DNA of 64,000 nucleotides from NCBI RefSeq assembly GCF_001669775.1, contig NZ_LXWK01000011.1:558001-622000 (forward strand), in the 5' to 3' direction. The number at the start of each line of letters is the position of its first letter. The first letter of the stretch is position 1. The position numbers were made by a program, and so were the translations under genes. The DNA comes from Rheinheimera sp. SA_1. Lineage in GTDB: Bacteria; Pseudomonadota; Gammaproteobacteria; Enterobacterales; Alteromonadaceae. The notes beneath the pieces are model-generated. The model was not told the DNA's origin, made no database searches, and saw nothing but the letters and a program-made list of their open reading frames with translations. Below are positions 1 to 64,000 of this stretch, piece by piece.

Positions 1-1
1 T

Positions 2-550
2 CAAGGGCACAGCATCAGCAAAGCGGTACTGATCGGTTCCATTTTGCCGTTCCGTTTGCTAACGCACGACAACCCTAGTGGCACTGCACCAGAACAATTC
101 GCCAAAACAGCCCAGGCCATTAAAACCGACCGACCACATTTTTTACAGGGATTTTTTAAAGATTTCTTTGGTATGAGCCTGTTATCGCAACCGGTCAGTT
201 ATGAACTGCTGGAATGGATGCGCAGCATTGCACTGCAAGCCGGCATCCATAGCACGCTCGGATGTCTTGATGCTTTTTCCGGCACCGATTTCCGCCCGGA
301 TTTAGCCGCTTTTACCATGCCAACCTTGATTATTCACGGCACCGATGACAAAACCGTGCCAATTGAGGCATCGGCTTATCTGACGGCCTCGGCGATTGTT
401 CACGCCACTTTGCTGGAATATCAAGACGCCCCGCATGGCCTGTTTGCCACCCACCGCGATCGGCTGATCCAGGATTTACTATATTTTCTGGCAACATCTG
501 ACAACCTCGCCCCCACCTCCAGGGCAGCACTTGCACTGGCAGCTAATTAG
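2..550 (+). CDS. alpha/beta hydrolase, chloroperoxidase-like (5' end outside window)
   Basis: The reading frame is open from the first bases of the window, so this is the C-terminal ~182 residues of a longer protein. It starts with a stretch like the segment after the nucleophile elbow (SKAVLIGSILPF). It continues through a cap region to the C-terminal half of the hydrolase fold. Visible landmarks are the strand and acidic-residue motif TLIIHGTDDKTVP (catalytic Asp candidate) and APHGLF with the catalytic His candidate. This order is typical of non-heme chloroperoxidase/esterase-type serine hydrolases. The nucleophile Ser lies outside the window. The substrate cannot be predicted. It converges on the RND pump operon. 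Confidence 0.75.
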   Translation, partial: QGHSISKAVLIGSILPFRLLTHDNPSGTAPEQFAKTAQAIKTDRPHFLQGFFKDFFGMSLLSQPVSYELLEWMRSIALQAGIHSTLGCLDAFSGTDFRPDLAAFTMPTLIIHGTDDKTVPIEASAYLTASAIVHATLLEYQDAPHGLFATHRDRLIQDLLYFLATSDNLAPTSRAALALAAN

Positions 551-576
551 AGGCTGACATACGGGACTGCGTGCTT

Positions 577-604
577 AGGATTGAGCAGTGAGGATTGAGT
601 AGTG
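577..604. repeat. tandem 14-bp direct repeat
   Basis: Two adjacent near-identical 14-mers (AGGATTGAGCAGTG and AGGATTGAGTAGTG, one mismatch) lie between the convergent hydrolase and RND genes. No function is visible. Confidence 0.6.
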
Positions 605-613
605 AGAAGCACA

Positions 614-643
614 GGCTGAAAACCACAAAGTGTAGTTTCAGCC
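614..643. terminator. hairpin between convergent genes
   Basis: An 8-bp perfect inverted repeat (GGCTGAAA / TTTCAGCC) with a 14-nt loop lies between the hydrolase stop and the RND stop. It lacks a clear U-run. A role as a bidirectional terminator is inferred from position only. Confidence 0.35.
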
Positions 644-677
644 CGGCAACTTCAGTATCAGCCCCTGCTATCGTGGT

Positions 678-3600
678 TTAACCAGACGCCGGATCCATCA
701 CAGGCTGCGGTGCTGGTAGCTTGTTGCTTGGGCTTGGCGCCGCTGCGGCATGACGCTCATTGGCAAATAGCTGGTAGCACAATGGCAGCACAAAAAGTGT
801 AAACAAGGTGCCAAGCAGCATGCCGGCAACCAGCATAATGCCGATACTATTACGGGCTTCAGCGCCAGCGCCACTGACCAGCACCAATGGAAAGTGACCC
901 AGCACCGTCGCTGCCGTAGTCATCATCACCGGACGGAACCGGCTGACAGCAGCTTCAATCGCCGCCTGCGACCTGCTCATGCCTTCGAGTTGCAGTTGAT
1001 TGGCAAATTCCACGATCAGAATGCCATTTTTAGCAACCAACCCCACTAACGTCACCAGGCCAATCTGCGAATAAATATTTAAGGTGGTTAATTGCAGATA
1101 TGGCAACAATAATGCCGCCGCCAACGCCAGCGGTACACTGCCACACAGCACCACCAGCGGGTCGCGGAAGCTGTTAAATTGCACCGCCAGCAACAGATAC
1201 ACGACCAGCAATGACACCAGCATCACCTGAACCAATGACGTACCTTGCTGCCGCAATTGACGGGATTCACCTGCGTAGTCAATCAGGTAGCTGGGCGGCA
1301 GTACCTCCCGTGCCGCAGCTTCGAGAGCCTGCAACGCACTTTCTTTGGTACTGCCAGCAGCAACGCCGCCATAAATCCGCACCGCATTTTGCTGGGAAAA
1401 ACTACTAAGCTGGCGTGGCACCGTCAGCCAATGTATTTCAGCAATGTCAGCCAGAGGGAACAGGCTGCCGTCCGCGGTTTTGATCTGCAGATCTAACAAC
1501 CGGCTGGTATCGGCACGCATCTCCTGACTGAGCAACGGGATCACCTGATAGGCTTTGCCTTGTTCATCAAACCTGTTTACATAATTGGTCGACAATAACA
1601 CCGACAACTGTCGACTGACATCGGCGACCTGTAACCCCAAATCAGCGATTTTTTGCCGGTTTAACCGCAGTTCCGTTTGTGGCAAATCGATTTTTAAATC
1701 AGTGTCCGCATACAAAAAGTGTCCGCTCTGAAAAGCGGCACCTACCAGTTTATCAGCATAGGTTTTCAGCTCAGTGTAAGGTGCATTGGCTTTGACGATC
1801 AGCTCCACATCAAACTGACCAGCGCTCGGCAGCGGTGCTGGCATAATAGGCAGCGGCTGGATCCCTGGCTGCGCCGATAACAACCCGTACACTTGCCCCA
1901 ACATCTGTTGCGTGGTTTGGTCGCGATCTGCCGCTGCGGAAAACTCAATACCACCAAAAGCACCATTGATAAAAATGTTCTGCCACATTTGTGTCGCACC
2001 GGGCAGTTGCAGCAGAGAATCCACCATCGGTGTCAGCTGTTGCTCGTTGTAAGCTAACGAAGATTCCGGCGGCGACTGCACCAGCACATAAATACTGCTT
2101 TGATCTTCCACCGGCGCCAGTTCCTGTTGTGATCCCTGGTAAAACGGCACTATCAACAAACTGAGCAAAACGGCGCTGACCAGTAACTGGTTGCGGTATC
2201 GTTGTGCCTGCAGCAGGCTAACCCGGTACGCCGCACTGACACGGCCAAAGGCCTGATTGATCCGCTGGCTGAAACGGCTTTCGCGGCCTGCATCGGCAAT
2301 CACCCAGCTGCTCATCACCGGTGATAAAGTCACTGCCACCACGCCGGAGATCACAACGGCAATCGCCAGGGTAAAAGCAAATTCGCGAAATAATACCCCG
2401 GTCAAGCCTGACAACAGACCTATAGGCGCATAAACCGCCGCCAAAGTCAGGGTCATGGTCACAATCGGGGTAAACAACTGCCGGGCGCTGATCAATGCCG
2501 CCTGATAGCGCGAGTGGCCTTGCCGTACTAGCCGGGCGACGTTTTCCACCACCACAATAGCGTCATCCACCACCAGCCCCACCGAAAGCACAATTGCCAG
2601 TACTGTCAGCAAATTCAGCGAAAATCCGGCCAGACTGATGGCCGCAATCGCCCCCAGGATCGACACCGGAATCGTCACCAGCGGCACGGCGGCGGTGCGT
2701 AACGACCCCATCATCAACAGCACCACCAGCGCGACCAGTAAAATGGTCTCGGCCAAAGTGATAAAAATCTCCCGCAGCGCATCACGCATATACAAAGTGC
2801 CATCATAGGCATACTGGATTTCCACTCCGTCCGGCAACGTCGGGTTCAGCGATGCCGTTAATGCATACAAGGCATCACCCACTTCAATTTCGTTGACGCC
2901 AGGTAAAGGCCACACCGACAGATAAACGGTATCCTGCTGATCCAGCCTGGCTGTCATCACGGGTTCTTCATGTGCCAGCTGAACTTTGGCAACATCCCGC
3001 AGATAAACGGTCTGCTCTTCGGACTGTTTTACAATGAGGCTGGCAAAGTCATCCATGCTGCTCAGTTGGGTATTGGCAACCAAATCAATGCGTTGTTTGC
3101 TGGTCTCGGTAAACCCCAGCGTGGCAATACTGTTATTTGCCGCCAGTGCCTGCCAGACATCATCCGGGCTTAAGTTAAAAGCGTTCAGCCGGGCAGCATC
3201 CAGCTCAACCCGCATTGCCGGCGTGCGCCGACCTTCAATATCGACTTTTTGAACCCCGGCAATATTTCCCATTACCGGCACTACCTGTCGCGACAAATAA
3301 TCGGTCAACTGGCTAAGCGGAATTCCAGAAGCACTGACATTCAGATAAAACAGCGCATGCGGTCGATCAGCTCTTTTGACATTCACCAACGGATCTTCAG
3401 CGCCTGCCGGCAGCTGGTAGCGGATTTGACTGAGTTTACTGTTCAGCTCTGCCAGAGCGCGGGTGCTGTCTTCATTCAGCCGCAAGTACACAGTCACAGT
3501 GCTTTGACCGGCTTTGCTGACGGCATCCACATAATCCAGTCCGGGAATTGTGGCGGCAACACGTTCCACCGGATCGGTAATAAAACCTTTGACTGTTGCT

Positions 3601-3782
3601 GCGGCGGCGCCGGTATACCGGGTGCTGATCTCCAGCGCTGTGCTTTCAAGCCGCGGGAACTGTAAGATGGCAATTTCTTTTGCCGCCCACAGACCGCTGA
3701 GGCAAATCAAGATTGAAAGCACAATGGCCAGGATTGGCCGGCTGACAAAAATGTCACTGCGTTGTTGCTGTTGGCTGCTCAT
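678..3782 (-). CDS. RND efflux transporter, inner-membrane subunit (AcrB/MexB-like)
   Basis: This 1034-aa protein has the usual length of the HAE-1 RND family, the proton-driven inner-membrane pump of a tripartite efflux complex. An N-terminal membrane segment (SRPILAIVLSILICLSG) is followed by a large periplasmic loop. The TM4 motif SVGLVVDDAIVVVENV carries the Asp-Asp proton-relay pair, and TM10 carries GLVAKNGILIVEFAN with the partner Lys. The start ATG has a GGGAG ribosome site eight bases upstream. It follows the adaptor gene with only 2 bases between them, so the two form one operon. No outer-membrane TolC-type gene is present nearby. The operon starts next to indA and has the same operator palindrome as the indigoidine operons, which suggests (inference) export of, or protection from, that product. 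Confidence 0.93.
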   Translation of the reverse strand: MSSQQQQRSDIFVSRPILAIVLSILICLSGLWAAKEIAILQFPRLESTALEISTRYTGAAAATVKGFITDPVERVAATIPGLDYVDAVSKAGQSTVTVYLRLNEDSTRALAELNSKLSQIRYQLPAGAEDPLVNVKRADRPHALFYLNVSASGIPLSQLTDYLSRQVVPVMGNIAGVQKVDIEGRRTPAMRVELDAARLNAFNLSPDDVWQALAANNSIATLGFTETSKQRIDLVANTQLSSMDDFASLIVKQSEEQTVYLRDVAKVQLAHEEPVMTARLDQQDTVYLSVWPLPGVNEIEVGDALYALTASLNPTLPDGVEIQYAYDGTLYMRDALREIFITLAETILLVALVVLLMMGSLRTAAVPLVTIPVSILGAIAAISLAGFSLNLLTVLAIVLSVGLVVDDAIVVVENVARLVRQGHSRYQAALISARQLFTPIVTMTLTLAAVYAPIGLLSGLTGVLFREFAFTLAIAVVISGVVAVTLSPVMSSWVIADAGRESRFSQRINQAFGRVSAAYRVSLLQAQRYRNQLLVSAVLLSLLIVPFYQGSQQELAPVEDQSSIYVLVQSPPESSLAYNEQQLTPMVDSLLQLPGATQMWQNIFINGAFGGIEFSAAADRDQTTQQMLGQVYGLLSAQPGIQPLPIMPAPLPSAGQFDVELIVKANAPYTELKTYADKLVGAAFQSGHFLYADTDLKIDLPQTELRLNRQKIADLGLQVADVSRQLSVLLSTNYVNRFDEQGKAYQVIPLLSQEMRADTSRLLDLQIKTADGSLFPLADIAEIHWLTVPRQLSSFSQQNAVRIYGGVAAGSTKESALQALEAAAREVLPPSYLIDYAGESRQLRQQGTSLVQVMLVSLLVVYLLLAVQFNSFRDPLVVLCGSVPLALAAALLLPYLQLTTLNIYSQIGLVTLVGLVAKNGILIVEFANQLQLEGMSRSQAAIEAAVSRFRPVMMTTAATVLGHFPLVLVSGAGAEARNSIGIMLVAGMLLGTLFTLFVLPLCYQLFANERHAAAAPSPSNKLPAPQPVMDPASG

Positions 3783-3784
3783 GA

Positions 3785-4879
3785 TCAGAACTCCCTCGCA
3801 GCAACCAACTGCGTTGCAGCCGTCTTGGTGACTTCAGCGCGCAGACCGTCACGCAGCTTAAATGCGCCTTCACCGGCGATCAGTTGCGCCTGTTGCAGAC
3901 CTGCAGTGACCAGCACCTGCTCACCCAGTCTTGCCCCCAACTGCACCTGTTGTCGTCGGGCGCGCAAAACACCCGCCTGATCTTTTTCCAATAGATAGAC
4001 ATAATCACCCAACTGATCACGCACCACGGCCGTGGTCGGAATAGCCGGCAATTGCAACTGTTCGCCAGTGGCAAAATCGACCTGTACCAACTGGTTCGCG
4101 CGAAGTTGTTGTTGCGGCAACGGTAACCGGGCCCGGTATCTGAGCTGACGCAATTGCACACTAACTTCAGGCTCAACTGAAATCACCTGCGCTGTAACTG
4201 CCGCTGACTGACCAGGCAACCGGACGCTGATTTCAGCACCCATCGGCAATTCGGGCAGACTTTGGGGTACCGAAAAATCGACCCAGCTGTAAGCCGTCAG
4301 GCCAACCAGGCCGGTTAAAATCTTATTACTTTCCAAAAACTGGCCAACCTGCAGATCATGAATACCGACCCGGGCACGAAATGGTGCTTTCAGCACTTTT
4401 TTGGCGATGATACTTTGCAACACCTGTTGTTCTGCCTGCAATTCACTAAAACGAGCCTGCGCCAGTTCCAGTGCTTCAGTGCTGACTTTTTGTCCCTGAT
4501 ACAGTTGCTGATATCGACTGACCGTTTTTTGCTGTTGCGCCAGACGGACTTCGGTTGCCTTCAATCGCGCCAGCTCTTCCTGATGCTCAATCTCCAGCAA
4601 CACCTGATCTTGTTCTACCACCGCGCCTGAACTGAAATTCAGCCGACTGATAGTGCCGGATAATTCATTGGTTAATTCCAGATATTGCGGTGCTTTTAAT
4701 ACACCGCTCACCTGGCGCGTTGGCCGATACCACAGGCTGGCCACGTTTTGGGCCGTTACAGCTGCGGTTTGTTCGCTGGCACTAGCCGGCGTGTTATTCT
4801 GCCACTGCCGGAATGCGCTGGCGGCCGCGCTGAGCAGCGCCAGTACGAGCAGGGTGATAAGCCATGGGATCAGTTTCAT
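3785..4879 (-). CDS. RND periplasmic adaptor (membrane fusion protein)
   Basis: This 364-aa adaptor has an N-terminal membrane anchor (LITLLVLALLSAAASAF) and a lipoyl-like half-motif (LSGTISRLNFSSGAVVEQ). A short coiled-coil hairpin rich in Gln/Leu lies around residues 110-160, followed by the second lipoyl half (LKAPFRARVG) and beta-barrel regions. This is the MexA/AcrA architecture that bridges the RND pump to an outer-membrane channel. ATG is preceded by GGAGGACACC, a strong ribosome site. It is the first gene of the pump operon, with the palindromic operator 49-72 bases upstream of the start. Confidence 0.92.
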   Translation of the reverse strand: MKLIPWLITLLVLALLSAAASAFRQWQNNTPASASEQTAAVTAQNVASLWYRPTRQVSGVLKAPQYLELTNELSGTISRLNFSSGAVVEQDQVLLEIEHQEELARLKATEVRLAQQQKTVSRYQQLYQGQKVSTEALELAQARFSELQAEQQVLQSIIAKKVLKAPFRARVGIHDLQVGQFLESNKILTGLVGLTAYSWVDFSVPQSLPELPMGAEISVRLPGQSAAVTAQVISVEPEVSVQLRQLRYRARLPLPQQQLRANQLVQVDFATGEQLQLPAIPTTAVVRDQLGDYVYLLEKDQAGVLRARRQQVQLGARLGEQVLVTAGLQQAQLIAGEGAFKLRDGLRAEVTKTAATQLVAAREF

Positions 4880-4927
4880 TGGTGTCCTCCTGACGGGCTG
4901 ACCTTGCTACAGGGCAGCATTGTTTAC

Positions 4928-4951
4928 GTGAAGTATCTTCACATGAAGATA
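4928..4951. promoter_or_regulatory. palindromic operator of the PecS-like regulon, copy 1
   Basis: Positions 4934-4951 form a perfect 8-2-8 palindrome, TATCTTCA-CA-TGAAGATA. An overlapping second palindrome, GTGAAG-TAT-CTTCAC, spans 4928-4942. It lies between indA and the adaptor gene, 55 bases upstream of the adaptor start. The same sequence recurs at 10077, 14498 and 14536, which makes it a likely binding site of the MarR/PecS-like regulator encoded at 10266. The assignment to that regulator is inference. Confidence 0.7.
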
Positions 4952-4970
4952 TATCGTTAAATTTTTTTTG

Positions 4971-5957
4971 TCAACCAGTCGCCTGATCTGCAAATTGGTA
5001 TTGTTGTTGCTGACAAAAACGGGCGTGGATCACTGCAAGTTCAGCGGCGACTTCGGTGGTATGCAGTAACACCGCCTGATTGGCCAGCGCCGATTGACCA
5101 GCGGTTGCCTGCTCCACCGCTTTCATAATAAAGCGGGTTAGCGCATTGCCAATAATACCGGCTTGTTCAGCTTGCCGGGTTGCCGCCGCAATCGCCTCCT
5201 CTACCACTGCGCCGTCCAGCGCATCCGCTACCGGAGTTGGCGTGCAAATCAACATACTTTGACGGGGCGCTATCGCCTGTTGCCATTCGATGGCTGCCGC
5301 CAGCTGCCATGGGTCATCCAGCCGTTTTGGTGCTTTAAAACCAGATGAACGACAATAAAACGCCGGAAAATCATCAAACTGATAAGAAACGACCGGTACA
5401 TTATGCGTTTCCAGAAATTCCAGCGTCAGCCCCAGATCCAGGATATTTTTGGCACCGGCGCAAACCACGGCCAGCCCGCTGCGGGTTAACTCAATTAAAT
5501 CACCGGAAATATCCATGCTCTGCTGCGCCCCGCGGTGCACCCCGCCGAGGCCAGCCGAGGCAAAAAACCGGATCCCGGCATGGGCGGCTATCTGTAGCGA
5601 ACAGGCAACCGTGGTCGCACCACTGCTGCGACCGGCCAGCACAAATGCCAAATCGCGGCTGCTGATTTTAGGGGTTTGTGGTCGCGTCGCCAGATAAGCC
5701 AGCTCGTCCCCGGTCAGACCAACCCGGATTTCGCCATGAAGCACGGCCAGGGTCGCCGGCACGGCGCCTTGAGCCCGGACTCTTTGTTCTAATGCCAGCG
5801 CGGTCTGCAGATTCAGCGGATAATCCAATCCCTGACAAATCACATTGGATTCAAGCGCGACCACCGCTTGTTGTTGGGCCAGCGCCTCCTGCACTTCGGC
5901 GCTATAACGGATCGGCAGCGCCATCCGCGATCTCCCTGAAAATGGTGTTGCATGCAT
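4971..5957 (-). CDS. indA: pseudouridine-5'-phosphate glycosidase, IndA-type
   Basis: This 328-aa protein belongs to the PsuG/IndA family, which reversibly cleaves or forms the C-C glycosidic bond between uracil-like bases and ribose 5-phosphate. Family landmarks are VALESNVICQGLDYP near the N-terminus, ISSRDLAFVLAGRSSGATTV (residues ~97-116) with the conserved Lys just before it, and FASAGLGGVHRGAQ (residues ~132-145). It ends 19 bases before operator copy 1 and lies 114 bases downstream of indC, probably in the same transcript. An IndA homologue accompanies most indigoidine synthetases; in minimycin pathways the equivalent enzyme makes the C-nucleoside. Start ATG 5957 has AAAGGACA upstream. 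Confidence 0.92.
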   Translation of the reverse strand: MHATPFSGRSRMALPIRYSAEVQEALAQQQAVVALESNVICQGLDYPLNLQTALALEQRVRAQGAVPATLAVLHGEIRVGLTGDELAYLATRPQTPKISSRDLAFVLAGRSSGATTVACSLQIAAHAGIRFFASAGLGGVHRGAQQSMDISGDLIELTRSGLAVVCAGAKNILDLGLTLEFLETHNVPVVSYQFDDFPAFYCRSSGFKAPKRLDDPWQLAAAIEWQQAIAPRQSMLICTPTPVADALDGAVVEEAIAAATRQAEQAGIIGNALTRFIMKAVEQATAGQSALANQAVLLHTTEVAAELAVIHARFCQQQQYQFADQATG

Positions 5958-6071
5958 GATGTTGTCCTTTTCACTGAATAAATACCAGGCCGGTGCGATG
6001 CACCGGCATTTGGTGATACGAAGCCCGCCTGGCTGACATTGCCGGGCTTGGCCTTTCCCGGTTCACAGCCA

Positions 6072-9000
6072 TTAAGCTGATTGCAAAGTTGCCAGCTGCA
6101 AACTGAGTTGCTGGTAGCGCTGTATGTACCGACTCAGTTCAGCCATACCGTTTGCCTGCAGCAAACTGTAGTGATCGGCGTTGAGCTGCACTTCCACTAA
6201 ACCCAGTTCGCGACCAACGGCATCAATAAATGAATAATCATCGCCACGGGCCTTAAAAATCACCGGCGACACTTTTAACCGGCGCTGGCTCAGCTCGGCA
6301 AAGGTGTAACGGTACTGATAAGTCTGGCGCACCAGAGTCACGATGTTATCCACCAGCGCCTTGGGTAACTGCCGGTAATGCTGACAGATAAAATCAACAA
6401 AAGAGGCCTGACAGCGCGCCGTTTGCAGACATTGCTGCAATAAAGGTCCACTGATTTTCTGGGCAAATACGGAATACAACACGGTGACAAATGCCGGTTC
6501 GTCAAATTCAGCCCGACCACTGAGGTTCGGGACCGGCAGTACCGGTGAACCTGGTGCCAGTAAAAACAGCTGTTCAACCACATCGCCTTGTTGTTCAAGT
6601 TGATAGGCCACTTCAAAAGCGACCCTGGCACCAAAAGAGTATCCCCATAACCGGTAAGGACCTGCTGGTTGTGCTTGTTTCAACAGTGCAATGTCCGCCA
6701 GCGCCATCGCACTGATATCGGGCTGAATGGTCTCGGCTGGATCCAGCCCTTCGGCCTGCACTCCATAAAAATTCTGATCAGCGGCGGTCGTTTCGGCCAG
6801 CAGACGCAGATTCAGCGGATAGCCGCCAAGACCAGGCCAGCAGAATACGCTGGCAGCACCTTCAGTCCGCTGCAAGGGTAATAACCTGCTGTGCTGGCTG
6901 GCGTCGGCAACTGTTTGTTGTACCAACTGCGCTAAAGCTTCGATGGTCGGTGCGGTAAAAATCGCCTGCATCGGAAGTTGCAGCGCAAACTGTTGATTGA
7001 TTTGATGCATCAGCGCCACAGCCTTTAACGAGTTGCCGCCACAGGCAAAAAAGTCATCCAATACCGACACTTGCTGTAACCGCAGGCTTTGCTGCCACAT
7101 ACCGAGCAACACATTTTCGGTGTCGTTACGGGGAGCCAGCATTGGCGCGGCATTGCTGCTACTTTGCACCTGCGGCGCCTGACGCATCGCCTTCAGGTCA
7201 ATTTTGCCATTGGCGGTTTGCGGGAAACGGTCAAAAACCACAATATTGTTCGGCACCATATAAGCTGGCAGACTGCTTTGCAGCTCATCCCGCAGGATCT
7301 CCGCCGGACCGCGCATATGAATACTATCTTCCTGCATGCCGGTGGATTGTTGTTGCTGCTGGCTGACTTTGCCGCCAATCGCAAAATAGAACGGTGCCTG
7401 CGCCATCTGCCGCGACTGACACAGCTCATCCATCCGGCTCGCGGCACAAAGCGGGTGACCCGACTTCGAGCTGTAACCAGATGACATCATGCCAAGCTGC
7501 CATGGATTTTGCTGCAACTGCTGCAACCGCCGGCCAAGCGCAATGTACTGATACCAGGGATCTTCGCTGCGGCTAAGCAGACCAATACCAAAACTGGCAC
7601 GCTGGTACACCTGCTGGTTGATAGCGATCACTTCAGACTCGTTGATCAGCTGCTCATCCAGATACTTTAAACCTGCTGGCTGCCACAGATACTGACCTGC
7701 AGGCAGATCGGCCACTGCGCCCGGGTGAACCTGCAGTATCTGGTCGACCGGGGTGACAGGCGCTACCCAGCTGTCGATGGCAAAAGAACCCAGATACTGA
7801 TCGCTGGCCTGACTGGCCAGTACTTCCTGTAACCTGTGATCAAAATAACCATCCCGTACCGCCAGACCAAACTGTGGCAGGATCTGATCAAACAGCCCCA
7901 ACATATGACCGGTTTCCATTTCCAGCACTTCAGCAATATTGTTCTGATACACAGGGGCAATCGCATCGACCCGGCCGACAAAATGCAGCTTAAGCAGCGC
8001 CCCCGGCACTGCTGTTTTTGTTGCCACTAAATACAGACTGTGTCGCTGCGGGTGATAATAATAAAAACCACTTTCAACACCGAAAAGTCCGTCGATTTCC
8101 AGATATAACTGGGTCGCATACAAAGCGCCGGGCGACGCAAAACCATATTTCGGCAGCAGGCGATCTGCACTGTGAAACTGACCAAAATAACGTAACAGAT
8201 AACCCAGATCAGCAAAGTTTAGTGCTGACAGCAATCGGGGTTGTTCTGCCTGCGGTGGCATACTTTGCAGCAACTGCTCAAGCTGCTGCGCGCTGACCGC
8301 GCCACCTTCAAAAAAGCGGTAAGTTTTCCGGGCAAACACCAGCGCCTGTTGTGCCGCTGTGGGCTCTGCCCCTGGTAACGGCAACCGGGCATGACCCAAT
8401 AATTCCGGTTCCTGCCGTAAACCTGCATTCGAAAGCTGGGCTTTCACCTGCAGTTTGTTTTGTTTTGACTGATGATGTGCTCCCTGCCGTCCCTGATCCA
8501 TTACGCTGGCATGCTGTTTATCGAGCTCAATACAAGCGATCAGTTGATCGGTGCCTGTCCGGCTGTCCTGACATACCAACACCGCAGCATTTTTGATCCA
8601 ACGATGTTTTTCAATTTGCAGGCGGATTTCGTCCAGCTCCACCCGATAGCCGCGTAACTTCACCTGGTTATCAACCCGGCCAACAAAATGGGTATTACCG
8701 TCCTGATCAGAGCGCGCCAAATCGCCGGTCCGGTACAGCCGTTGATGCAGGGGATCAGTACTCAGTGGGTTATGAATAAACCGCTCGCTGGTAAGCTCAG
8801 CCCGCTGATAATAGCCGCGTGCCAGCTGAACACCGCTGATATAAAGCTCACCGGTTTCGCCAGCGGCAACCGGTTGCAGCGCGGCGTCCAGCACATAATA
8901 ACGGGTATCTGCCACCGGATAACCTATCGGCACGGCCAGCGGTATGGTGGGCAGATTGCTGGCTGTTACTTCAAAAGCAGAAGAGTTAATAGTGCACTCA

Positions 9001-9968
9001 GTGGGACCATAAAGATTCACCATCCGGCAGTGCGGAAAGGTCGTCAGTACATCTGCTGCCAGTTGCCGGGTTAACAGCTCACCACCGCTGAAAATAAACC
9101 TTAAACCACTGGCGATAGCGCTGCCCGGCACTTCAAGCAGCGCCTGCAACAACGTCGGCACGCCCTGCAACACTGTCACTCCAAGTTCGGCAATGGTATC
9201 GAGCAGTGCCGGTGGATCCCGGTAAATGCCAGGGGCACCGATAACCACAGTGGCCCCCATGGCACAAGCAAGAATTTCCCATTGAGCGGCGTCAAAACTG
9301 AACGGCGTTTTTTGCAATATGGCGCTCTGGCGGTCAAAACCATAGTGTTGCGCCAGCCACTGTAACTGAGCCGTGATGCTACCGTGTGCGATCATCACCC
9401 CTTTGGGTGCTCCGGTACTGCCGGAGGTATAAATCATATAAGCCAGCTGTTGCGGGCTAACCAACGGCATAAAATTGTGCAGACCGGCCGGTAAATCTTC
9501 AATACATAAAATGGTCACTGACTGCGGCGCCAGTTGCTGCAGTTGCGCCCGCAAATGCCGTTGCGTCAGCACAATGCCCACACCGGCGTCAGTCAACATG
9601 TACTGGATACGTTCTGACGGATACTCCGGTGACAATGGCAGATAACAACCACCGGCAAATAAAATCCCCCAGACACCACAAACCAGCTCAGCAGACGGCT
9701 CCATATACAAACCAATACATTGCTCCTGCTGCTGACCCAGGCCGACTAACACTTGCGCAATCTGCCCGGCCTGCTGCACCAGCTCAGCATAACTCAGCTC
9801 AGTACCGGCGGTGCGAATTGCCACAGCCTCAGGTTGACGCTGACACTGCCATTGCAACAATGCCGGCAAATCAGCCAATTGCGACCATTGCTGATTTTGC
9901 TGCCCGAAACTGGGTGCTAACTGGGTTTGTCTGTGCTCAGCGGACTGAGCAGAATGTATAAATTCCAT
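6072..9968 (-). CDS. indC: indigoidine synthetase, single-module NRPS (A-Ox-T-TE)
   Basis: This ~1298-aa NRPS activates, oxidises and releases L-glutamine, which dimerises to the blue pigment indigoidine. Domains from the chosen Met: adenylation with A3 TSGSTGAPKG (~residue 180), A5 LYGPTE (~320) and A8 region VKLRGYRVELDEI; an FMN-dependent nitroreductase-like oxidase inserted at ~550-865 (starts near RKTYRFFEGG); the end of the A domain with PQTANGKID (Lys ~920); carrier domain with FFACGGNSLK (~978); thioesterase with GYSFG (~1113). Reading the specificity positions by eye gives D-A-W-Q-F-G-L-I-N-K, close to the known Gln code. Insertion of Ox between A8 and A10 is diagnostic of IndC/BpsA. 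Start ATG 9968 has a perfect AAGGAGG; a longer in-frame extension to 10049 lacks one. No phosphopantetheinyl transferase gene is in the window. Confidence 0.96.
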   Translation of the reverse strand: MEFIHSAQSAEHRQTQLAPSFGQQNQQWSQLADLPALLQWQCQRQPEAVAIRTAGTELSYAELVQQAGQIAQVLVGLGQQQEQCIGLYMEPSAELVCGVWGILFAGGCYLPLSPEYPSERIQYMLTDAGVGIVLTQRHLRAQLQQLAPQSVTILCIEDLPAGLHNFMPLVSPQQLAYMIYTSGSTGAPKGVMIAHGSITAQLQWLAQHYGFDRQSAILQKTPFSFDAAQWEILACAMGATVVIGAPGIYRDPPALLDTIAELGVTVLQGVPTLLQALLEVPGSAIASGLRFIFSGGELLTRQLAADVLTTFPHCRMVNLYGPTECTINSSAFEVTASNLPTIPLAVPIGYPVADTRYYVLDAALQPVAAGETGELYISGVQLARGYYQRAELTSERFIHNPLSTDPLHQRLYRTGDLARSDQDGNTHFVGRVDNQVKLRGYRVELDEIRLQIEKHRWIKNAAVLVCQDSRTGTDQLIACIELDKQHASVMDQGRQGAHHQSKQNKLQVKAQLSNAGLRQEPELLGHARLPLPGAEPTAAQQALVFARKTYRFFEGGAVSAQQLEQLLQSMPPQAEQPRLLSALNFADLGYLLRYFGQFHSADRLLPKYGFASPGALYATQLYLEIDGLFGVESGFYYYHPQRHSLYLVATKTAVPGALLKLHFVGRVDAIAPVYQNNIAEVLEMETGHMLGLFDQILPQFGLAVRDGYFDHRLQEVLASQASDQYLGSFAIDSWVAPVTPVDQILQVHPGAVADLPAGQYLWQPAGLKYLDEQLINESEVIAINQQVYQRASFGIGLLSRSEDPWYQYIALGRRLQQLQQNPWQLGMMSSGYSSKSGHPLCAASRMDELCQSRQMAQAPFYFAIGGKVSQQQQQSTGMQEDSIHMRGPAEILRDELQSSLPAYMVPNNIVVFDRFPQTANGKIDLKAMRQAPQVQSSSNAAPMLAPRNDTENVLLGMWQQSLRLQQVSVLDDFFACGGNSLKAVALMHQINQQFALQLPMQAIFTAPTIEALAQLVQQTVADASQHSRLLPLQRTEGAASVFCWPGLGGYPLNLRLLAETTAADQNFYGVQAEGLDPAETIQPDISAMALADIALLKQAQPAGPYRLWGYSFGARVAFEVAYQLEQQGDVVEQLFLLAPGSPVLPVPNLSGRAEFDEPAFVTVLYSVFAQKISGPLLQQCLQTARCQASFVDFICQHYRQLPKALVDNIVTLVRQTYQYRYTFAELSQRRLKVSPVIFKARGDDYSFIDAVGRELGLVEVQLNADHYSLLQANGMAELSRYIQRYQQLSLQLATLQSA

Positions 9969-10076
9969 CTTCTTGCCTCCTTGTCGTTCAATGAAAAAGT
10001 TGGCTGCGAATGCTCCCAGCCGCCAGATGTTTAAAAATGACTGTACCAAAATAACAGCTTAAATCTTTATGGCAAG

Positions 10077-10094
10077 TATCTTTATGTGAAGATA
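10077..10094. promoter_or_regulatory. palindromic operator of the PecS-like regulon, copy 2
   Basis: TATCTTTA-TG-TGAAGATA is an 8-2-8 palindrome with one mismatch between its arms. It lies in the divergent region between indC and the regulator gene, 109 bases upstream of the indC start. It could control indC and possibly the regulator itself. A half-copy (ATCTTTATG) lies just upstream at about 10062-10070. Confidence 0.65.
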
Positions 10095-10265
10095 GATAAT
10101 TTAATGCTATTGTCATAAATAAATGAACACCAAGGCTAAAATTCGGATTTCATCATTGATTTATAATAAATTTATAGAAAGAAAACAGTGGTAATCCAAC
10201 TATTGTCGTGCAAGCAATGAGCGGCTAATATACCTTCCTGTAAAGAAACTTTAAGAGGAGATACT

Positions 10266-10760
10266 ATGAAGGATGATTTGGTTGATGCTGTTATCCAACA
10301 ATGGCAACGGGAACGGCCTGATGTGGATCCGATGCCAATGGCAGTTATGGGACGACTGGTCCGTAGCTGTGCTTTGTTTGATCGTGAACTAAGTACTGTT
10401 TTTAGCGAATTTGGGCTCAATGGTGGCGAATTTGATGTGATTGCCACTTTACGCCGCTCTGGCAAGCCTTATACCTTAACTCCGAATCAATTGTTACAGA
10501 CGCTGATGCTGACGTCCGGCTCCATGACCAACCGGATCGACAAGCTCGAAGCGAAGCAACTGGTCAGCCGGAGTCCGGATCCCCATGATCGACGCGGTGT
10601 ACTGGTTTCACTGACCGCAAAAGGCTTAGATATTATTGAACGCGCCTTGGTTCGCCATCTCGCCAAAGGGGAAGACCTGCTGGCTGAACTGAGCCACAGC
10701 GAACGTGATCAACTGGCGATGTTGCTGAAAAAGCTGCTGCAATCACAAGGCATGCAATAA
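10266..10760 (+). CDS. pecS: MarR-family transcriptional regulator, PecS-like
   Basis: This 164-aa MarR-type winged-helix regulator has the PecS N-terminal hallmark (IQQWQRERPDVD), the helix segment GGEFDVIATLRRSGKPYTLTP, the recognition region LTSGSMTNRIDKLE and the wing SRSPDPHDRRGV. In Dickeya, PecS represses indigoidine synthesis and a neighbouring PecM transporter. Here it is divergent from indC and a PecM-like gene lies in the next operon. ATG follows AAGAGGAGATACT, a strong ribosome site. It probably binds the TATCTTCA-N2-TGAAGATA palindromes at 4934, 10077, 14498 and 14536 (inference; this differs from the Dickeya PecS site as I remember it). Confidence 0.85.
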   Translation: MKDDLVDAVIQQWQRERPDVDPMPMAVMGRLVRSCALFDRELSTVFSEFGLNGGEFDVIATLRRSGKPYTLTPNQLLQTLMLTSGSMTNRIDKLEAKQLVSRSPDPHDRRGVLVSLTAKGLDIIERALVRHLAKGEDLLAELSHSERDQLAMLLKKLLQSQGMQ

Positions 10761-10835
10761 CTACCGCCAAACGCCCGTGAGCAGTGACTCCATAACTTGT
10801 TGGTTGAGCTGAATAAAACCACACCTGAAACTGAG

Positions 10836-10860
10836 CCCAATCACCAGACTGATGATTGGG
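10836..10860. terminator. hairpin between pecS-like gene and OYE gene
   Basis: Inverted repeat CCCAATCA / TGATTGGG with a 9-nt loop lies downstream of the regulator. It has no long U-run, so function as a terminator is only suggested by position. Confidence 0.35.
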
Positions 10861-10922
10861 GCAGGTTGACGATTGAAGCATACTGAGGGCTAGAGCAAGT
10901 TGATGAGCAGGACAAGCTGATA

Positions 10923-10952
10923 AGCAGGACAAAACCTATCGTTTGTCCTGCT
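10923..10952. terminator. strong inverted repeat between convergent genes
   Basis: Eleven-bp arms AGCAGGACAAA / TTTGTCCTGCT with an 8-nt loop lie just before the OYE stop codon. It is likely a bidirectional terminator for the convergent regulator and OYE operons. The left arm is itself a near-duplicate of the adjacent GAGCAGGACAAG. Confidence 0.5.
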
Positions 10953-10977
10953 ATCGCATCTTCATCAGCGCGGAAAC

Positions 10978-12096
10978 TCAGCCCAACACCAGCGGCTGAC
11001 GATTCAGCGCGGTCATTGGTGTTTGCTCTGCCAGGGTCGGATAGTCGGTGTATCCAGCAGCACCACCGCCATAAAAAGTGCTGGGATCAACCTGATTATA
11101 AGGTCCACCCTGACGGCTTCTGGCCACCAAATCCGGATTTGCCAAAAATAATGCGCCAAAGGCGACCGCATCCGCCAGACCTTGTTGCAAAATCTCACTG
11201 GCGATTGCCGGTGTCACAGCTCCGGCCAGCGTACTTTGATGTGGGTTCACGATCAGACAACCGGCCCACATTTGCCGTAACAAGGCCGTCATATCGCGGT
11301 TACCCGTTTCCATGATATGCAGGTAAGCCAGATCGGCAGGCAGCTGGCGGCACAATGCCGGATACAACATTAAAGCATCGGCTTCACGGATATCGTTATA
11401 GGGATTTTCCGGTGATAGTCTGATCCCGGTACGGCCGGCTCCGATGGCCGCAACCACTGCGGCAGTGACTTCCAGTGTCAGTCGTAGCCGGTTTTGCACC
11501 GAACCACCGTATGAGTCCGATCGCAGATTTGTGTTGTCCGCCATAAACTGATGTAACAGAAAACCATTGCCAGCGTGGATTTCCACACCGTCGAAACCGG
11601 CGTCAATGGCAAACTTTGCTGCGCTGGCAAAATCCACGATGGTCTGCCGGATGTCGGTGCTGTTCATTGCGCGCGGCACCGGATAAGGCTGCGGACCAGC
11701 CGCTGTGTAAGTAAAACCATTGGCCGCCACGGCTGAAGGAGCCAGCGACTGATGCGCACTGGCGTACAAAGATGGATGGCCGATACGGCCGGCATGCATC
11801 AGTTGCGCCACGATCAGCCCGCCCTGACGGTGAACGGCAGTGGTGACGGCACGCCAGCTATCGGCTTGCTGCTGATTGTGCAAACCAGGCGAGTGCATAA
11901 AGCCCTGCCCGGTGATATTTGGCTGGATCCCTTCACTAATCATCAGACCGGCGCCGGCACGCTGGGCGTAGTATTGCGCCATTAAAGCGGTGGCCAGGCC
12001 ATCGGCTGTGGCACGGTTGCGGCTCATCGGCGCCATCACAAATCGGTTCTGCAGCGCCAGTGCGCCTGTGGTCAGCGAACTATACAAAGTTGTCAT
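10978..12096 (-). CDS. Old Yellow Enzyme-family NADH:flavin oxidoreductase
   Basis: This 372-aa FMN-dependent ene-reductase belongs to the NemA/OYE family and is expected to reduce activated C=C bonds. Landmarks are NRFVMAPMSRNRA at the N-terminus, QLMHAGRIGHPSLY (residues ~98-111), GVEIHAGNGFLLHQF with the substrate-binding His/Asn pair (~170-184), and SDSYGGSVQNRLRLTLEV. It is the last gene of the four-gene operon; its ATG overlaps the stop of the DMT transporter (TGATG), which implies translational coupling. Its task in the pathway is unknown. It might tailor or detoxify an unsaturated intermediate, or it may serve a general stress function. Confidence 0.9.
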   Translation of the reverse strand: MTTLYSSLTTGALALQNRFVMAPMSRNRATADGLATALMAQYYAQRAGAGLMISEGIQPNITGQGFMHSPGLHNQQQADSWRAVTTAVHRQGGLIVAQLMHAGRIGHPSLYASAHQSLAPSAVAANGFTYTAAGPQPYPVPRAMNSTDIRQTIVDFASAAKFAIDAGFDGVEIHAGNGFLLHQFMADNTNLRSDSYGGSVQNRLRLTLEVTAAVVAAIGAGRTGIRLSPENPYNDIREADALMLYPALCRQLPADLAYLHIMETGNRDMTALLRQMWAGCLIVNPHQSTLAGAVTPAIASEILQQGLADAVAFGALFLANPDLVARSRQGGPYNQVDPSTFYGGGAAGYTDYPTLAEQTPMTALNRQPLVLG

Positions 12097-13028
12097 CAGA
12101 GTTTTCCTTTGTTTAATGGAGTGAATAATGGGTCGCTACCGGTCACTTCCGCTACCGGGGAAATGACTGGTGCTGGTGGCCGTTGCGCCAGCTTAATGGC
12201 GGCCAGAATGGCCAGAGCGCCAACAGCCTGCTGCAATGTAAGCACCTGATTTAATACAACATAACCAAAGACCAATGCCGAGACCGGGCTGGTAAAGGTT
12301 AAAAACGACACTGTGACTGCCGGCAAGCGTTGCAAAGCGCGAAACCACAACAAGTAAGCTAAGACGGCGCCAATCAGACAGAGATAACCGTAACCGGCCA
12401 GATTTCGCAGGCTGACCTGTGCCGGTAAACCCTCTTGCCACAATGCTATTGGCAATAACAGCAGCCCCCCCGCCAGTAATTGCCAGCCGGTGAAAGTCAC
12501 CAGACTGATACTGGCAGGTTTTGGCCACCTTTTACTCAGCACGATGCCAAGCGCCATCGACATCGCAGCACATAGCCCTGCTATAATCCCAATCACCGAC
12601 AAAGAAGCCTGTTGGACTGACACCAGCAGTGCAACACCACAGCTGGCGATGCCGGCCGCGACCATCGGCCGGGCCCGCAATGGTTCACGCAACAAAAACA
12701 CACTGAGCAGCATCACCAGCACCGGTTGACAGGACATCACCAGCGCCGCAACACCGCCTGGCAAGTGATAGGCAGCCACAAACAGACAATAAAAAAACAA
12801 GCCAATATTCAACGTGCCGAGCACTGCTGCCCGCCACCACCAGTGCCCCTGCGGCAGTTGACGCTGCCACAATATCAGTAGCAGTCCGGCTGGCAACGCC
12901 CGCAACAGCGATGCCAGCAATGGCCGGTCCGGTGGCAGCAGTTCGGTCGTCACCACATAAGTACTGCCCCAGATCACAGCCGCCAGCACGCCACACAACA
13001 GTGCCAGACTAAAGGATCGGCTGCTCAT
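12096..13028 (-). CDS. EamA/DMT-family transporter, PecM-like
   Basis: This 310-aa integral membrane protein has ten predicted hydrophobic segments in two EamA repeats (first starts LLCGVLAAVIWGSTYVVTTE, second near IIAGLCAAMSMALGIVLSKR). The WGSTYVVTTELLPPDRPLLA start is typical of the YdcZ/PecM branch. PecM in Dickeya is linked to indigoidine export and PecS signalling; MinT in minimycin clusters is also a self-protecting exporter. It overlaps the upstream UPRT gene by 4 bases (ATGA) and the downstream OYE gene by 1, so all are cotranslated. Export of the pigment or nucleoside is inferred from context. Confidence 0.85.
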   Translation of the reverse strand: MSSRSFSLALLCGVLAAVIWGSTYVVTTELLPPDRPLLASLLRALPAGLLLILWQRQLPQGHWWWRAAVLGTLNIGLFFYCLFVAAYHLPGGVAALVMSCQPVLVMLLSVFLLREPLRARPMVAAGIASCGVALLVSVQQASLSVIGIIAGLCAAMSMALGIVLSKRWPKPASISLVTFTGWQLLAGGLLLLPIALWQEGLPAQVSLRNLAGYGYLCLIGAVLAYLLWFRALQRLPAVTVSFLTFTSPVSALVFGYVVLNQVLTLQQAVGALAILAAIKLAQRPPAPVISPVAEVTGSDPLFTPLNKGKL

Positions 13029-13723
13029 ACCACCCCCGCCTGCCAGGTACCAAAATAACGGTCACCAAAGTCGCCAATACCCGGTACCATATAAGCCTGG
13101 CCGGTCAGACCCTGTTCAATACTGCTGGTGATGATCTGTACTTTTGGTTGCTGCAGGTTGACTCTGGCGATACCTGCAGGTGACGACAACAAATTCAGCA
13201 ATACAATCTGCTCCGCCGGCACCCCTTCCGCCAGCAACACGTCCAGAGCACATAACGCCGAGCCGCCGGTGGCCAGCATAGGTTCAAATAACATCACATA
13301 ACCCTGCGCAATATTCGCTGGCAGTTTGCTGTAGTACAGATGGGGTTGCTTGGTTTGCTGATGACGCTGGATCAGGATCTTGCCGATCGGGATATCCCGG
13401 TTGATCCGTTGCAGTTCAAACTCCATACTTTCACCGGCGCGCATGACAGAAACTGCGAACAGCGGTGTCGCCAACTTTTTTCCCTGATACGTTGCGCCAA
13501 CCGGTGTTGTCACCAGGTGATCCTGAAATGGCAACAAGCCATAAGCTTGCTCCAGTAACAACCGGATCACCTGATCGGCATAAAATGTAAAAGTGGATTG
13601 ACAGGCCCTGAGGTCACGCATCTGTGTATGTAGTGCGCGTAACCTGTCCGTTTGCGCCAGTTCGATCACAGGTACCGCAGCGCTGGTACTCACCGGAAAC
13701 ACCGGCAGAAGTTGTGCAGACAT
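13025..13723 (-). CDS. uracil phosphoribosyltransferase
   Basis: This 232-aa UPRT-family protein makes UMP from uracil and PRPP. Visible motifs are VMRAGESMEFELQRINRD, the PRPP-binding loop VMLFEPMLATGGSALCALDV (residues ~140-160) and the C-terminal uracil-binding region YMVPGIGDFGDRYFGT. It is probably not the housekeeping upp because it is embedded in the indigoidine-associated operon, overlapping the PecM-like gene. In minimycin biosynthesis the UPRT MinD protects the producer by raising the UMP pool against the toxic nucleotide. The same role is plausible here but is inference. ATG 13723 has AAGGAGC upstream. Confidence 0.88.
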   Translation of the reverse strand: MSAQLLPVFPVSTSAAVPVIELAQTDRLRALHTQMRDLRACQSTFTFYADQVIRLLLEQAYGLLPFQDHLVTTPVGATYQGKKLATPLFAVSVMRAGESMEFELQRINRDIPIGKILIQRHQQTKQPHLYYSKLPANIAQGYVMLFEPMLATGGSALCALDVLLAEGVPAEQIVLLNLLSSPAGIARVNLQQPKVQIITSSIEQGLTGQAYMVPGIGDFGDRYFGTWQAGVV

Positions 13724-13776
13724 AATGAGCTCCTTGCAAAAAAGCAGCCCGCGGCATCAACAGCGGGCCGGTTGAC

Positions 13777-14454
13777 TTAAGCGGCGAGTTCAGCAAAAGC
13801 CTGGCGGGCTTCGGCGACAAAACGACGGATCCGCGCAGCATCCTTGCGCCCGTCCGCCCCTTCCAGCCCGGTATGCGCATCCACTGCAGCAGGACGCACA
13901 TGGCGGATCGCGGCAGCTACATTGTCCGGCGTCAGGCCACCCGCCAACATCAGCGGTTTAGGCGAGCGCTTCACCAGCTCAGCGCTGACATCCCAGTTAT
14001 GTGTTAAGCCGGTCGCCCCTTTGGCTCCGGTTTTCGGGTTATAGGTATCCGTGATAAACATGTCGACATAGCTGGCACACTGATCAACCAGTTGCAGCAG
14101 CTCGTCAGCGTTATCTTCCTTCACCACCAGGCTTTTCAGAATGCACAGATCCGGTCTTAACTGACGCAGTTTTGCCATTTCGTCGACGCTGATATCACCG
14201 TGCAGCTGAACAGCTTTCACCCCTAACTCCTGACAAAAGCTACTGACTTGCCCGGCATCAGTCAGATAACTGATCAGCACACCAGCATGTGGCTGATCCA
14301 GCTCTGCAATAATGGCAATCGCAGACTGTTCGCTGATGTCGTCACGGCCAGATGGCAGCCGCAGCGGAAAACCCAGCCATTCAACGCCTTCATTTACTAT
14401 CAGTTGTGCTTCCTGCCGATCAATAATGCCGGCAACCTGGATCAAATGTTTCAT
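13777..14454 (-). CDS. TrpF-like (phosphoribosylanthranilate isomerase family) protein lacking catalytic Cys
   Basis: This 225-aa TIM-barrel protein aligns with TrpF along its length. It shows AVQLHGD (residues ~91-97), the GAKGATGLTHNWD phosphate-loop region, PLMLAGGLTPDNVAAAI and a C-terminal GRKDAARIRRF. In true TrpF the N-terminal strand carries Cys in VCG/ICG, the general base. Here the same strand reads QVAGII, so Cys is replaced by Ala. The aspartate strand is kept as FITDTYNP. This suggests a different reaction from anthranilate isomerisation, perhaps on a ribose-phosphate substrate of the nucleoside pathway. Start ATG 14454 has AGGGAG upstream; the longer in-frame start at 14496 would run into operator copy 3. 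First gene of its operon. Confidence 0.8.
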   Translation of the reverse strand: MKHLIQVAGIIDRQEAQLIVNEGVEWLGFPLRLPSGRDDISEQSAIAIIAELDQPHAGVLISYLTDAGQVSSFCQELGVKAVQLHGDISVDEMAKLRQLRPDLCILKSLVVKEDNADELLQLVDQCASYVDMFITDTYNPKTGAKGATGLTHNWDVSAELVKRSPKPLMLAGGLTPDNVAAAIRHVRPAAVDAHTGLEGADGRKDAARIRRFVAEARQAFAELAA

Positions 14455-14497
14455 TTCGCGCTCCCTGTGGGTTTGTGGTAAATATCTCACATTCATG

Positions 14498-14515
14498 TAT
14501 CTTCACCTGAAGATA
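14498..14515. promoter_or_regulatory. palindromic operator of the PecS-like regulon, copy 3
   Basis: A perfect 8-2-8 palindrome, TATCTTCA-CC-TGAAGATA, lies 44 bases upstream of the TrpF-like start. Its arms are identical to those of copy 1. Confidence 0.7.
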
Positions 14516-14535
14516 TATTTATTTAATACATAAAG

Positions 14536-14553
14536 AATCTTCATGTCAAGATA
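14536..14553. promoter_or_regulatory. palindromic operator of the PecS-like regulon, copy 4 (imperfect)
   Basis: AATCTTCA-TG-TCAAGATA departs from the shared palindrome at two positions. It starts 38 bp after the start of copy 3. Two sites in front of this operon could allow cooperative or looped repression. Confidence 0.55.
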
Positions 14554-14694
14554 TAATCAAAAAACAACAGACTAAAAATATTTGGCAATAGCTGTGACTA
14601 TTTGGCCGCAGCCAACCAGCTGTTGATCACCAGCCCATAGCTTTTCGCGGCAAATAGTGATAATTAATTTCACCCTGACTCAGGGAGAATAATA

Positions 14695-17163
14695 ATGACA
14701 AATTCAATAACCTATCGGCGATTATGGCTGACGCACGGGCTCACCCTGGCACTCGCCTTGCTGATAGCCGCTTGCCAGCCTGCATCAACGGCCGAACCAG
14801 GCCAAACAGCTCAATCTGATTTGAGCATCGCCGGTTTCACTGCCGCAATGTCCCAGCAACCAGGGCTCATTCCAATTTTTGCCGACGCCAAAAACGGCAA
14901 AGTGTATTTACAGGTTCCCGCCAAGGCGCCCGAATATTTGTATTATTCCAGCCTGCCACAAGGGTTGGGTTCGAATGATATCGGGCTGGATCGAGGCCAG
15001 TTGTTATCGCTCGACGCAAAATTGGTGGTGTTTGAAGATGCCGGTGAAAAAGTGTTGTTGCGCCAGCGCAATACCCAATATCGCGCCGTATCGGATAACC
15101 CGTTGGAACAACGTTCGGTCGAAGAAGCTTTTGCCAGCTCGGTATTGTGGGGGTTTCCGGTGGTCGCCCGCGACGCTGATTCGCTGCTGCTCGATGCCAC
15201 GGAATTTGTGCTGCGCGACAGCCATGGTGTAGCGCGTACCTTAGCGGCTACCAATCAGGGCGATTTTAGCCTGGATGCCAGCCGTTCTGCTTTGTACTGG
15301 CCTCGCACCAAAGCCTTCCCGAAAAATACTGAGCTTGAAGCAACCATCACGTTTACCGGCGATAAGCCGGGCGAATTTGTGCAGCAAGTGGCGCCGGATC
15401 CCTACAGCATCAGCGTGCGGATGCATCATAGTTTTGTGCAATTACCCGAAGCTGGTTTTGTCGCACGGCCATTTCATCCGGAAAGTGGTTTTTGGTCGTT
15501 TGAATACAAAGATTACGCGGTGCCGATTGAAGCAGAAATGATGCAAAGATTTGTTCCGCGGCATCGACTACAGAAAAAAGACCCGACAGCGGCCATCAGT
15601 GAAGCGGTTGAACCTATTGTCTATTATCTGGATCCTGGTGTGCCGGAGCCGGTGAGGTCAGCATTATTAGATGGCGCCAAGTGGTGGGATCAGGCGTTTG
15701 CCGCAGCCGGTTTCAAAGATGCTTTTCAGGTCAAGATGTTACCCGCCGATGCCGATCCGCTGGATGTGCGCTACAACGTGATCCAATGGGTGCACCGGGC
15801 GACTCGCGGCTGGTCTTATGGTTACGGACTGATGGACCCGCGTACCGGCGAAATTATTAAGGGCCATGTCACTTTAGGATCGCTGCGGGTGCGGCAGGAT
15901 TATTTGATTGCCCAGGGCATGACGGCACCATTTTCGGCTGAAGGTTCAGCATCTGCTACAACCACAGAAGACACCACGGCTCAGGCCGCGTTGAGCGAAA
16001 TGGCACTAGCGCGCATTCGTCAGTTATCTGCGCATGAAATTGGCCATACTCTGGGTATTGCCCATAACTTTGCCGCCAGCAATAAAGACCGCGCTTCGGT
16101 GATGGATTACCCGCATCCGGTGCTGAGTATGGGCGCTGACAATAAAATCACGCTCACCGGCGCTTATGCCAGTGGCATCGGCGACTGGGATAAACGGGTC
16201 ATTCAATATGGTTACGGTGACTTTGCAGATGATAAAACCCGGCTCGATTTTGTCGGCCAGGCGCACCAGCAAGGCTTCCGCTTTATCTCTGATCCGGACA
16301 GTAACGGTAGCAAGCTACCACACGCTTATTCCAGTTTATGGGACAACGGCGCTGATGCCGTGACCGAACTGGAACGCGTGATGAAGCTACGCCAACAAGC
16401 GCTGTCTAATTTCAGCAGCAAAGCCTTAGCGAATGGCCGGCCTTATTCTGACCTCGCCGAAATTTTAATGCCGGTGTATTTTGCCCATCGTTATCAAACC
16501 GAAGCAGCCGGCAAATGGCTGGGTGGTTATGACTATCGTTATCAGGTCAAAACTGCCGGAGAAAAACTGCTTTATCAAGCGGTGGCTGGCGCCGACCAAA
16601 CCCGCGCATTACAAGCGCTGCTCAGCACTATCAATCCGACGGCATTGGCTTTGCCGACTGCGGTGGAGCAGTTGATCCCGCCTAAAGCTTATGGTTACAG
16701 TAACAACCGCGAGAGCCCCCAGGGTTACACCGGGCTGGTACTGGATCCGCTGTCATTAGCGGAAGCTGCCGCGCAACATAGTTTTAGTATTTTGCTCAAT
16801 GGCGAACGGCTAGCCCGGTTACAGTGGCAACATCAAACGGACAACAGCGTGCCATCAGTGGCATTACTTCTCGCAAAAGTGTGGCAACAGCTGCAAACGC
16901 CGGCAGCCGCCAAACCATTGATTAGCCGGCGGTTGCAAGTGAGCTATCTGCTGCAGATATCGAAACTGGCACAAAACGAACAACTGGCCCCAGAAATTCG
17001 TGCTGAATTATTGGTGCTGCTGAACACTATCCAGCAAGGCGCCAAAGCAGCCAAAGATGCACATTCCCTATTGCTGCAGCAACTGGCGACACAGGCGCAA
17101 AAAGATGCCGCTAACCTGAGTAAACTAAAAGCTTTAGCACCGCCACCCGGTTCACCGATTTAG
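14695..17163 (+). CDS. zinc-dependent metalloprotease lipoprotein (metzincin motif)
   Basis: This 822-aa protein has a lipoprotein signal (ALALLIAACQPAS, Cys ~27), so it is probably anchored to a membrane facing the periplasm. At residues ~447-457 it carries the metzincin zinc motif HEIGHTLGIAH, followed by NFAASNKDRASVMDYPHP, whose Met is a candidate Met-turn. The family is the large DUF5117/DUF4953-type zinc protease group found in Bacteroidota and Gammaproteobacteria; substrates are unknown. ATG follows AGGGAGAATAATA. A hairpin terminator follows the stop, so it is probably monocistronic. It is divergent from the indigoidine-associated operon; its 5' region contains operator copies 3 and 4 at 140-200 bases upstream, so shared regulation cannot be excluded. 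Confidence 0.85.
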   Translation: MTNSITYRRLWLTHGLTLALALLIAACQPASTAEPGQTAQSDLSIAGFTAAMSQQPGLIPIFADAKNGKVYLQVPAKAPEYLYYSSLPQGLGSNDIGLDRGQLLSLDAKLVVFEDAGEKVLLRQRNTQYRAVSDNPLEQRSVEEAFASSVLWGFPVVARDADSLLLDATEFVLRDSHGVARTLAATNQGDFSLDASRSALYWPRTKAFPKNTELEATITFTGDKPGEFVQQVAPDPYSISVRMHHSFVQLPEAGFVARPFHPESGFWSFEYKDYAVPIEAEMMQRFVPRHRLQKKDPTAAISEAVEPIVYYLDPGVPEPVRSALLDGAKWWDQAFAAAGFKDAFQVKMLPADADPLDVRYNVIQWVHRATRGWSYGYGLMDPRTGEIIKGHVTLGSLRVRQDYLIAQGMTAPFSAEGSASATTTEDTTAQAALSEMALARIRQLSAHEIGHTLGIAHNFAASNKDRASVMDYPHPVLSMGADNKITLTGAYASGIGDWDKRVIQYGYGDFADDKTRLDFVGQAHQQGFRFISDPDSNGSKLPHAYSSLWDNGADAVTELERVMKLRQQALSNFSSKALANGRPYSDLAEILMPVYFAHRYQTEAAGKWLGGYDYRYQVKTAGEKLLYQAVAGADQTRALQALLSTINPTALALPTAVEQLIPPKAYGYSNNRESPQGYTGLVLDPLSLAEAAAQHSFSILLNGERLARLQWQHQTDNSVPSVALLLAKVWQQLQTPAAAKPLISRRLQVSYLLQISKLAQNEQLAPEIRAELLVLLNTIQQGAKAAKDAHSLLLQQLATQAQKDAANLSKLKALAPPPGSPI

Positions 17164-17180
17164 TCCCACCTTGACCAATA

Positions 17181-17211
17181 CCCCCAAAGTACTGATGGTG
17201 ACTTTTGGGGG
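17181..17211 (+). terminator. hairpin terminator after metalloprotease
   Basis: CCCCCAAAGT and ACTTTTGGGGG pair around a 10-nt loop with a one-base bulge, followed by TGTTT. It lies 18 bases after the stop codon, consistent with intrinsic termination. Confidence 0.6.
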
Positions 17212-17420
17212 TGTTTAGTCGACCTGCGCCTTGATTCAGATCAGGGTTAATCAAACAATAAAACCAAAAATATCATCAGCCTGCATTCTTTTTCTCACAT
17301 TCTGTAAAATCTTGATACATATTGCTTTTCAAACCAATTGCGGCATTTTTAACCACTGGTTATAGTAAATTTGTTCCAGCGACTGTGTTCCCCCCAAAAA
17401 CTAAAAAAAGGAAATTTGTT

Positions 17421-18890
17421 ATGTACAGCCGATTATTGGCGCTTGGTGTCAGTGCTGTGTTATTGGGGTGCAACCCAAAACCGGCCGAACCAACACCTGC
17501 CGCACCGCCAGCCGCCACTGACGCTTTAGTCAGTCAGGCCACGCAACAAGCAGCCCCCGTCAGTTTTAATGTCCCGGTGCACTACAGCACTTTAGAAAAT
17601 GGCCTGAAAGTAGTGATTTCACCAGATAATACCGCTCCGACTGCGGTGATTGGGGTGTACTACAACATAGGCTTTCGCAACGAGCCAAAAAACCGCACCG
17701 GTTTCGCCCATTTATTCGAACATATGATGTTCCAGGGCTCGAAAAACCTCGGCAAAATGGAATTTATCAGTCTGGTGCAAACCAACGGTGGCGTGCTGAA
17801 CGGCTCAACCCGCTTTGACTACACCAACTATTTTGAAATAGTACCAGCGCATAAAGTTGAAACCATGTTGTGGGCGGAAGCCGACCGGATGAAAGGTCTG
17901 GCCATCACCCAGGAAAACCTTACCAATCAACAAGGTGTGGTGAAAAACGAAGTTAAAGTGAATGTGCTGAACCAGCCGTATGGTGGTTTTCCCTGGCTGG
18001 ATATGCCGCAATATGCCTTTAACAACTGGTATAACGCCCACAACTTTTATGGCGATTTAGCTGATCTGGATGCCGCTAATCTGGATGATGTGAAATCGTT
18101 TTTTGACACTTATTATTCGCCAAATAACGCAGTGCTGGTGGTGGTCGGCGATGTCGAAGTGGAACCGACTTTGGCGATGGTGAAAAAATATTTCAGCGCT
18201 ATTCCATCGGTGGCGTTACCGGCACAACCTGATTTAACCGAGCTTAGGCAAGAGCAGGAAAAACGTTTTAATAAGTTCGACAAACTGGCGCCTAAACCAG
18301 CTTTGGCTTTTGCCTACAAAATGCCACCACGCAATACTCCAGAGTATTTTGCGATGGGCATTCTGGACCAATTATTAGTGCAAGGCAGTGACAGTCTGCT
18401 CCATCAGGAGCTGGTAAAAAACCGCCAACTGACCGGCGATGTCGCGGGTGGGATCAATTATCTGCTGGGCAATATGTTTAACTACAACGGCCCGATGTTG
18501 TGGATGAGCTCATTCACCCATGATGAAAAACACAGTGAAAAAGAGTTGTTGGCGGCAATCGATCAGGTGATTGGTCAACTGACCGAACAACCGATTTTGC
18601 AAAAAGATATTGATCGCGCCATCGTCAAGATCCGCTCCAGCCTGTACGACAACATCGACAGCTTTTATGGTTTTGGCAAACTGGATTTACTGGCCAGTTT
18701 TGCCTTGTTTGACAATGACCCTGCCAGGATCAACGACTTAGAAGCTCAATTTAAAGCTGTCACACCGGAAGTTCTCAAAGCGACCATCGCTGAATATCTG
18801 CGTCCGGGTAACCGCACCATTCTGACCTTAACGCCTGGCGAAGACCCTGCTGCTGCGGCTACTCCGGCTAAAGAAGGAAACACGCCATGA
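17421..18890 (+). CDS. M16-family zinc peptidase, catalytic subunit (lipoprotein)
   Basis: This 489-aa insulinase/processing-peptidase family protein has a lipoprotein signal MYSRLLALGVSAVLLGC. The inverted zinc motif HLFEH lies at residue ~97 (FAHLFEHMMFQGSKN), with the third ligand Glu in VVKNEVKVNV about 80 residues later. ATG 17421 is chosen because AAAAAGGAAATTTGTT precedes it and a lipobox follows; the frame is open further upstream to 17322 but without a signal. It overlaps the next gene by 4 bases (ATGA). The pair probably works as an active/inactive heterodimer that degrades peptides in the periplasm. Confidence 0.88.
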   Translation: MYSRLLALGVSAVLLGCNPKPAEPTPAAPPAATDALVSQATQQAAPVSFNVPVHYSTLENGLKVVISPDNTAPTAVIGVYYNIGFRNEPKNRTGFAHLFEHMMFQGSKNLGKMEFISLVQTNGGVLNGSTRFDYTNYFEIVPAHKVETMLWAEADRMKGLAITQENLTNQQGVVKNEVKVNVLNQPYGGFPWLDMPQYAFNNWYNAHNFYGDLADLDAANLDDVKSFFDTYYSPNNAVLVVVGDVEVEPTLAMVKKYFSAIPSVALPAQPDLTELRQEQEKRFNKFDKLAPKPALAFAYKMPPRNTPEYFAMGILDQLLVQGSDSLLHQELVKNRQLTGDVAGGINYLLGNMFNYNGPMLWMSSFTHDEKHSEKELLAAIDQVIGQLTEQPILQKDIDRAIVKIRSSLYDNIDSFYGFGKLDLLASFALFDNDPARINDLEAQFKAVTPEVLKATIAEYLRPGNRTILTLTPGEDPAAAATPAKEGNTP

Positions 18891-20305
18891 AAGGACTACT
18901 GAAATTCTCGATAAAACGTCCGCTGCAAACCGGGTTTATCCTGGCACTGAGTCTGCTGGCTTTTCAGCTACCGGCGCAGGAAAAAGAACTACCACCGGCT
19001 GGCGGCACCCCAAAAAGCTTTAAGCTCACCGACACCCACAATTTTACCCTCGACAACGGCCTGAATGTAACGTTGATCCAATATGGCAGCACGCCCAAAG
19101 TCACGCTGCGCTTGATCACCGACACCGGCAATGTTGACGATGGCGCTAAGGATGCGGTGTCCGATCTGAGTTATCACTTGCTGACCGAAGGCACCAGTAC
19201 CCGTTCTGCCAAAGAAATTGCCGAAGCGGCGGCCAACATGGGCGGCCAGGTACAAAGCAGCGTTGGTATCAATGCCGGCTTTCTGCAATTGGATGTACTG
19301 AGTGACTATGTTGGGGATGCCGCTAATTTGCTGGCTGATTTGGCAATCAACTCTAAATTTACTGACGAAGACCGTTCGCGTACCGTGAATAACTTTGTCC
19401 GTGATTTAACCGTGCAAAAATCGACACCAGGTAACCAGGCGACCAGCGCCTTTTACGGCTCGGTGTTTGCCGGTCATCCGTATGCCAAGATATTTGCCGA
19501 CGAAAAAGTGGTGCAGTCGTTGACCCTGCAAGACTTGCAAAGTTTTGTCCAAAAAAATCTGGTCGCCAAACGCAGCCATCTGTTTATTGCCGGTAAATTT
19601 GACCAGCAAAAAGCCGAAGCTGCAGTAAAGGCTGCATTTGCCAGCATGCCAGCCGGTGAAACCCGCCAAATCAGTTCACCAACCAAGGCCAATACCGCTG
19701 AGCTGATTTTTATCCCAAGGCCCAATGCACCGCAGTCGACTTTGCAATTTGGTTTGGCAGTTGTCGATGCATCGCATGAAGATTTTGTTGGATTGCGGGT
19801 GATGAATACCTTGTTGGGGGGTTCTTTTGCCAGTCGGATCACCTCGAATATCCGTGAAAACAAAGGCTACACCTATTCGCCGAACAGCGCAGTAAATAGC
19901 AGAGTCAAAGCGGCAACCTGGCAACAGCAAGCTGATGTCACGGCCGAAGCAACCGGCCCCGCTCTTGCGGAAATCATCAAGGAAATTAAACGCCTGCAAA
20001 CTGAAGCGCCGTCAGAGCAAGAGTTGACTGGCTTTAAAAACTACATTTCCGGTATTTACGTGCTGCAAAACTCAGCCCGCGGCTCGATTATCAACGAACT
20101 GTGGTTCTTAAAAAGTCATGGTTTACCGTTATCGCGGTTGGAAAATTATGTGCAATTGGTCAACGCCATGACCCCGGCACAGATTTCCGCGCTGGCAGCA
20201 AAATATCTGACACTGGATAAAATGACCTTAGTGGTGGTTGGCGATGAGAGCGTCAAAGCGCAGCTGTCCGCGGTACCAGAGCTAAAAGCAGTATACAAGC
20301 TATAA
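18887..20305 (+). CDS. M16-family peptidase homologue without zinc motif
   Basis: This 472-aa M16 protein has an N-terminal signal-like segment (PLQTGFILALSLLAFQLPAQ). Where the active subunit has HxxEH, this one reads LSYHLLTEG, so the zinc site is missing. The C-terminal M16 half is well kept (NTLLGGSFASRITSNIRENK, YTYSP). It is coupled to the catalytic subunit by an ATGA overlap. Non-catalytic M16 partners that complete the substrate chamber are known for such tandem pairs. Confidence 0.87.
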   Translation: MKGLLKFSIKRPLQTGFILALSLLAFQLPAQEKELPPAGGTPKSFKLTDTHNFTLDNGLNVTLIQYGSTPKVTLRLITDTGNVDDGAKDAVSDLSYHLLTEGTSTRSAKEIAEAAANMGGQVQSSVGINAGFLQLDVLSDYVGDAANLLADLAINSKFTDEDRSRTVNNFVRDLTVQKSTPGNQATSAFYGSVFAGHPYAKIFADEKVVQSLTLQDLQSFVQKNLVAKRSHLFIAGKFDQQKAEAAVKAAFASMPAGETRQISSPTKANTAELIFIPRPNAPQSTLQFGLAVVDASHEDFVGLRVMNTLLGGSFASRITSNIRENKGYTYSPNSAVNSRVKAATWQQQADVTAEATGPALAEIIKEIKRLQTEAPSEQELTGFKNYISGIYVLQNSARGSIINELWFLKSHGLPLSRLENYVQLVNAMTPAQISALAAKYLTLDKMTLVVVGDESVKAQLSAVPELKAVYKL

Positions 20306-20325
20306 AAGGTACATTTGTTAGTTGC

Positions 20326-20378
20326 GGGGTCAGAGTCAATTGTTAACAGTTGTTTTGTTCACAATTGACTCTGACCCC
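20326..20378. repeat. long perfect inverted repeat between convergent genes, copy 1
   Basis: Eighteen-bp perfect arms GGGGTCAGAGTCAATTGT / ACAATTGACTCTGACCCC surround a 17-nt loop. It lies between the stops of the M16 gene and the DUF4870 gene. The same arms occur at 32320-32371, again between convergent genes, so this is a dispersed palindromic repeat that probably doubles as a bidirectional terminator. Confidence 0.85.
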
Positions 20379-20388
20379 GAGTTAACAA

Positions 20389-20718
20389 TTACTTGATCAA
20401 CCGCCAGGTAAATGGAAACCGGTAGACCTGCCCTTCAGTGGCAGTTTTCGCTGCAATGACATACAGCACCACGGTAATCAGCCACAATACCGGCATCAGC
20501 GACACGCCAATAATAGTGACACCTAACAGGATATACACCAGTAGCACTGTGATGGCGAAATTCAGCCCTTCTTTGGCCGTTTCTTTAATAAAGGCATCGT
20601 CACTTTTCAGGATATACATCAACAAGGGCGCAAAAAACGCAAAAAAGATTGAAGCGATATGGGTAATAGCCGCCAGATTTTTACTGTCTTTGTTGGGTGA
20701 AATTCCGAAATCAGTCAT
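20389..20718 (-). CDS. DUF4870-type small membrane protein
   Basis: A 109-aa protein with hydrophobic segments AAITHIASIFFAFFAPLLMY and ITVLLVYILLGVTIIGVSLM followed by a third (VLWLITVVLYVIAAKTA). The order, with a KETAKEGLNF segment between the first two helices, fits the DUF4870/Tic20-like family of unknown function. ATG 20718 is preferred over the longer frame start because AAGGAAAGCCC precedes it. Confidence 0.78.
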   Translation of the reverse strand: MTDFGISPNKDSKNLAAITHIASIFFAFFAPLLMYILKSDDAFIKETAKEGLNFAITVLLVYILLGVTIIGVSLMPVLWLITVVLYVIAAKTATEGQVYRFPFTWRLIK

Positions 20719-20951
20719 GGGCTTTCCTTGATGGTTGTTGATAACGGCTTGGTTTAAAACGGCCAGGCCAAACACAGATGACTTAAACAGTCGTTCAATC
20801 AGTACGTTAACGCAACGCTGTTAAAAAGCAAACTCTAATCTCAGTCCGCCAGATCCAAGGCTGCTCATCGGCTAGCCAATGACTGTTGCCAAACCTAAAA
20901 CTCACTGCTGATCATCGAATTCTTCTGCTCAGCAGAATCACCAATATTGCA

Positions 20952-20971
20952 TATATGTTTTTTCACATATA
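20952..20971. promoter_or_regulatory. candidate ArsR operator
   Basis: A palindrome TATATGT-N6-ACATATA lies 28-47 bases upstream of the ars operon start. Position and AT-rich dyad symmetry fit an ArsR-family operator overlapping the promoter; binding is inferred. Confidence 0.5.
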
Positions 20972-20998
20972 CAATCAACCAAAACATAGGAGCCTTTG

Positions 20999-21784
20999 AT
21001 GTCTGACCAACCGAGTTTATTGTTTGTCTGTAGCGAAAACTCCGCCCGTTCAGTATTAGCTGAAGCTGCTGCAAGACATCATTACAGTGACCGTTTTACC
21101 GTCTATAGCGCCGGCAGTAGCCCTGGGACTGTAGATGTTCGGGCGTTGGATGCCTTGCAACGTCGTGGTATTCCTGGCGAAGGCTTATATTCCAAAGCCA
21201 TCAACCAACTACCGCAGCAACAATTCGACTATGCCATATTGCTCTGTGACAAAGCCCGCCAGCAGTGCGCCAGCCAGATCAACGCCAAATATGTATTGGT
21301 CTGGGATTTCCCAGATCCCAAATTAGATCCACAACCCCGCACTTTTGATCTGACACTGCAAGAAATCAGCGAACGGCTGAAAATGTTTGTGTTGCTGCAC
21401 GACAAAGCGCTGTTGGAGCGAAAACCGGCAGAGCCTTTAGCGCCACTGGAATTTTTTAAACTGCTGGCCGATGAAACCCGTTTAGCCAGTTTGCTGCTAA
21501 TTGCCCACGAGGGCGAACTGTGTGTCTGCGAACTGGAAACTGCGCTTGAGCAAACCCAGCCAAAAATCTCCCGTCATCTGGCGATGCTGCGTAAAAGCCA
21601 ACTACTGATTGACCGCCGTCAGGGGCAATGGGTGTTTTACCGCTTACATCCCGCGTTACCGGCCTGGGCTAGCCAAAGTATTGAACTGACCTTACAACAA
21701 AATCCACAGCTGCTGGCGCCGCTGATTGCCAATCTGGCAGCGATGGGCGACCGGCCGGCGCGCGCCGCCAACTGCTGCGATTAA
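20999..21784 (+). CDS. fusion of thioredoxin-type arsenate reductase and ArsR repressor
   Basis: This 261-aa two-domain protein opens with residues 1-~135 of the low-molecular-weight phosphatase/ArsC fold. The P-loop is CSENSARS, and a Cys pair with six residues between (LLCDKARQQCAS) matches the Cys82/Cys89 relay of the S. aureus pI258 type reductase. Residues ~150-240 are a winged-helix ArsR domain with the As(III) site ELCVCELE and recognition helix QPKISRHLAMLRKSQLL. The chain ends in a vicinal Cys pair (NCCD). One protein could thus both reduce arsenate and sense arsenite. ATG 20999 is chosen over TTG 20996 because of TAGGAG spacing. First gene of the ars operon. Confidence 0.88.
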   Translation: MSDQPSLLFVCSENSARSVLAEAAARHHYSDRFTVYSAGSSPGTVDVRALDALQRRGIPGEGLYSKAINQLPQQQFDYAILLCDKARQQCASQINAKYVLVWDFPDPKLDPQPRTFDLTLQEISERLKMFVLLHDKALLERKPAEPLAPLEFFKLLADETRLASLLLIAHEGELCVCELETALEQTQPKISRHLAMLRKSQLLIDRRQGQWVFYRLHPALPAWASQSIELTLQQNPQLLAPLIANLAAMGDRPARAANCCD

Positions 21785-21799
21785 ACAAGGATAACCCCA

Positions 21800-22843
21800 G
21801 TGATGGGCATTTTTGAACGATATTTATCTTGGTGGGTCGCGCTCGCGATGCTGGTTGGCGTGGTCGGAGGCTCGTGGTGGCCGGCGTTGTTTCAAACCGT
21901 GGCTGTGCTTGAATATGCGCAGGTCAACGCGGTGATTGCGGTTTTTATCTGGGTGATGATTTACCCGATGATGGTACAGATTGACTTTAGCGCCATTAAA
22001 AAAATCGGCAAAAAACCACAAGGGTTAATGCTAACCCTGGTGGTGAACTGGCTGATCAAACCTTTCACTATGGCATTTTTAGGTTGGTTATTTTTCCGGG
22101 TGTTGTTTGTCGATTGGGTCGACCCGCAAACCGCCACAGAATATATCGCCGGCATGATTTTACTCGGGGTGGCGCCTTGCACCGCGATGGTGTTTGTCTG
22201 GAGCCAGCTGACCAAGGGCGATGCCAATTACACTTTGGTGCAGGTGTCGGTAAACGATATCATTATGATCTTCGCTTTTGCGCCGATCACCGCCTTACTG
22301 CTGGGCGTCTCAGACATTGTCGTGCCCTGGTCAACCTTGTTTTTGTCGGTATTGCTGTATGTGGTATTGCCACTATCGGCTGGAGTCATCACCCGCAAAC
22401 TTCTACTGCCAAAGTCCAGCAACGGCACGGATCCACAGCGGCTGACTTCATTACTGGGCAAACTCAAACCCTGGTCGCTCTTTGGTTTACTGGCAACCGT
22501 GGTGCTGCTGTTTGGTTTTCAGGCGCAAACCATTCTGAGCAAACCGCTGGCCATTTTGCTGATCGCCATTCCACTGCTGATCCAAACCTATGGCATTTTT
22601 GCCCTGACCTATTTCGCAGGCTGCAAGCTGCAGTTACCTCACAATGTCGCAGCACCGGCCGGGATGATTGGCGCCAGTAATTTTTTTGAACTGGCCGTCG
22701 CTGTCGCTATCTCACTCTTCGGACTACATTCAGGCGCCGCGCTAGCTACAGTGGTTGGCGTATTAGTGGAAGTGCCGGTGATGTTGTCGCTGGTCTGGTT
22801 CGCCAATCGCACCCGGCATTGGTTTGCCAAAGCAAAATCTTAA
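21800..22843 (+). CDS. acr3: Acr3-family arsenite efflux transporter
   Basis: This 347-aa, ten-helix inner-membrane carrier extrudes arsenite. It shows the family motifs [15 protein letters not shown] with the essential Cys (~residue 127), [14 protein letters not shown], and [19 protein letters not shown]. It lies 15 bases after the ArsC-ArsR fusion. The start is either GTG 21800 or ATG 21803; AAGGATAACCCCA precedes both. Confidence 0.93.
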
Positions 22844-22852
22844 GGAGTTTTT

Positions 22853-23350
22853 ATGCAACACCCATTCAACGAGCTCACCCTCAACCCGGTCACCTCTGCG
22901 ACCGCAGGATTGTTGTTTACCCCTTGCCCCGGCACCAAAGGCGTTGATCTTCGCCAGTCTTTGCAACAACTAAAAGACGCCGGCGTCAAAGCTTTAATCA
23001 CGCTGACGCCAAAAGAAGAAATGGCGCAGCTGCAGGTCAAAGACTTACCAGCGCTTTGTAAGGAATTGGATTTACTCTGGTTTTTCTGCCCGATTGCCGA
23101 CGATCACGCCCCTGGCCTCGAGTTCGCGCAAGGTTGGCAACAAGCCTCGCCAATGGTGCAGCATTTATTACGCAGCGGCCAGAAAGTAGCCATTCACTGC
23201 AAAGGCGGCTCCGGTCGCACTGGTTTGGTGGCAGCGAAAATTCTGCTGGAAGCAGGCCTGGATAAAATTGAGGTCAAACAACGGGTACAGGTGTTGCGCC
23301 CTTATGCGTTGACTTTACAGCCGCATCTGGATTGGTTTAACGCCCAGTAA
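22853..23350 (+). CDS. dual-specificity/tyrosine phosphatase-like protein in ars operon
   Basis: This 165-aa CX5R phosphatase-fold protein has the signature loop IHCKGGSGRTGLVAAKILLE (Cys ~121, Arg ~127) and a candidate general-acid Asp in PIADDHAPG. It resembles the CDKN3-like phosphatases annotated in many ars operons. Its job there is unclear; action on a phosphorylated arsenical or glycolytic intermediate is possible (inference). AAGGAGTTTTT precedes ATG, 9 bases after acr3. Confidence 0.8.
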   Translation: MQHPFNELTLNPVTSATAGLLFTPCPGTKGVDLRQSLQQLKDAGVKALITLTPKEEMAQLQVKDLPALCKELDLLWFFCPIADDHAPGLEFAQGWQQASPMVQHLLRSGQKVAIHCKGGSGRTGLVAAKILLEAGLDKIEVKQRVQVLRPYALTLQPHLDWFNAQ

Positions 23351-23428
23351 TTTTTGCGATGAGTGTTTTTCGAACAGCTAGCAAGCAAAAATAGAATTTA
23401 ACTCATTGTAGTTAAAATGAAAAACATC

Positions 23429-23563
23429 GTAGGGCGACACTCGCCGCGTCAGCGGTAGTGCGCCGGAGTTGTAGCAATAGTCGTTATTGAAATTTAAAAA
23501 CCAGCATTAATTTTTTCAATGCTTCGCTGGCGTACTACCGCTGCCGCGGTGAGTACGCCCTAC
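23429..23563. repeat. imperfect palindromic intergenic element
   Basis: A left arm at 23429-23468 and a right arm at 23521-23563 are imperfect reverse complements over ~40 bases. Both carry GTAGGGCG at the outer end and CAGCGGTAGT inside. About 50 AT-rich bases separate them. It interrupts the ars operon between the phosphatase and GAPDH genes. It looks like a REP/MITE-type element and could form a long hairpin in the mRNA. Confidence 0.7.
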
Positions 23564-23589
23564 TCACAACTTTTACCAGGTTTTTTAAC

Positions 23590-24618
23590 ATGACCATCAA
23601 AGTAGGTATTAACGGTTTTGGCCGCATTGGCCGTTTAGCACTGCGGGCGGCTTTTGACTGGCCGGAATTTGAGTTTGTACAAATTAACGATCCGGCCGCC
23701 GACGCCGCAACTTTTGCCCATTTGTTGCATTTTGACTCGGTGCATGGCCGCTGGCACCACGCGGTCAGCCACGACGTTAGCAATAGCAGCGAGCGTATTC
23801 TGATCAATAACCAGCAAATAAAAGTCAGCAGCAACAAAGCCATCAATGATACCGACTGGTCTGGCTGTGACGTGGTGATTGAATGCTCCGGCAAAATGAA
23901 AAGCACCGCTCAGTTGCAGGCTTATCTGGATCAAGGTGTAAAACGGGTCGTTGTCAGCGCGCCAGTGAAAGAAGCCGGGGTGCTGAATGTGGTAATGGGC
24001 GTTAATCAGCAATTATTTGATGCAGCAAAACACCGGATTGTCACAGCCGCCAGCTGCACCACCAACTGTCTGGCGCCAGTGGTGAAAGTCATTCACGAAA
24101 AACTCGGCATCAAACATGGGTCAATCACCACCATTCACAACTTAACCAATACCCAGTCGATCCTCGACACCCCGCACAAAGATTTACGCCGTGCCAGAGC
24201 CTGCGGCAGCAGCCTGATCCCTACCACCACCGGCTCTGCCACCGCCATTACTGAGATATTCCCGGAACTGAAAGGCCGGCTGAATGGTCATGCAGTGCGG
24301 GTGCCACTGGCCAACGCATCCTTGACCGACTGTGTGTTTGAAGTCGAACGCAGCACTACTGCAACTGAAGTGAATGCCCTACTCAAAGCCGCATCTGAGA
24401 ACGAACTCATCAACATTCTGGGTTATGAAGAGCGGCCACTGGTGTCCATCGATTATAAAACCGACCCACGTTCCAGCATTATTGATGCGCTGTCGACCAT
24501 GGTGGTCAATGGTACTCAGGTGAAAATTTATGCCTGGTACGACAACGAATGGGGCTACGCCAACCGCACAGTCGAACTAGCGCGGATGGTCGGTTTAGCC
24601 GATCAAACCAAACTCTAA
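23590..24618 (+). CDS. ArsJ-associated glyceraldehyde-3-phosphate dehydrogenase
   Basis: This 342-aa GAPDH has the N-terminal Rossmann motif [18 protein letters not shown], catalytic Cys in [11 protein letters not shown] (~residue 156), [21 protein letters not shown] and the C-terminal [12 protein letters not shown]. Next to arsJ it is expected to convert glyceraldehyde 3-phosphate plus arsenate into 1-arseno-3-phosphoglycerate, which ArsJ exports (known pathway). It is probably not the glycolytic copy, because of its place in the ars operon. Confidence 0.92.
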
Positions 24619-24630
24619 GTTGGTAAAACG

Positions 24631-25872
24631 ATGACCCCTTTAAACTCAGACGTTCGGCAATATCTGCTGGTGACCGGCAATTATTGGGCTTTTACCCTGA
24701 CCGACGGCGCGCTGCGCATGCTGATTGTGCTGCATTTTTACAGCCTGGGTTTTAGCCCGCTGGCGATTGCCTCGTTGTTTTTATTTTATGAGTTTTTTGG
24801 AGTCGTCACCAATTTAGTCGGTGGTTGGCTGGGCGCGCGATTGGGTCTGAATAAGACCATGAATATCGGGCTGTTTTTGCAAGTTTCGGCGCTTTTGATG
24901 CTATTAGTTCCGGCCGAATGGCTGACGGTGGTTTGGGTGATGACGGCACAAGCGTTGTCGGGCATCGCCAAAGACCTCAATAAAATGAGTGCCAAAAGCT
25001 CGTTGAAATTGTTACTGCCTGATTCGGCGCAAGGCGCTTTGTACAAATGGGTGGCGATTTTAACCGGCTCGAAAAATGCACTGAAAGGCGTTGGCTTTTT
25101 CCTCGGTGGTTTACTGTTAAGCCAGCTTGGCTTTGGCGGCGCTATTGCCAGCATGGCTGCCATGTTGCTACTGGTGTGGCTGGCCAGTTTAGTGCTGTTG
25201 AAAAAGGACTTAGGCAAAAGCAGCTTTAAACCAAAATTCAAAGACTTACTGTCAAAAAGCCGCGCCATTAATCAACTTTCCGCAGCGAGGATGTTTTTGT
25301 TCGGCGCCCGCGATGTCTGGTTTGTCATCGCCCTGCCACTGTATTTATCCAGCCAGTTTCAGTGGAGCCACACTGAAGTGGGCAGCTTTTTAGCGCTGTG
25401 GGTAATTGGCTATGGACTGGTGCAAAGTATCGCGCCAATGATTACTGGTAAAGGCCACGACGCTGGTTCTGCTCGAAAATCGTTGCCCGATGGCAAAACC
25501 GCCCTGCTCTGGGCCAGCTTACTGTGCACTATTCCACTGCTGATTAGCTTCGCGCTACAGTATTCCAGCTCGCCACTGGCCTGGTTAATTGGCGGTTTAT
25601 TGCTATTCGGCGCGGTGTTTGCCGTCAATTCATCCTTGCACAGTTACCTGATTGTCAGTTATGCCGGCCGTGATGGCGTGTCGCTGGATGTCGGTTTTTA
25701 TTATATGGCCAATGCGATGGGTCGTTTGATAGGCACTTTACTCTCAGGTTGGGTTTATCAGGCCTATGGCCTCAACGCTTGTTTGTGGATCTCAAGTGCA
25801 TTTTTGTTTGCGACTGTGTTGGTGTCGATTGGATTACCGCGGTTGCAAAATGAACGAACTAACGACATGTAA
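24631..25872 (+). CDS. arsJ: organoarsenical efflux MFS transporter ArsJ
   Basis: This 413-aa, twelve-helix MFS protein exports 1-arseno-3-phosphoglycerate, which falls apart to arsenate outside the cell. Recognised by length, by tight linkage to the GAPDH gene (12 bases), and by ArsJ-like segments NYWAFTLTDGALRMLIVLHF, ALSGIAKDLNKMSAKSSLK and YAGRDGVSLDVGFYYMANA. Last gene of the ars operon; followed by a convergent microprotein gene. Confidence 0.92.
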   Translation: MTPLNSDVRQYLLVTGNYWAFTLTDGALRMLIVLHFYSLGFSPLAIASLFLFYEFFGVVTNLVGGWLGARLGLNKTMNIGLFLQVSALLMLLVPAEWLTVVWVMTAQALSGIAKDLNKMSAKSSLKLLLPDSAQGALYKWVAILTGSKNALKGVGFFLGGLLLSQLGFGGAIASMAAMLLLVWLASLVLLKKDLGKSSFKPKFKDLLSKSRAINQLSAARMFLFGARDVWFVIALPLYLSSQFQWSHTEVGSFLALWVIGYGLVQSIAPMITGKGHDAGSARKSLPDGKTALLWASLLCTIPLLISFALQYSSSPLAWLIGGLLLFGAVFAVNSSLHSYLIVSYAGRDGVSLDVGFYYMANAMGRLIGTLLSGWVYQAYGLNACLWISSAFLFATVLVSIGLPRLQNERTNDM

Positions 25873-25894
25873 CTTTTGGGGTCAGCCAAAAAAA

Positions 25895-25912
25895 GCACTG
25901 CCGAAGCAGTGC
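25895..25912 (-). terminator. intrinsic terminator for the microprotein gene (minus strand)
   Basis: Perfect 7-bp stem GCACTGC / GCAGTGC with a CGAA loop, flanked by A-runs on both sides. Read on the minus strand it ends in TTTTTTT, so it can terminate the 45-aa gene, and the A/T flanks could also serve arsJ. Confidence 0.7.
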
Positions 25913-25973
25913 AAAAGGTACAAACATCATTGGTCGAAACTGGATAAATCGGTTCACAGCTGCAGTGAGCCGC

Positions 25974-26111
25974 CTATGACTTCGGTGCATCGCAACCAGG
26001 TTCGGTACAACAGACCGGCGCTGGCGTTGGTTCTTGGCGCACCTTGTCAATCACATGCCCTTCGTTTTCTAACAAACCTTTGACGATGGTAAACAGGATC
26101 TGGAAAAACAT
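25974..26111 (-). CDS. 45-aa Cys-rich microprotein convergent to arsJ
   Basis: ATG at 26111-26109 is preceded by AAGGAGCGCGACC, a strong ribosome site, and the frame ends at TAG 25974. The peptide begins MFFQILFTIVKGLLENEG and ends PVCCTEPGCDAPKS. It has a hydrophobic or amphipathic N-terminus and a C-terminal CC-x4-C cluster that could bind a soft metal or As(III). A minus-strand intrinsic terminator follows at 25912-25895, giving a complete gene-like unit. I do not recognise the family. Confidence 0.6.
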   Translation of the reverse strand: MFFQILFTIVKGLLENEGHVIDKVRQEPTPAPVCCTEPGCDAPKS

Positions 26112-26295
26112 GGTCGCGCTCCTTGTCTGGTGGCGTCATTCGCTGACGAGCCGCCATTCTAATACTGCAGTTTGCAGTTGATTAGCCACCTTGGCCGCGA
26201 TACTTTGTTTCCAAAGGGAAACAATCAACCCGCTTTTATTTTGGTAAACTGGCGGGCAGGCCCGCAATCCGTTTAGTTACTTAGGAATTAGCACC

Positions 26296-27192
26296 TTGTC
26301 ACTCCTCCAACGACTCAGTGATATGGCCATTTTCGCCAAAGTGGTGGAAAGCGGCAGTTTTACCCAGGCAGCAGCGGCGCTGACGATGTCCAAGGGCGCG
26401 GCCAGTAAAGCCATTGCGCGGCTGGAACAACATCTGGCGGTGCGGCTGTTGCAACGTACCACCCGTCAATTAAAGCTGACCGCTGAAGGCCAGGCCTTTT
26501 TGAGTTATTGCCAGCAGGTGGTGCGACAAGCCGATCAAGCAGAGCATCATCTGGCGGAACTCAGAGACGAACCGGTCGGTTCCCTTCGGATTAGCGTCGC
26601 TATCACTTACGGTGGTACCGTGATAGCGCCGTTATTGCCGGAGTTTCTGCAGCGTCATCCGAAATTACAGGTTGAACTGGTGCTGGAAGACCGGTTGGTT
26701 GATTTAGTCGGCGATGAAGTGGATGTCGCTGTTCGTTTTGGCAAACTGGCCAACTCCAGTCTGATCGCAAGACCGCTGACCCGGCTGCCCATTGTGCTGG
26801 TGGCATCGCCCTGCTATCTGGCAACCCACGGCATTCCGCAACATCCAAACGATTTGGCCAACCATCGGTGTATTTCGACCGCGAGCTCTGGCCCGGAAAA
26901 GTTCTGGGAGTTTCTGGAACAGGGCAAAACCATCACAGTGCCGACCCGCGGCCCGCTGCACACCAATAGCAACAGAGCGGCTAAGCCTGCAGTGCTCAAC
27001 GGTATGGGGCTGATGTTTGTCACCCGTTATCAGGTCGAAGAAGAAATTCAGGCTGGCTTATTGGTGCCGGTACTGACCGACTATATGCCAGCACCACTGC
27101 CGGTACATCTGGTGTACCCGCATCGAACCCATATGAAAGCCGGTTTAAAACTGTTGCTGCAATATCTGCAATGCCGGATTGGACAGAGCTAA
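26296..27192 (+). CDS. LysR-family transcriptional regulator
   Basis: This 298-aa LysR protein has an N-terminal helix-turn-helix (AIFAKVVESGSFTQAAAALT, then KGAASKAIARLEQHLAVRLL) and the usual effector-binding domain (RISVAITYGGTVIAPLLPEF). It is of the CrgA/AaeR-like size class. A TTG start at 26296 with TTAGGAATT upstream gives the normal N-terminus; the first ATG (26323) would shorten the helix region. No obvious target gene is adjacent; the next gene is codirectional. Confidence 0.85.
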   Translation: MSLLQRLSDMAIFAKVVESGSFTQAAAALTMSKGAASKAIARLEQHLAVRLLQRTTRQLKLTAEGQAFLSYCQQVVRQADQAEHHLAELRDEPVGSLRISVAITYGGTVIAPLLPEFLQRHPKLQVELVLEDRLVDLVGDEVDVAVRFGKLANSSLIARPLTRLPIVLVASPCYLATHGIPQHPNDLANHRCISTASSGPEKFWEFLEQGKTITVPTRGPLHTNSNRAAKPAVLNGMGLMFVTRYQVEEEIQAGLLVPVLTDYMPAPLPVHLVYPHRTHMKAGLKLLLQYLQCRIGQS

Positions 27193-27313
27193 TCCCAGTT
27201 TCTTCAACAAAGACATCCGGCCAGACTAATTTTTTAAAATATATTTTCCAGTGCGACATCCAAAATAAGATCCGGCTGCATCTATATCTCAGGTTAACTC
27301 ACCGGACATTGTT

Positions 27314-27874
27314 ATGAACCTGAAAAAACGCTTTATCCCCGTCATCCTTGAAGCTGCAGGACTGTTGCTGGCCACCTGGCTTTTGACGTCGGTACCATTG
27401 ACTGCAGCGACGCTTACAACACCAATCACCAAGACTGCGACCACTTCGACTACCTTACATCAGCAACTTGCGCTTAAAGATGCCGAGTTTTTTGAGCGTG
27501 GTTTTAATCAGTGTGATCTGGCTTATCTGGAAGCGACCATCAGCCCGGAACTGAAGTTTTATCACGATCAAAGTGGGTTTCAGGATAAAAAACTGTTTAT
27601 GCAAAATACCCGGCGTTATCTATGTAGCGACCCGGCGCATAAACCAATCCGCAAACTGACCGCAGGCAGTCTGAGTACTTTTCCATTATATCGGGATGGC
27701 GAGATCTATGGTGCCATTCAGCATGGCGAGCATCAGTTTTACCTGCGCGAAGCCGGCAAACCTGATCAGCTGACTGGCACTGCGCGTTTCACCTCGGTGT
27801 GGCTCAAACATGATCAGGACTGGCAGCTGGCTGATGTGCTTAGTTATGACCATCAGAGCGCTGCAGCAAAGTAA
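27314..27874 (+). CDS. exported DUF4440/SnoaL-like protein
   Basis: This 186-aa protein has a signal peptide (VILEAAGLLLATWLLTSVPL). The following domain runs from LALKDAEFFERGFNQCD through HDQSGFQDKKLF to LKHDQDWQLADVLSYDH, the pattern of the NTF2-like DUF4440 family. Members bind or convert small molecules; function is unknown. RBS not obvious. Confidence 0.72.
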   Translation: MNLKKRFIPVILEAAGLLLATWLLTSVPLTAATLTTPITKTATTSTTLHQQLALKDAEFFERGFNQCDLAYLEATISPELKFYHDQSGFQDKKLFMQNTRRYLCSDPAHKPIRKLTAGSLSTFPLYRDGEIYGAIQHGEHQFYLREAGKPDQLTGTARFTSVWLKHDQDWQLADVLSYDHQSAAAK

Positions 27875-27898
27875 GCGCGCACCAAACAGCTGTTGAAC

Positions 27899-27930
27899 GG
27901 CAGCAGCCCAATACTTGAACAACTGCTGCC
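27899..27930. repeat. inverted repeat
   Basis: GGCAGCAG / CTGCTGCC arms with a 16-nt loop lie between the DUF4440 gene and the DUF6249 gene. It could be a weak terminator; there is no U-run. Confidence 0.35.
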
Positions 27931-27980
27931 ACAGCTGTACCTTGGCGCTGAACTGAGGCAACAAAAATAAGCGGATCGGT

Positions 27981-28373
27981 ATGAACGGACAAGAGTGGGC
28001 AGAAATTCTGGTGCCGCTAATCGTTTTCAGCGCGCTGGTCGCGTTGATGGCGTTATTTCTGCTGTATAAATACAAGAAAAAGAAGCTATTTTTGCAGATG
28101 GTCGAACGTTCCTTGCAACAGCAGGCGCCATTAACGCCGGAGACTATCCGGGAAGTGGCGCAGCACTTTTTCGCGGCTAATCGTGATGTGCGAAAAGGTA
28201 TTTTTTTGCTGGTGACGGCCTTTAGCATTCTGGCTTTTTCGCAACTTGCCGACTTTCGAAAAAACGACAATCTGGACCTGAATGATGCACTGAACGGCAT
28301 TGCCATTCTGCCGGGGTTACTGGGGTTGGCGTTTTTGCTGCTGGCGCTGCTGGACCGGAAACGGTCCGGCTAA
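27981..28373 (+). CDS. small membrane protein, DUF6249-like
   Basis: This 130-aa protein has three hydrophobic segments: IVFSALVALMALFLLYKYKK, a middle one at KGIFLLVTAFSILAFSQL, and a C-terminal one at IAILPGLLGLAFLLLALL. A basic cytoplasmic loop lies after the first helix. Proteins of this type commonly precede an ECF sigma factor, as here (9 bases to the next start). Function unknown; a link to sigma-factor control is inferred. Confidence 0.65.
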   Translation: MNGQEWAEILVPLIVFSALVALMALFLLYKYKKKKLFLQMVERSLQQQAPLTPETIREVAQHFFAANRDVRKGIFLLVTAFSILAFSQLADFRKNDNLDLNDALNGIAILPGLLGLAFLLLALLDRKRSG

Positions 28374-28382
28374 GATGCAACA

Positions 28383-28925
28383 GTGTCGCTGAAACAGGCC
28401 TCGGTGGAGCAACTGGTCGCTATCGTGCAGGTGTCGGGTGATACCGCGGCATTTAACGAGCTGTTCAGTCGTTATGCGCAAAAACTGCGGGCTTTTCTGC
28501 TGTTCAAATCAGCCGACAGCAGGTTTGATGTCGACGATTTGATGCAGGAAACTTATGTCAAAGCTTTCCTGAAGATCAATCAGTTTGAACACCAGGCGCA
28601 GTTTTCAACCTGGTTGTTGCGGATCGCTTTTTTTGAAATGCTGCAGGCGAAACGCTCGCAAGGGATTTTTCGCCGGTTAACCGAGCGTTGGTTTGCCGGG
28701 AACGCAGAACCTATGGTGCATACCGACAGCACCGATCAGCAGATGGATGCGGAGCAGCTGATCGCATCTTTATCAGACTTGCAACAGCAGGTATTTGTCT
28801 ACGCGGAATTTTATGGCTATTCCCAAACCGAGATTGCCGACAAACTGAACATCCCACTTGGCAGCGTAAAAACCTATATGAAACAGGCGCGTGATGCGCT
28901 GGACAGGAATAACACTGAATGCTGA
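28383..28925 (+). CDS. ECF-type RNA polymerase sigma factor
   Basis: This 180-aa sigma-70 family protein has region 2 (FNELFSRYAQKLRAFLLFK, then DVDDLMQETYVKAFLKI) and region 4 (LQQQVFVYAEFYGYSQTEIA followed by DKLNIPLGSVKTYMKQARDA). GTG start at 28383. It sits between two small membrane-protein genes and overlaps the downstream one by 7 bases, so the three probably form an operon. No classical zinc-binding anti-sigma factor is seen. Confidence 0.85.
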   Translation: MSLKQASVEQLVAIVQVSGDTAAFNELFSRYAQKLRAFLLFKSADSRFDVDDLMQETYVKAFLKINQFEHQAQFSTWLLRIAFFEMLQAKRSQGIFRRLTERWFAGNAEPMVHTDSTDQQMDAEQLIASLSDLQQQVFVYAEFYGYSQTEIADKLNIPLGSVKTYMKQARDALDRNNTEC

Positions 28926-29128
28926 AACTGACTTTCCGGCAACAACTCAGAATGCTGTTATGGCGCCATCGCCGCGGCGTGATCTTCAGCCTGGTGAGCC
29001 TGCTTGCGGTTTTGCTGACCAGCTGGGGTAATCATTCACTGCTGACGACTGCCGCACCGTTGCTGACGCTGGTGCAATTGGCGGCTGGCAGTTTGATTGT
29101 GATGTTGGTCATTCTGCTCAGCGACTGA
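28919..29128 (+). CDS. 69-aa membrane protein coupled to the ECF sigma factor
   Basis: The ATG lies inside the last codons of the sigma factor gene (7-base overlap) with AGGAA about nine bases upstream. The protein has a basic N-terminus (FRQQLRMLLWRHRRG) and two hydrophobic helices (VIFSLVSLLAVLLTS and LVQLAAGSLIVMLVILL). Translational coupling to the sigma factor makes it a candidate membrane-bound modulator or minimal anti-sigma; this is inference. Confidence 0.65.
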   Translation: MLKLTFRQQLRMLLWRHRRGVIFSLVSLLAVLLTSWGNHSLLTTAAPLLTLVQLAAGSLIVMLVILLSD

Positions 29129-29237
29129 TTTGCAGAGCCTGAAGGTGCAGTGCTTCGTCGCCCAACGATGAAATTTCGCTAAGTATGCCGTTATCTGCCA
29201 CAATCAACATCGAATTTCACCAACTCAGGGACGTTTT

Positions 29238-30368
29238 ATGCCACAGCCGTTGTGGATCCACTTGGCGTTTGCACTTTCAGCACTCGGTTTTACCCCAACC
29301 CTCCTGGCGCAAGATGTCAGCAGTTGCCAACAAACGGCGGAACCGGCACAGCGACTCGCCTGTTATGATCGGATTTTTGGTGTTGATGCCGACGAAGTTT
29401 CGGCAATAACTGGCGCGGTAACCAATGACGCAGCTGCTGCAAAAGCCAAAGCAAATCCAAAGGAAGCCGCCATTGCTGCCGAGGCACTGGTCTCCGTCGA
29501 TAGCAGTCGGATTGACGCAGCTGCTGCTGACGGTGTTGAAGTGGCGACAGTGCTGGATAAATACTGGGAACTCACGCCAAACGAAAAACGCGACCGGTTT
29601 GTGTTTCGAACTTATTTGCCAAGCTTCTTTTTACCGGTGCACTACACCTCGAATATTAATCGCCAACCCAGCACGCCTGGCAAACCAGATGGCCCGCGTA
29701 ATGACAATTACAAGGCGCTGGAAGCGAAACTACAAATCTCGTTACGGACCAAACTCGCCACTGGCGTCATCCTGCCTGGTGCCGATTTATGGTTCGCTTT
29801 TACCCAGCGCTCAATGTGGCAACTTTGGAATCACACCGATTCGGCGCCGTTTCGCAGCACTGACTATCAACCGGAACTGATTTACGTCGTACCGGTAGCC
29901 AAGAGGTTTGGTGAGCTTGGCGACGGCTGGCGAATTCGCATGCTGCAATTTGGTGCAGCGCATCAATCGAATGGCCAGAACGACCCGTTGTCGCGCAGTT
30001 GGAATAAAATTTATGGCGGCTTAGCGCTCGATAAAGGCAATTTTGGCCTGAATTGGCGTTATCACCAGCGGATCCCGGAAAGTCTGGAAGAAGATGATAA
30101 CCGTGACTTAATCGACTATATCGGCAGCCACGAACTCACCGCCACCTGGTTACCTGGCGCTGCTACAGCGATGCTGGTCTGGCGCAATGATCTCTCCAAT
30201 TTAAGTCAGGGTTCGTTTCAATTAGATATGACCTATCCGGTGAGTGAAGCCAAGCTTGATGGTTTACGCTGGCACTTACAACTGTTCTCCGGCTATGGTG
30301 AAACCTTGCTCGACTACAATGTTCGCCAGCACAGTATTGGTTTAGGGGTGATGTTGTTTAATTTCTGA
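29238..30368 (+). CDS. pldA: outer-membrane phospholipase A1
   Basis: This 376-aa protein has a signal peptide (MPQPLWIHLAFALSALGFTP). A ~110-residue N-terminal extension, Ala-rich and with a short Cys pair (SSCQQT...RLACYDRIFG), precedes the PldA beta-barrel. The catalytic His-x-Ser motif is AAHQSNGQNDPLSRSWNK at residue ~240, with family strands FFLPVHYTSNI and NWRYHQRIPE. PldA hydrolyses phospholipids that reach the outer leaflet. ATG is chosen with GGGACGTTTT upstream. Confidence 0.9.
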   Translation: MPQPLWIHLAFALSALGFTPTLLAQDVSSCQQTAEPAQRLACYDRIFGVDADEVSAITGAVTNDAAAAKAKANPKEAAIAAEALVSVDSSRIDAAAADGVEVATVLDKYWELTPNEKRDRFVFRTYLPSFFLPVHYTSNINRQPSTPGKPDGPRNDNYKALEAKLQISLRTKLATGVILPGADLWFAFTQRSMWQLWNHTDSAPFRSTDYQPELIYVVPVAKRFGELGDGWRIRMLQFGAAHQSNGQNDPLSRSWNKIYGGLALDKGNFGLNWRYHQRIPESLEEDDNRDLIDYIGSHELTATWLPGAATAMLVWRNDLSNLSQGSFQLDMTYPVSEAKLDGLRWHLQLFSGYGETLLDYNVRQHSIGLGVMLFNF

Positions 30369-30460
30369 AGCTGACCGTTCTGCTGCCCGGCATTTTGAAA
30401 GCGCTACCAGTTCAGCAACAGCAATGCTAAGCTCGAGCGGTCAATTCAGGAGCAATCATC

Positions 30461-31468
30461 ATGTCATTGAGTTTATTCGGGCTGTTCGCTGCAGGTTTAT
30501 TAGCAACGACAGCCAGTCCAATTCCAGCCGCGCCGGTAAAAACCCTGCACCCAGAAATGCAACAGATTGTCGCCAAAGACGCGCAACTGGAAATTCTGGC
30601 CGAAGGCTTTCGCTGGGCCGAAGGTCCGGTGGCGGAGCCTGGTAGCGGCGATATTTTATTTTCCGATGTACCTGCGAATAAAGTCTGGCGCTACAGCGAA
30701 AAAAACGGTGTCAGCCTGTATTTATCACCTTCTGGTTATACCGCGCTTGATCAGCAGCCGAATTTAAAAGAAGGCGCTAACGGCCTGATTTTTAACTCAA
30801 AACAGCAGCTGGTGCTGGCGCAACATGGTGATCGGCGCCTGGCTATCCTAGAAAAAATCGCCACTGCTGATAACAAGCAGCAGCCCGTTAGAAAGCCACA
30901 GTACCAAACCTTAACCAGCCACTTCGAACAGCACCAATTTAATAGCCCAAATGATGTGGTGCAGCATAGCGACCAGTCGTACTTTTTTACCGATCCGCCT
31001 TATGGCCTGAAAGATGGCGACCAATCAGCGCAAAAACAGCTGAAGTTCAACGGCGTTTATCGGCTGGATCCACAAGGAAAAGTGCAACTGATTAGCGACG
31101 CACTGAGTCGGCCAAACGGCCTGGCATTGTCACCGGATGAAAAATGGTTGTATGTGGCCAACTCAGATCCAGCAACTGCGCAGTGGTGGAAATTTGCCGT
31201 CGATGGCAGCAGCGAACCGACGTTGTTTTTTGATGCAACAGCAGCTGCTAAAACTCAGTCTGGATTACCGGATGGCTTAAAAGTGCTGCCTTCCGGCCAT
31301 TTATTGGCAACCGGCCCTGGTGGCGTTTGGGTGTTTAGTGCAGCTGGTAAACATTTGGGGACCATTGAAACCGGCGTGGCAGCGGCCAATGTGGGTTTAA
31401 GTCTGGATCTGAAATATCTGTATATCACCGCCAGCAGTTATCTGTTGCGGATCCGGTTACAGCATTAG
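30461..31468 (+). CDS. exported SMP-30/gluconolactonase-family protein
   Basis: This 335-aa six-bladed propeller has a signal peptide (LFGLFAAGLLATTASPIPA). Motifs: FRWAEGPVAEPGSGDILFSD (metal-ligand Glu), NSPNDVV and LSRPNGLALSPDEKWLYVAN with the conserved Asn and Asp residues. Family members hydrolyse sugar lactones. CAGGAGCAATCATC precedes ATG. Probably periplasmic. Confidence 0.87.
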   Translation: MSLSLFGLFAAGLLATTASPIPAAPVKTLHPEMQQIVAKDAQLEILAEGFRWAEGPVAEPGSGDILFSDVPANKVWRYSEKNGVSLYLSPSGYTALDQQPNLKEGANGLIFNSKQQLVLAQHGDRRLAILEKIATADNKQQPVRKPQYQTLTSHFEQHQFNSPNDVVQHSDQSYFFTDPPYGLKDGDQSAQKQLKFNGVYRLDPQGKVQLISDALSRPNGLALSPDEKWLYVANSDPATAQWWKFAVDGSSEPTLFFDATAAAKTQSGLPDGLKVLPSGHLLATGPGGVWVFSAAGKHLGTIETGVAAANVGLSLDLKYLYITASSYLLRIRLQH

Positions 31469-31554
31469 CGTCACTGCTTTTATTTTGCACAAAAGCTTTG
31501 TATCCCACGCTGACTCTGGCATATTGCCAGTTGTCAGCGTTCAGTGGGTTATTT

Positions 31555-32316
31555 ATGCAGCAGTTAGCATGGGCTCTTTTTGGTAGCTTATTATTTCTCA
31601 GCAGTGCACAGGCCACAGCTGACGACCAGCTGACGCTTTATACCGAACATTTCCCACCTTACAATTTTGAAGATAATGGCACCATTGGTGACCAGATCCG
31701 TGGAATAAATGCCGACATCCTGACGCAAGCCTGCGTCATCGCCAAAATCAAATGCGATATGCAAATGTATCCCTGGTTACGCGCCATGGAACTGGCCCAG
31801 AAAAATCCGGCCAGCGGCATTTTCACTATCTCCAGAACCAAATCCAGAGTGCCGTTATTCCAATGGGTTGGCCCTATCGCATCTTCAAAAGCTTATTTGT
31901 ATCGGCTTGTCAGTCGACCTGAAATTGCCGCCAGCACTTTGGAACAGGCAAAACAGTATTCAATTGCGGTGGCGCATGGTGATGTCTATGAGGAGTTTTT
32001 ACTATCGAAGGGCTTTGAATACGGTAAAAATTTAATTGAGTTTCGCAGTAAATCTGAACCTATCCCGTTATTTGTACAAGGCAAAGTAGACCTGGTGATA
32101 GGTTCGGACATTGTGATCCCAAGCTGGCTCGCCAGCCATCAGCTACCTGCCGATACAGCGGTGCCGGTGATCGAACTGACCACCTCCGGCAATAATTTTC
32201 TGGCGTTAAACCATGCCGTTCCGGCAGAATTAGCCATCCGGCTGCAACAGGCAATTGACCAGTTAAAACAAAACGGTAAGTACCAGCAAATCGTTGATTC
32301 TTACCAAAGTAAATAA
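31555..32316 (+). CDS. periplasmic solute-binding protein (SBP_bac_3 type)
   Basis: This 253-aa exported protein has a signal peptide (WALFGSLLFLSSAQATA) and begins the mature domain with LTLYTEHFPPYNFEDNG, the usual start of family 3 amino-acid-type binding proteins. No permease or ATPase gene is nearby, a common situation for this subgroup in Alteromonadales-like genomes. ATG 31555 is chosen because it starts the signal peptide; the frame is open to 31498. Confidence 0.8.
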   Translation: MQQLAWALFGSLLFLSSAQATADDQLTLYTEHFPPYNFEDNGTIGDQIRGINADILTQACVIAKIKCDMQMYPWLRAMELAQKNPASGIFTISRTKSRVPLFQWVGPIASSKAYLYRLVSRPEIAASTLEQAKQYSIAVAHGDVYEEFLLSKGFEYGKNLIEFRSKSEPIPLFVQGKVDLVIGSDIVIPSWLASHQLPADTAVPVIELTTSGNNFLALNHAVPAELAIRLQQAIDQLKQNGKYQQIVDSYQSK

Positions 32317-32319
32317 CAT

Positions 32320-32371
32320 GGGGTCAGAGTCAATTGTTAACAAAAATAAATTAACAATTGACTCTGACCCC
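32320..32371. repeat. long perfect inverted repeat between convergent genes, copy 2
   Basis: Twenty-one-bp perfect arms at 32320-32340 and 32351-32371, with a 10-nt loop CAAAAATAAA. The outer 18 bases are identical to the element at 20326-20378. It lies between the solute-binding protein and lptG stops and probably also terminates both transcripts. Confidence 0.87.
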
Positions 32372-32384
32372 GCCATTAACATTT

Positions 32385-33449
32385 CTACTTTTTCTGCATC
32401 AGATAAGTGGCAAGACCAATAAACAGTGCACTAGGTAAAATTGCCCCCAACACCGGTGGTAGTTGGTACACCAAGGCCACCGGGCCAAACACTTCATTCG
32501 CCATCCAAAAGCCAAAGCCGGTCAGAATGCCCATCAAAACCCTGGCGGCCATGGTGACACTGCGCAGCGGTCCAAAAATAAACGACAACGCCATCAACAT
32601 CATTGCCACTATGGTCAGCGGCTGCGTGGCTTTACGCCAGAAGGCCAGTTGATACCGGCTGCTGTCTTGCTGATTACTACTCAGATAATCGAGGTAACTG
32701 TTTAACCCTTGCAACGAAAGCAGCTCAGGTTTGACGCTCACCACACCGAGCTTGTCCGGCGTCAGGCTGGAGCGCCAGCGTTGTTGTGGCCACTGGTGTT
32801 GCTCTACTTTGTCATCGCGAAAATGCAAACGGCTGACTTGTTCCAGCTGCCAGACACCCGCCACAAACACCGCAGCTTTGGCGTTGACTATCGCTTGCAG
32901 CACCAAATCCGGTGAAAATTCATAGATGGTGATATTTTTGAGATCACCGCTGTCGGAAACCTGCTTAATATTGACAAAATCATCACCATCTTTGGCCCAG
33001 ACCCCTTGCTGCGCGGCAAATAAATTGCCGCCGGAAATGGCTTTGGTTTTCAGTTCCCTGGCGAATTTCTCCGAAGCCGGAGCCACCCACTCGCCAACGA
33101 CCATCACCAACACCATCATCAACAACGCGGTTTTCATCACCGAACTGATGATATTGAGCCTGGACATGCCCGCCGCTTGCATGACCACCAGCTCACTGCT
33201 GCTAGCCAGCATCCCCAGACCTATCAAAGCACCGATTAAAGCCGCCATCGGGAAAAACAACACGATATCGCCCGGAATACTGAACAAGCTGAACATCCCT
33301 GCGGCCAGCACGGTGTAATCGCCTCGGTCAACCACCCGCAGTTGATCAATAAACCGGAACATACCCGACAGGGCCAACAGCACCGTTAACGACAACGCCG
33401 AGGTGGTTAGGATACTGCGGCCAATATAAATATCTAAAATCTTAAGCAT
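32385..33449 (-). CDS. lptG: LPS export permease LptG
   Basis: This 354-aa inner-membrane subunit of the LptB2FGC complex extracts lipopolysaccharide for transport to the outer membrane. Recognised by LDIYIGRSILTTSALSLTVL at the N-terminus, GLGMLASSSELVVMQAAGMS, GEWVAPASEKFARELK, and MALSFIFGPLRSVTMAARVL near the C-terminus; six membrane segments. ATG 33449 overlaps the lptF stop by 8 bases (ATGCTTAA), matching tight coupling of the pair. Confidence 0.95.
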   Translation of the reverse strand: MLKILDIYIGRSILTTSALSLTVLLALSGMFRFIDQLRVVDRGDYTVLAAGMFSLFSIPGDIVLFFPMAALIGALIGLGMLASSSELVVMQAAGMSRLNIISSVMKTALLMMVLVMVVGEWVAPASEKFARELKTKAISGGNLFAAQQGVWAKDGDDFVNIKQVSDSGDLKNITIYEFSPDLVLQAIVNAKAAVFVAGVWQLEQVSRLHFRDDKVEQHQWPQQRWRSSLTPDKLGVVSVKPELLSLQGLNSYLDYLSSNQQDSSRYQLAFWRKATQPLTIVAMMLMALSFIFGPLRSVTMAARVLMGILTGFGFWMANEVFGPVALVYQLPPVLGAILPSALFIGLATYLMQKK

Positions 33450-34551
33450 GTTCACCCCGACCAAAAATCCGTGCTTTTAAGCGCTGTGCACCGGCGCGGC
33501 TTTGCACCAATAGCACTATCGCCAGCAACAGCACCAGGACATGAGCCCACCAAAGTCCAAGCGCCAGCGGCAATTTGCCACTTTGCAGCATATTGGTGCC
33601 AACGATCAGCAGGATGTAATAGGCTAAAAACAGACTCAAGGCCGGTAACAGCCGGCCAAATTTGCCCTGCCGTGGGTTCACTTTACTCAGTGGTACCGCA
33701 AGCATCATCAGTAACGGGATCGACAGCGGAATGGCTATTCGCCAATGTAATTCGGCAACGGCTTCGGGAAGTTGTTGCTGCATCAATTCAGCAGTAGGCA
33801 GACTTTTCAGTTTGCGCCGACGTTGCTCGACCTGCTGTTCGCGGATTTGCAAATCGTAGCGGCCAAACTCCAGCACGTCATATTGCGGCGCATCCACCGC
33901 ACCGGCATAACGGCGGCCGTTGCTCAGCACCAAGCGCTGCGCACCGCTAGCGTCTTCAGTTACGGTGCCGCTTTGCGCGTACACCACGGAATGCTGGCCA
34001 CCCTCTTCGGTAGCTTGCTGCGCCAGAAAAACTTTGGATAAGGTATCGCCTTCGCGGCTGATGTCATGGACAAACACCACCGCTTTTTCATTGGAAGTTT
34101 GTTGGAAACGGCCAGGGATCAGAGTTGCGAGCCCGGGATCAGAAGAAACCTTTTCCATCAGCTCGTATTCACGCTCGGCCGACCATGGACTTAAATGCAG
34201 TGTGAGTGCGCCTGCAGCAATGGCAATCACCAACGATAACGCCAAAGTAACCCGCGCCACATACCATTCGCTGATGCCGGTGGCATGCAGCACTGTCATC
34301 TCACTTTCAGCGTAAATCCGGCTGTAAGCAATCAAAACGCCCAAAAAGGCCGCTAAAGGCAAGATTAGGATCGCCATCTGCGGCAGCTTCAGCGCCACCA
34401 ATTCTAATACTAATTGCGCCGGTAGCTCGCCCTCAGAGGCGTCGGCCAGAGTTTTCACAAAGCGCTGACTGAGGATAATGGTGATTAAGATCAGGAACAC
34501 AGCGAGCTGAGATTTAAACACTTCACCAATCAAATAGCGAAAAACAATCAA
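33442..34551 (-). CDS. lptF: LPS export permease LptF
   Basis: This ~369-aa partner of LptG shows FRYLIGEVFKSQLAVF at the start, YAESEMTVLHATGISEWYV, PGLATLIPGRFQQTSNEKAV in the periplasmic domain, and PLSKVNPRQGKFGRLLPALS near the C-terminus. A TTG start at 34551 (giving MIVFRYL..., like the E. coli protein) with GGAGTGCATT upstream is preferred; an ATG four codons upstream (34563) is also possible. Divergent from pepA, as in many Gammaproteobacteria. Confidence 0.94.
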   Translation of the reverse strand: MIVFRYLIGEVFKSQLAVFLILITIILSQRFVKTLADASEGELPAQLVLELVALKLPQMAILILPLAAFLGVLIAYSRIYAESEMTVLHATGISEWYVARVTLALSLVIAIAAGALTLHLSPWSAEREYELMEKVSSDPGLATLIPGRFQQTSNEKAVVFVHDISREGDTLSKVFLAQQATEEGGQHSVVYAQSGTVTEDASGAQRLVLSNGRRYAGAVDAPQYDVLEFGRYDLQIREQQVEQRRRKLKSLPTAELMQQQLPEAVAELHWRIAIPLSIPLLMMLAVPLSKVNPRQGKFGRLLPALSLFLAYYILLIVGTNMLQSGKLPLALGLWWAHVLVLLLAIVLLVQSRAGAQRLKARIFGRGEHA

Positions 34552-34678
34552 AATGCACTCCAAAAACCAGTCTTTTTACTGGCACCCTGACAATTTTTAA
34601 GTAAACTGGATGTTTATAGCAATTATTATCGACTAAAGTCCGGTGAAATCCGAGCTTTTTTATCAGCGCACTAAACCT

Positions 34679-34806
34679 TATACCCAAAATCATTGAAGAT
34701 GCAGGTAGGCGACAAGTGAGTGAGGCCACAGGAGCATAGTTGTTCTATGTGACTGTGGCGAACAAACGAAGTCAACAACCCTGCAACTTCAAGGATGACG
34801 GGTATA
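34679..34806. repeat. ERIC/IRU-type palindromic element, copy 1
   Basis: This 128-bp imperfect palindrome begins TATACCC and ends GGGTATA. It has ERIC landmarks in the right order: a GAAGATGCAGGTAGGCGAC left part, a central CAGGAGCATAGT, then CTATGTGACTGTGG, and a right part CTGCAACTTCAAGGATGAC. It lies in the lptF-pepA divergent region and ends 56 bases before the pepA start, so it probably sits in the pepA promoter or 5' leader. Confidence 0.85.
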
Positions 34807-34861
34807 GCGGCGCTGAAGCTTGCACCTCCCCGACCATCGTCTCTTAGAATCAGGAGTTGAC

Positions 34862-36370
34862 ATGGAGTTCAGCGTTAAAAGCGGAAGTCCGGAAAAACAA
34901 CGCAGTGCTTGTATTGTAGTTGGCGTGTACGAACCACGCCGGTTATCTGCGGTGGCCGAACAATTAGATAAAATCAGTGAAGGTTATATCAGTAACCTGC
35001 TGCGCCGCGGCGATCTGGAAGGTAAACCCGGCCAGATGTTGTTGTTACACCATGTCCCGAATGTGCTGAGCGAGCGGGTGTTGCTGGTCGGTTGTGGCAA
35101 AGAGCGTGAACTGGACGAACGTCAGTACCGCCAAATCATCGCTAAAACCATCAGCACCTTAAACGAAACCGGTTCGATGGAAGCGGTGTGCTTTTTATCT
35201 GAACTGCACGTCAAAGGTCGCGACACCTACTGGAAAGTCCGTCACGCGGTGGAAACCACCCAGGATTGCCTGTATGTGTTTGATAAGCTGAAAAGTAAAA
35301 AAGACGAAACCCGTCGTCCTTTGCGCAAAATTGTATTTAATGTACCAACCCGTCGCGATTTAACCATCGGCGAAAAAGCGGTGGAACATGGCCTCGCCAT
35401 CGCAGCCGGCATTAAACAATGCAAAGACGTCAGCAATATGCCACCGAATATCTGCACCCCGGCCTGGCTCGCCGAGCAGGCTGTTGGTCTGCATAGCATT
35501 ACCGACAAGCTCAGCATTGAAGTATTAGGCGTCGCCGAAATGACCGCGCTGGGCATGCATTCGTACTTAGCGGTGGCCAAAGGCTCGGACAACGAAGCCA
35601 AAATGGCGGTGATTAAATACCAGGGCGCGATGGATAACAGTGCGCCAGTGGTACTGGTCGGTAAAGGGTTAACCTTTGATACCGGCGGCATCAGCATCAA
35701 ACCAAGTGATGCGATGGACGAAATGAAATACGACATGTGTGGCGCCGCTTCAGTGCTTGGCACCATGAACGCCGTCGCCACGCTGGGCTTACCGCTGAAC
35801 GTGATTGGTGTATTAGCCGCCGCTGAAAACATGCCGGACGGTAAAGCCTATCGCCCTGGTGATGTCCTTACTACCATGTCAGGTCAGACGGTAGAAGTAC
35901 TGAACACCGACGCGGAAGGCCGATTGGTGCTTTGTGATGCGCTGACGTACGTCGAACGCTTTGACCCGGACGTGGTGATTGACGTGGCGACCTTAACCGG
36001 TGCTTGTGTGATTGCTCTTGGCAAACATGCTTCTGGTTTACTCAGTAACCACAATCCGCTGGCGCATGAAATTCTGAATGCTTCCGAGCAAAGTGGTGAC
36101 CGCGCCTGGCGTCTGCCATTGTGGGATGATTACCATGACCAACTGGAAAGCCCATTTGCTGATTTCAGCAACTTGGGTGGTCGCGCCGCCGGTACTATTA
36201 CCGCCGCCTGCTTCCTGTCAAAATTCACCCGTAAATACAACTGGGCGCATTTGGACATTGCAGGCACTGCCTGGCGCAGTGGCGGTAAAGACAAAGGCGC
36301 CACGGGTCGCCCTGTCGCCATGCTGACGCAGTTTTTAATTAACCGCGCCGGACATCATCCGGAGAGTTAA
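34862..36370 (+). CDS. pepA: leucyl aminopeptidase A (cytosol aminopeptidase)
   Basis: This 502-aa M17 peptidase of the cytoplasm removes N-terminal residues and in E. coli also binds DNA (XerCD recombination, carAB control). Two-metal site motifs: [31 protein letters not shown] and the family signature [19 protein letters not shown] 34862 is chosen because CAGGAGTTGAC precedes it and the product starts MEFSVKSGS as in other PepA; the open frame to 34820 is not needed. Bracketed by two ERIC elements; followed by holC and valS in the conserved order. Confidence 0.96.
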
Positions 36371-36386
36371 GCTGACACTAAATAGC

Positions 36387-36513
36387 TATACCCAAAATCA
36401 TTGAAGATTTGGGTAGGCGGCAACTGAACGAATCCGCAGGAGCATAGTGAACTATGTGACTGCGGTGAGCGAAGGCGGCCAACACCCCCAAATCTTCAAG
36501 GATGAAGGGTATA
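36387..36513. repeat. ERIC/IRU-type palindromic element, copy 2
   Basis: This 127-bp element has TATACCC / GGGTATA ends and core segments GAATCCGCAGGAGCATAGT and TGTGACTGCGGTGAGCGA, which closely follow the classical ERIC consensus as I remember it. It is in the same orientation as copy 1 and starts 17 bases after the pepA stop, between pepA and holC, so it would be transcribed and could fold into a long hairpin affecting mRNA processing. Confidence 0.88.
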
Positions 36514-36618
36514 AAACTGCAAATTCAACTGGCCCGGATATCCTGGCCAGTTTTGTTTTGAGCCAGCTACTGTTGTTATAGTTGTTGAGTTGATTGTCGT
36601 AAACAGGAAAGCCACTTG

Positions 36619-37065
36619 ATGCAAGTACAGTTTTATTTGCCAGCCCCAGCTGACCCGGCCGATCCAGTGCAAAATGCTGTACCGGCGATGATCTGGCAGG
36701 CTTGTTTGTTATGCGCCGAACTCTATCGCAATAACCAAAAGGTGTTTGTCTACTGCGCAAATCAGCAAGACGCTGAACAGCTGGATGAGGTATTATGGCA
36801 GTTTGATGCGCACAGTTTTGTGCCGCATAACCTGGCTGGCGAAGGCCCTGCCCGCGGTGCTCCCATTGAAATCAGCTGGTTGCCACCCAAGAATAGCCGT
36901 CAGGTGCTCATCAATTTAACTTCGACTGTGCCGGTTTTTGTCAACAGGTTCAGTCAAATCATCGAATTTGTGCCGCAGGCGGAATCTGATAAAGACATCG
37001 CCCGGCAAAAGTATAAACATTATCGCCAGCTAGGTGTGACGCCACAAACCGTCCAGGCCAGCTGA
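36619..37065 (+). CDS. holC: DNA polymerase III chi subunit
   Basis: A 148-aa HolC protein, part of the clamp-loader complex that links it to SSB. Family pattern: an N-terminal [51 protein letters not shown], and [23 protein letters not shown] 36619 follows CAGGAAAGCCACTTG. Ends 13 bases before valS, the usual arrangement. Confidence 0.93.
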
Positions 37066-37078
37066 AACAGGTATCGAA

Positions 37079-39958
37079 ATGGAAACGAAATTTAACCCAA
37101 GTCAAATCGAACAGGCCATGTATCAGGCCTGGGAAAGCAAAGGCTACTTCAAACCTTCAGGTGACAACAGCAACGGCGCGTATTGCATTATGATCCCGCC
37201 GCCAAACGTTACCGGCAGCCTGCACATGGGCCACGCGTTTCAGCAAACCATTATGGACGCCCTGACCCGCTACCAACGGATGCAGGGTAAAAACACCTTG
37301 TGGCAAGTCGGGACCGACCACGCCGGTATCGCCACTCAAATGGTGGTTGAGCGTCAGTTAGCCGCGCAAGGCAAACCGGATCGCCACGCCATGGGCCGTG
37401 AGGCTTTTATCGAAAAAGTCTGGGAATGGAAAGCCGAATCCGGTGGCACTATCACTGAACAAATGCGTCGTTTAGGCAACTCGGTGGACTGGGAAAAAGA
37501 ACGTTTCACCATGGACGATGGCCTGTCGAACGCCGTGCAGGAAGTATTTGTCCGTTTGTATCAGGACGACCTGATTTACCGCGGCAAGCGTTTAGTCAAC
37601 TGGGATCCAAAATTACACACCGCTATTTCTGATTTAGAAGTAGAAAGCAAAGAGCAACAAGGCCATTTCTGGCACTTACGCTACCCGCTGGCCGATGGCG
37701 TTTTAACTGCTGATGGCAAAAACTATTTAGTGGTTGCGACCACCCGTCCTGAAACCATGCTTGGTGATACTGCTGTTGCAGTAAATCCGGATGATGAACG
37801 TTATCAGTCGTTGATTGGTAAAGAAATTCTGCTGCCGTTGGTGAATCGTCGAATTCCGATTATTGCCGACGAGCACGCCGACAAAGAAAAAGGCTCGGGT
37901 TGCGTGAAAATCACCCCGGCGCATGACTTTAACGACTACGAAGTCGGTAAACGTCATCAGCTGGCGATGATCAACGTGATGACCAAAGACGCCACTATTC
38001 GCACCGAAGGTGAGTGTTTCTTTACCAATGGCGAAGAAAACCTGAACCTCAGCGCACCAATTCCGGCCGATTTAGCAGGTCTTGACCGTTATGCCGCGCG
38101 TAAAGCTATTGTTGCTGCTTTTGACGCCGCTGGCCTGTTAGACAAAATCGAAGCGCTGACCAACACCCTGCCTTATGGCGACCGCTCTGGCGTGGTGATT
38201 GAGCCAATGCTGACTGACCAATGGTATGTGCGTGTGGCGCCGATGGCCAAAACTGCGATTGAAGCGGTGGAAAACGGCGACATTCAGTTTGTGCCAAAAC
38301 AGTATGAAAACATGTACTTCAGCTGGATGCGCGACATTCAGGACTGGTGTATTTCGCGTCAGCTGTGGTGGGGTCACCGCATTCCAGCCTGGTATGACAA
38401 TGACGGTAAAGTTTATGTTGGCCGTGATGAAGCCGAAGTGCGCGCTAAACACGGTTTAGCTGCTGATTTCGCGCTGCGCCAGGACAACGACGTGCTCGAT
38501 ACCTGGTTTAGCTCAGCTTTGTGGACCTTCTCGACTTTAGGCTGGCCGGAAAATACCGAAGATTTAAAAACCTTCCACCCAACCGATGTGTTGGTGACTG
38601 GTTTTGACATTATTTTCTTCTGGGTTGCCCGGATGATTATGATGACGATGCATTTTGTTATAGATGAAAACGGCAAGCCGCAAGTGCCATTTAAAACTGT
38701 TTATGTTACCGGTCTTATCCGCGACGAAAACGGCGATAAAATGTCAAAATCTAAAGGCAACGTCATCGATCCACTGGATATGATTGACGGTATTAGCCTC
38801 GACGATCTGCTGGCCAAACGCACCAGCAACATGATGCAGCCGCAGCTGGCCGAGAAAATCGGCAACCAGACTAAAAAGCAATTCCCGGAAGGTATTGATG
38901 CCTGTGGTACCGATGCGCTGCGCTTCACTTTAGCCGCGCTCGCCTCCACCGGCCGCGATATCAACTGGGATATGAAACGCTTAGACGGTTACCGCAACTT
39001 CTGTAACAAGCTGTGGAATGCCAGCCGTTATGTCACCATGATGACTGAAGGCAAAGATTGTGGTGTGGCCTCCAATGGTGAAAGCAGCGGCGAGATGAAA
39101 CTGTCGTTAGCCGACCAGTGGATTTTAAGCCAGTATCAGCAAACAGTGACGCAGTTCCGCCAGTATCTGGACAGCTATCGTTTTGATATGGCAGCCAATA
39201 CCCTGTACGAATTCACCTGGAACCAGTTCTGTGACTGGTACCTGGAACTGACCAAACCGGTGTTATTTAAAGGCGATGACGCGCAGCAACGTGGCACCCG
39301 TCATACGCTGCTGACGGTGCTGGAATCGTTATTGCGCCTGATGCACCCGATTATGCCGTTTATCACCGAAGAAATTTGGCAGCGCGTAGCCCCGATGATC
39401 CGCACCGATCTGCAAGCAGGCGACAGCATTATGCTGCAGGCGTATCCACAAAGTAACACGGCGCTGGTCAACGACAACGCCGCTTCGGATATCGAATGGG
39501 TGAAGAACTTTATCGTCGCCATCCGTAATATCCGCGGCGAGATGGACATAGCGCCAACTAAACCACTGCCGTTATTGCTGCGCAATTTATCAAGCGATGA
39601 CAGCCGTCGGTTAGAGCAAAACCAGGCACTGCTGCTGAATCTGGCCAAGCTCGACAGCATCACAGTGCTGAGCACCGCCGATACCGCACCAGCTTGTGCC
39701 GCGCAGCTGTTAGGCAGTATGGATTTACTGATCCCAATGGCTGGCCTCATCGATAAAGAAGCCGAACTCACCCGCATCGCCAAACAGCTGGAAAAAATGC
39801 AGCAAGAAGCAGCGCGGGTTGCCGGTAAACTGGCGAACGAAGGTTTTGTTGCTAAAGCACCGGAAGCGGTTCTTGCGAAAGAGCGTGAAAAACTGGCAGA
39901 TGCAGAGGCTGCTATTGTGAAGTTGCTGGCACAACAAGCGGAAATCGCAGCAATCTAA
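37079..39958 (+). CDS. valS: valyl-tRNA synthetase
   Basis: This 959-aa class I synthetase has the HIGH-type motif [16 protein letters not shown] (~residue 42-57), [12 protein letters not shown] (~554), the editing-domain segment [18 protein letters not shown], and a C-terminal coiled-coil arm ([20 protein letters not shown]). Full length for the family. Followed by a strong intrinsic terminator. Confidence 0.98.
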
Positions 39959-39992
39959 GCTGTTGATTATATTTGCTTTGCTCAAAAATATC

Positions 39993-40019
39993 AAAAGGCG
40001 ACCTGCGGGTCGCCTTTTT
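39993..40019 (+). terminator. intrinsic terminator of the pepA-holC-valS operon
   Basis: AAAAGGCGACC pairs with GGTCGCCTTTTT around a short TGCG loop, ending in a T-run. A textbook rho-independent terminator 35 bases after the valS stop; A-runs on the other side let it also act on the opposite strand. Confidence 0.9.
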
Positions 40020-40064
40020 GTTTAACCAGTTCGCTTAAAACTGATATCGCTATGAACGAGTAAT

Positions 40065-41225
40065 TTATGCGTTTTTTATAGATTTAATCATATTAGCTAG
40101 CTGTTCGAGTCCATCAAATGTCGTTGGTACATTCGTCGGATCGGTTGTAAGGCCAGAGAATATAAGTGTTTCAAACTTTTCCAAAAGTTTTGGTGTAGTT
40201 GCGGACATTTCTTTAGATCTTTCAGAATAACTCTCTATAAACTGACATAGCGACTTTCTCAGTTCCAGCTGAACTACCTGCGTAGTAATCTCTTTTCTTG
40301 TGCTTAATACGATTCTGAAAAAATAAAGGACAAAAAAATCTAATGCAACAAATGGAATATAATTTATTAAATATGAAGTCAAGTCTATTCTCGTTCCATA
40401 AACGCTTGGCTCTGGATACAGCCCAGTAAATATTTTAAACATAGGCGGAGCTACTAGAATCACTGTCAATATAAAAATAAGAATACTATTTAAGTGCAAA
40501 CTTGCTTTTTTAGATTTAAGCAAATTTTGAAAACCATGCGAAATATTTGCAAAATTGTAACTGCTTGAAAGATTCTGAAGCTCTTTATTTAAACTCTCAA
40601 TCCTTTGAAATTTCTCATCGACTGATGAATCCCATTTTTCGAGTTGGGATAACACCTGAGAAACCTTAAAGTCTGAGTCTTTGTATTTAGAAAGTTCATC
40701 AATAATGGATTGTTGAGATCCTTGCTGTGTTTGAATTTTAACATTTACTCTGTTATGCACTAATATTGATGGATGCAAATTAAAAGAATAGTTTCTGTAG
40801 ACATTGACTGAATCATCGCTCGGATAATAGCTATCAATATAACTACGAAGGGCCGTGCATATCTCATCTCGTCCAGTAAATTTATAATGTTCAACCACAA
40901 TAGAATGCTCTATTAAAAATCGGTAAAAAATTAATGCAAGCACACATCGATCGTCATTACTCGAACTACCGTAGCCCAAAACTCTATTGATTAATTGATC
41001 ACCGATAGAACTATAATTATATTCGCAATTATCTATAATGCCATCCACATACTGCTGAAAAAAGCTGCAACATTGATATATTAAATCATCAACATCCTGA
41101 CGCTGATCAATCTTTTCTATTTCCTCATACAGAATTCTGAGTTGCACTTTCAAGTCTGCTTTAAATTCCCCTTTAGACACTGCCAGCCGCTTATTTATTA
41201 AAAAATACCAAGTGCAATACGGCAA
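40065..41225 (-). CDS. AT-rich orphan protein with two membrane segments, unrecognised
   Basis: This protein of up to 386 aa is not one I recognise. Residues 1-~180 are soluble and Asp/Tyr-rich. Residues ~180-235 have coiled-coil character (QVLSQLEKWDSSVDEKFQRI). Two hydrophobic helices follow (SILIFILTVILVAPPMFKIF and YIPFVALDFFVLYFFRIVL) with a soluble tail. The DNA is clearly richer in A+T than its neighbours and codon use differs (many Ser TCT, Ile ATA, Lys AAA), which suggests horizontal acquisition. Start is uncertain: TTG 41225, or a GTG at the codon for Val in RLAVSKGEF. It sits alone between valS and the NRPS cluster. Confidence 0.6.
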   Translation of the reverse strand: MPYCTWYFLINKRLAVSKGEFKADLKVQLRILYEEIEKIDQRQDVDDLIYQCCSFFQQYVDGIIDNCEYNYSSIGDQLINRVLGYGSSSNDDRCVLALIFYRFLIEHSIVVEHYKFTGRDEICTALRSYIDSYYPSDDSVNVYRNYSFNLHPSILVHNRVNVKIQTQQGSQQSIIDELSKYKDSDFKVSQVLSQLEKWDSSVDEKFQRIESLNKELQNLSSSYNFANISHGFQNLLKSKKASLHLNSILIFILTVILVAPPMFKIFTGLYPEPSVYGTRIDLTSYLINYIPFVALDFFVLYFFRIVLSTRKEITTQVVQLELRKSLCQFIESYSERSKEMSATTPKLLEKFETLIFSGLTTDPTNVPTTFDGLEQLANMIKSIKNA

Positions 41226-41278
41226 CTTGAAATTCGCTTGTAATTAAAAAATTATGTACGTTAATTAAAAACCGTCCT

Positions 41279-41389
41279 CTACTCCAAAATACTCGCCACA
41301 ATCGCCAACACTTCTTCCACCGCTGCTGCCGGTGCCTTTTCAATTAGTCGGGCATGCCGGACATTGATCAGATTCAGTGAAACTGACCT
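41279..41389 (-). pseudogene. possible 3' remnant of a decayed gene
   Basis: On the minus strand a 36-codon open stretch after a TAA ends in TAG. It would encode a tail reading RHARLIEKAPAAAVEEVLAI then VASILE. Its composition is protein-like and GC-rich, unlike the AT-rich gene next door, and it has no start codon context. It may be the stump of a gene deleted when the AT-rich gene or the cluster arrived; chance is possible. Confidence 0.25.
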
Positions 41390-41483
41390 TTAAACACGGT
41401 TTTAATGAGTTAACGACCTCCGGCTGAGTTCAGTCGGGAGATGCTGCTTGCGCGACTTTGGTGGCGACCGGCAGGCAGCATGG

Positions 41484-42947
41484 TTAGTCTTTTATATGCG
41501 TACAAATCCGGTGACAAAGTGCTAACAGCGTGATCGTTGGGTTGGCCAAGGCAGACGTACAAAACACGGATGTGCTGGCAATATAAAGATTGTCCGAGCC
41601 ATGCAGGCGGCAGTATTGATCAACGACCCCTTTGTCTGGTTGATCTGACATGCGAGTTGTACCCATGTGATGTGACGCCAGGGTCATGTATTTAAAAAGC
41701 GCTGTTTCATCAAACACATAATCCAGATAACCTAATTCACTTTTCTGTAAGTCTGCATCAAACAGTGCCAACATAGCCTGCAAATTGATGACATCCTGCC
41801 GACTAAAGTGCCAGTGAAGCTGCAAGGCAGAATGTCCGTTCACCGGTGGCAACAACGATACATAACTCTGCTCCGTTAACTGCTGTTCCAGCATAAAAAA
41901 TGCCGGATAAAATACTTGTCCGTCACTTTCTAAGCGTCGTTCAAGCGTTATAGTGCCGTTGGGTAATTTTTTACGCCGCTGAGCGTTTTCGCTTAGCTTG
42001 AAAAGCTTATGGGGAGTGCTGGAGTCTTTATTCACATACTCTTTCAACAGCAGGCTGTCTTTTGCCAGCGGTAAACACAGGCCTGCCTGCCGGCCTGGCA
42101 CAGAGCTAGGCAAGCGAAAGATCGCATGCCCACAAAAGTATCGTCCAACCAGTCCGTGATCATTGCCAAGTCCTTGCGGGAACTGACGGTTTGAACTCAG
42201 CAACAAACGGACGTTCTCAAGGCCGCCAGCCGCGAGTATGAACGTTGTTCCGCTCACCTGATGCTGTTCTCCGTCGGCACTTTCAATACAAACATAATCG
42301 ATATGTTTATCGCCACTACGATTCGTCACAATTTCCTTTACCGTTGCGTTGATTAACATGCGTATATTTGGTCGCGTCGCAATTCCTCTTTTAAATCGGT
42401 CATAGTCGCTACCAGTATCCTCACCTGTTAACGGCGTAAAAGTTCTGATGCTGCTTTCAAAGTTATATCTGTTGTTGATAGAGAAATCGGCCCTTGCCCA
42501 ATCGTCGGCTTTAGTCAAAGTTGGGATCTGCATGTCACGGCAGGCTTTTTCAACATGCGGTACCAACGTCTGGTAATCGACTGGCCACCCACTCATTGGC
42601 ATATAACTGCGGGCTTTAAAGTCGACCGGGTCCATAATGGCGCACTTTCCTCCCCATTTGTTTGCGGCACCGCCAAAAGCAAACTGTCTGGATTCATGCA
42701 GATAGTGGTCTTGTTGAAGAACTTCACCGTCTGGTTTGATAATGTGTGTCAGGCCTTTGGCGGCCGCATCAGCCGCCAGACTTTTGCTTATATCGCCACT
42801 TTCTAACACCAACACTTGTTTGCCGCTGGCGGCCATCTCTCTGGCAATAACAAGCCCGGCGATACCCGAACCAATAATGACAATATCGGCGTTGAGATCA
42901 ACACCAACGGCCCCAGCCGCGAAATCGATAATCAATTTGTCCTCCAC
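41484..42947 (-). CDS. GMC-family FAD oxidoreductase
   Basis: This 487-aa flavoprotein has the N-terminal dinucleotide-binding motif VIIGSGIAGLVIAREMA, FAFGGAANKWGGKCA near residue 95, and the C-terminal GMC signature ASHHMGTTRMSDQPDKGVVD with active-site His. It ends with TSALANPTITLLALCHRI. Likely oxidises an alcohol or amine of the peptide product, or a precursor. GTG start with GAAGAG upstream. Last gene of the NRPS cluster on this side, 62 bases after the exporter gene. Confidence 0.85.
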   Translation of the reverse strand: MEDKLIIDFAAGAVGVDLNADIVIIGSGIAGLVIAREMAASGKQVLVLESGDISKSLAADAAAKGLTHIIKPDGEVLQQDHYLHESRQFAFGGAANKWGGKCAIMDPVDFKARSYMPMSGWPVDYQTLVPHVEKACRDMQIPTLTKADDWARADFSINNRYNFESSIRTFTPLTGEDTGSDYDRFKRGIATRPNIRMLINATVKEIVTNRSGDKHIDYVCIESADGEQHQVSGTTFILAAGGLENVRLLLSSNRQFPQGLGNDHGLVGRYFCGHAIFRLPSSVPGRQAGLCLPLAKDSLLLKEYVNKDSSTPHKLFKLSENAQRRKKLPNGTITLERRLESDGQVFYPAFFMLEQQLTEQSYVSLLPPVNGHSALQLHWHFSRQDVINLQAMLALFDADLQKSELGYLDYVFDETALFKYMTLASHHMGTTRMSDQPDKGVVDQYCRLHGSDNLYIASTSVFCTSALANPTITLLALCHRICTHIKD

Positions 42948-43009
42948 ATAGCTCTTCAGTCAACTATTTAGTTCTTCCTGCACCAAGGGCACCTCCCCCG
43001 GAGCGCTCG

Positions 43010-44719
43010 TCACTCCACAACGGCTTGCATCAACAGAGAATCGACCTGAGCACGTTCAACTGATCGCGCGCTGACAGTGGCAGCAGCTCCTGTCGGTACT
43101 TGATAGATAGTACCGCGGTCCATTCTCAGTAGCTGGTCAGCGACGTGAAAGTACTTATCATCATGAGAAATCACAAAGACGATTTTATTCATCGCTTTGA
43201 GCATGGGCAAAATTTCAAAATAGAATACTGCTTTATATTCTGGATCCTGATCGGCTGCCCACTCATCGAAGAAATAAATGGGTTTGCTCTCGAGAACTGT
43301 TGCTAGCAGCGCCAGTCGTTTTCGCTGTCCTTGTGAGTATTTATTGGCAGTTATCTGTCCCTGGTCAAAAACGACTTTGTCCTGTAACTCCAGTTTATGG
43401 AGCATCAAGTCCAACAACTGTTGTTGTTCGGCAGAAAGACAGTCGTCATGGACCCGGTTGAATAAGTAGAAATCGAAAAAAATCATCGAAAAAAGGTCGC
43501 GGTACGATGTCATATCAATATCTGACAAAGCCACCCCATTGACCAAGATCTTCCCTTCCGTCGGTCGATATAACCCACACATCACCTTGGCTAAGGTCGT
43601 CTTTCCGCTGCCATTACCGCCGACAAAAAAGATCACCTCGCCTGGTCTTGCGGTTAGGTCAAATGGCCCCAGCGCGAAACCTGCCTCGTTTCCAGCAGTT
43701 TCGTATCTGAAACGCAATTGCTGAAAGCTCAGTGTAACCCCGTCAGTGGATATATCGATTTGGCGACCTGTCGCCAATTCTTCTGCCATTTCAAGCTTGG
43801 ATAATTTGTTCAGAGAGACCCGAGCGTTGACAATAACAGGAACAGCGTCGATCAGGTTCATAATTGAACCACGGATAAACAACAAGACGACTGAATAACC
43901 AACTAGCGCCTCATTACTGACAGCAAAGACAAAACTCCCTAAATAGATAATCAGCGCAATGGCAAAAAACGACACAAAAACACTCCATCCGGTATAAATC
44001 GCCGTGAACATATCCCTCTTATTGGCTTGAGTTGCCATATTGCCGATGTTTTCTGTCGCATCCCCTTCAATAATCTGCTTTCTTCTGTCCCGGCTCAGTT
44101 TTAGTTCTCTGAAACCATGAATCAAGTCATCGTAATGTTTGTACAAAGTGTCATGACTTGTTCTGAACTTATCACTGTAGATGTGTATTTTGCGCACCAG
44201 TGTGCTTTGTGAAAAGGTAACGCTCACCGCAACAACACCTGCCAACACTAGGAATAAGTCAAAAGACAGATACGCCATATAAACAAAAGCAGTCACGATA
44301 ATGGTTCCATTTAGTACCACTAAAGGGAAGCGCCGAAAGCCCTGGCCTATCACAGGTACATCAGTGGTGAAAATTGCATAAATCCGATTCCAGCCAATTT
44401 TCTCCAGATCCTGCAGACTGCTTTTGAGGACTTTATCAATCAGGTAAAGTCGTAATTCTTCAATGACCTGATTACCCAGCCGGTTTAACGACAATGTGGA
44501 TAAAAAACTCATCAGAAAAAGAATGAGTGCCAATCCAAACAGACTATATAAACCCGTTAACTTATCTAAATCATAGGGAAGCAACTCTCCACTAATCAAT
44601 GAACTAATCAAACTCAATGTACCGATAGTGATCAGTGCACTGGCCATGCTCGAAATAACCCCAAAGAGAATCAACCAGCGCTGCTCCCTTATCAGTTTCA
44701 GTATCAAATTTTGTTTCAC
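43010..44719 (-). CDS. cyclic-peptide export ABC transporter (PvdE/SyrD-like)
   Basis: This 569-aa half transporter has six N-terminal helices fused to an ATPase. The ATPase has Walker A GGNGSGKTTLAKVMCG (~residue 365-380), signature-like YSQGQRKRLALLATVLE and Walker B IYFFDEWAADQDPEYK. The DEWAADQDP form is typical of the PvdE/SyrD family that moves siderophore or lipopeptide precursors across the inner membrane. GTG start 44719 with AAGGAG upstream. 34 bases after the terminal NRPS gene, so probably in the same operon. Confidence 0.88.
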   Translation of the reverse strand: MKQNLILKLIREQRWLILFGVISSMASALITIGTLSLISSLISGELLPYDLDKLTGLYSLFGLALILFLMSFLSTLSLNRLGNQVIEELRLYLIDKVLKSSLQDLEKIGWNRIYAIFTTDVPVIGQGFRRFPLVVLNGTIIVTAFVYMAYLSFDLFLVLAGVVAVSVTFSQSTLVRKIHIYSDKFRTSHDTLYKHYDDLIHGFRELKLSRDRRKQIIEGDATENIGNMATQANKRDMFTAIYTGWSVFVSFFAIALIIYLGSFVFAVSNEALVGYSVVLLFIRGSIMNLIDAVPVIVNARVSLNKLSKLEMAEELATGRQIDISTDGVTLSFQQLRFRYETAGNEAGFALGPFDLTARPGEVIFFVGGNGSGKTTLAKVMCGLYRPTEGKILVNGVALSDIDMTSYRDLFSMIFFDFYLFNRVHDDCLSAEQQQLLDLMLHKLELQDKVVFDQGQITANKYSQGQRKRLALLATVLESKPIYFFDEWAADQDPEYKAVFYFEILPMLKAMNKIVFVISHDDKYFHVADQLLRMDRGTIYQVPTGAAATVSARSVERAQVDSLLMQAVVE

Positions 44720-44753
44720 TTCAAAATCTCCTTGCCGCTGTTAGTCAATAGAT

Positions 44754-47700
44754 TCAGCGGACCATTCCATATGTGTCTGAACCATTTAACATCAGATTTT
44801 TGATGATGCTTGCCAATGCCGGATGTTCAGCCACCCCGACATGACTACCGGGTGCTTCGACTATCCTGATAGTTTCAGTTGCGTATTGTTGTATATATTT
44901 TCGAATCTGGTGCTGGCGTGGATGAATAGCCAGACCTTGTGTCGCTTCAATCAACGTGACCTTGCCAGCAAGCCGGTTGCTCGGATGGTAGGAGTAGTAA
45001 AATTGCAGCTGTGATTGGACTGCACGTAGATATCCGCCAAACGCTTCTTCGCTAAAGCTATCTGGCATCAGGCCACAGAGCCGAAGTTGTGAAAACAATT
45101 CAGACGGTGTCAGTGCGCTAGACTGGTCTGCAATCCTGTAATGAACTGACCCGGGTAAACGGGACTGCATAAACTGACTAGTCGACATTGGCGTTTCTGC
45201 AGGGTCAATAGCACCAAGGATACTATCCAGCAAAATCAGCTGAACCTGATGGCCCCGCAGTTCAAGCAAGACAGCAAGTTCAAACATGATGTTTCCGCCA
45301 AAAGAATGCCCGAGCAAAGTGTAGGGACCTTCGGGCTGATGAGTCAGTATGTTGTGCAGGTACTGCCGCAATCTGCTATTTAGTGGCCAATCATGGCAGT
45401 CATTTTCAGCAGTTGTAAACTGATCAATTCCAGGTGTAGAGAGCAAACCAATTCTAAAGTCTGCGGCCAGTGCGGCCACTAACGATTGGTAACTACTGAC
45501 ACTTGCACCCAGCGCCGGCGCTAAAAAAAGGATTGGTTCGTTTAGTGGGTTACCAGACATCTGAACCTTACATTGAACCTGTTTAGGCGCACTGTGTTGC
45601 AAAGACCTCAGGTACTGTTCCTGTTTGCGCACGGTGTTAGACCGCAGCAACGCAGCCGCATCACCTTCAATCCCAAACTGCAGGCGCAGAGCCGCCAGCA
45701 ACTCCATCGTCAATAATGAATGCCCGCCATATCTAAAAAACTCGGTATCAAGATCAATATCTTGGGATTCCATACACAGCAATTTGGCCCATAAATTCCG
45801 AATTTGTAACTGTTCCTCTGTGAGCACGGCAGTCCGTGATACATAGGACAATGCATCGCTGGCATCTAGATTGATGGCAGCTGACAGTTGTGGCGCCTGA
45901 GCCAGCGGTTTGCCTGTCCATGGTACATCCTGCAGAGCCTGCTGTGGCGCTTGTACTAAATTCGTCAGCAGCTGAAGGTAGTGATCAAAGAGCAATTGCT
46001 GGAACTCATCAGACACCAGATCTTGCCGAAACATCATGGAGCATTTGAGTTCTGCCCCATTATCAAGCCAAGAGCAAGTCATGCGGCCCACATTATGCCG
46101 GACATAATCAAAATACGGACTGATTTCCCAGTTCTCAAACAGCGTTGCCGTTTTTGCCTGACTCAACTCAACCCGCTTAAACGCAAACATGATATTGTCA
46201 TCGAGCAAGGTGGCATTCCCATTTATCTCACGAGCCATCGCGATGACTTCGTGATAGCCAATCTGGGCATTGCTGAATGCCTCTACACAGCAGTCCCGCA
46301 CCTGCCTGACTAAGGTAATAAAATCAGCATTCATATCAATTTGATTACGCAGAATCAGTGTGTTTACAAAAAAACCAACTAACTGTTCAAGCTCTGGGGA
46401 TTCCCGTTCAGCAAATGGGGTAACCACAACAACATCAGTGATCCCAGACACTTTCGTCAGCATCAACTGATAACTTGCAAGCAAGGTGGCATATATGGTT
46501 GTATTGTTTTGCGCGGCCAGTTGTCGTAGTCGCTGACTCAGCACTGGTCCTAATTGCAACTCTTTTACCACGGTCTTGACTGGTATTTGCTCTATCAGTT
46601 CTGGCAATGGCGGATAGAATTGCGGCGATAAATCGGCCAGTTTTACACGCCAGTACTCTTTCTGCACTGACAGCTCACCCGCTTGATACTGTTGATTCAG
46701 CCAATAGGCATAATCATTGTATTGCACACTGAGTTCAGGCAGCTCAGGCTCTCTTTGCTCACTCAGAGCAGTGTAAATTCGCACCAAATCTTTGCGAATT
46801 ACTTGCATTGACCATCCATCTGAGAACAGGTGATGCATTGTCATGCACAATACAAATTTGTCGTTTGCTAACTGAAATACATGCAATCGAAGGGGCAATT
46901 CATATTGCAGATCGAAACTTCGTAGATGCTCGTTTTGGACAATATTCTCGATAGCCGCATCAGGTTTAATGTGACGCCGAAAATCCCAGAACTGCCAGTT
47001 CATTCGATGTGCTGGTTGCACACTCAGTTGTTGCTGATTATCGTTGCGAATAACATTGGTTCGTAGCGTTTCATGCCTTGCAATCAAACGAACAAAACTT
47101 TCCTTGAGCACGCCGACATCTAACGGTCCTTTGATCAACACCGAGTAGCTCATGTTGAAGTCCCCCGTATCTGGTGGACTTAGCGCCTCTGACAACCAAA
47201 AACTCAGTTGCCGGTATGACATCGGCGCCTGCAGCTCGCCACGCCGTCTGATGGCAAGTTCTACCGCGTTGCCCGTCAGCAAACGTTCCCGGCAGAGCGC
47301 AGCCTGTAATCTGATTGTACTGCGGTCGAACAGCTCTTTCACCGAAACTTTCAGCTTCAACTGGTTTTGCAGTTTCATCGATGCCCACATAAACAACAAC
47401 GAATGAACACCAAAATGCCACAAACTCTGCTCAACACTGATTTGTGGTTGCCCGGTCAACTCTTGCCAGATTTGCGCCAGCACGATTTCGATTTCATCCG
47501 CAGGCGCCACATAGCACTGCTCAACCTGACCGGGCGCAGGCAGAGCGCGCATATCGAGTTTGCCATTAATGGTCATCGGCATACGCTCTACCTGGATCCA
47601 CTGATTTGGCAACATATAAAACGGCAGTTTTTCCTGCAGTGCTGCAGTCAGATCAACGGAGTCAAGCGCCTGACCATCCGCAGATAGGTAGTAGGCAACC

Positions 47701-50633
47701 AGTTGCTGGTCATTGTTGTGCTGAAACAGACGGACGGCCGCTTGCCTGATACCGGGTATATGGCTGATCGCATGCACGATGTCATCCAGCTCCACACGGA
47801 ATCCGCGTAGTTTAATCTGATTGTCGGTTCGTCCTTTGTAAATCAGTTGCCCCTGATGGTCCCAGCACACCAAATCCCCGGTCCTGTACAGACGATGGGT
47901 CCGGTTATCCGCCAGCATGATATTGACAAATCGTTCGCGGGTCAGCTCCTCTGCATGATAATAGCCGGTTGCCAAACCGGCGCCGCCAACATAAAGTTCG
48001 CCAGTACAACCTGGTGGCATCAGCCGACGATGCCGGTCGAGTATAAACAACTGATTGGCGGACAACGGTCCGCCAATTTGTGGTTGCGTGGAGCATGCAG
48101 CTAAATCACAGTATGACGCGTAAACGGTGCACTCCGTCGGTCCATAGGCATTGAAAATCCTACAACCAGTAGTTTGGGCCAGACGTTGTAAACGTTGCCA
48201 CATCGCCTCACTGATCCCCTCACCCGCAACCAGAAAACACTTTGGTAAATATCGGAGCAGGGTGGCATCCATGGTATCTAGTATTAGTTGGAAATAACTG
48301 GGCGTACAATCAAATACAGCAATCGGATAACTCTGCCAGAAGTTCCAGAGTTGTTCCAGATCTTGCTTTTGTTCATCGGTCACCAGCCTTAAAGTTGCAC
48401 CGAAATATAACTGCACGATCTGGGTGACGGATACATCAAAAACCAGCGAGGCATTAACAGCAATATTGGTTTCCTCGCGATACCAATCGCCGGCATTGAG
48501 GATTTGTTGCTGAACAGCCCGCCCCTGATTAAGAATCGCGCCATGCGATACGGCAACTCCTTTTGGAGTGCCGGTCGAACCCGAAGTAAAAATTACATAG
48601 GCTAACGCGTCTGGCGCGACAGTCCCAAGTTGAGGGACAGCATCGGCAACTAACCACTGCGACTCATCAAACAAATCCAGCATTTGCTCCGGTCGCTGTA
48701 GCGCACTCCAACTGGTGGCTTCAGATAACACTAATGACACCCGGGCTTTGTCAAGGATTTGGCCAATACGTTCCGGCGGATGACGCACGTCCAGTGGTAA
48801 ATAGGCAACGCCGGCTTTCCAGCAAGCTAACATCGCCAGAATACTGCGACTGCATTTTCGGCTATAAAGCGCCACGACCGCGCCCGATGTCACACCCATC
48901 GCTTGAATAGTCGCCGCCAGTTGATCGCTGCGTTGCGCTAACTGAGCAAAAGTGAAGTGGGTGGTATCGCAAGAAACGGCCGTACGATGCGGAACCATCT
49001 GAGCAAGTCTGGCAAACGTCTGCAGATAGCCGTCGTCCGAGGCTGCCAGTGGTTTCGTTTGTCCCCAACTGAGCACAGTGTCAGTCTGCGTTTTAGGCAA
49101 CAAATGGAGTTGCTGCAACCCGGTATCACACTGTTGCAACAGCTGCGGGATAGCAAACGCCATCTGCTCAAGCATCTGTGTAGCCCAGGGTTCAGCCACC
49201 CTTTGCTGATCAAACACTAGCTCTAATCGGAACCCGGTTGACTTTTCAACCACATAAAACGCCAGTGGAAACTTCGGGGCTAATTGGCGACTGCCAAAAG
49301 CGCTGACCTCAAGAGCAGAGTGTTGTGCGTATTCGGTCGACTCAGCAATGTTTTGTTCCCGGTGAAAGCTATAGAGCACCTGAAAAATAGGGTGCTGATC
49401 CTGCTGACGTTCAACCACCAGTTGGGTGACCAACTCTTCAAATGCAACATCCTTATGATCAAAAGCCTGCAAATAGGTCTCTTTCGCTTGCGCCAGTAAA
49501 GACACGAACGACTGCTGCTCATCTATCTGGCTACGCAACACCAGAGTATTCACGAAGTAGCCCAACAAACCTTGCAACTGTGTCTGATCCCGGTGACTAA
49601 CCGGGGTCCCCAGCACGATGTCGCTTCGATCCTGCGCACGTGCGAGTAATAAACTGAACAGACTGTAAAAAAACACGGCATGCGTGGTCTGGTGCTGTCG
49701 GCAGAAGCCGGTGATAGCATCACTCACGGCCGGCTCCAACGCCATTTTCGCCGAGCCAGCGACTTTGGGCACAATCTCAGTTGGTGCAAATGGGTGAAAC
49801 TGCAGGGGCTCCGGTAACAGACTGAGCTTTTGTTGCCAGTACGCTAATTGTCGTTGCTGTTCGGCCTGCCCCTTGTGCTGCCGCTGCCACAAACAATAAT
49901 CCAGATACTGGATGGGTAAATCTGTCACTGCTGGGCGACGCCCGTGACTAAACGCTATATAGGCCGATAAAAGCTCCTGTTTGAACAGCTCTAATGAGTG
50001 GCCATCCATAATCAAATGGTGGAAATTACAGGCAAACACATAATGATCAGCAGCAAGTTGTAGAAGCATCGCACGCCACAATAGTCCCGTCAGATCAAAA
50101 GGCGTATTCGCGTCGGCTTTGACCCGCGTTGATGCCTCTGCAACCGGATCAGCTGATGTCGTAAGGTCAACGTAGTGATAACAGAGTGGCTGTGTTGAGA
50201 CTGATAAGACGACTTCTTGCCCTGCTTCTTGGACACAACAACGCAGCAGTTGATGCCGTTCAGCCATCCAGAACAGCGCTTCGCGAAACGCATCGGGCCC
50301 GAACCGTCCTTTAAAGCTGACACTCAATGGCATGTTGTAACTGGACTCATCCACCAGCGCCATGTTGGCGGTTAGCCAGAGCCCACGCTGATAAACAGAA
50401 AGAGGCGCCACCGTCGCATCGGTACGCGGTATGACCGCGCTGCCCGCCCGGGCATTGCTCAACGTCAATTCAGCGATCAGGGCGGCTTTTTGCTGCCTGA
50501 TCTGCTGACGCAAAGCATCCGTTAATTTGCCCTGTGGCGCATGCACACGCAATTCGCTGCCATGCACAGAGAGCTGGATTTGGTTATCAGCCAGCTCTCT
50601 GAACAAGGATATTGTTGTTCCTTCTGCATTCAT
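44754..50633 (-). CDS. terminal NRPS: TubC-C-A-T-C-T-TE
   Basis: This 1959-aa synthetase releases the product. Domains: TubC-type docking domain (1-~55, start FRELADNQIQLSVHGSELRV); condensation with HHLIMDG (~208); adenylation with A3 TSGSTGTPKGVAVSH (~686), A5 NAYGPTE (~829), A10 TINGKLD (~1024); carrier with WHFGVHSLLF (~1076, Ser present but GG altered to GV); condensation with MHHLFSDGWS (~1266); carrier with RYGGHSLLTM (~1637); thioesterase with LGHSFGGN (~1774). The second module has no adenylation domain. Specificity residues read by eye for the A domain are D-V-T-D-L-A-A-V-Y-K, which I cannot match to a known substrate. Lies downstream of the TEII gene in the same direction. Confidence 0.93.
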   Translation of the reverse strand: MNAEGTTISLFRELADNQIQLSVHGSELRVHAPQGKLTDALRQQIRQQKAALIAELTLSNARAGSAVIPRTDATVAPLSVYQRGLWLTANMALVDESSYNMPLSVSFKGRFGPDAFREALFWMAERHQLLRCCVQEAGQEVVLSVSTQPLCYHYVDLTTSADPVAEASTRVKADANTPFDLTGLLWRAMLLQLAADHYVFACNFHHLIMDGHSLELFKQELLSAYIAFSHGRRPAVTDLPIQYLDYCLWQRQHKGQAEQQRQLAYWQQKLSLLPEPLQFHPFAPTEIVPKVAGSAKMALEPAVSDAITGFCRQHQTTHAVFFYSLFSLLLARAQDRSDIVLGTPVSHRDQTQLQGLLGYFVNTLVLRSQIDEQQSFVSLLAQAKETYLQAFDHKDVAFEELVTQLVVERQQDQHPIFQVLYSFHREQNIAESTEYAQHSALEVSAFGSRQLAPKFPLAFYVVEKSTGFRLELVFDQQRVAEPWATQMLEQMAFAIPQLLQQCDTGLQQLHLLPKTQTDTVLSWGQTKPLAASDDGYLQTFARLAQMVPHRTAVSCDTTHFTFAQLAQRSDQLAATIQAMGVTSGAVVALYSRKCSRSILAMLACWKAGVAYLPLDVRHPPERIGQILDKARVSLVLSEATSWSALQRPEQMLDLFDESQWLVADAVPQLGTVAPDALAYVIFTSGSTGTPKGVAVSHGAILNQGRAVQQQILNAGDWYREETNIAVNASLVFDVSVTQIVQLYFGATLRLVTDEQKQDLEQLWNFWQSYPIAVFDCTPSYFQLILDTMDATLLRYLPKCFLVAGEGISEAMWQRLQRLAQTTGCRIFNAYGPTECTVYASYCDLAACSTQPQIGGPLSANQLFILDRHRRLMPPGCTGELYVGGAGLATGYYHAEELTRERFVNIMLADNRTHRLYRTGDLVCWDHQGQLIYKGRTDNQIKLRGFRVELDDIVHAISHIPGIRQAAVRLFQHNNDQQLVAYYLSADGQALDSVDLTAALQEKLPFYMLPNQWIQVERMPMTINGKLDMRALPAPGQVEQCYVAPADEIEIVLAQIWQELTGQPQISVEQSLWHFGVHSLLFMWASMKLQNQLKLKVSVKELFDRSTIRLQAALCRERLLTGNAVELAIRRRGELQAPMSYRQLSFWLSEALSPPDTGDFNMSYSVLIKGPLDVGVLKESFVRLIARHETLRTNVIRNDNQQQLSVQPAHRMNWQFWDFRRHIKPDAAIENIVQNEHLRSFDLQYELPLRLHVFQLANDKFVLCMTMHHLFSDGWSMQVIRKDLVRIYTALSEQREPELPELSVQYNDYAYWLNQQYQAGELSVQKEYWRVKLADLSPQFYPPLPELIEQIPVKTVVKELQLGPVLSQRLRQLAAQNNTTIYATLLASYQLMLTKVSGITDVVVVTPFAERESPELEQLVGFFVNTLILRNQIDMNADFITLVRQVRDCCVEAFSNAQIGYHEVIAMAREINGNATLLDDNIMFAFKRVELSQAKTATLFENWEISPYFDYVRHNVGRMTCSWLDNGAELKCSMMFRQDLVSDEFQQLLFDHYLQLLTNLVQAPQQALQDVPWTGKPLAQAPQLSAAINLDASDALSYVSRTAVLTEEQLQIRNLWAKLLCMESQDIDLDTEFFRYGGHSLLTMELLAALRLQFGIEGDAAALLRSNTVRKQEQYLRSLQHSAPKQVQCKVQMSGNPLNEPILFLAPALGASVSSYQSLVAALAADFRIGLLSTPGIDQFTTAENDCHDWPLNSRLRQYLHNILTHQPEGPYTLLGHSFGGNIMFELAVLLELRGHQVQLILLDSILGAIDPAETPMSTSQFMQSRLPGSVHYRIADQSSALTPSELFSQLRLCGLMPDSFSEEAFGGYLRAVQSQLQFYYSYHPSNRLAGKVTLIEATQGLAIHPRQHQIRKYIQQYATETIRIVEAPGSHVGVAEHPALASIIKNLMLNGSDTYGMVR

Positions 50634-50685
50634 TATTGATGTCTCTGTCTGTTTAGATTGTCAGTGCTATAAAAATATTTCATCG

Positions 50686-51420
50686 CTACAAGTGCCTGCA
50701 CAGGACCGACATAAAGTGTTTGTCTTGTTGCAGATAAAAATGATCGCCATCAAACAGCTGGCAACTGAACGACTGTGATGTGTGCTGCTGCCATCCCCTG
50801 AGTTCCTCCACAGTCACCATCGGATCCCGGATACCACCCATAGCAACAATCGGACATCGCAACGGAGAGCCCGGTAGGTAGGCATAGGTTTCATTCACGA
50901 GAAAATCTGCGCGCAACTGCGGTAACAAGAACTGCATCAGCTCCTGATCCTGTAGAAACTCAACCGGAGTACCGTTTAACAAAGCTAATTCATCGATGAA
51001 ATCCTGATCCGACAGAGCATGCGTCACAACGCCCTGTCCCGGCAGATGTGGGCCTCGTTTTGCAGAGACAATCAGAGACTGCGGCGATAGATCCAGCTTA
51101 CTCCGCAGCATCCGGGCCAGCTCATACGCTAACAGCGCCCCGAGACTATGTCCGAAGAACACAAAAGGTTTATCCAGATATGGTTCAATACTGTCAAACA
51201 ATGTGTCAACAATTGCAGTGAGACTGGTCATTGGGGGTTGATCCAACAGGTTTTCCCGCCCTGGCAACTGCACAGCAATTAATTCGATGTCTGCGGGCAA
51301 GCACTGCGCCCAGTGCCGGTAAAAACCCGCACCGCCACCGGCAAATGGGAAACAAAAAATTCGTTTGGTGGCATGTTCCCGCTGTTGCCAACGAACAAAG
51401 TAATTCATGAACTCGCTCAT
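50686..51420 (-). CDS. type II thioesterase
   Basis: This 244-aa alpha/beta hydrolase removes wrongly loaded or stalled groups from NRPS carrier domains. It shows FCFPFAGGGAGFYRHW near the N-terminus, nucleophile motif FGHSLGALLAYELA (~residue 93), and the C-terminal FDGDHFYL with catalytic His. Typical of proofreading TEIIs in NRPS clusters. 52 bases separate it from the terminal NRPS. Confidence 0.92.
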   Translation of the reverse strand: MSEFMNYFVRWQQREHATKRIFCFPFAGGGAGFYRHWAQCLPADIELIAVQLPGRENLLDQPPMTSLTAIVDTLFDSIEPYLDKPFVFFGHSLGALLAYELARMLRSKLDLSPQSLIVSAKRGPHLPGQGVVTHALSDQDFIDELALLNGTPVEFLQDQELMQFLLPQLRADFLVNETYAYLPGSPLRCPIVAMGGIRDPMVTVEELRGWQQHTSQSFSCQLFDGDHFYLQQDKHFMSVLCRHL

Positions 51421-51453
51421 AGATTAAAAGGCTCTGTCCCGAAGAAACTATTG

Positions 51454-51657
51454 TTATGCCTGCTTCAGCGCATTTCTTAAACTAAGTGGCCGAATATCAG
51501 TCCAGATGGTTTCGATATGCCGCAAGCATTCCTCCTTATTGCCAGTAGTTCCCTCAGCGGTCCATCCCAATGGCAACTCGCGCTCCGCAAACCAAATCGA
51601 ATATTGCTCTTCGTGATTCATGACCACCTTATATTGTTGTTCAGTTGTATTTTGCAT
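51454..51657 (-). CDS. MbtH-like protein
   Basis: A 67-aa MbtH family protein that binds and activates NRPS adenylation domains. Diagnostic residues: NHEEQYSIWFAERELPLGW, then WTAEGTTGNKEECLRHIETI and WTDIRPLSLR. GGGGGATAAGC before ATG. Its presence suggests at least one A domain here depends on MbtH. Confidence 0.96.
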   Translation of the reverse strand: MQNTTEQQYKVVMNHEEQYSIWFAERELPLGWTAEGTTGNKEECLRHIETIWTDIRPLSLRNALKQA

Positions 51658-51671
51658 GCTTATCCCCCTAT

Positions 51672-54095
51672 TTACACATGTCGAAGCGCCACAATTGGCT
51701 CAGTTTTGATAGCTCTGACGATCGGCAGCAGCGACGCCACCAGAACAACCAGCGCCAGCGTAAAAAACACTAGAACTAAGGATGTCAGATCAAAAGCACT
51801 GACCCCATAGATTTGACTGGCCATCACACGGCCGAGACCAACACATAACACAGCACCAATCAGGCTGCCGAACAAATACTGACGGTAAGTCCGGGTCAGC
51901 AACATGGTTGCTAATTCTTTTGGGGTCGCCCCTAACGCCTTCCGGATCCCCAGCTCTTTGCTTTGTCGACTAAGGTTGTAGCTTAGAGTCCCAAAGATCC
52001 CAAATGCTGATAACATCACTGCCACCGAAGCAAATCCACTATAGATTTTTGCCATCAGCGCATCCAGCAGATAACTCTGCTCAATGGCCTGGTCTAATGT
52101 ACGCAGAAAGTAGGCTGCGATTTCAGCATCCGCGCTTTTAATCATTTGTTGCAGCGCGTTAATAGCTGTGTTCGCTGGTAACATTGTGCTGGCCATCACA
52201 CTGACAAAACTCTGATTTTGTTGTAGCAACGGCATATACAGTACGGCTTTGACCTCATCGCGGACATCGCCGTGCACAATATCGCTGACAACCCCAACAA
52301 TTGTTGCCCATGGATGGTTTTCCGTAGCCAGTCCTACCCGAATCTTCTGACCGATGGCACTGTCAACATCAGGCCACCATTGCTGCGCAAAAGTCTGATT
52401 GACCACCACCACCGGTGTAGAGTCAATTTTGTCCCGACTGTCGATAATACGCCCCGCCAATAGCTTACTGCCCGCCATTGCAAAAAAAGCACCATCCACG
52501 CTCACTGACTTGCTGACTGGATAATCCGACAGTTTAGAAACTGCCCGGCCCCCCAGCGTGTAGTATTCCGGAGGCGCAGCAATTCCCGGCAAACTGGTGG
52601 TTAAAGCAAACGCACTGATTTGAGGATTGCTTTGTGCCTCGTATTTCAGCCGCTCGATAAAACGATGCCGCGCTTCAACCGTTGCGTAATTCGCAGTATC
52701 CAATGCCACCCGCCCAGTAGCGGTCACCCCTGGTAGGTGTTGTTGCGTTGTCTGATTGATCTGCTGACCGCTTTGTAACATCAGTACTGATGAGTACAGC
52801 AATGCAAATGACAGACTGATCTGCACCAAGGTCAGTCGTCCGCCAACTTGTTGAGCACTACCGGGGTTTTGCGGCATTTCCTTCATCAGTAACATCAGAT
52901 TAGGACTGGCTGAGCGTAACGCCGGATACAATCCGGTCAGCATGGCTGCGGTACAAATCAACACACAACTAAATAACACTACAGCGCTATCTAACTGATA
53001 CGTAACCCAAAATGGCATACTACCTGCTTGGCTCAATAAGTTCTTTCCGGTCCAGGCACCCAGCCAATATCCCAAGGGCACCCCAAGTACCCCCCCGCCC
53101 ATAGAAATAATTAAACTCTCTAAAACCTGACGGAAAATAAACCGGCGACGGGTTGCTCCAAGAGCCGCATGAATGGCTGTCTCACGCATCCGGGCTGCAC
53201 CTTTGGCGAGAATCAGATTACCGACGTTCACGCAGGCAATCAGCAAGACAAATACACTGGCAGTCAACAGGGTGTAGATGATGATTTTCGTCTGAAACGA
53301 ATTCAAACGGGTAAATTCTTCCGTATAGGGTTTAACCTCTGCAGAATAGCCCTCGTTGGTCTCTGGATACTGGGTCGCCAAGTCCTGCATGATGGAGGCA
53401 AGCTCCGATTTCGATGCAGCCATTGAGACTCCGGACTTGAGCAGACCCAAGACCTCTAAACCAATCCCATCGCGGCGTTTTGCTTCCAGTTTGTTAAAGT
53501 TCACCGGTATCCAAACGTACTGGTCAACCGGAAAACGATACCCTGTCGGCATCACTCCAATAACCGTGTGGGTATTCCCATTGACCCGCAGAGTTTTACC
53601 AATCACACTCGGATCCTTGCGGAAAAACTCTTGCCAGACCACATCGCTAATCACAACGACCTGGGCACTGCCCGGCAAGGTATCATCTGCGGTGAATCCC
53701 CGTCCAAGCAAGGGACGAACCCCGGTGACTTCAAACAGGTTCGAGGTCACCACCGCCGAATTGTAACGGGTGCCGCTTTGTCCAACCGATAAGGTCGCGA
53801 ACGATGGATAATACGCTGCAAAAACCGCAAAGCTCTGCTGTCGCTCCTCCCAGTCGAGAAAATCCCGATAGGTTGCTGCCGTGGTGCCGCCGGTATTAAC
53901 GCGAAACTCTAAATGCATTAACCGCTCAGCGTCTTTAAAAGGCAATGTTTTATAGTAATAACCCTGAATAGCGCTGAACATATAAATGGTAGCCGACAAT
54001 CCGAGGGCGATTCCTGCGACTGATAGCAACGAAAACAGCCAGCTATGCCGCAACGACGACCAGACCTGTATTAACTCGATACGAATGACTGTCAT
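51672..54095 (-). CDS. MacB-like ABC permease with duplicated FtsX/MacB_PCD units
   Basis: This 807-aa membrane protein has no ATPase domain. It has an N-terminal helix (SLLSVAGIALGLSATIYMFS), a periplasmic MacB_PCD-like domain (VTGVRPLLGRGFTADDTLPG) and three helices with the GAARMRETAIHAALGATRRR motif. The same plan is repeated (MAGSKLLAGRIIDS; then SRQSKELGIRKALGATPKEL), in the style of the long duplicated permeases. Works with the separate ATPase (11 bases upstream) and the adaptor as a tripartite exporter, as in PvdRT or MacAB; substrate presumably the cluster's peptide (inference). Confidence 0.87.
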   Translation of the reverse strand: MTVIRIELIQVWSSLRHSWLFSLLSVAGIALGLSATIYMFSAIQGYYYKTLPFKDAERLMHLEFRVNTGGTTAATYRDFLDWEERQQSFAVFAAYYPSFATLSVGQSGTRYNSAVVTSNLFEVTGVRPLLGRGFTADDTLPGSAQVVVISDVVWQEFFRKDPSVIGKTLRVNGNTHTVIGVMPTGYRFPVDQYVWIPVNFNKLEAKRRDGIGLEVLGLLKSGVSMAASKSELASIMQDLATQYPETNEGYSAEVKPYTEEFTRLNSFQTKIIIYTLLTASVFVLLIACVNVGNLILAKGAARMRETAIHAALGATRRRFIFRQVLESLIISMGGGVLGVPLGYWLGAWTGKNLLSQAGSMPFWVTYQLDSAVVLFSCVLICTAAMLTGLYPALRSASPNLMLLMKEMPQNPGSAQQVGGRLTLVQISLSFALLYSSVLMLQSGQQINQTTQQHLPGVTATGRVALDTANYATVEARHRFIERLKYEAQSNPQISAFALTTSLPGIAAPPEYYTLGGRAVSKLSDYPVSKSVSVDGAFFAMAGSKLLAGRIIDSRDKIDSTPVVVVNQTFAQQWWPDVDSAIGQKIRVGLATENHPWATIVGVVSDIVHGDVRDEVKAVLYMPLLQQNQSFVSVMASTMLPANTAINALQQMIKSADAEIAAYFLRTLDQAIEQSYLLDALMAKIYSGFASVAVMLSAFGIFGTLSYNLSRQSKELGIRKALGATPKELATMLLTRTYRQYLFGSLIGAVLCVGLGRVMASQIYGVSAFDLTSLVLVFFTLALVVLVASLLPIVRAIKTEPIVALRHV

Positions 54096-54106
54096 TTCAA
54101 CCTCGA

Positions 54107-54811
54107 TCAGAAATTGGCGGCAGATTTGGTTTTAACCGCCAGCGTGGCGATCCGACCATCATGCAGATGGATGTTCCGCTGTGCTAGATTGGTGTATCGC
54201 TCATCATGGGTAACCATACAAATCGTCGACCCTTCACGATGTAAAGCTGCCAGTAATTCCATCACCGCAGCCCCGTTTGCAGAGTCCAGGTTCCCAGTTG
54301 GCTCATCGGCCAACAGCACTTTGGGGTCGGTCGATAACGCTCTGGCGACGGCAACTCGCTGCTGCTGGCCACCGGATAACTGCCCCGGATAGTGTTTCAG
54401 TCGATGCACCATATTAACCTTCTCCAGCGCATACATTGCTTTTTGTTTGATTTCTTGCTGGTTGAGCCGCCTCTGATAAATCAATGGCAGCGCGACATTA
54501 TCAAACACTGATAACTCAGGGATCAGGTTAAATGACTGAAAAATAAAGCCAATATCTCGATTGCGGACCTGAGCCCGCTGGGTTGCATTAAGCTCTGTTA
54601 CGTCGGAGCCATTTAGTTTATATACACCGCTGCTGCAAGTATCCAATAAGCCCAAAATGGATAGTAATGTCGATTTACCACACCCCGACGGGCCGGTGAT
54701 GGAGACAAACTCTCCCTGCATTACTTGCAACGAAACCTGACTCAGGGCATGGGTATCCATTTCGTCGGTGACAAAAACCTTATTGATCTGCTCCAATTCA
54801 ATCACATTCAT
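54107..54811 (-). CDS. ABC ATP-binding protein, MacB/LolD type
   Basis: This 234-aa ATPase has Walker A SGPSGCGKSTLLSILG-like (residues ~38-53 read ITGPSGCGKSTLLSIL), Q-loop FIFQSFNLIPEL, signature LSGGQQQRVAVARAL and Walker B VLLADEPTGNLDS. GGAAGG before ATG. Energises the neighbouring permease. Confidence 0.93.
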   Translation of the reverse strand: MNVIELEQINKVFVTDEMDTHALSQVSLQVMQGEFVSITGPSGCGKSTLLSILGLLDTCSSGVYKLNGSDVTELNATQRAQVRNRDIGFIFQSFNLIPELSVFDNVALPLIYQRRLNQQEIKQKAMYALEKVNMVHRLKHYPGQLSGGQQQRVAVARALSTDPKVLLADEPTGNLDSANGAAVMELLAALHREGSTICMVTHDERYTNLAQRNIHLHDGRIATLAVKTKSAANF

Positions 54812-54920
54812 GATGGCCTTCCAACTCTTTGATGGGTGTATTCATGTAGAACCAATTGCTCGCAAGCCGGCATCAATGTCTGACAGCGTGCTGCCGGGAT
54901 TGACCTGCAAGCAGCTTGAT

Positions 54921-56171
54921 TCATTCGGTTAATTTCAGCTCTATGTTATCAAACCACTGCGCCATATCGGTTAAGATGATTTGATCACCCGGTTGCAATC
55001 CTTCCAGCACCTGGATAGCGGAAGAAGATGCTTTACCAAACTGCACCTGGGTTCGTGCTGCACGATGACCGTTCTTGTTCAGTTTGAACACAAAGCCGGA
55101 ACTGCCGGGCGCTGTTGCGGCCGGCTTCTTGACAAATAGCACATTCTGCAATGTCTCCACCGCGATCTCTGCATCAACACTTAAATCTGGTCTGACTCCC
55201 GCCGGTAACGGTTCGGTCATCGCAATATCGACCTGAATAGTGCCATTGGTCACTTTAGGATCAACACGAATCACTTTCCCGGATAGCCACTCGCTTCGGG
55301 TATCCACCTTGGCCTGCTGTCCTATCTGTAATTCACGCCCCAACGCTTCCGGGACCTGGATTTCAACAATCAGGTCCTGCATATTCACAATGCGCGCGAC
55401 ATCCGAGCCCATCAACAGGTTTTGCCCTTTTAATGCGGTCAGCTCCTGCACTACCCCCTTACGATCGGCGACAATCAGTAACGAGTTCACATCCTTCTGT
55501 CGTGCAGTCAACACATTATCCAACAGCGCTACTTTAGCCTCCTGCGCACGAATCTGAGCATCAAAGGAGTCTTGCAACTTCGCCAGCTTGGTCTCTTCCA
55601 GTTTCACCACAAATTTATCCTGCTTCACTTTTAACTGTGTCCGCTCAAAAACCACCCTCGGGATAATGTTGATCTTTGCTAATTCAGCCTCGGAGTCCAT
55701 TTGTAATTTATTACTTAAGTAGGCGGTTTTGGCCTGGGCCAACGCACTTTCCTGATTCAGACGCTCACTCGTGAGTTTGCCCCTCAACACGGTGAGCTCG
55801 TCTTTCGTCACATTTAACTCAAGCGACGCTTCCTCGACCTTTTGCAATAGTTGACGGTTAAACAACTGCAGGAGAGGCTCGCCCGGTTCGATGGTATTGC
55901 CAGGTTTGACGAATACTTTCTCGACAATGCCGTCGACTTCAGATGTCACCCAAGTAACCTCCCGCGGCGCAAACACGCCGGTTCCCCTCACTTTCCGATG
56001 GAAGTCGCCTTGCTCTACTTTATCGACAATCAGAGTATCTTTGGCCACAAATGGCACTGCATCAGCCAGTTGCAGATAAGCGACCACCACAATGCCTAAT
56101 ATAACCAGTCCAGCAAGGTTCCATTTATTTTTTAACACGGCAGTACGTTGTTTTGTTTTTACTACATCCAT
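54921..56171 (-). CDS. HlyD/MacA-like periplasmic adaptor
   Basis: This 416-aa adaptor has a single N-terminal helix (WNLAGLVILGIVVVAYLQLA), lipoyl half-motifs (EVDGIVEKVFVKPGNTIEPG and IVADRKGVVQELTALKGQNL) and a long coiled-coil hairpin between (~110-230, from VEEASLELNVTKDELTVLRG). It then has barrel domains. Forms the periplasmic part of the exporter with the two downstream genes. 32 bases after the upstream NRPS gene; weak ribosome site. Confidence 0.9.
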   Translation of the reverse strand: MDVVKTKQRTAVLKNKWNLAGLVILGIVVVAYLQLADAVPFVAKDTLIVDKVEQGDFHRKVRGTGVFAPREVTWVTSEVDGIVEKVFVKPGNTIEPGEPLLQLFNRQLLQKVEEASLELNVTKDELTVLRGKLTSERLNQESALAQAKTAYLSNKLQMDSEAELAKINIIPRVVFERTQLKVKQDKFVVKLEETKLAKLQDSFDAQIRAQEAKVALLDNVLTARQKDVNSLLIVADRKGVVQELTALKGQNLLMGSDVARIVNMQDLIVEIQVPEALGRELQIGQQAKVDTRSEWLSGKVIRVDPKVTNGTIQVDIAMTEPLPAGVRPDLSVDAEIAVETLQNVLFVKKPAATAPGSSGFVFKLNKNGHRAARTQVQFGKASSSAIQVLEGLQPGDQIILTDMAQWFDNIELKLTE

Positions 56172-56203
56172 ATCGGGTACTCACATTTACACATCAGATT
56201 GAC

Positions 56204-59200
56204 CTAAAATGATTCAGTGATCAGCTCTTCCTGGCTTTGGCTGGGATCACTACTGCGATACACCTGACGGATCTGCACACTGCGGTCGATCAACGCAGCC
56301 TGCTCCTGAAAATTGGGGGTCCGCATGATATCCCGAATCGTCAGTTGTAATGCAAAATGCTCGTTGAGCAGGTAACTCAACTTCACAGCCGCCAGAGAAT
56401 TACCGCCTAAAGCAAAAAAGTTCGACAATCGCACCGAAGCGTCCAGATGTAAAATCTGTTGCCATAGGCCTGCTAAAATCAGTTCAGTATCCGTTTGCAG
56501 TGCTGTTGTTTGCCCTGAAACATCCAAATCCCGCTTAACCAGTGCTTGCAGGGTCCGCTGATCGACTTTTCCTGAGCTTGTCAGTGGGATCTGGGCCACA
56601 TTCATCACCACCGCGGGCACCATATACTCGGGCAGTTGGGTTTGCAGGTCTTGCTTTACTGCTGCTGCCGACCGCTCTGAAACGATAAACGCACACAACA
56701 TTTTCGTTTGCGCAGACATTTCAACCACTAAAATCTCAGCTTGCTGGCAACCGAGCTGTCGCATTTTGGCGGCAATTTCATGCGGTTCAATTCGAAAGCC
56801 GCGGAACTTAATCTGAGAATCGACCCGTCCCAAAATTTCAATTGAACCATCCTGACGTTGCAGTGCCAGATCACCTGTCGCATAAATTCTGCTTTCAGTC
56901 GTCACCGCCGTGTTAAACGGATTGGGCAAAAACGCTGCGGCCGTCAGACCAGGAGCTTGATGATAACTGGTTGCAAGGCACAGACCGCTGATATAAAGCT
57001 CGCCAACCATGCCAACAGGTTTCGACTGTAAATCAGCTGTACAAACATAGCAAGAGGCATGCGGAAGATTCCGGCCGATGCTGACTCTGCTGGCAACCGC
57101 TGTACCTGCAGCAGATGCAAGCGGTATCGCGCCGTCTGAAACCGTAATGGTTGTTTCGGTCGGACCATAATTATTGAGTAAACGCACAGCTGGCAGCACC
57201 TGTAGCCATTGTTTCACAGCAACCGGGCTCGCCGGCTCCCCGGCAATAGCGACAGATTTGAGGGCGGCAAACGCCTGTCTCACGTGTGAGTCAAGACCTG
57301 CACAAATCGCATGCCAGTAACCGGTTGGCAACCGTAACCGGGTGATCTGATAGTGTTGCAATACTGCAATAAAGTCGGTGACCGAAATGTCCTTGTCTTG
57401 TGGATACAACACCACGCTGGCGCCAGCCCACAAGGTGGCAAAAATCTCCTCAATAGACAAGTCAAAAGATAAAGTATTGAATTGTAATTGATTATCAGTT
57501 TGGTCCAGCCCTGCGACCGCGACCCAGCTTTGGCAGTAGGCATCCAGTGTTTTTTGTGGGACGACCACTGTTTTGGGAGTGCCGGTACTACCAGACGTAA
57601 ACAACACATAAGCCGGCCTGTCCGGACAAGGGGATGGCGCTCGGTAAGTCCCATCTGTGTGGCTATCTGCAAACAAAGTCGTCGTCATCAGCGAAGGGAC
57701 GGTATCGGCTAACAAAGAGAAACGCTCAGACCGACAAATCAGTAAATCTGGTTTTGCCAGCTCGAGCAACATCGACAGACGTTGGTCCGGTAGCTCAGGC
57801 AGCAACGGCATCACGCCGCAACCTGATTTGAGAATTGCAATGTACATCAGCATCGTATCGAGATCTCTGATAGCCTCGATTGCGATAATCGCATGCTTGA
57901 TGGTCAATTGCCACTGTAGCCGCAGAGCCAGCCGGTCGGTGATCTCATCCAATTGAGAGTAGCTGATCGTTCGCTCGCCCTGTCTGAACGCAATCTGTGC
58001 TGTGGTCGCGGCAAAATGACGGATGCGTTGTAAAACAGGCATAGCGGGCGGCGTCATCGCACCAGCAAACGACTGCCCAGGCTGCGTCTGGATGAGCTGG
58101 GCCTGAATAAACTGGCAAAGGCTCGTCTGCAAAAAGCTCGGTTCAGCACGCTGTTGCCAGCAAAGATGCAACCGCTGCATCAACAGATCCATTGTGGCAG
58201 CTTGATAGCGCGCGCTGTCGTACCACAGCGAGCACCGATTGTCGGGTCCCTCCTGCTCCAATAACAAAATAAGACCCAGTGACACATGCTGTTCAAATAA
58301 TTGTTTTACAGACAACTGCCCAGCATCAGCAGGCGTTGACGACATCACGATGATCGCAGGCGTAAAGTCAGTGCAACGGGCCAATACCTCAGAGCCGTCA
58401 GCCAACTCCACCTGATGACACCACACAGCAAATTGTGATTGAAAGGCCGCCAACTGCGCACCATTTAGCTGCGGTCCGTTAAAATCGACTGCAAGTGGTA
58501 ACACCCCTGCAGCCGGACCAACAACCCCCACACTGAAATTCGTCTGATGGGTATAGATGGCAAGCAACATTGCCACAACGCCGAACAATGCAGGTTCATC
58601 AGTCTTGTCAACCGACAGGATCTGCTGACATAACGCGATCTTTTTAGCTGGCTCCCTATGCCAATCTGCCGGGAATGCCAGAGGAACAGGTGCCAGTTGA
58701 GCCTGCCAAAACATCTGGCGCTGCTGCGATTGCTGATACTGGGGCGTGTCCCGGTAGCAAACACTATTGATCGGCCATCCAGGGGCACGCAGCAATGCCT
58801 GATCATCGCTGCCACACCAGCTTAACGTAGTTAATGGCACAGTCGGGTAGTTTAATACCGACTCACTTAACTGGATAAAACTACGCGCCAATGCCTCAAT
58901 CCGGACACGTTCAAACAAATCGGTTGTGTAGTGGATCCAGCCTTGCAGCCCTTGCGAGGTTAGCTTGAAGACAAAATTGAGGTCAAAATTTGCGTTCTCC
59001 ACCATGTTTTTCATATCAAACTGTGCGGCCGTCACAGGCTGCGTCTGCCGCCCGATGTTGTCATCACCCGGTTGCGTGAGTTTCATCACCAAACAGACCT
59101 GACTAACGGGCTCATAACTGGAGTCCCGCACCGGCTGTATATCGGCAACCACCTGCTGAAATGGAAATCCTTGATGGCTAAAGCCATCTTGCACTGTCAG

Positions 59201-60556
59201 TTTATTCTGTTCCAGCAAGGCAGAAAAGTTGTTAGAGAAGTCAATTTTAGCTCTGAAGATCAATGAATTAAGGCAAGGTCCGACCATGTTTTTAAAGGCT
59301 GGATTAGCCCGATTGGCAACCGGCGAGTTAATGCAGATATCGGCTTGATCACTATAGTTGGCCAATAGCAGCTGGACAATGGTCAGGTACAACATAAAAG
59401 GCGATGCGCCCCGTTGCTGGCCAAACTTCTCTAACCGCGTACTAAGCTCAGTGGGGACAGTAAATCCGACAACAGCCCCTTTAAAACTACGTTTTTCCGG
59501 GCGATATCGGTCCGAAGGTAACACCAACAGAGGCGGGCTCCCCTGCAGCTGGTGTTGCCAGTACTGTCTTGAGCCTGCAGACGAAGCACGACCGGCAACT
59601 TGTCGTTCCCAAAATGCGTAATCACGATAATCAAACGGGACTGCCGGTAATGAGACTGTCGGCATCCCGCTGTATTGGCGGTATAAACTGACAAACTCTT
59701 TGTTCAGAACATCGTTTGACCATGCATCGGTAGCAATGTGATGCAAGGCAATCACCAGAACCGCATGCCTGGCGTCGCACTGCAACAGACCAAAACGAAT
59801 GACATCGCCGGCACTGAGCTGAAATGGCTGTTTACAAAATGTGCTGATTTGCCGCTCGACCCAATCACTGTCAGGCACAACGGCAGTCGGCGCAGCCCAA
59901 TCCTGGTTCAGCTGATGTAATGGCAGCGGCTGAGGCGGCATCACGCGCTGAAACAACTGTTCACCTTTGAGAAAAAATCCGGTGCGCAGCACCGGGTGAC
60001 GAGCCACCAGCTCGTTACAAACCCGTTCAACCAACACGGCATCCACTACAAAACCGGACAGCGGCAAGACTATCTTTACATTGTAGATACCGTCTACCTG
60101 CTCCAGTTGTTCCACCAGCCAAAGCCTCTCCTGAAAAAATGAGGCAAGAACTTCGGTATCAGGTGGCGCTTTGCTGACTATTTGCTGACTAGCCGCCTGC
60201 ACTTTGGCCCCTGCAATGATAACAGGCTTGTATTGGCGTAAGGCTGCAATCTCAGTGCTGCTAAGCGGTTCAGCGGACCGGACCTGTAACTGGTTGCCTT
60301 GCAGAATCATCGAGGCTTTTTTAGTCGTCAGTTGTTCGAGCAACTGTAAAAAGGCTGGCTCGAATTGAGGATTGGTCTGCGTTTCATAATGACGGGTATA
60401 CAAATCGATCATTGCATTTTTATGGATCCGTATTGCCGCATCTATAGCGGGCGTCATAGCACCTGGCGGCACATGACAACGGAGCTTGCCATCTGCCACC
60501 TCGAATCTGATGGCGGCTTTGGTCGTCTGTTCAAGCAGTTCTGCTAATGTCAGCAT
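56204..60556 (-). CDS. NRPS with tandem TubC docking domains: TubC-TubC-C-(degenerate C)-A-T
   Basis: This ~1450-aa synthetase carries two TubC-like docking repeats: ~1-55 (FEVADGKLRCHVPPGAMTP) and ~65-120 (MILQGNQLQVRSAEPLSS). A condensation domain with HHIATDAWS (~274) follows. Residues ~590-825 resemble only the C-terminal half of a second condensation domain (FWQAQLAPVPLAFPADWHRE) and lack HHxxxDG. The adenylation domain has A3 TSGSTGTPKTVVV (~992, final Gly changed to Thr), A5 NNYGPTETTI (~1130) and A10 TSSGKVDQ (~1332). The carrier has FFALGGNSLAAV (~1385). Specificity residues by eye: D-L-E-R-A-A-N-I-T-K, no match known to me. Start ATG 60556 is preferred since it begins the docking domain; the open frame to 60619 would overlap the upstream gene. 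Confidence 0.9.
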   Translation of the reverse strand: MLTLAELLEQTTKAAIRFEVADGKLRCHVPPGAMTPAIDAAIRIHKNAMIDLYTRHYETQTNPQFEPAFLQLLEQLTTKKASMILQGNQLQVRSAEPLSSTEIAALRQYKPVIIAGAKVQAASQQIVSKAPPDTEVLASFFQERLWLVEQLEQVDGIYNVKIVLPLSGFVVDAVLVERVCNELVARHPVLRTGFFLKGEQLFQRVMPPQPLPLHQLNQDWAAPTAVVPDSDWVERQISTFCKQPFQLSAGDVIRFGLLQCDARHAVLVIALHHIATDAWSNDVLNKEFVSLYRQYSGMPTVSLPAVPFDYRDYAFWERQVAGRASSAGSRQYWQHQLQGSPPLLVLPSDRYRPEKRSFKGAVVGFTVPTELSTRLEKFGQQRGASPFMLYLTIVQLLLANYSDQADICINSPVANRANPAFKNMVGPCLNSLIFRAKIDFSNNFSALLEQNKLTVQDGFSHQGFPFQQVVADIQPVRDSSYEPVSQVCLVMKLTQPGDDNIGRQTQPVTAAQFDMKNMVENANFDLNFVFKLTSQGLQGWIHYTTDLFERVRIEALARSFIQLSESVLNYPTVPLTTLSWCGSDDQALLRAPGWPINSVCYRDTPQYQQSQQRQMFWQAQLAPVPLAFPADWHREPAKKIALCQQILSVDKTDEPALFGVVAMLLAIYTHQTNFSVGVVGPAAGVLPLAVDFNGPQLNGAQLAAFQSQFAVWCHQVELADGSEVLARCTDFTPAIIVMSSTPADAGQLSVKQLFEQHVSLGLILLLEQEGPDNRCSLWYDSARYQAATMDLLMQRLHLCWQQRAEPSFLQTSLCQFIQAQLIQTQPGQSFAGAMTPPAMPVLQRIRHFAATTAQIAFRQGERTISYSQLDEITDRLALRLQWQLTIKHAIIAIEAIRDLDTMLMYIAILKSGCGVMPLLPELPDQRLSMLLELAKPDLLICRSERFSLLADTVPSLMTTTLFADSHTDGTYRAPSPCPDRPAYVLFTSGSTGTPKTVVVPQKTLDAYCQSWVAVAGLDQTDNQLQFNTLSFDLSIEEIFATLWAGASVVLYPQDKDISVTDFIAVLQHYQITRLRLPTGYWHAICAGLDSHVRQAFAALKSVAIAGEPASPVAVKQWLQVLPAVRLLNNYGPTETTITVSDGAIPLASAAGTAVASRVSIGRNLPHASCYVCTADLQSKPVGMVGELYISGLCLATSYHQAPGLTAAAFLPNPFNTAVTTESRIYATGDLALQRQDGSIEILGRVDSQIKFRGFRIEPHEIAAKMRQLGCQQAEILVVEMSAQTKMLCAFIVSERSAAAVKQDLQTQLPEYMVPAVVMNVAQIPLTSSGKVDQRTLQALVKRDLDVSGQTTALQTDTELILAGLWQQILHLDASVRLSNFFALGGNSLAAVKLSYLLNEHFALQLTIRDIMRTPNFQEQAALIDRSVQIRQVYRSSDPSQSQEELITESF

Positions 60557-60593
60557 GGGAGTACCTATTGTTTTATTATTCGGGACGTAACGA

Positions 60594-62471
60594 TCAGACA
60601 GCAACATGATAAGCCGCATTGTCGATGGTTAGTCCCCACAATTGCTGGAGTAGCGCCAGAGCGTCAATACACTGCGCCATCTGCTGTACAGTCGGCTGAG
60701 CGCCCAGTAAATCAGCCGTGACGTCAATATGTAATTCCAGCCGAATCCGTTGTGCCGCCAGTTGCAGCTGTTCGACCGTGCCACCAAGCCGGTAGAAATT
60801 ATCAGCTGGCTGCAGGGGGCTTTGCTGCAGAATATCCTGCAGGATTTGCAGCAAAGCCGCCGCATGAACAGCGGGCCGCTCCTCCACACTGTCAGCAGGC
60901 ACCGCCGGCAATGTCCACTGGCTGAGGATTTTACGGTCGATTTTGCCATGTGTGTTAATGGGAAGTGCCGCGTGATACACATAGTGGGCAGGTACCATAA
61001 ACTCAGGCAGTTTTTGCTGTAACAACTGACGAAGTTCAGCCGGGTTGGGTTCAGCCACAGCCGAATAATGCGCCACCAGGCACTCGCTGGTCGCGTGCTT
61101 CACGACTGCCACATCGTTCATGCCTTTGTAAGCGCTCAGGTGAAACTCAATCTCGCCCAGTTCAAGCCGAAATCCGCGCAGCTTAACCTGGTTGTCAATG
61201 CGTCCCAGGTACTCAAGCGACCCTTCCGCCTGAAACACCGCGCGATCACCAGTACGGTAAAACACCGGGCCATCCGGCCAATCCGGTAGGACCACAAATT
61301 TTAAGGCGGTTTGCGCCGGATTGTCGTGATAACCGGCGCTCACAGCAGGCCCGGTCACTAACACTTCGCCGGGACCGTCGACCACAGGCTTTAACTGTGC
61401 ATCCACCAGCACCAGCAGACCCGACGATAAAGGTCGGCCAACGAGGTTACTTTGCAAGGCGGTAGGCGTCAGCTGACCCACCGTGATCACCACAGTCGCT
61501 TCCGTCGGCCCATAGCTGTTAAACAGCGCCATACCAGCGGGTACCGCACTGAACCAGGCTTGCAAGCGTTTTTTATCGTAAGATTCACCGCCGATGATAC
61601 AAAGCCGTAATGAGGTTTCAGTGAGATCGGCGCTGTGCAATTGGTCGCAAATCACGTGCCAGTATGCGGTCGGCAAACTAACTGCGGTAATTTGCAACTG
61701 CTTGACGGTTTGCCAGAACTGGTCGCTACTGGCCAGAATATCTTCCGGCCGCACCACCAAGCATGCGCCACTGAATAATGTTAAGCCCAACTCTTCAATA
61801 AAGGTATCAAAGCTCACTGAACAAAACTGCAGGATCCGGTCCTGTGCCGAGATTGCATAACACTGATGCACTGCCGCCAGATAATTGGCGATATTTTGGT
61901 GACTGACAACCACTCCCTTCGGCTGACCGGTAGTCCCGGAGGTGTACATGATATAGGCTGCGTGATTCAAGGGCACGTGTTCAGGTGCCAGATCTGCCAC
62001 CTGAGTGGCACGCCATAATTCATCAGTTGTCACTAACTGGTGGGCGGGGAAATCAAACCGGCGACCGAACGTTTCTGAGGTAATCCAGGCGTCCGGTTGA
62101 CCATCCACCAGAATTTGCCTGATGCGCGCATCCGGATACTTGGGATCAATCGGGATGTACGCCGCCCCTGCACGCTGAATCGCAAGTAAACTGACTATCA
62201 GCTCAATGCCGGGCGCAACACTGAGCGCGACCCGACTGATCGACGGTCCAAACTTCGCTAGCAGCGCCCGGCTTATAGTCGTGACCTGCTCATCGAGCTG
62301 CGCATAGCTCAACACGATTTGACCATACTCCAGTGCCGCTGCTGCCGGTGCTGTGGCGGCCCGCATCGCCAACAAGCCCGCCAGCGAAAACGACAATCCG
62401 CTCGCCTGTTGCTGCCACTGTTGCGACAGCGCCGCATACTGTTGTTTTAAATCGGACAGATTTATGTTCAT
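60594..62471 (-). CDS. NRPS adenylation protein with serine-less carrier domain
   Basis: This ~625-aa A-T protein has a complete adenylation domain: A3 YTSGTTGQPKGVVVSH (~182), A5 NSYGPTEATV (~320), A7/A8 YRTGDRAVF (~405) with VKLRGFRLELGEIE, and A10 INTHGKIDRK (~510). The C-terminal carrier fold is recognisable but its core reads NFYRLGGTVEQL: the phosphopantetheine Ser after LGGx is Val, so it cannot be primed. Specificity residues by eye: D-T-E-S-I-G-S-V-V-K; like the next synthetase it shares Glu at the third position and the LPT(A/G)YWH motif. ATG 62471 follows GAGTG; GTG 62480 overlaps the upstream stop. It probably loads another carrier in trans. Confidence 0.9.
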   Translation of the reverse strand: MNINLSDLKQQYAALSQQWQQQASGLSFSLAGLLAMRAATAPAAAALEYGQIVLSYAQLDEQVTTISRALLAKFGPSISRVALSVAPGIELIVSLLAIQRAGAAYIPIDPKYPDARIRQILVDGQPDAWITSETFGRRFDFPAHQLVTTDELWRATQVADLAPEHVPLNHAAYIMYTSGTTGQPKGVVVSHQNIANYLAAVHQCYAISAQDRILQFCSVSFDTFIEELGLTLFSGACLVVRPEDILASSDQFWQTVKQLQITAVSLPTAYWHVICDQLHSADLTETSLRLCIIGGESYDKKRLQAWFSAVPAGMALFNSYGPTEATVVITVGQLTPTALQSNLVGRPLSSGLLVLVDAQLKPVVDGPGEVLVTGPAVSAGYHDNPAQTALKFVVLPDWPDGPVFYRTGDRAVFQAEGSLEYLGRIDNQVKLRGFRLELGEIEFHLSAYKGMNDVAVVKHATSECLVAHYSAVAEPNPAELRQLLQQKLPEFMVPAHYVYHAALPINTHGKIDRKILSQWTLPAVPADSVEERPAVHAAALLQILQDILQQSPLQPADNFYRLGGTVEQLQLAAQRIRLELHIDVTADLLGAQPTVQQMAQCIDALALLQQLWGLTIDNAAYHVAV

Positions 62472-62480
62472 CGTACACAC

Positions 62481-64000
62481 TCAATATTCAAAAGTATCGA
62501 AAGTTTCAGCGCTGGTAGTGGCGACGGCGTTGTGCTCGCGAATATGCATCATGGTCTCGAGGCAACTGCAAAAATCCTGCAAGGTCAGATTGTTAAACAA
62601 ATCCTGCGTGGTGACCGGCAAACCAAAGCGTCGCTTAATCTCGTCAATCAGCTGCATCGCCAGCAACGAGTGCCCGCCAAGGTCAAAGAAATTATGCGTC
62701 CGCCCGACCGCATCCACCTTCAGTAACTGCTGCCACAGACGGGCAACTAGCTGCTCGGTATGGCCCTGCGGTGGCTCAAAGTGTTGCCGGGTTAACTCAG
62801 CCAAATCCGGCACGGGCAGCCAACGATAGTCGATTTCGCCGTTTGCCGAGCGTGGTAAATCTGGCACAACCAGCAACCAATCCGGGGCAAAATATTCGGC
62901 AACCTGCCGTTTTACGGTGGCTTTTAGCCGCTCCGGCTGCAAACCATCGGTTTGCGTCCCCACCACAAAGGCTAGGATCCCGGTATGACCCCGCTCATCG
63001 GCCAGGTAGACTGCCGCCGCGGTTTTCACCCCATTCAGTCGACATAGAGCATTTTCGACCTGATCTAAATTGACCGAGAAGCCACGGATCTGGTGTTGCT
63101 GATGTTTGCGTCCCTGTAGACGCAGAGTGCCATCGGTGCTTGCTTTGGCCAGTACATCGCTGCAGCAGGTTTGATCCACCGCTGGCCAGCCTGTGGTCAG
63201 CACGGCGCCAACCGGGGTGGGTGCCACCCCTCCGGTACTGCAGAGCAAGCCCACTTTTTCCGGCAAACAGAGATTCCGCTGCTCATCCCGGCAAGATAAC
63301 TCGCGACCGGGCAGCGCAGTAAACCGCAATCGCTGCGGTGGTTCGGAAGGGAGTGTCGAGACCGCCTGAGTAAATAACCCGCCATGACTGGTCAACAACG
63401 CAAGAATAGTCGCCTCTGGCAATGCAGCGCGCAGTTTTGTCACCAGCGCATCCACCCAGCGTGAGCCCCGGCAGATCAGCCGGTTTAACCGAGGCCAGTC
63501 TTCATGTAATTCCGGATAGGCGGCGACCAGCTCTTCCAGCAGATGCCCGGAGCTTAGTAACCAATCAAATTGTTGCTGCTGACAGTAATCGACGAGGGCA
63601 AAGATATCACGACAAATACCCAGGGCCACCGGCCGCACCACACTCCCCGAAACAACCCCGAACCAAAGCAGTAACATCCGGTCAAAATCAGCCAGTGACG
63701 CCAGTAACGGAATCACCGGGGAAGCGCCACTGACTGCACTCTGGAGCAAGCTGACTTGGCTAAACACCTCGGTATCATGCACAGCCAGCCCCAACGCACC
63801 GGCCCCGTCGAGACGGACATACATCATCCGCGCCGGATGGCTACGCACTACCGTTACCTGCCGGTTGTTCACACTATGCAACTCTTCAATCTGAATGCGT
63901 CGCCGCGGCCAGGCAAGCCCAGTCTGCGAGATATTGCCCGTCAGCACGGTGAGTTGCTCCTGTACCCCTCTGGCAATCGGTATGGAGGCTGAGTCAAGCA
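62481..64000 (-). CDS. NRPS fragment: degenerate adenylation domain and intact carrier (5' end outside window)
   Basis: Open to the window edge; ~506 residues are visible. It aligns with an A domain but the key motifs are gone: the A3 ATP loop position reads MYVRLDGAGALGLAVH (63793-63834) instead of TSGSTGxPKG, the A5 position reads LLTSHGG instead of YGPTE, and A10 reads SANGEID, so the catalytic Lys is Glu. The overall fold pattern (IRGFSVNLDQVENAL at the A8 position) persists. The carrier domain is intact (NFFDLGGHSLLAMQL, Ser at ~62670). The stop TGA overlaps the GTG of the next gene, so translation is coupled. Its carrier must be loaded by another protein. Confidence 0.85.
   Translation of the reverse strand, partial: LDSASIPIARGVQEQLTVLTGNISQTGLAWPRRRIQIEELHSVNNRQVTVVRSHPARMMYVRLDGAGALGLAVHDTEVFSQVSLLQSAVSGASPVIPLLASLADFDRMLLLWFGVVSGSVVRPVALGICRDIFALVDYCQQQQFDWLLSSGHLLEELVAAYPELHEDWPRLNRLICRGSRWVDALVTKLRAALPEATILALLTSHGGLFTQAVSTLPSEPPQRLRFTALPGRELSCRDEQRNLCLPEKVGLLCSTGGVAPTPVGAVLTTGWPAVDQTCCSDVLAKASTDGTLRLQGRKHQQHQIRGFSVNLDQVENALCRLNGVKTAAAVYLADERGHTGILAFVVGTQTDGLQPERLKATVKRQVAEYFAPDWLLVVPDLPRSANGEIDYRWLPVPDLAELTRQHFEPPQGHTEQLVARLWQQLLKVDAVGRTHNFFDLGGHSLLAMQLIDEIKRRFGLPVTTQDLFNNLTLQDFCSCLETMMHIREHNAVATTSAETFDTFEY

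What the first reader, a model, noticed from the sequence alone, without database searches (positions are those of the whole stretch)
60594..64000. Complementary dead A and dead T domains in adjacent NRPS proteins
The right-edge protein has an adenylation domain without its ATP loop, without YGPTE and with the A10 Lys changed to Glu, but an intact LGGHS carrier. The next gene, translationally coupled to it, has an intact adenylation domain but a carrier core of LGGTV with no serine. Each protein lacks what the other has. The simplest reading is that the 625-aa protein loads the carrier of the upstream protein in trans, using its serine-less carrier fold only as a structural or docking element. 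A stand-alone A with a fossil T beside a fossil A with a live T is an unusual split-module design.
Basis: partly seen in the sequence, partly recalled or inferred. Interest (0 to 1): 0.82.

Follow-up and report, generated by a model that had tools for sequence, protein, structure and literature searches.

The report
Dead-A carrier served by neighbouring A
In a peptide-building assembly line of a bacterium, one enzyme module has lost its amino-acid-activating part but kept its carrier, and the next gene makes an activating enzyme that has lost its own carrier site; most likely the second loads the first, a new variant of a trick already known from a few pathways.

Summary
The right-edge gene (1078 aa, C-A*-T, running past the window end) has an eroded adenylation domain: 15 of 42 strongly conserved A positions, where 275 near-complete A domains keep at least 37; no ATP loop, no YGPTE, A10 Lys to Glu. 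Its condensation and carrier domains keep their motifs. The next gene (628/625 aa, A-T*) has an intact A (41 of 42) and a carrier without the serine. Direct trans loading of the 1078-aa carrier by this A is the best explanation (about 0.7), but unproved. Three things change the picture. (1) The pairing is not unique: the terminal C-T-TE of the 1959-aa protein, also in the window, has no A at all. (2) The arrangement recurs: this genome has five more eroded A domains on contig C19 with one free-standing A, and a second genome of the genus has three with a related free-standing A. (3) Precedents exist: albicidin, cystobactamid, SidD, WS9326A, and AngR (live A, dead carrier). The double loss in one neighbouring pair is a new variant of a known kind. 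No close relative of the dead A was found in samples of 22 (genus), 295 (family) and 369 (class) genomes.

The parts
62481..64000 (-). 3' part of the 1078-aa C-A*-T gene (aa 574-1078); the gene continues to G000:C1:623717, about 1.7 kb outside the window, with a C domain that keeps its HHxxxDG motif
62814..63998 (-). In-window part of the eroded adenylation domain A* (whole A* is about aa 509-968): no P-loop, no YGPTE, no TGD, A10 Lys to Glu; 15 of 42 conserved positions kept; predicted to keep the ANL fold
62559..62750 (-). Carrier (T) of the 1078-aa protein with LGGHS, Ser at 62667-62669
60594..62480 (-). A-T* gene, 628 aa from GTG (625 from ATG at 62471), directly behind the stop of the C-A*-T gene
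60924..62363 (-). Intact A domain, 41 of 42 conserved positions, specificity positions DTESIGSVVK (basic amino acid suspected)
60666..60857 (-). Serine-less carrier T*, core LGGTV at 60774-60788; above the Pfam PP-binding cut-off
56204..60619 (-). 1471-aa NRPS: TubC docking domain - C (58793-60154) - weak C-like remnant (about 58025-58777) - A (56567-58006) - T (56288-56476)
44754..50633 (-). 1959-aa NRPS: TubC - C - A - T - C - T - TE; the last C-T-TE has no A domain
45609..45806 (-). Second A-less carrier of the cluster (YGGHS), a rival or additional target of the A-T* protein
51454..51657 (-). MbtH-like protein gene (67 aa), possible activator of the cluster's A domains
50686..51420 (-). 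Stand-alone thioesterase (244 aa, type II-like)
51672..56171 (-). Export genes between the NRPS genes: membrane-fusion protein, ABC ATPase, MacB/FtsX-like permease (names by inspection, not scanned)

Best explanation
The pair is one NRPS module divided between two proteins. The A domain of the 628-aa protein makes an aminoacyl-AMP (a basic amino acid is suspected) and transfers it directly, in trans, to the phosphopantetheine arm of the LGGHS carrier of the upstream 1078-aa protein; the C domain of the 1078-aa protein then joins it to the chain that, by gene order, arrives from the preceding PKS protein. The serine-less carrier of the 628-aa protein cannot be primed at the usual residue, so a carrier-to-carrier shuttle as in cystobactamid or syringomycin is unlikely. 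The eroded A domain of the 1078-aa protein stays as a non-catalytic spacer or platform. The same A may also load the A-less carrier of the terminal C-T-TE. Shown here: the states of the motifs, the domain census, the recurrence of free-standing A plus eroded or A-less modules, predicted folds. Inferred: the loading itself, the substrate, the target carrier, the chain path, the role of A* and T*.
For: A* catalytic motifs lost, C and T of the same protein with their motifs; A of the next gene at 41 of 42 conserved positions though its own carrier has no Ser, most easily explained if it serves another carrier; adjacency; the only C-less NRPS A protein flagged in the cluster; 5 of 6 sources with a C-less A protein also hold A-less or eroded modules against 5 of 55 without (p 2.4e-4; 1.2e-3 without this cluster, 0.036 without the three sources of this genus that hold one); the tree sister of this A (support 0.894) lies in Vibrio sp. 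Of7-15 with two A-less C-T modules behind it in the same protein; MbtH gene in the cluster; codon usage of A* and T* like that of intact domains.
Against: No biochemistry. A second A-less carrier exists in the cluster, so the pairing is not unique. Other domains of the cluster are eroded too (C-like N-terminus of the 2951-aa protein, weak C remnant in the 1471-aa protein, no AT match in the second PKS module of the 3062-aa protein), which fits general decay. AMP-binding_C of the 628-aa protein lies just below the Pfam cut-off (22 against 24.5 bits). No orthologous pair was found, so conservation of the pair cannot be tested. Five of 55 sources hold A-less or eroded modules without a C-less A protein, and L022 has a C-less A protein without such modules. 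The sister relation in the tree has only moderate support.
Confidence: 0.7

Rival explanations
1. The 628-aa A serves mainly the A-less terminal C-T-TE of the 1959-aa protein (as SyrB1 serves the C-T-TE of SyrE), and the 1078-aa module is skipped or loaded by another A domain of the genome.
For: C-T-TE without A in the 1959-aa protein; the syringomycin precedent has this end architecture (PMC8949500, passages).
Against: The A-T* gene sits directly behind the dead-A gene and six genes away from the C-T-TE gene; one A can serve several carriers (CmnA-A1, PMC12400406), so this would not exclude loading of the 1078-aa carrier.
Confidence: 0.15
2. The locus is decaying: the dead A and dead T mark a module that no longer works, and the product is shortened or absent.
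For: Several eroded domains in one cluster; no orthologous cluster found.
Against: The large genes are open over about 69 kb; codon usage of A* and T* is like that of intact domains; the A of the 628-aa gene and the C and T of the 1078-aa gene keep their motifs; eroded A domains recur with Ser-bearing carriers in the C19 locus and in G013.
Confidence: 0.12
3. The serine-less carrier is primed at another residue (for example the Thr next to the lost position) and the 628-aa protein loads itself, then passes the residue on.
For: The carrier is still recognised by Pfam and predicted to fold.
Against: Read without a gap, the residue at the Ser position is Val, and the model alignment puts a gap there; priming at Thr in this position is not known to me (recalled).
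Confidence: 0.02
4. Sequencing or assembly error.
For: One assembly only; no second strain found.
Against: The divergence of A* runs over about 460 residues without a stop; the T* change lies in an otherwise ordinary carrier sequence in frame.
Confidence: 0.01

Closest known systems
Albicidin Alb04 / cystobactamid CysH with CysK module 3 (stand-alone A-T complementing an inactive in-line A)
   Same: In-line module with C and T but an inactive A (CysK A3 lacks the A10 Lys, PMC7966384 passages); a separate gene supplies the active A (PMC8949500 passages).
   Different: There the stand-alone module also carries a tailoring domain and its own carrier holds the residue, and in cystobactamid the shuttle CysB moves it. 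Here the stand-alone carrier has no Ser, so loading has to be direct.
Anguibactin AngR with AngM
   Same: AngR has a functional A and an apparently non-functional carrier, and loads the carrier of AngM (PMC5577590 passages).
   Different: By recall AngM is C-T without a fossil A; here the target protein still carries an eroded A. AngR also has a regulatory domain and a cyclization domain.
SidD / SidC inter-modular loading
   Same: SidD module 2 has a truncated, inactive A and its carrier is loaded by A1 (PMC10192304 passages).
   Different: Within one protein, and A1 keeps a working carrier of its own.
Capreomycin CmnA-A1 with CmnI; WS9326A Cal22/Cal23
   Same: A-less carriers served by A domains of other proteins (PMC12400406, first third of the text; PMC7539972, abstract and passages).
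   Different: The target modules lack the A domain entirely; in what I saw there is no mention of a serine-less carrier on the loading protein.

Membership tests
Trans-complemented inactive A domain (Alb04/CysH kind) | In-line module with C and T motifs kept but catalytic A motifs lost | tested here: met
Trans-complemented inactive A domain (Alb04/CysH kind) | Separate gene with an intact A domain in the same cluster | tested here: met
Trans-complemented inactive A domain (Alb04/CysH kind) | Stand-alone protein has a working carrier that holds the residue before transfer | tested here: not met
   LGGTV, no Ser
Trans-complemented inactive A domain (Alb04/CysH kind) | SyrC/CysB-type shuttle acyltransferase | not tested
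   No search with a SyrC/CysB model was made; genes of the cluster were read by eye and partly scanned with Pfam
Trans-complemented inactive A domain (Alb04/CysH kind) | Measured loading of the target carrier | not testable with these tools
   Needs purified proteins
AngR kind (live A, dead carrier) | A domain with its catalytic motifs fused to a carrier without the Ser | tested here: met
Pfam AMP-binding (for A*) | Score above the curated cut-off | tested here: not met
   22.9 against 29.9 bits
Pfam AMP-binding_C (for A*) | Score above the curated cut-off | tested here: met
   36.6 against 24.5 bits
ANL fold (for A*) | Predicted fold like solved NRPS A domains | tested here: met

The most novel reading that the evidence does not exclude
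In this genus assembly lines are repeatedly converted to 'one A, many carriers'. Once a separate A loads a carrier in trans, the now redundant domains erode on both sides: the in-line A by stages (C-to-T gap 504 aa in the 1078-aa protein, 351-397 in C19, 207-219 in G013, 108-115 in three foreign loci, 29-39 where only a linker is left), and the trans A's own carrier by loss of the Ser (this pair) or of the whole domain (the 499-aa and 511-aa free-standing A proteins). The pair in the window would be the earliest stage, with both fossils still full length.
Probability: 0.35. Interest if true: 0.62.

Novelty: new variant of a known kind. Interest (0 to 1): 0.45.

Why it matters
Cluster-prediction programs read modules by their A domains; a dead A with a live carrier and a live A with a dead carrier in neighbouring genes would be read as two faulty modules instead of one split module. 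If the erosion series is real, one free-standing A of the C19 locus could set the residue at five positions of one assembly line, so exchanging that one enzyme would change several residues at once: a natural test system for trans loading and for engineering.

Tried and rejected
Search for orthologues of the pair: A*-T in 22 genomes of the genus (8 of 22 incl. the own genome match at E<=1e-20; among the rows listed the only other match along the whole query, in G012, has an intact A); the N-part of A* in 295 genomes of the family at E<=1e-15 and 369 of the class at E<=1e-8, own genome only in both; the 628-aa protein in 295 of the order at E<=1e-80 (10 of 295 incl. own, best other identity 38%); the 1078-aa protein in genome contigs (51 loci, best segment at most 40%) and in plasmids (all 1255 records with a match under 60%). 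Family, order and class samples are drawn from larger groups and only a few candidates per genome are scored. No close relative, so no test of selection on A* or T* was possible.

The free-standing A of C19 in 295 genomes of the order at E<=1e-110: own genome only; I cannot tell whether G013 was in that sample. So the recurrence rests on two genomes of one genus plus looser cases elsewhere.

Idea that the 628-aa A arose from the free-standing A of C19: rejected, different clade. Idea that it is a copy of the A of the next gene (1471 aa): they fall in one clade of 8 with low support (0.661), left open.

Carrier comparison to decide which carrier the 628-aa A serves: not informative. Docking: the C-terminal tails of the 1078-aa and 1471-aa proteins (ending FDTFEY and LITESF) look alike and unlike the tail of the 628-aa protein, and the 1471-aa and 1959-aa proteins begin with TubC domains, which would let the chain pass from 1078 to 1471 without the 628-aa protein; by eye only, not tested.

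Codon-usage decay in A*: not seen. Substrate: the code DTESIGSVVK resembles, by recall, a Lys code; one paper on signatures was searched for such codes without a hit in its main text (PMC12283262, passages).

A paper on an Alteromonas bleomycin-like cluster (PMC3777966, passages; it marks one non-functional A domain in a figure) and one on depsipeptide HDAC inhibitors (PMC13324335, passages) gave no closer parallel. Search for a serine-less carrier: (0 papers); for AngR; PMC97060 on AngR is not held.
Full report
What is there. The window is G000:C1:558001-622000. On the minus strand it holds the downstream part of a hybrid NRPS/PKS cluster that runs from about 599.5 to 668.5 kb of contig C1. 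In the direction of transcription, from Pfam, my own models and inspection: a fatty-acyl ligase-like protein with carrier (709 aa; by inspection), a P450-like protein (431; by inspection), PKS (3062; KS-AT-KR-ACP-KS-[no AT match]-DH-KR-ACP), NRPS (2569; TubC-C-A-T-Cy-like C-A with insert-T), PKS (1754; KS-AT-KR-DH-ACP), TubC-C alone (543), a dioxygenase-like protein (324; by inspection), NRPS (2951; eroded C-A-T-C-C-A-T-C, two of the C domains E-like by inspection), NRPS (1064; C-A-T), PKS (1477; KS-AT-KR-ACP), the C-A*-T protein (1078), the A-T* protein (628), NRPS (1471; TubC-C-C remnant-A-T), export genes, MbtH, thioesterase (244), NRPS (1959; TubC-C-A-T-C-T-TE), an ABC transporter and a GMC-type oxidoreductase.

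The observation. Both halves hold. Of 42 positions conserved in at least 92% of A domains (defined on largely the same set), A* keeps 15; the 275 of 297 A domains with over 440 aligned residues keep at least 37 (median 41), the A of the 628-aa protein 41. The 628-aa carrier reads LGGTV and still passes the Pfam cut-off; its AMP-binding_C part is slightly below cut-off.

How unusual is it. In 51 loci brought in by similarity to the 1078-aa protein (so not a random sample), 180 C-to-T intervals were classed: 170 with an intact A, 10 with a gap under 200 aa (3 of these, with gaps of 108-115 aa, hold a weak A remnant), 0 with a long eroded A. In the own genome: this cluster 7 intact, 1 eroded, 1 A-less of 9; C19 28 intact and 5 eroded of 33; C1 960-1020 kb 11 intact of 11. 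Serine-less carriers: 2 of 299 after removing 5 of 7 flagged rows that show GGDS in the printed segment.

The same genome repeats the arrangement. The five eroded A domains of C19 sit in gaps of 351-397 aa between C and a Ser-bearing carrier and keep 3 to 7 of the 42 positions. Upstream of the C19 NRPS genes lies a free-standing 499-aa A protein with code DALWLGGTFK. A second genome of the genus, G013, has a free-standing 511-aa A (DAFWLGGTFK) and a 5903-aa NRPS with three A remnants (gaps 207-219 aa). The two free-standing A proteins are sisters (support 1.0, 50% identity); by recall the code is that of Val. The fetched stretches of G004, G006, G007, G015 and of a second G013 contig were not flagged for A-less or eroded modules. 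Over 61 sources, 5 of 6 with a C-less A protein hold A-less or eroded modules, against 5 of 55 without (p 2.4e-4); the exception is L022. In that count the 1078-aa module itself was missed by the threshold; the cluster counts through its C-T-TE. Without this cluster p is 1.2e-3, without this cluster, C19 and G013C32 it is 0.036. Sources are not independent (L055 and L056, both Streptomyces, look alike) and the loci are at most about 25 kb. The free-standing A of C19 had no other match at E<=1e-110 in 295 genomes of the order.

Which carrier. The 628-aa protein is the only C-less NRPS A protein flagged in the cluster, but two carriers lack a working A: that of the 1078-aa protein and the terminal one of the 1959-aa protein. 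Adjacency favours the first; one A can serve several carriers (CmnA-A1 and CmnI, PMC12400406). In the tree of 291 A domains the sister of the 628-aa A (support 0.894) is an A in Vibrio sp. Of7-15 (L058) with code DAESIGTVIK; in its protein two A-less C-T modules follow.

Context of erosion. Other domains of the cluster are eroded: the N-terminal C-like domain of the 2951-aa protein (70.7 + 18.3 bits, without the HHxxxDG motif), a weak C-like remnant in the 1471-aa protein (20.4 bits for the whole stretch, 9.2 for the best piece, in a search of four sequences), and the AT position of the second PKS module of the 3062-aa protein, where a model of the cluster's three AT domains gives no match. 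This supports general erosion of redundant domains and also keeps the rival 'decaying locus' alive.

Verdict. Observation confirmed, interpretation partly supported. Each single element is known: dead in-line A with a separate active A (albicidin, cystobactamid, ramoplanin, enduracidin: PMC8949500 passages), truncated A with its carrier loaded from another A (SidD: PMC10192304 passages), live A with dead carrier loading another protein (AngR: PMC5577590 passages), trans A proteins with an MbtH-like partner (WS9326A: PMC7539972 abstract and passages). I saw no report of both losses in one neighbouring pair in the listings of searches and the passages read; these cover open-licence papers only. 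New variant of a known kind.

Noticed in passing
G000:C19:7662-9158 and C19:21372-157007 (loci L097-L104): A very large NRPS locus with five eroded A domains (each before a Ser-bearing carrier) and one free-standing A protein (code DALWLGGTFK, Val-like by recall) upstream of it.
   Followed up: partly
G013:C32:96007-97539 and 110488-128196 (L113, L114): Same-genus genome with a free-standing A, sister of the C19 one, and an NRPS with three A remnants of about 150 aa before Ser-bearing carriers.
   Followed up: partly
window 44754-50633: Terminal NRPS ends in C-T-TE without an A domain; its first carrier has the unusual core FGVHS.
   Followed up: partly
window 4971-10049: Probable indigoidine-type blue pigment genes: a 1325-aa A-(insert)-T-TE protein beside an Indigoidine_A family protein (Pfam PF04227, 353.6 bits).
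   Followed up: partly
G000:C1:631345-640200 (L005:1346-10201): The 2951-aa NRPS carries two A domains with the same code (DLTKLGHVGK) and the same model scores, which suggests a recent duplication or conversion; its N-terminal C domain is eroded.
   Followed up: no
G000:C1:655809-664997, aa about 1950-2185 of the 3062-aa PKS: Second PKS module without a recognisable AT domain, although about 240 residues lie at the AT position.
   Followed up: partly
L032:11511-14714 (Rhodanobacteraceae ZG21-1): NRPS protein that begins with a carrier whose core reads LGGEEAS, without the Ser at the usual place.
   Followed up: no
L021:2913-17362 (Nocardiopsis sp. ATB16-24): An A-T protein (code DAQDLGVVDK) directly before an NRPS with three A-less C-T modules that share the same carrier core.
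   Followed up: no
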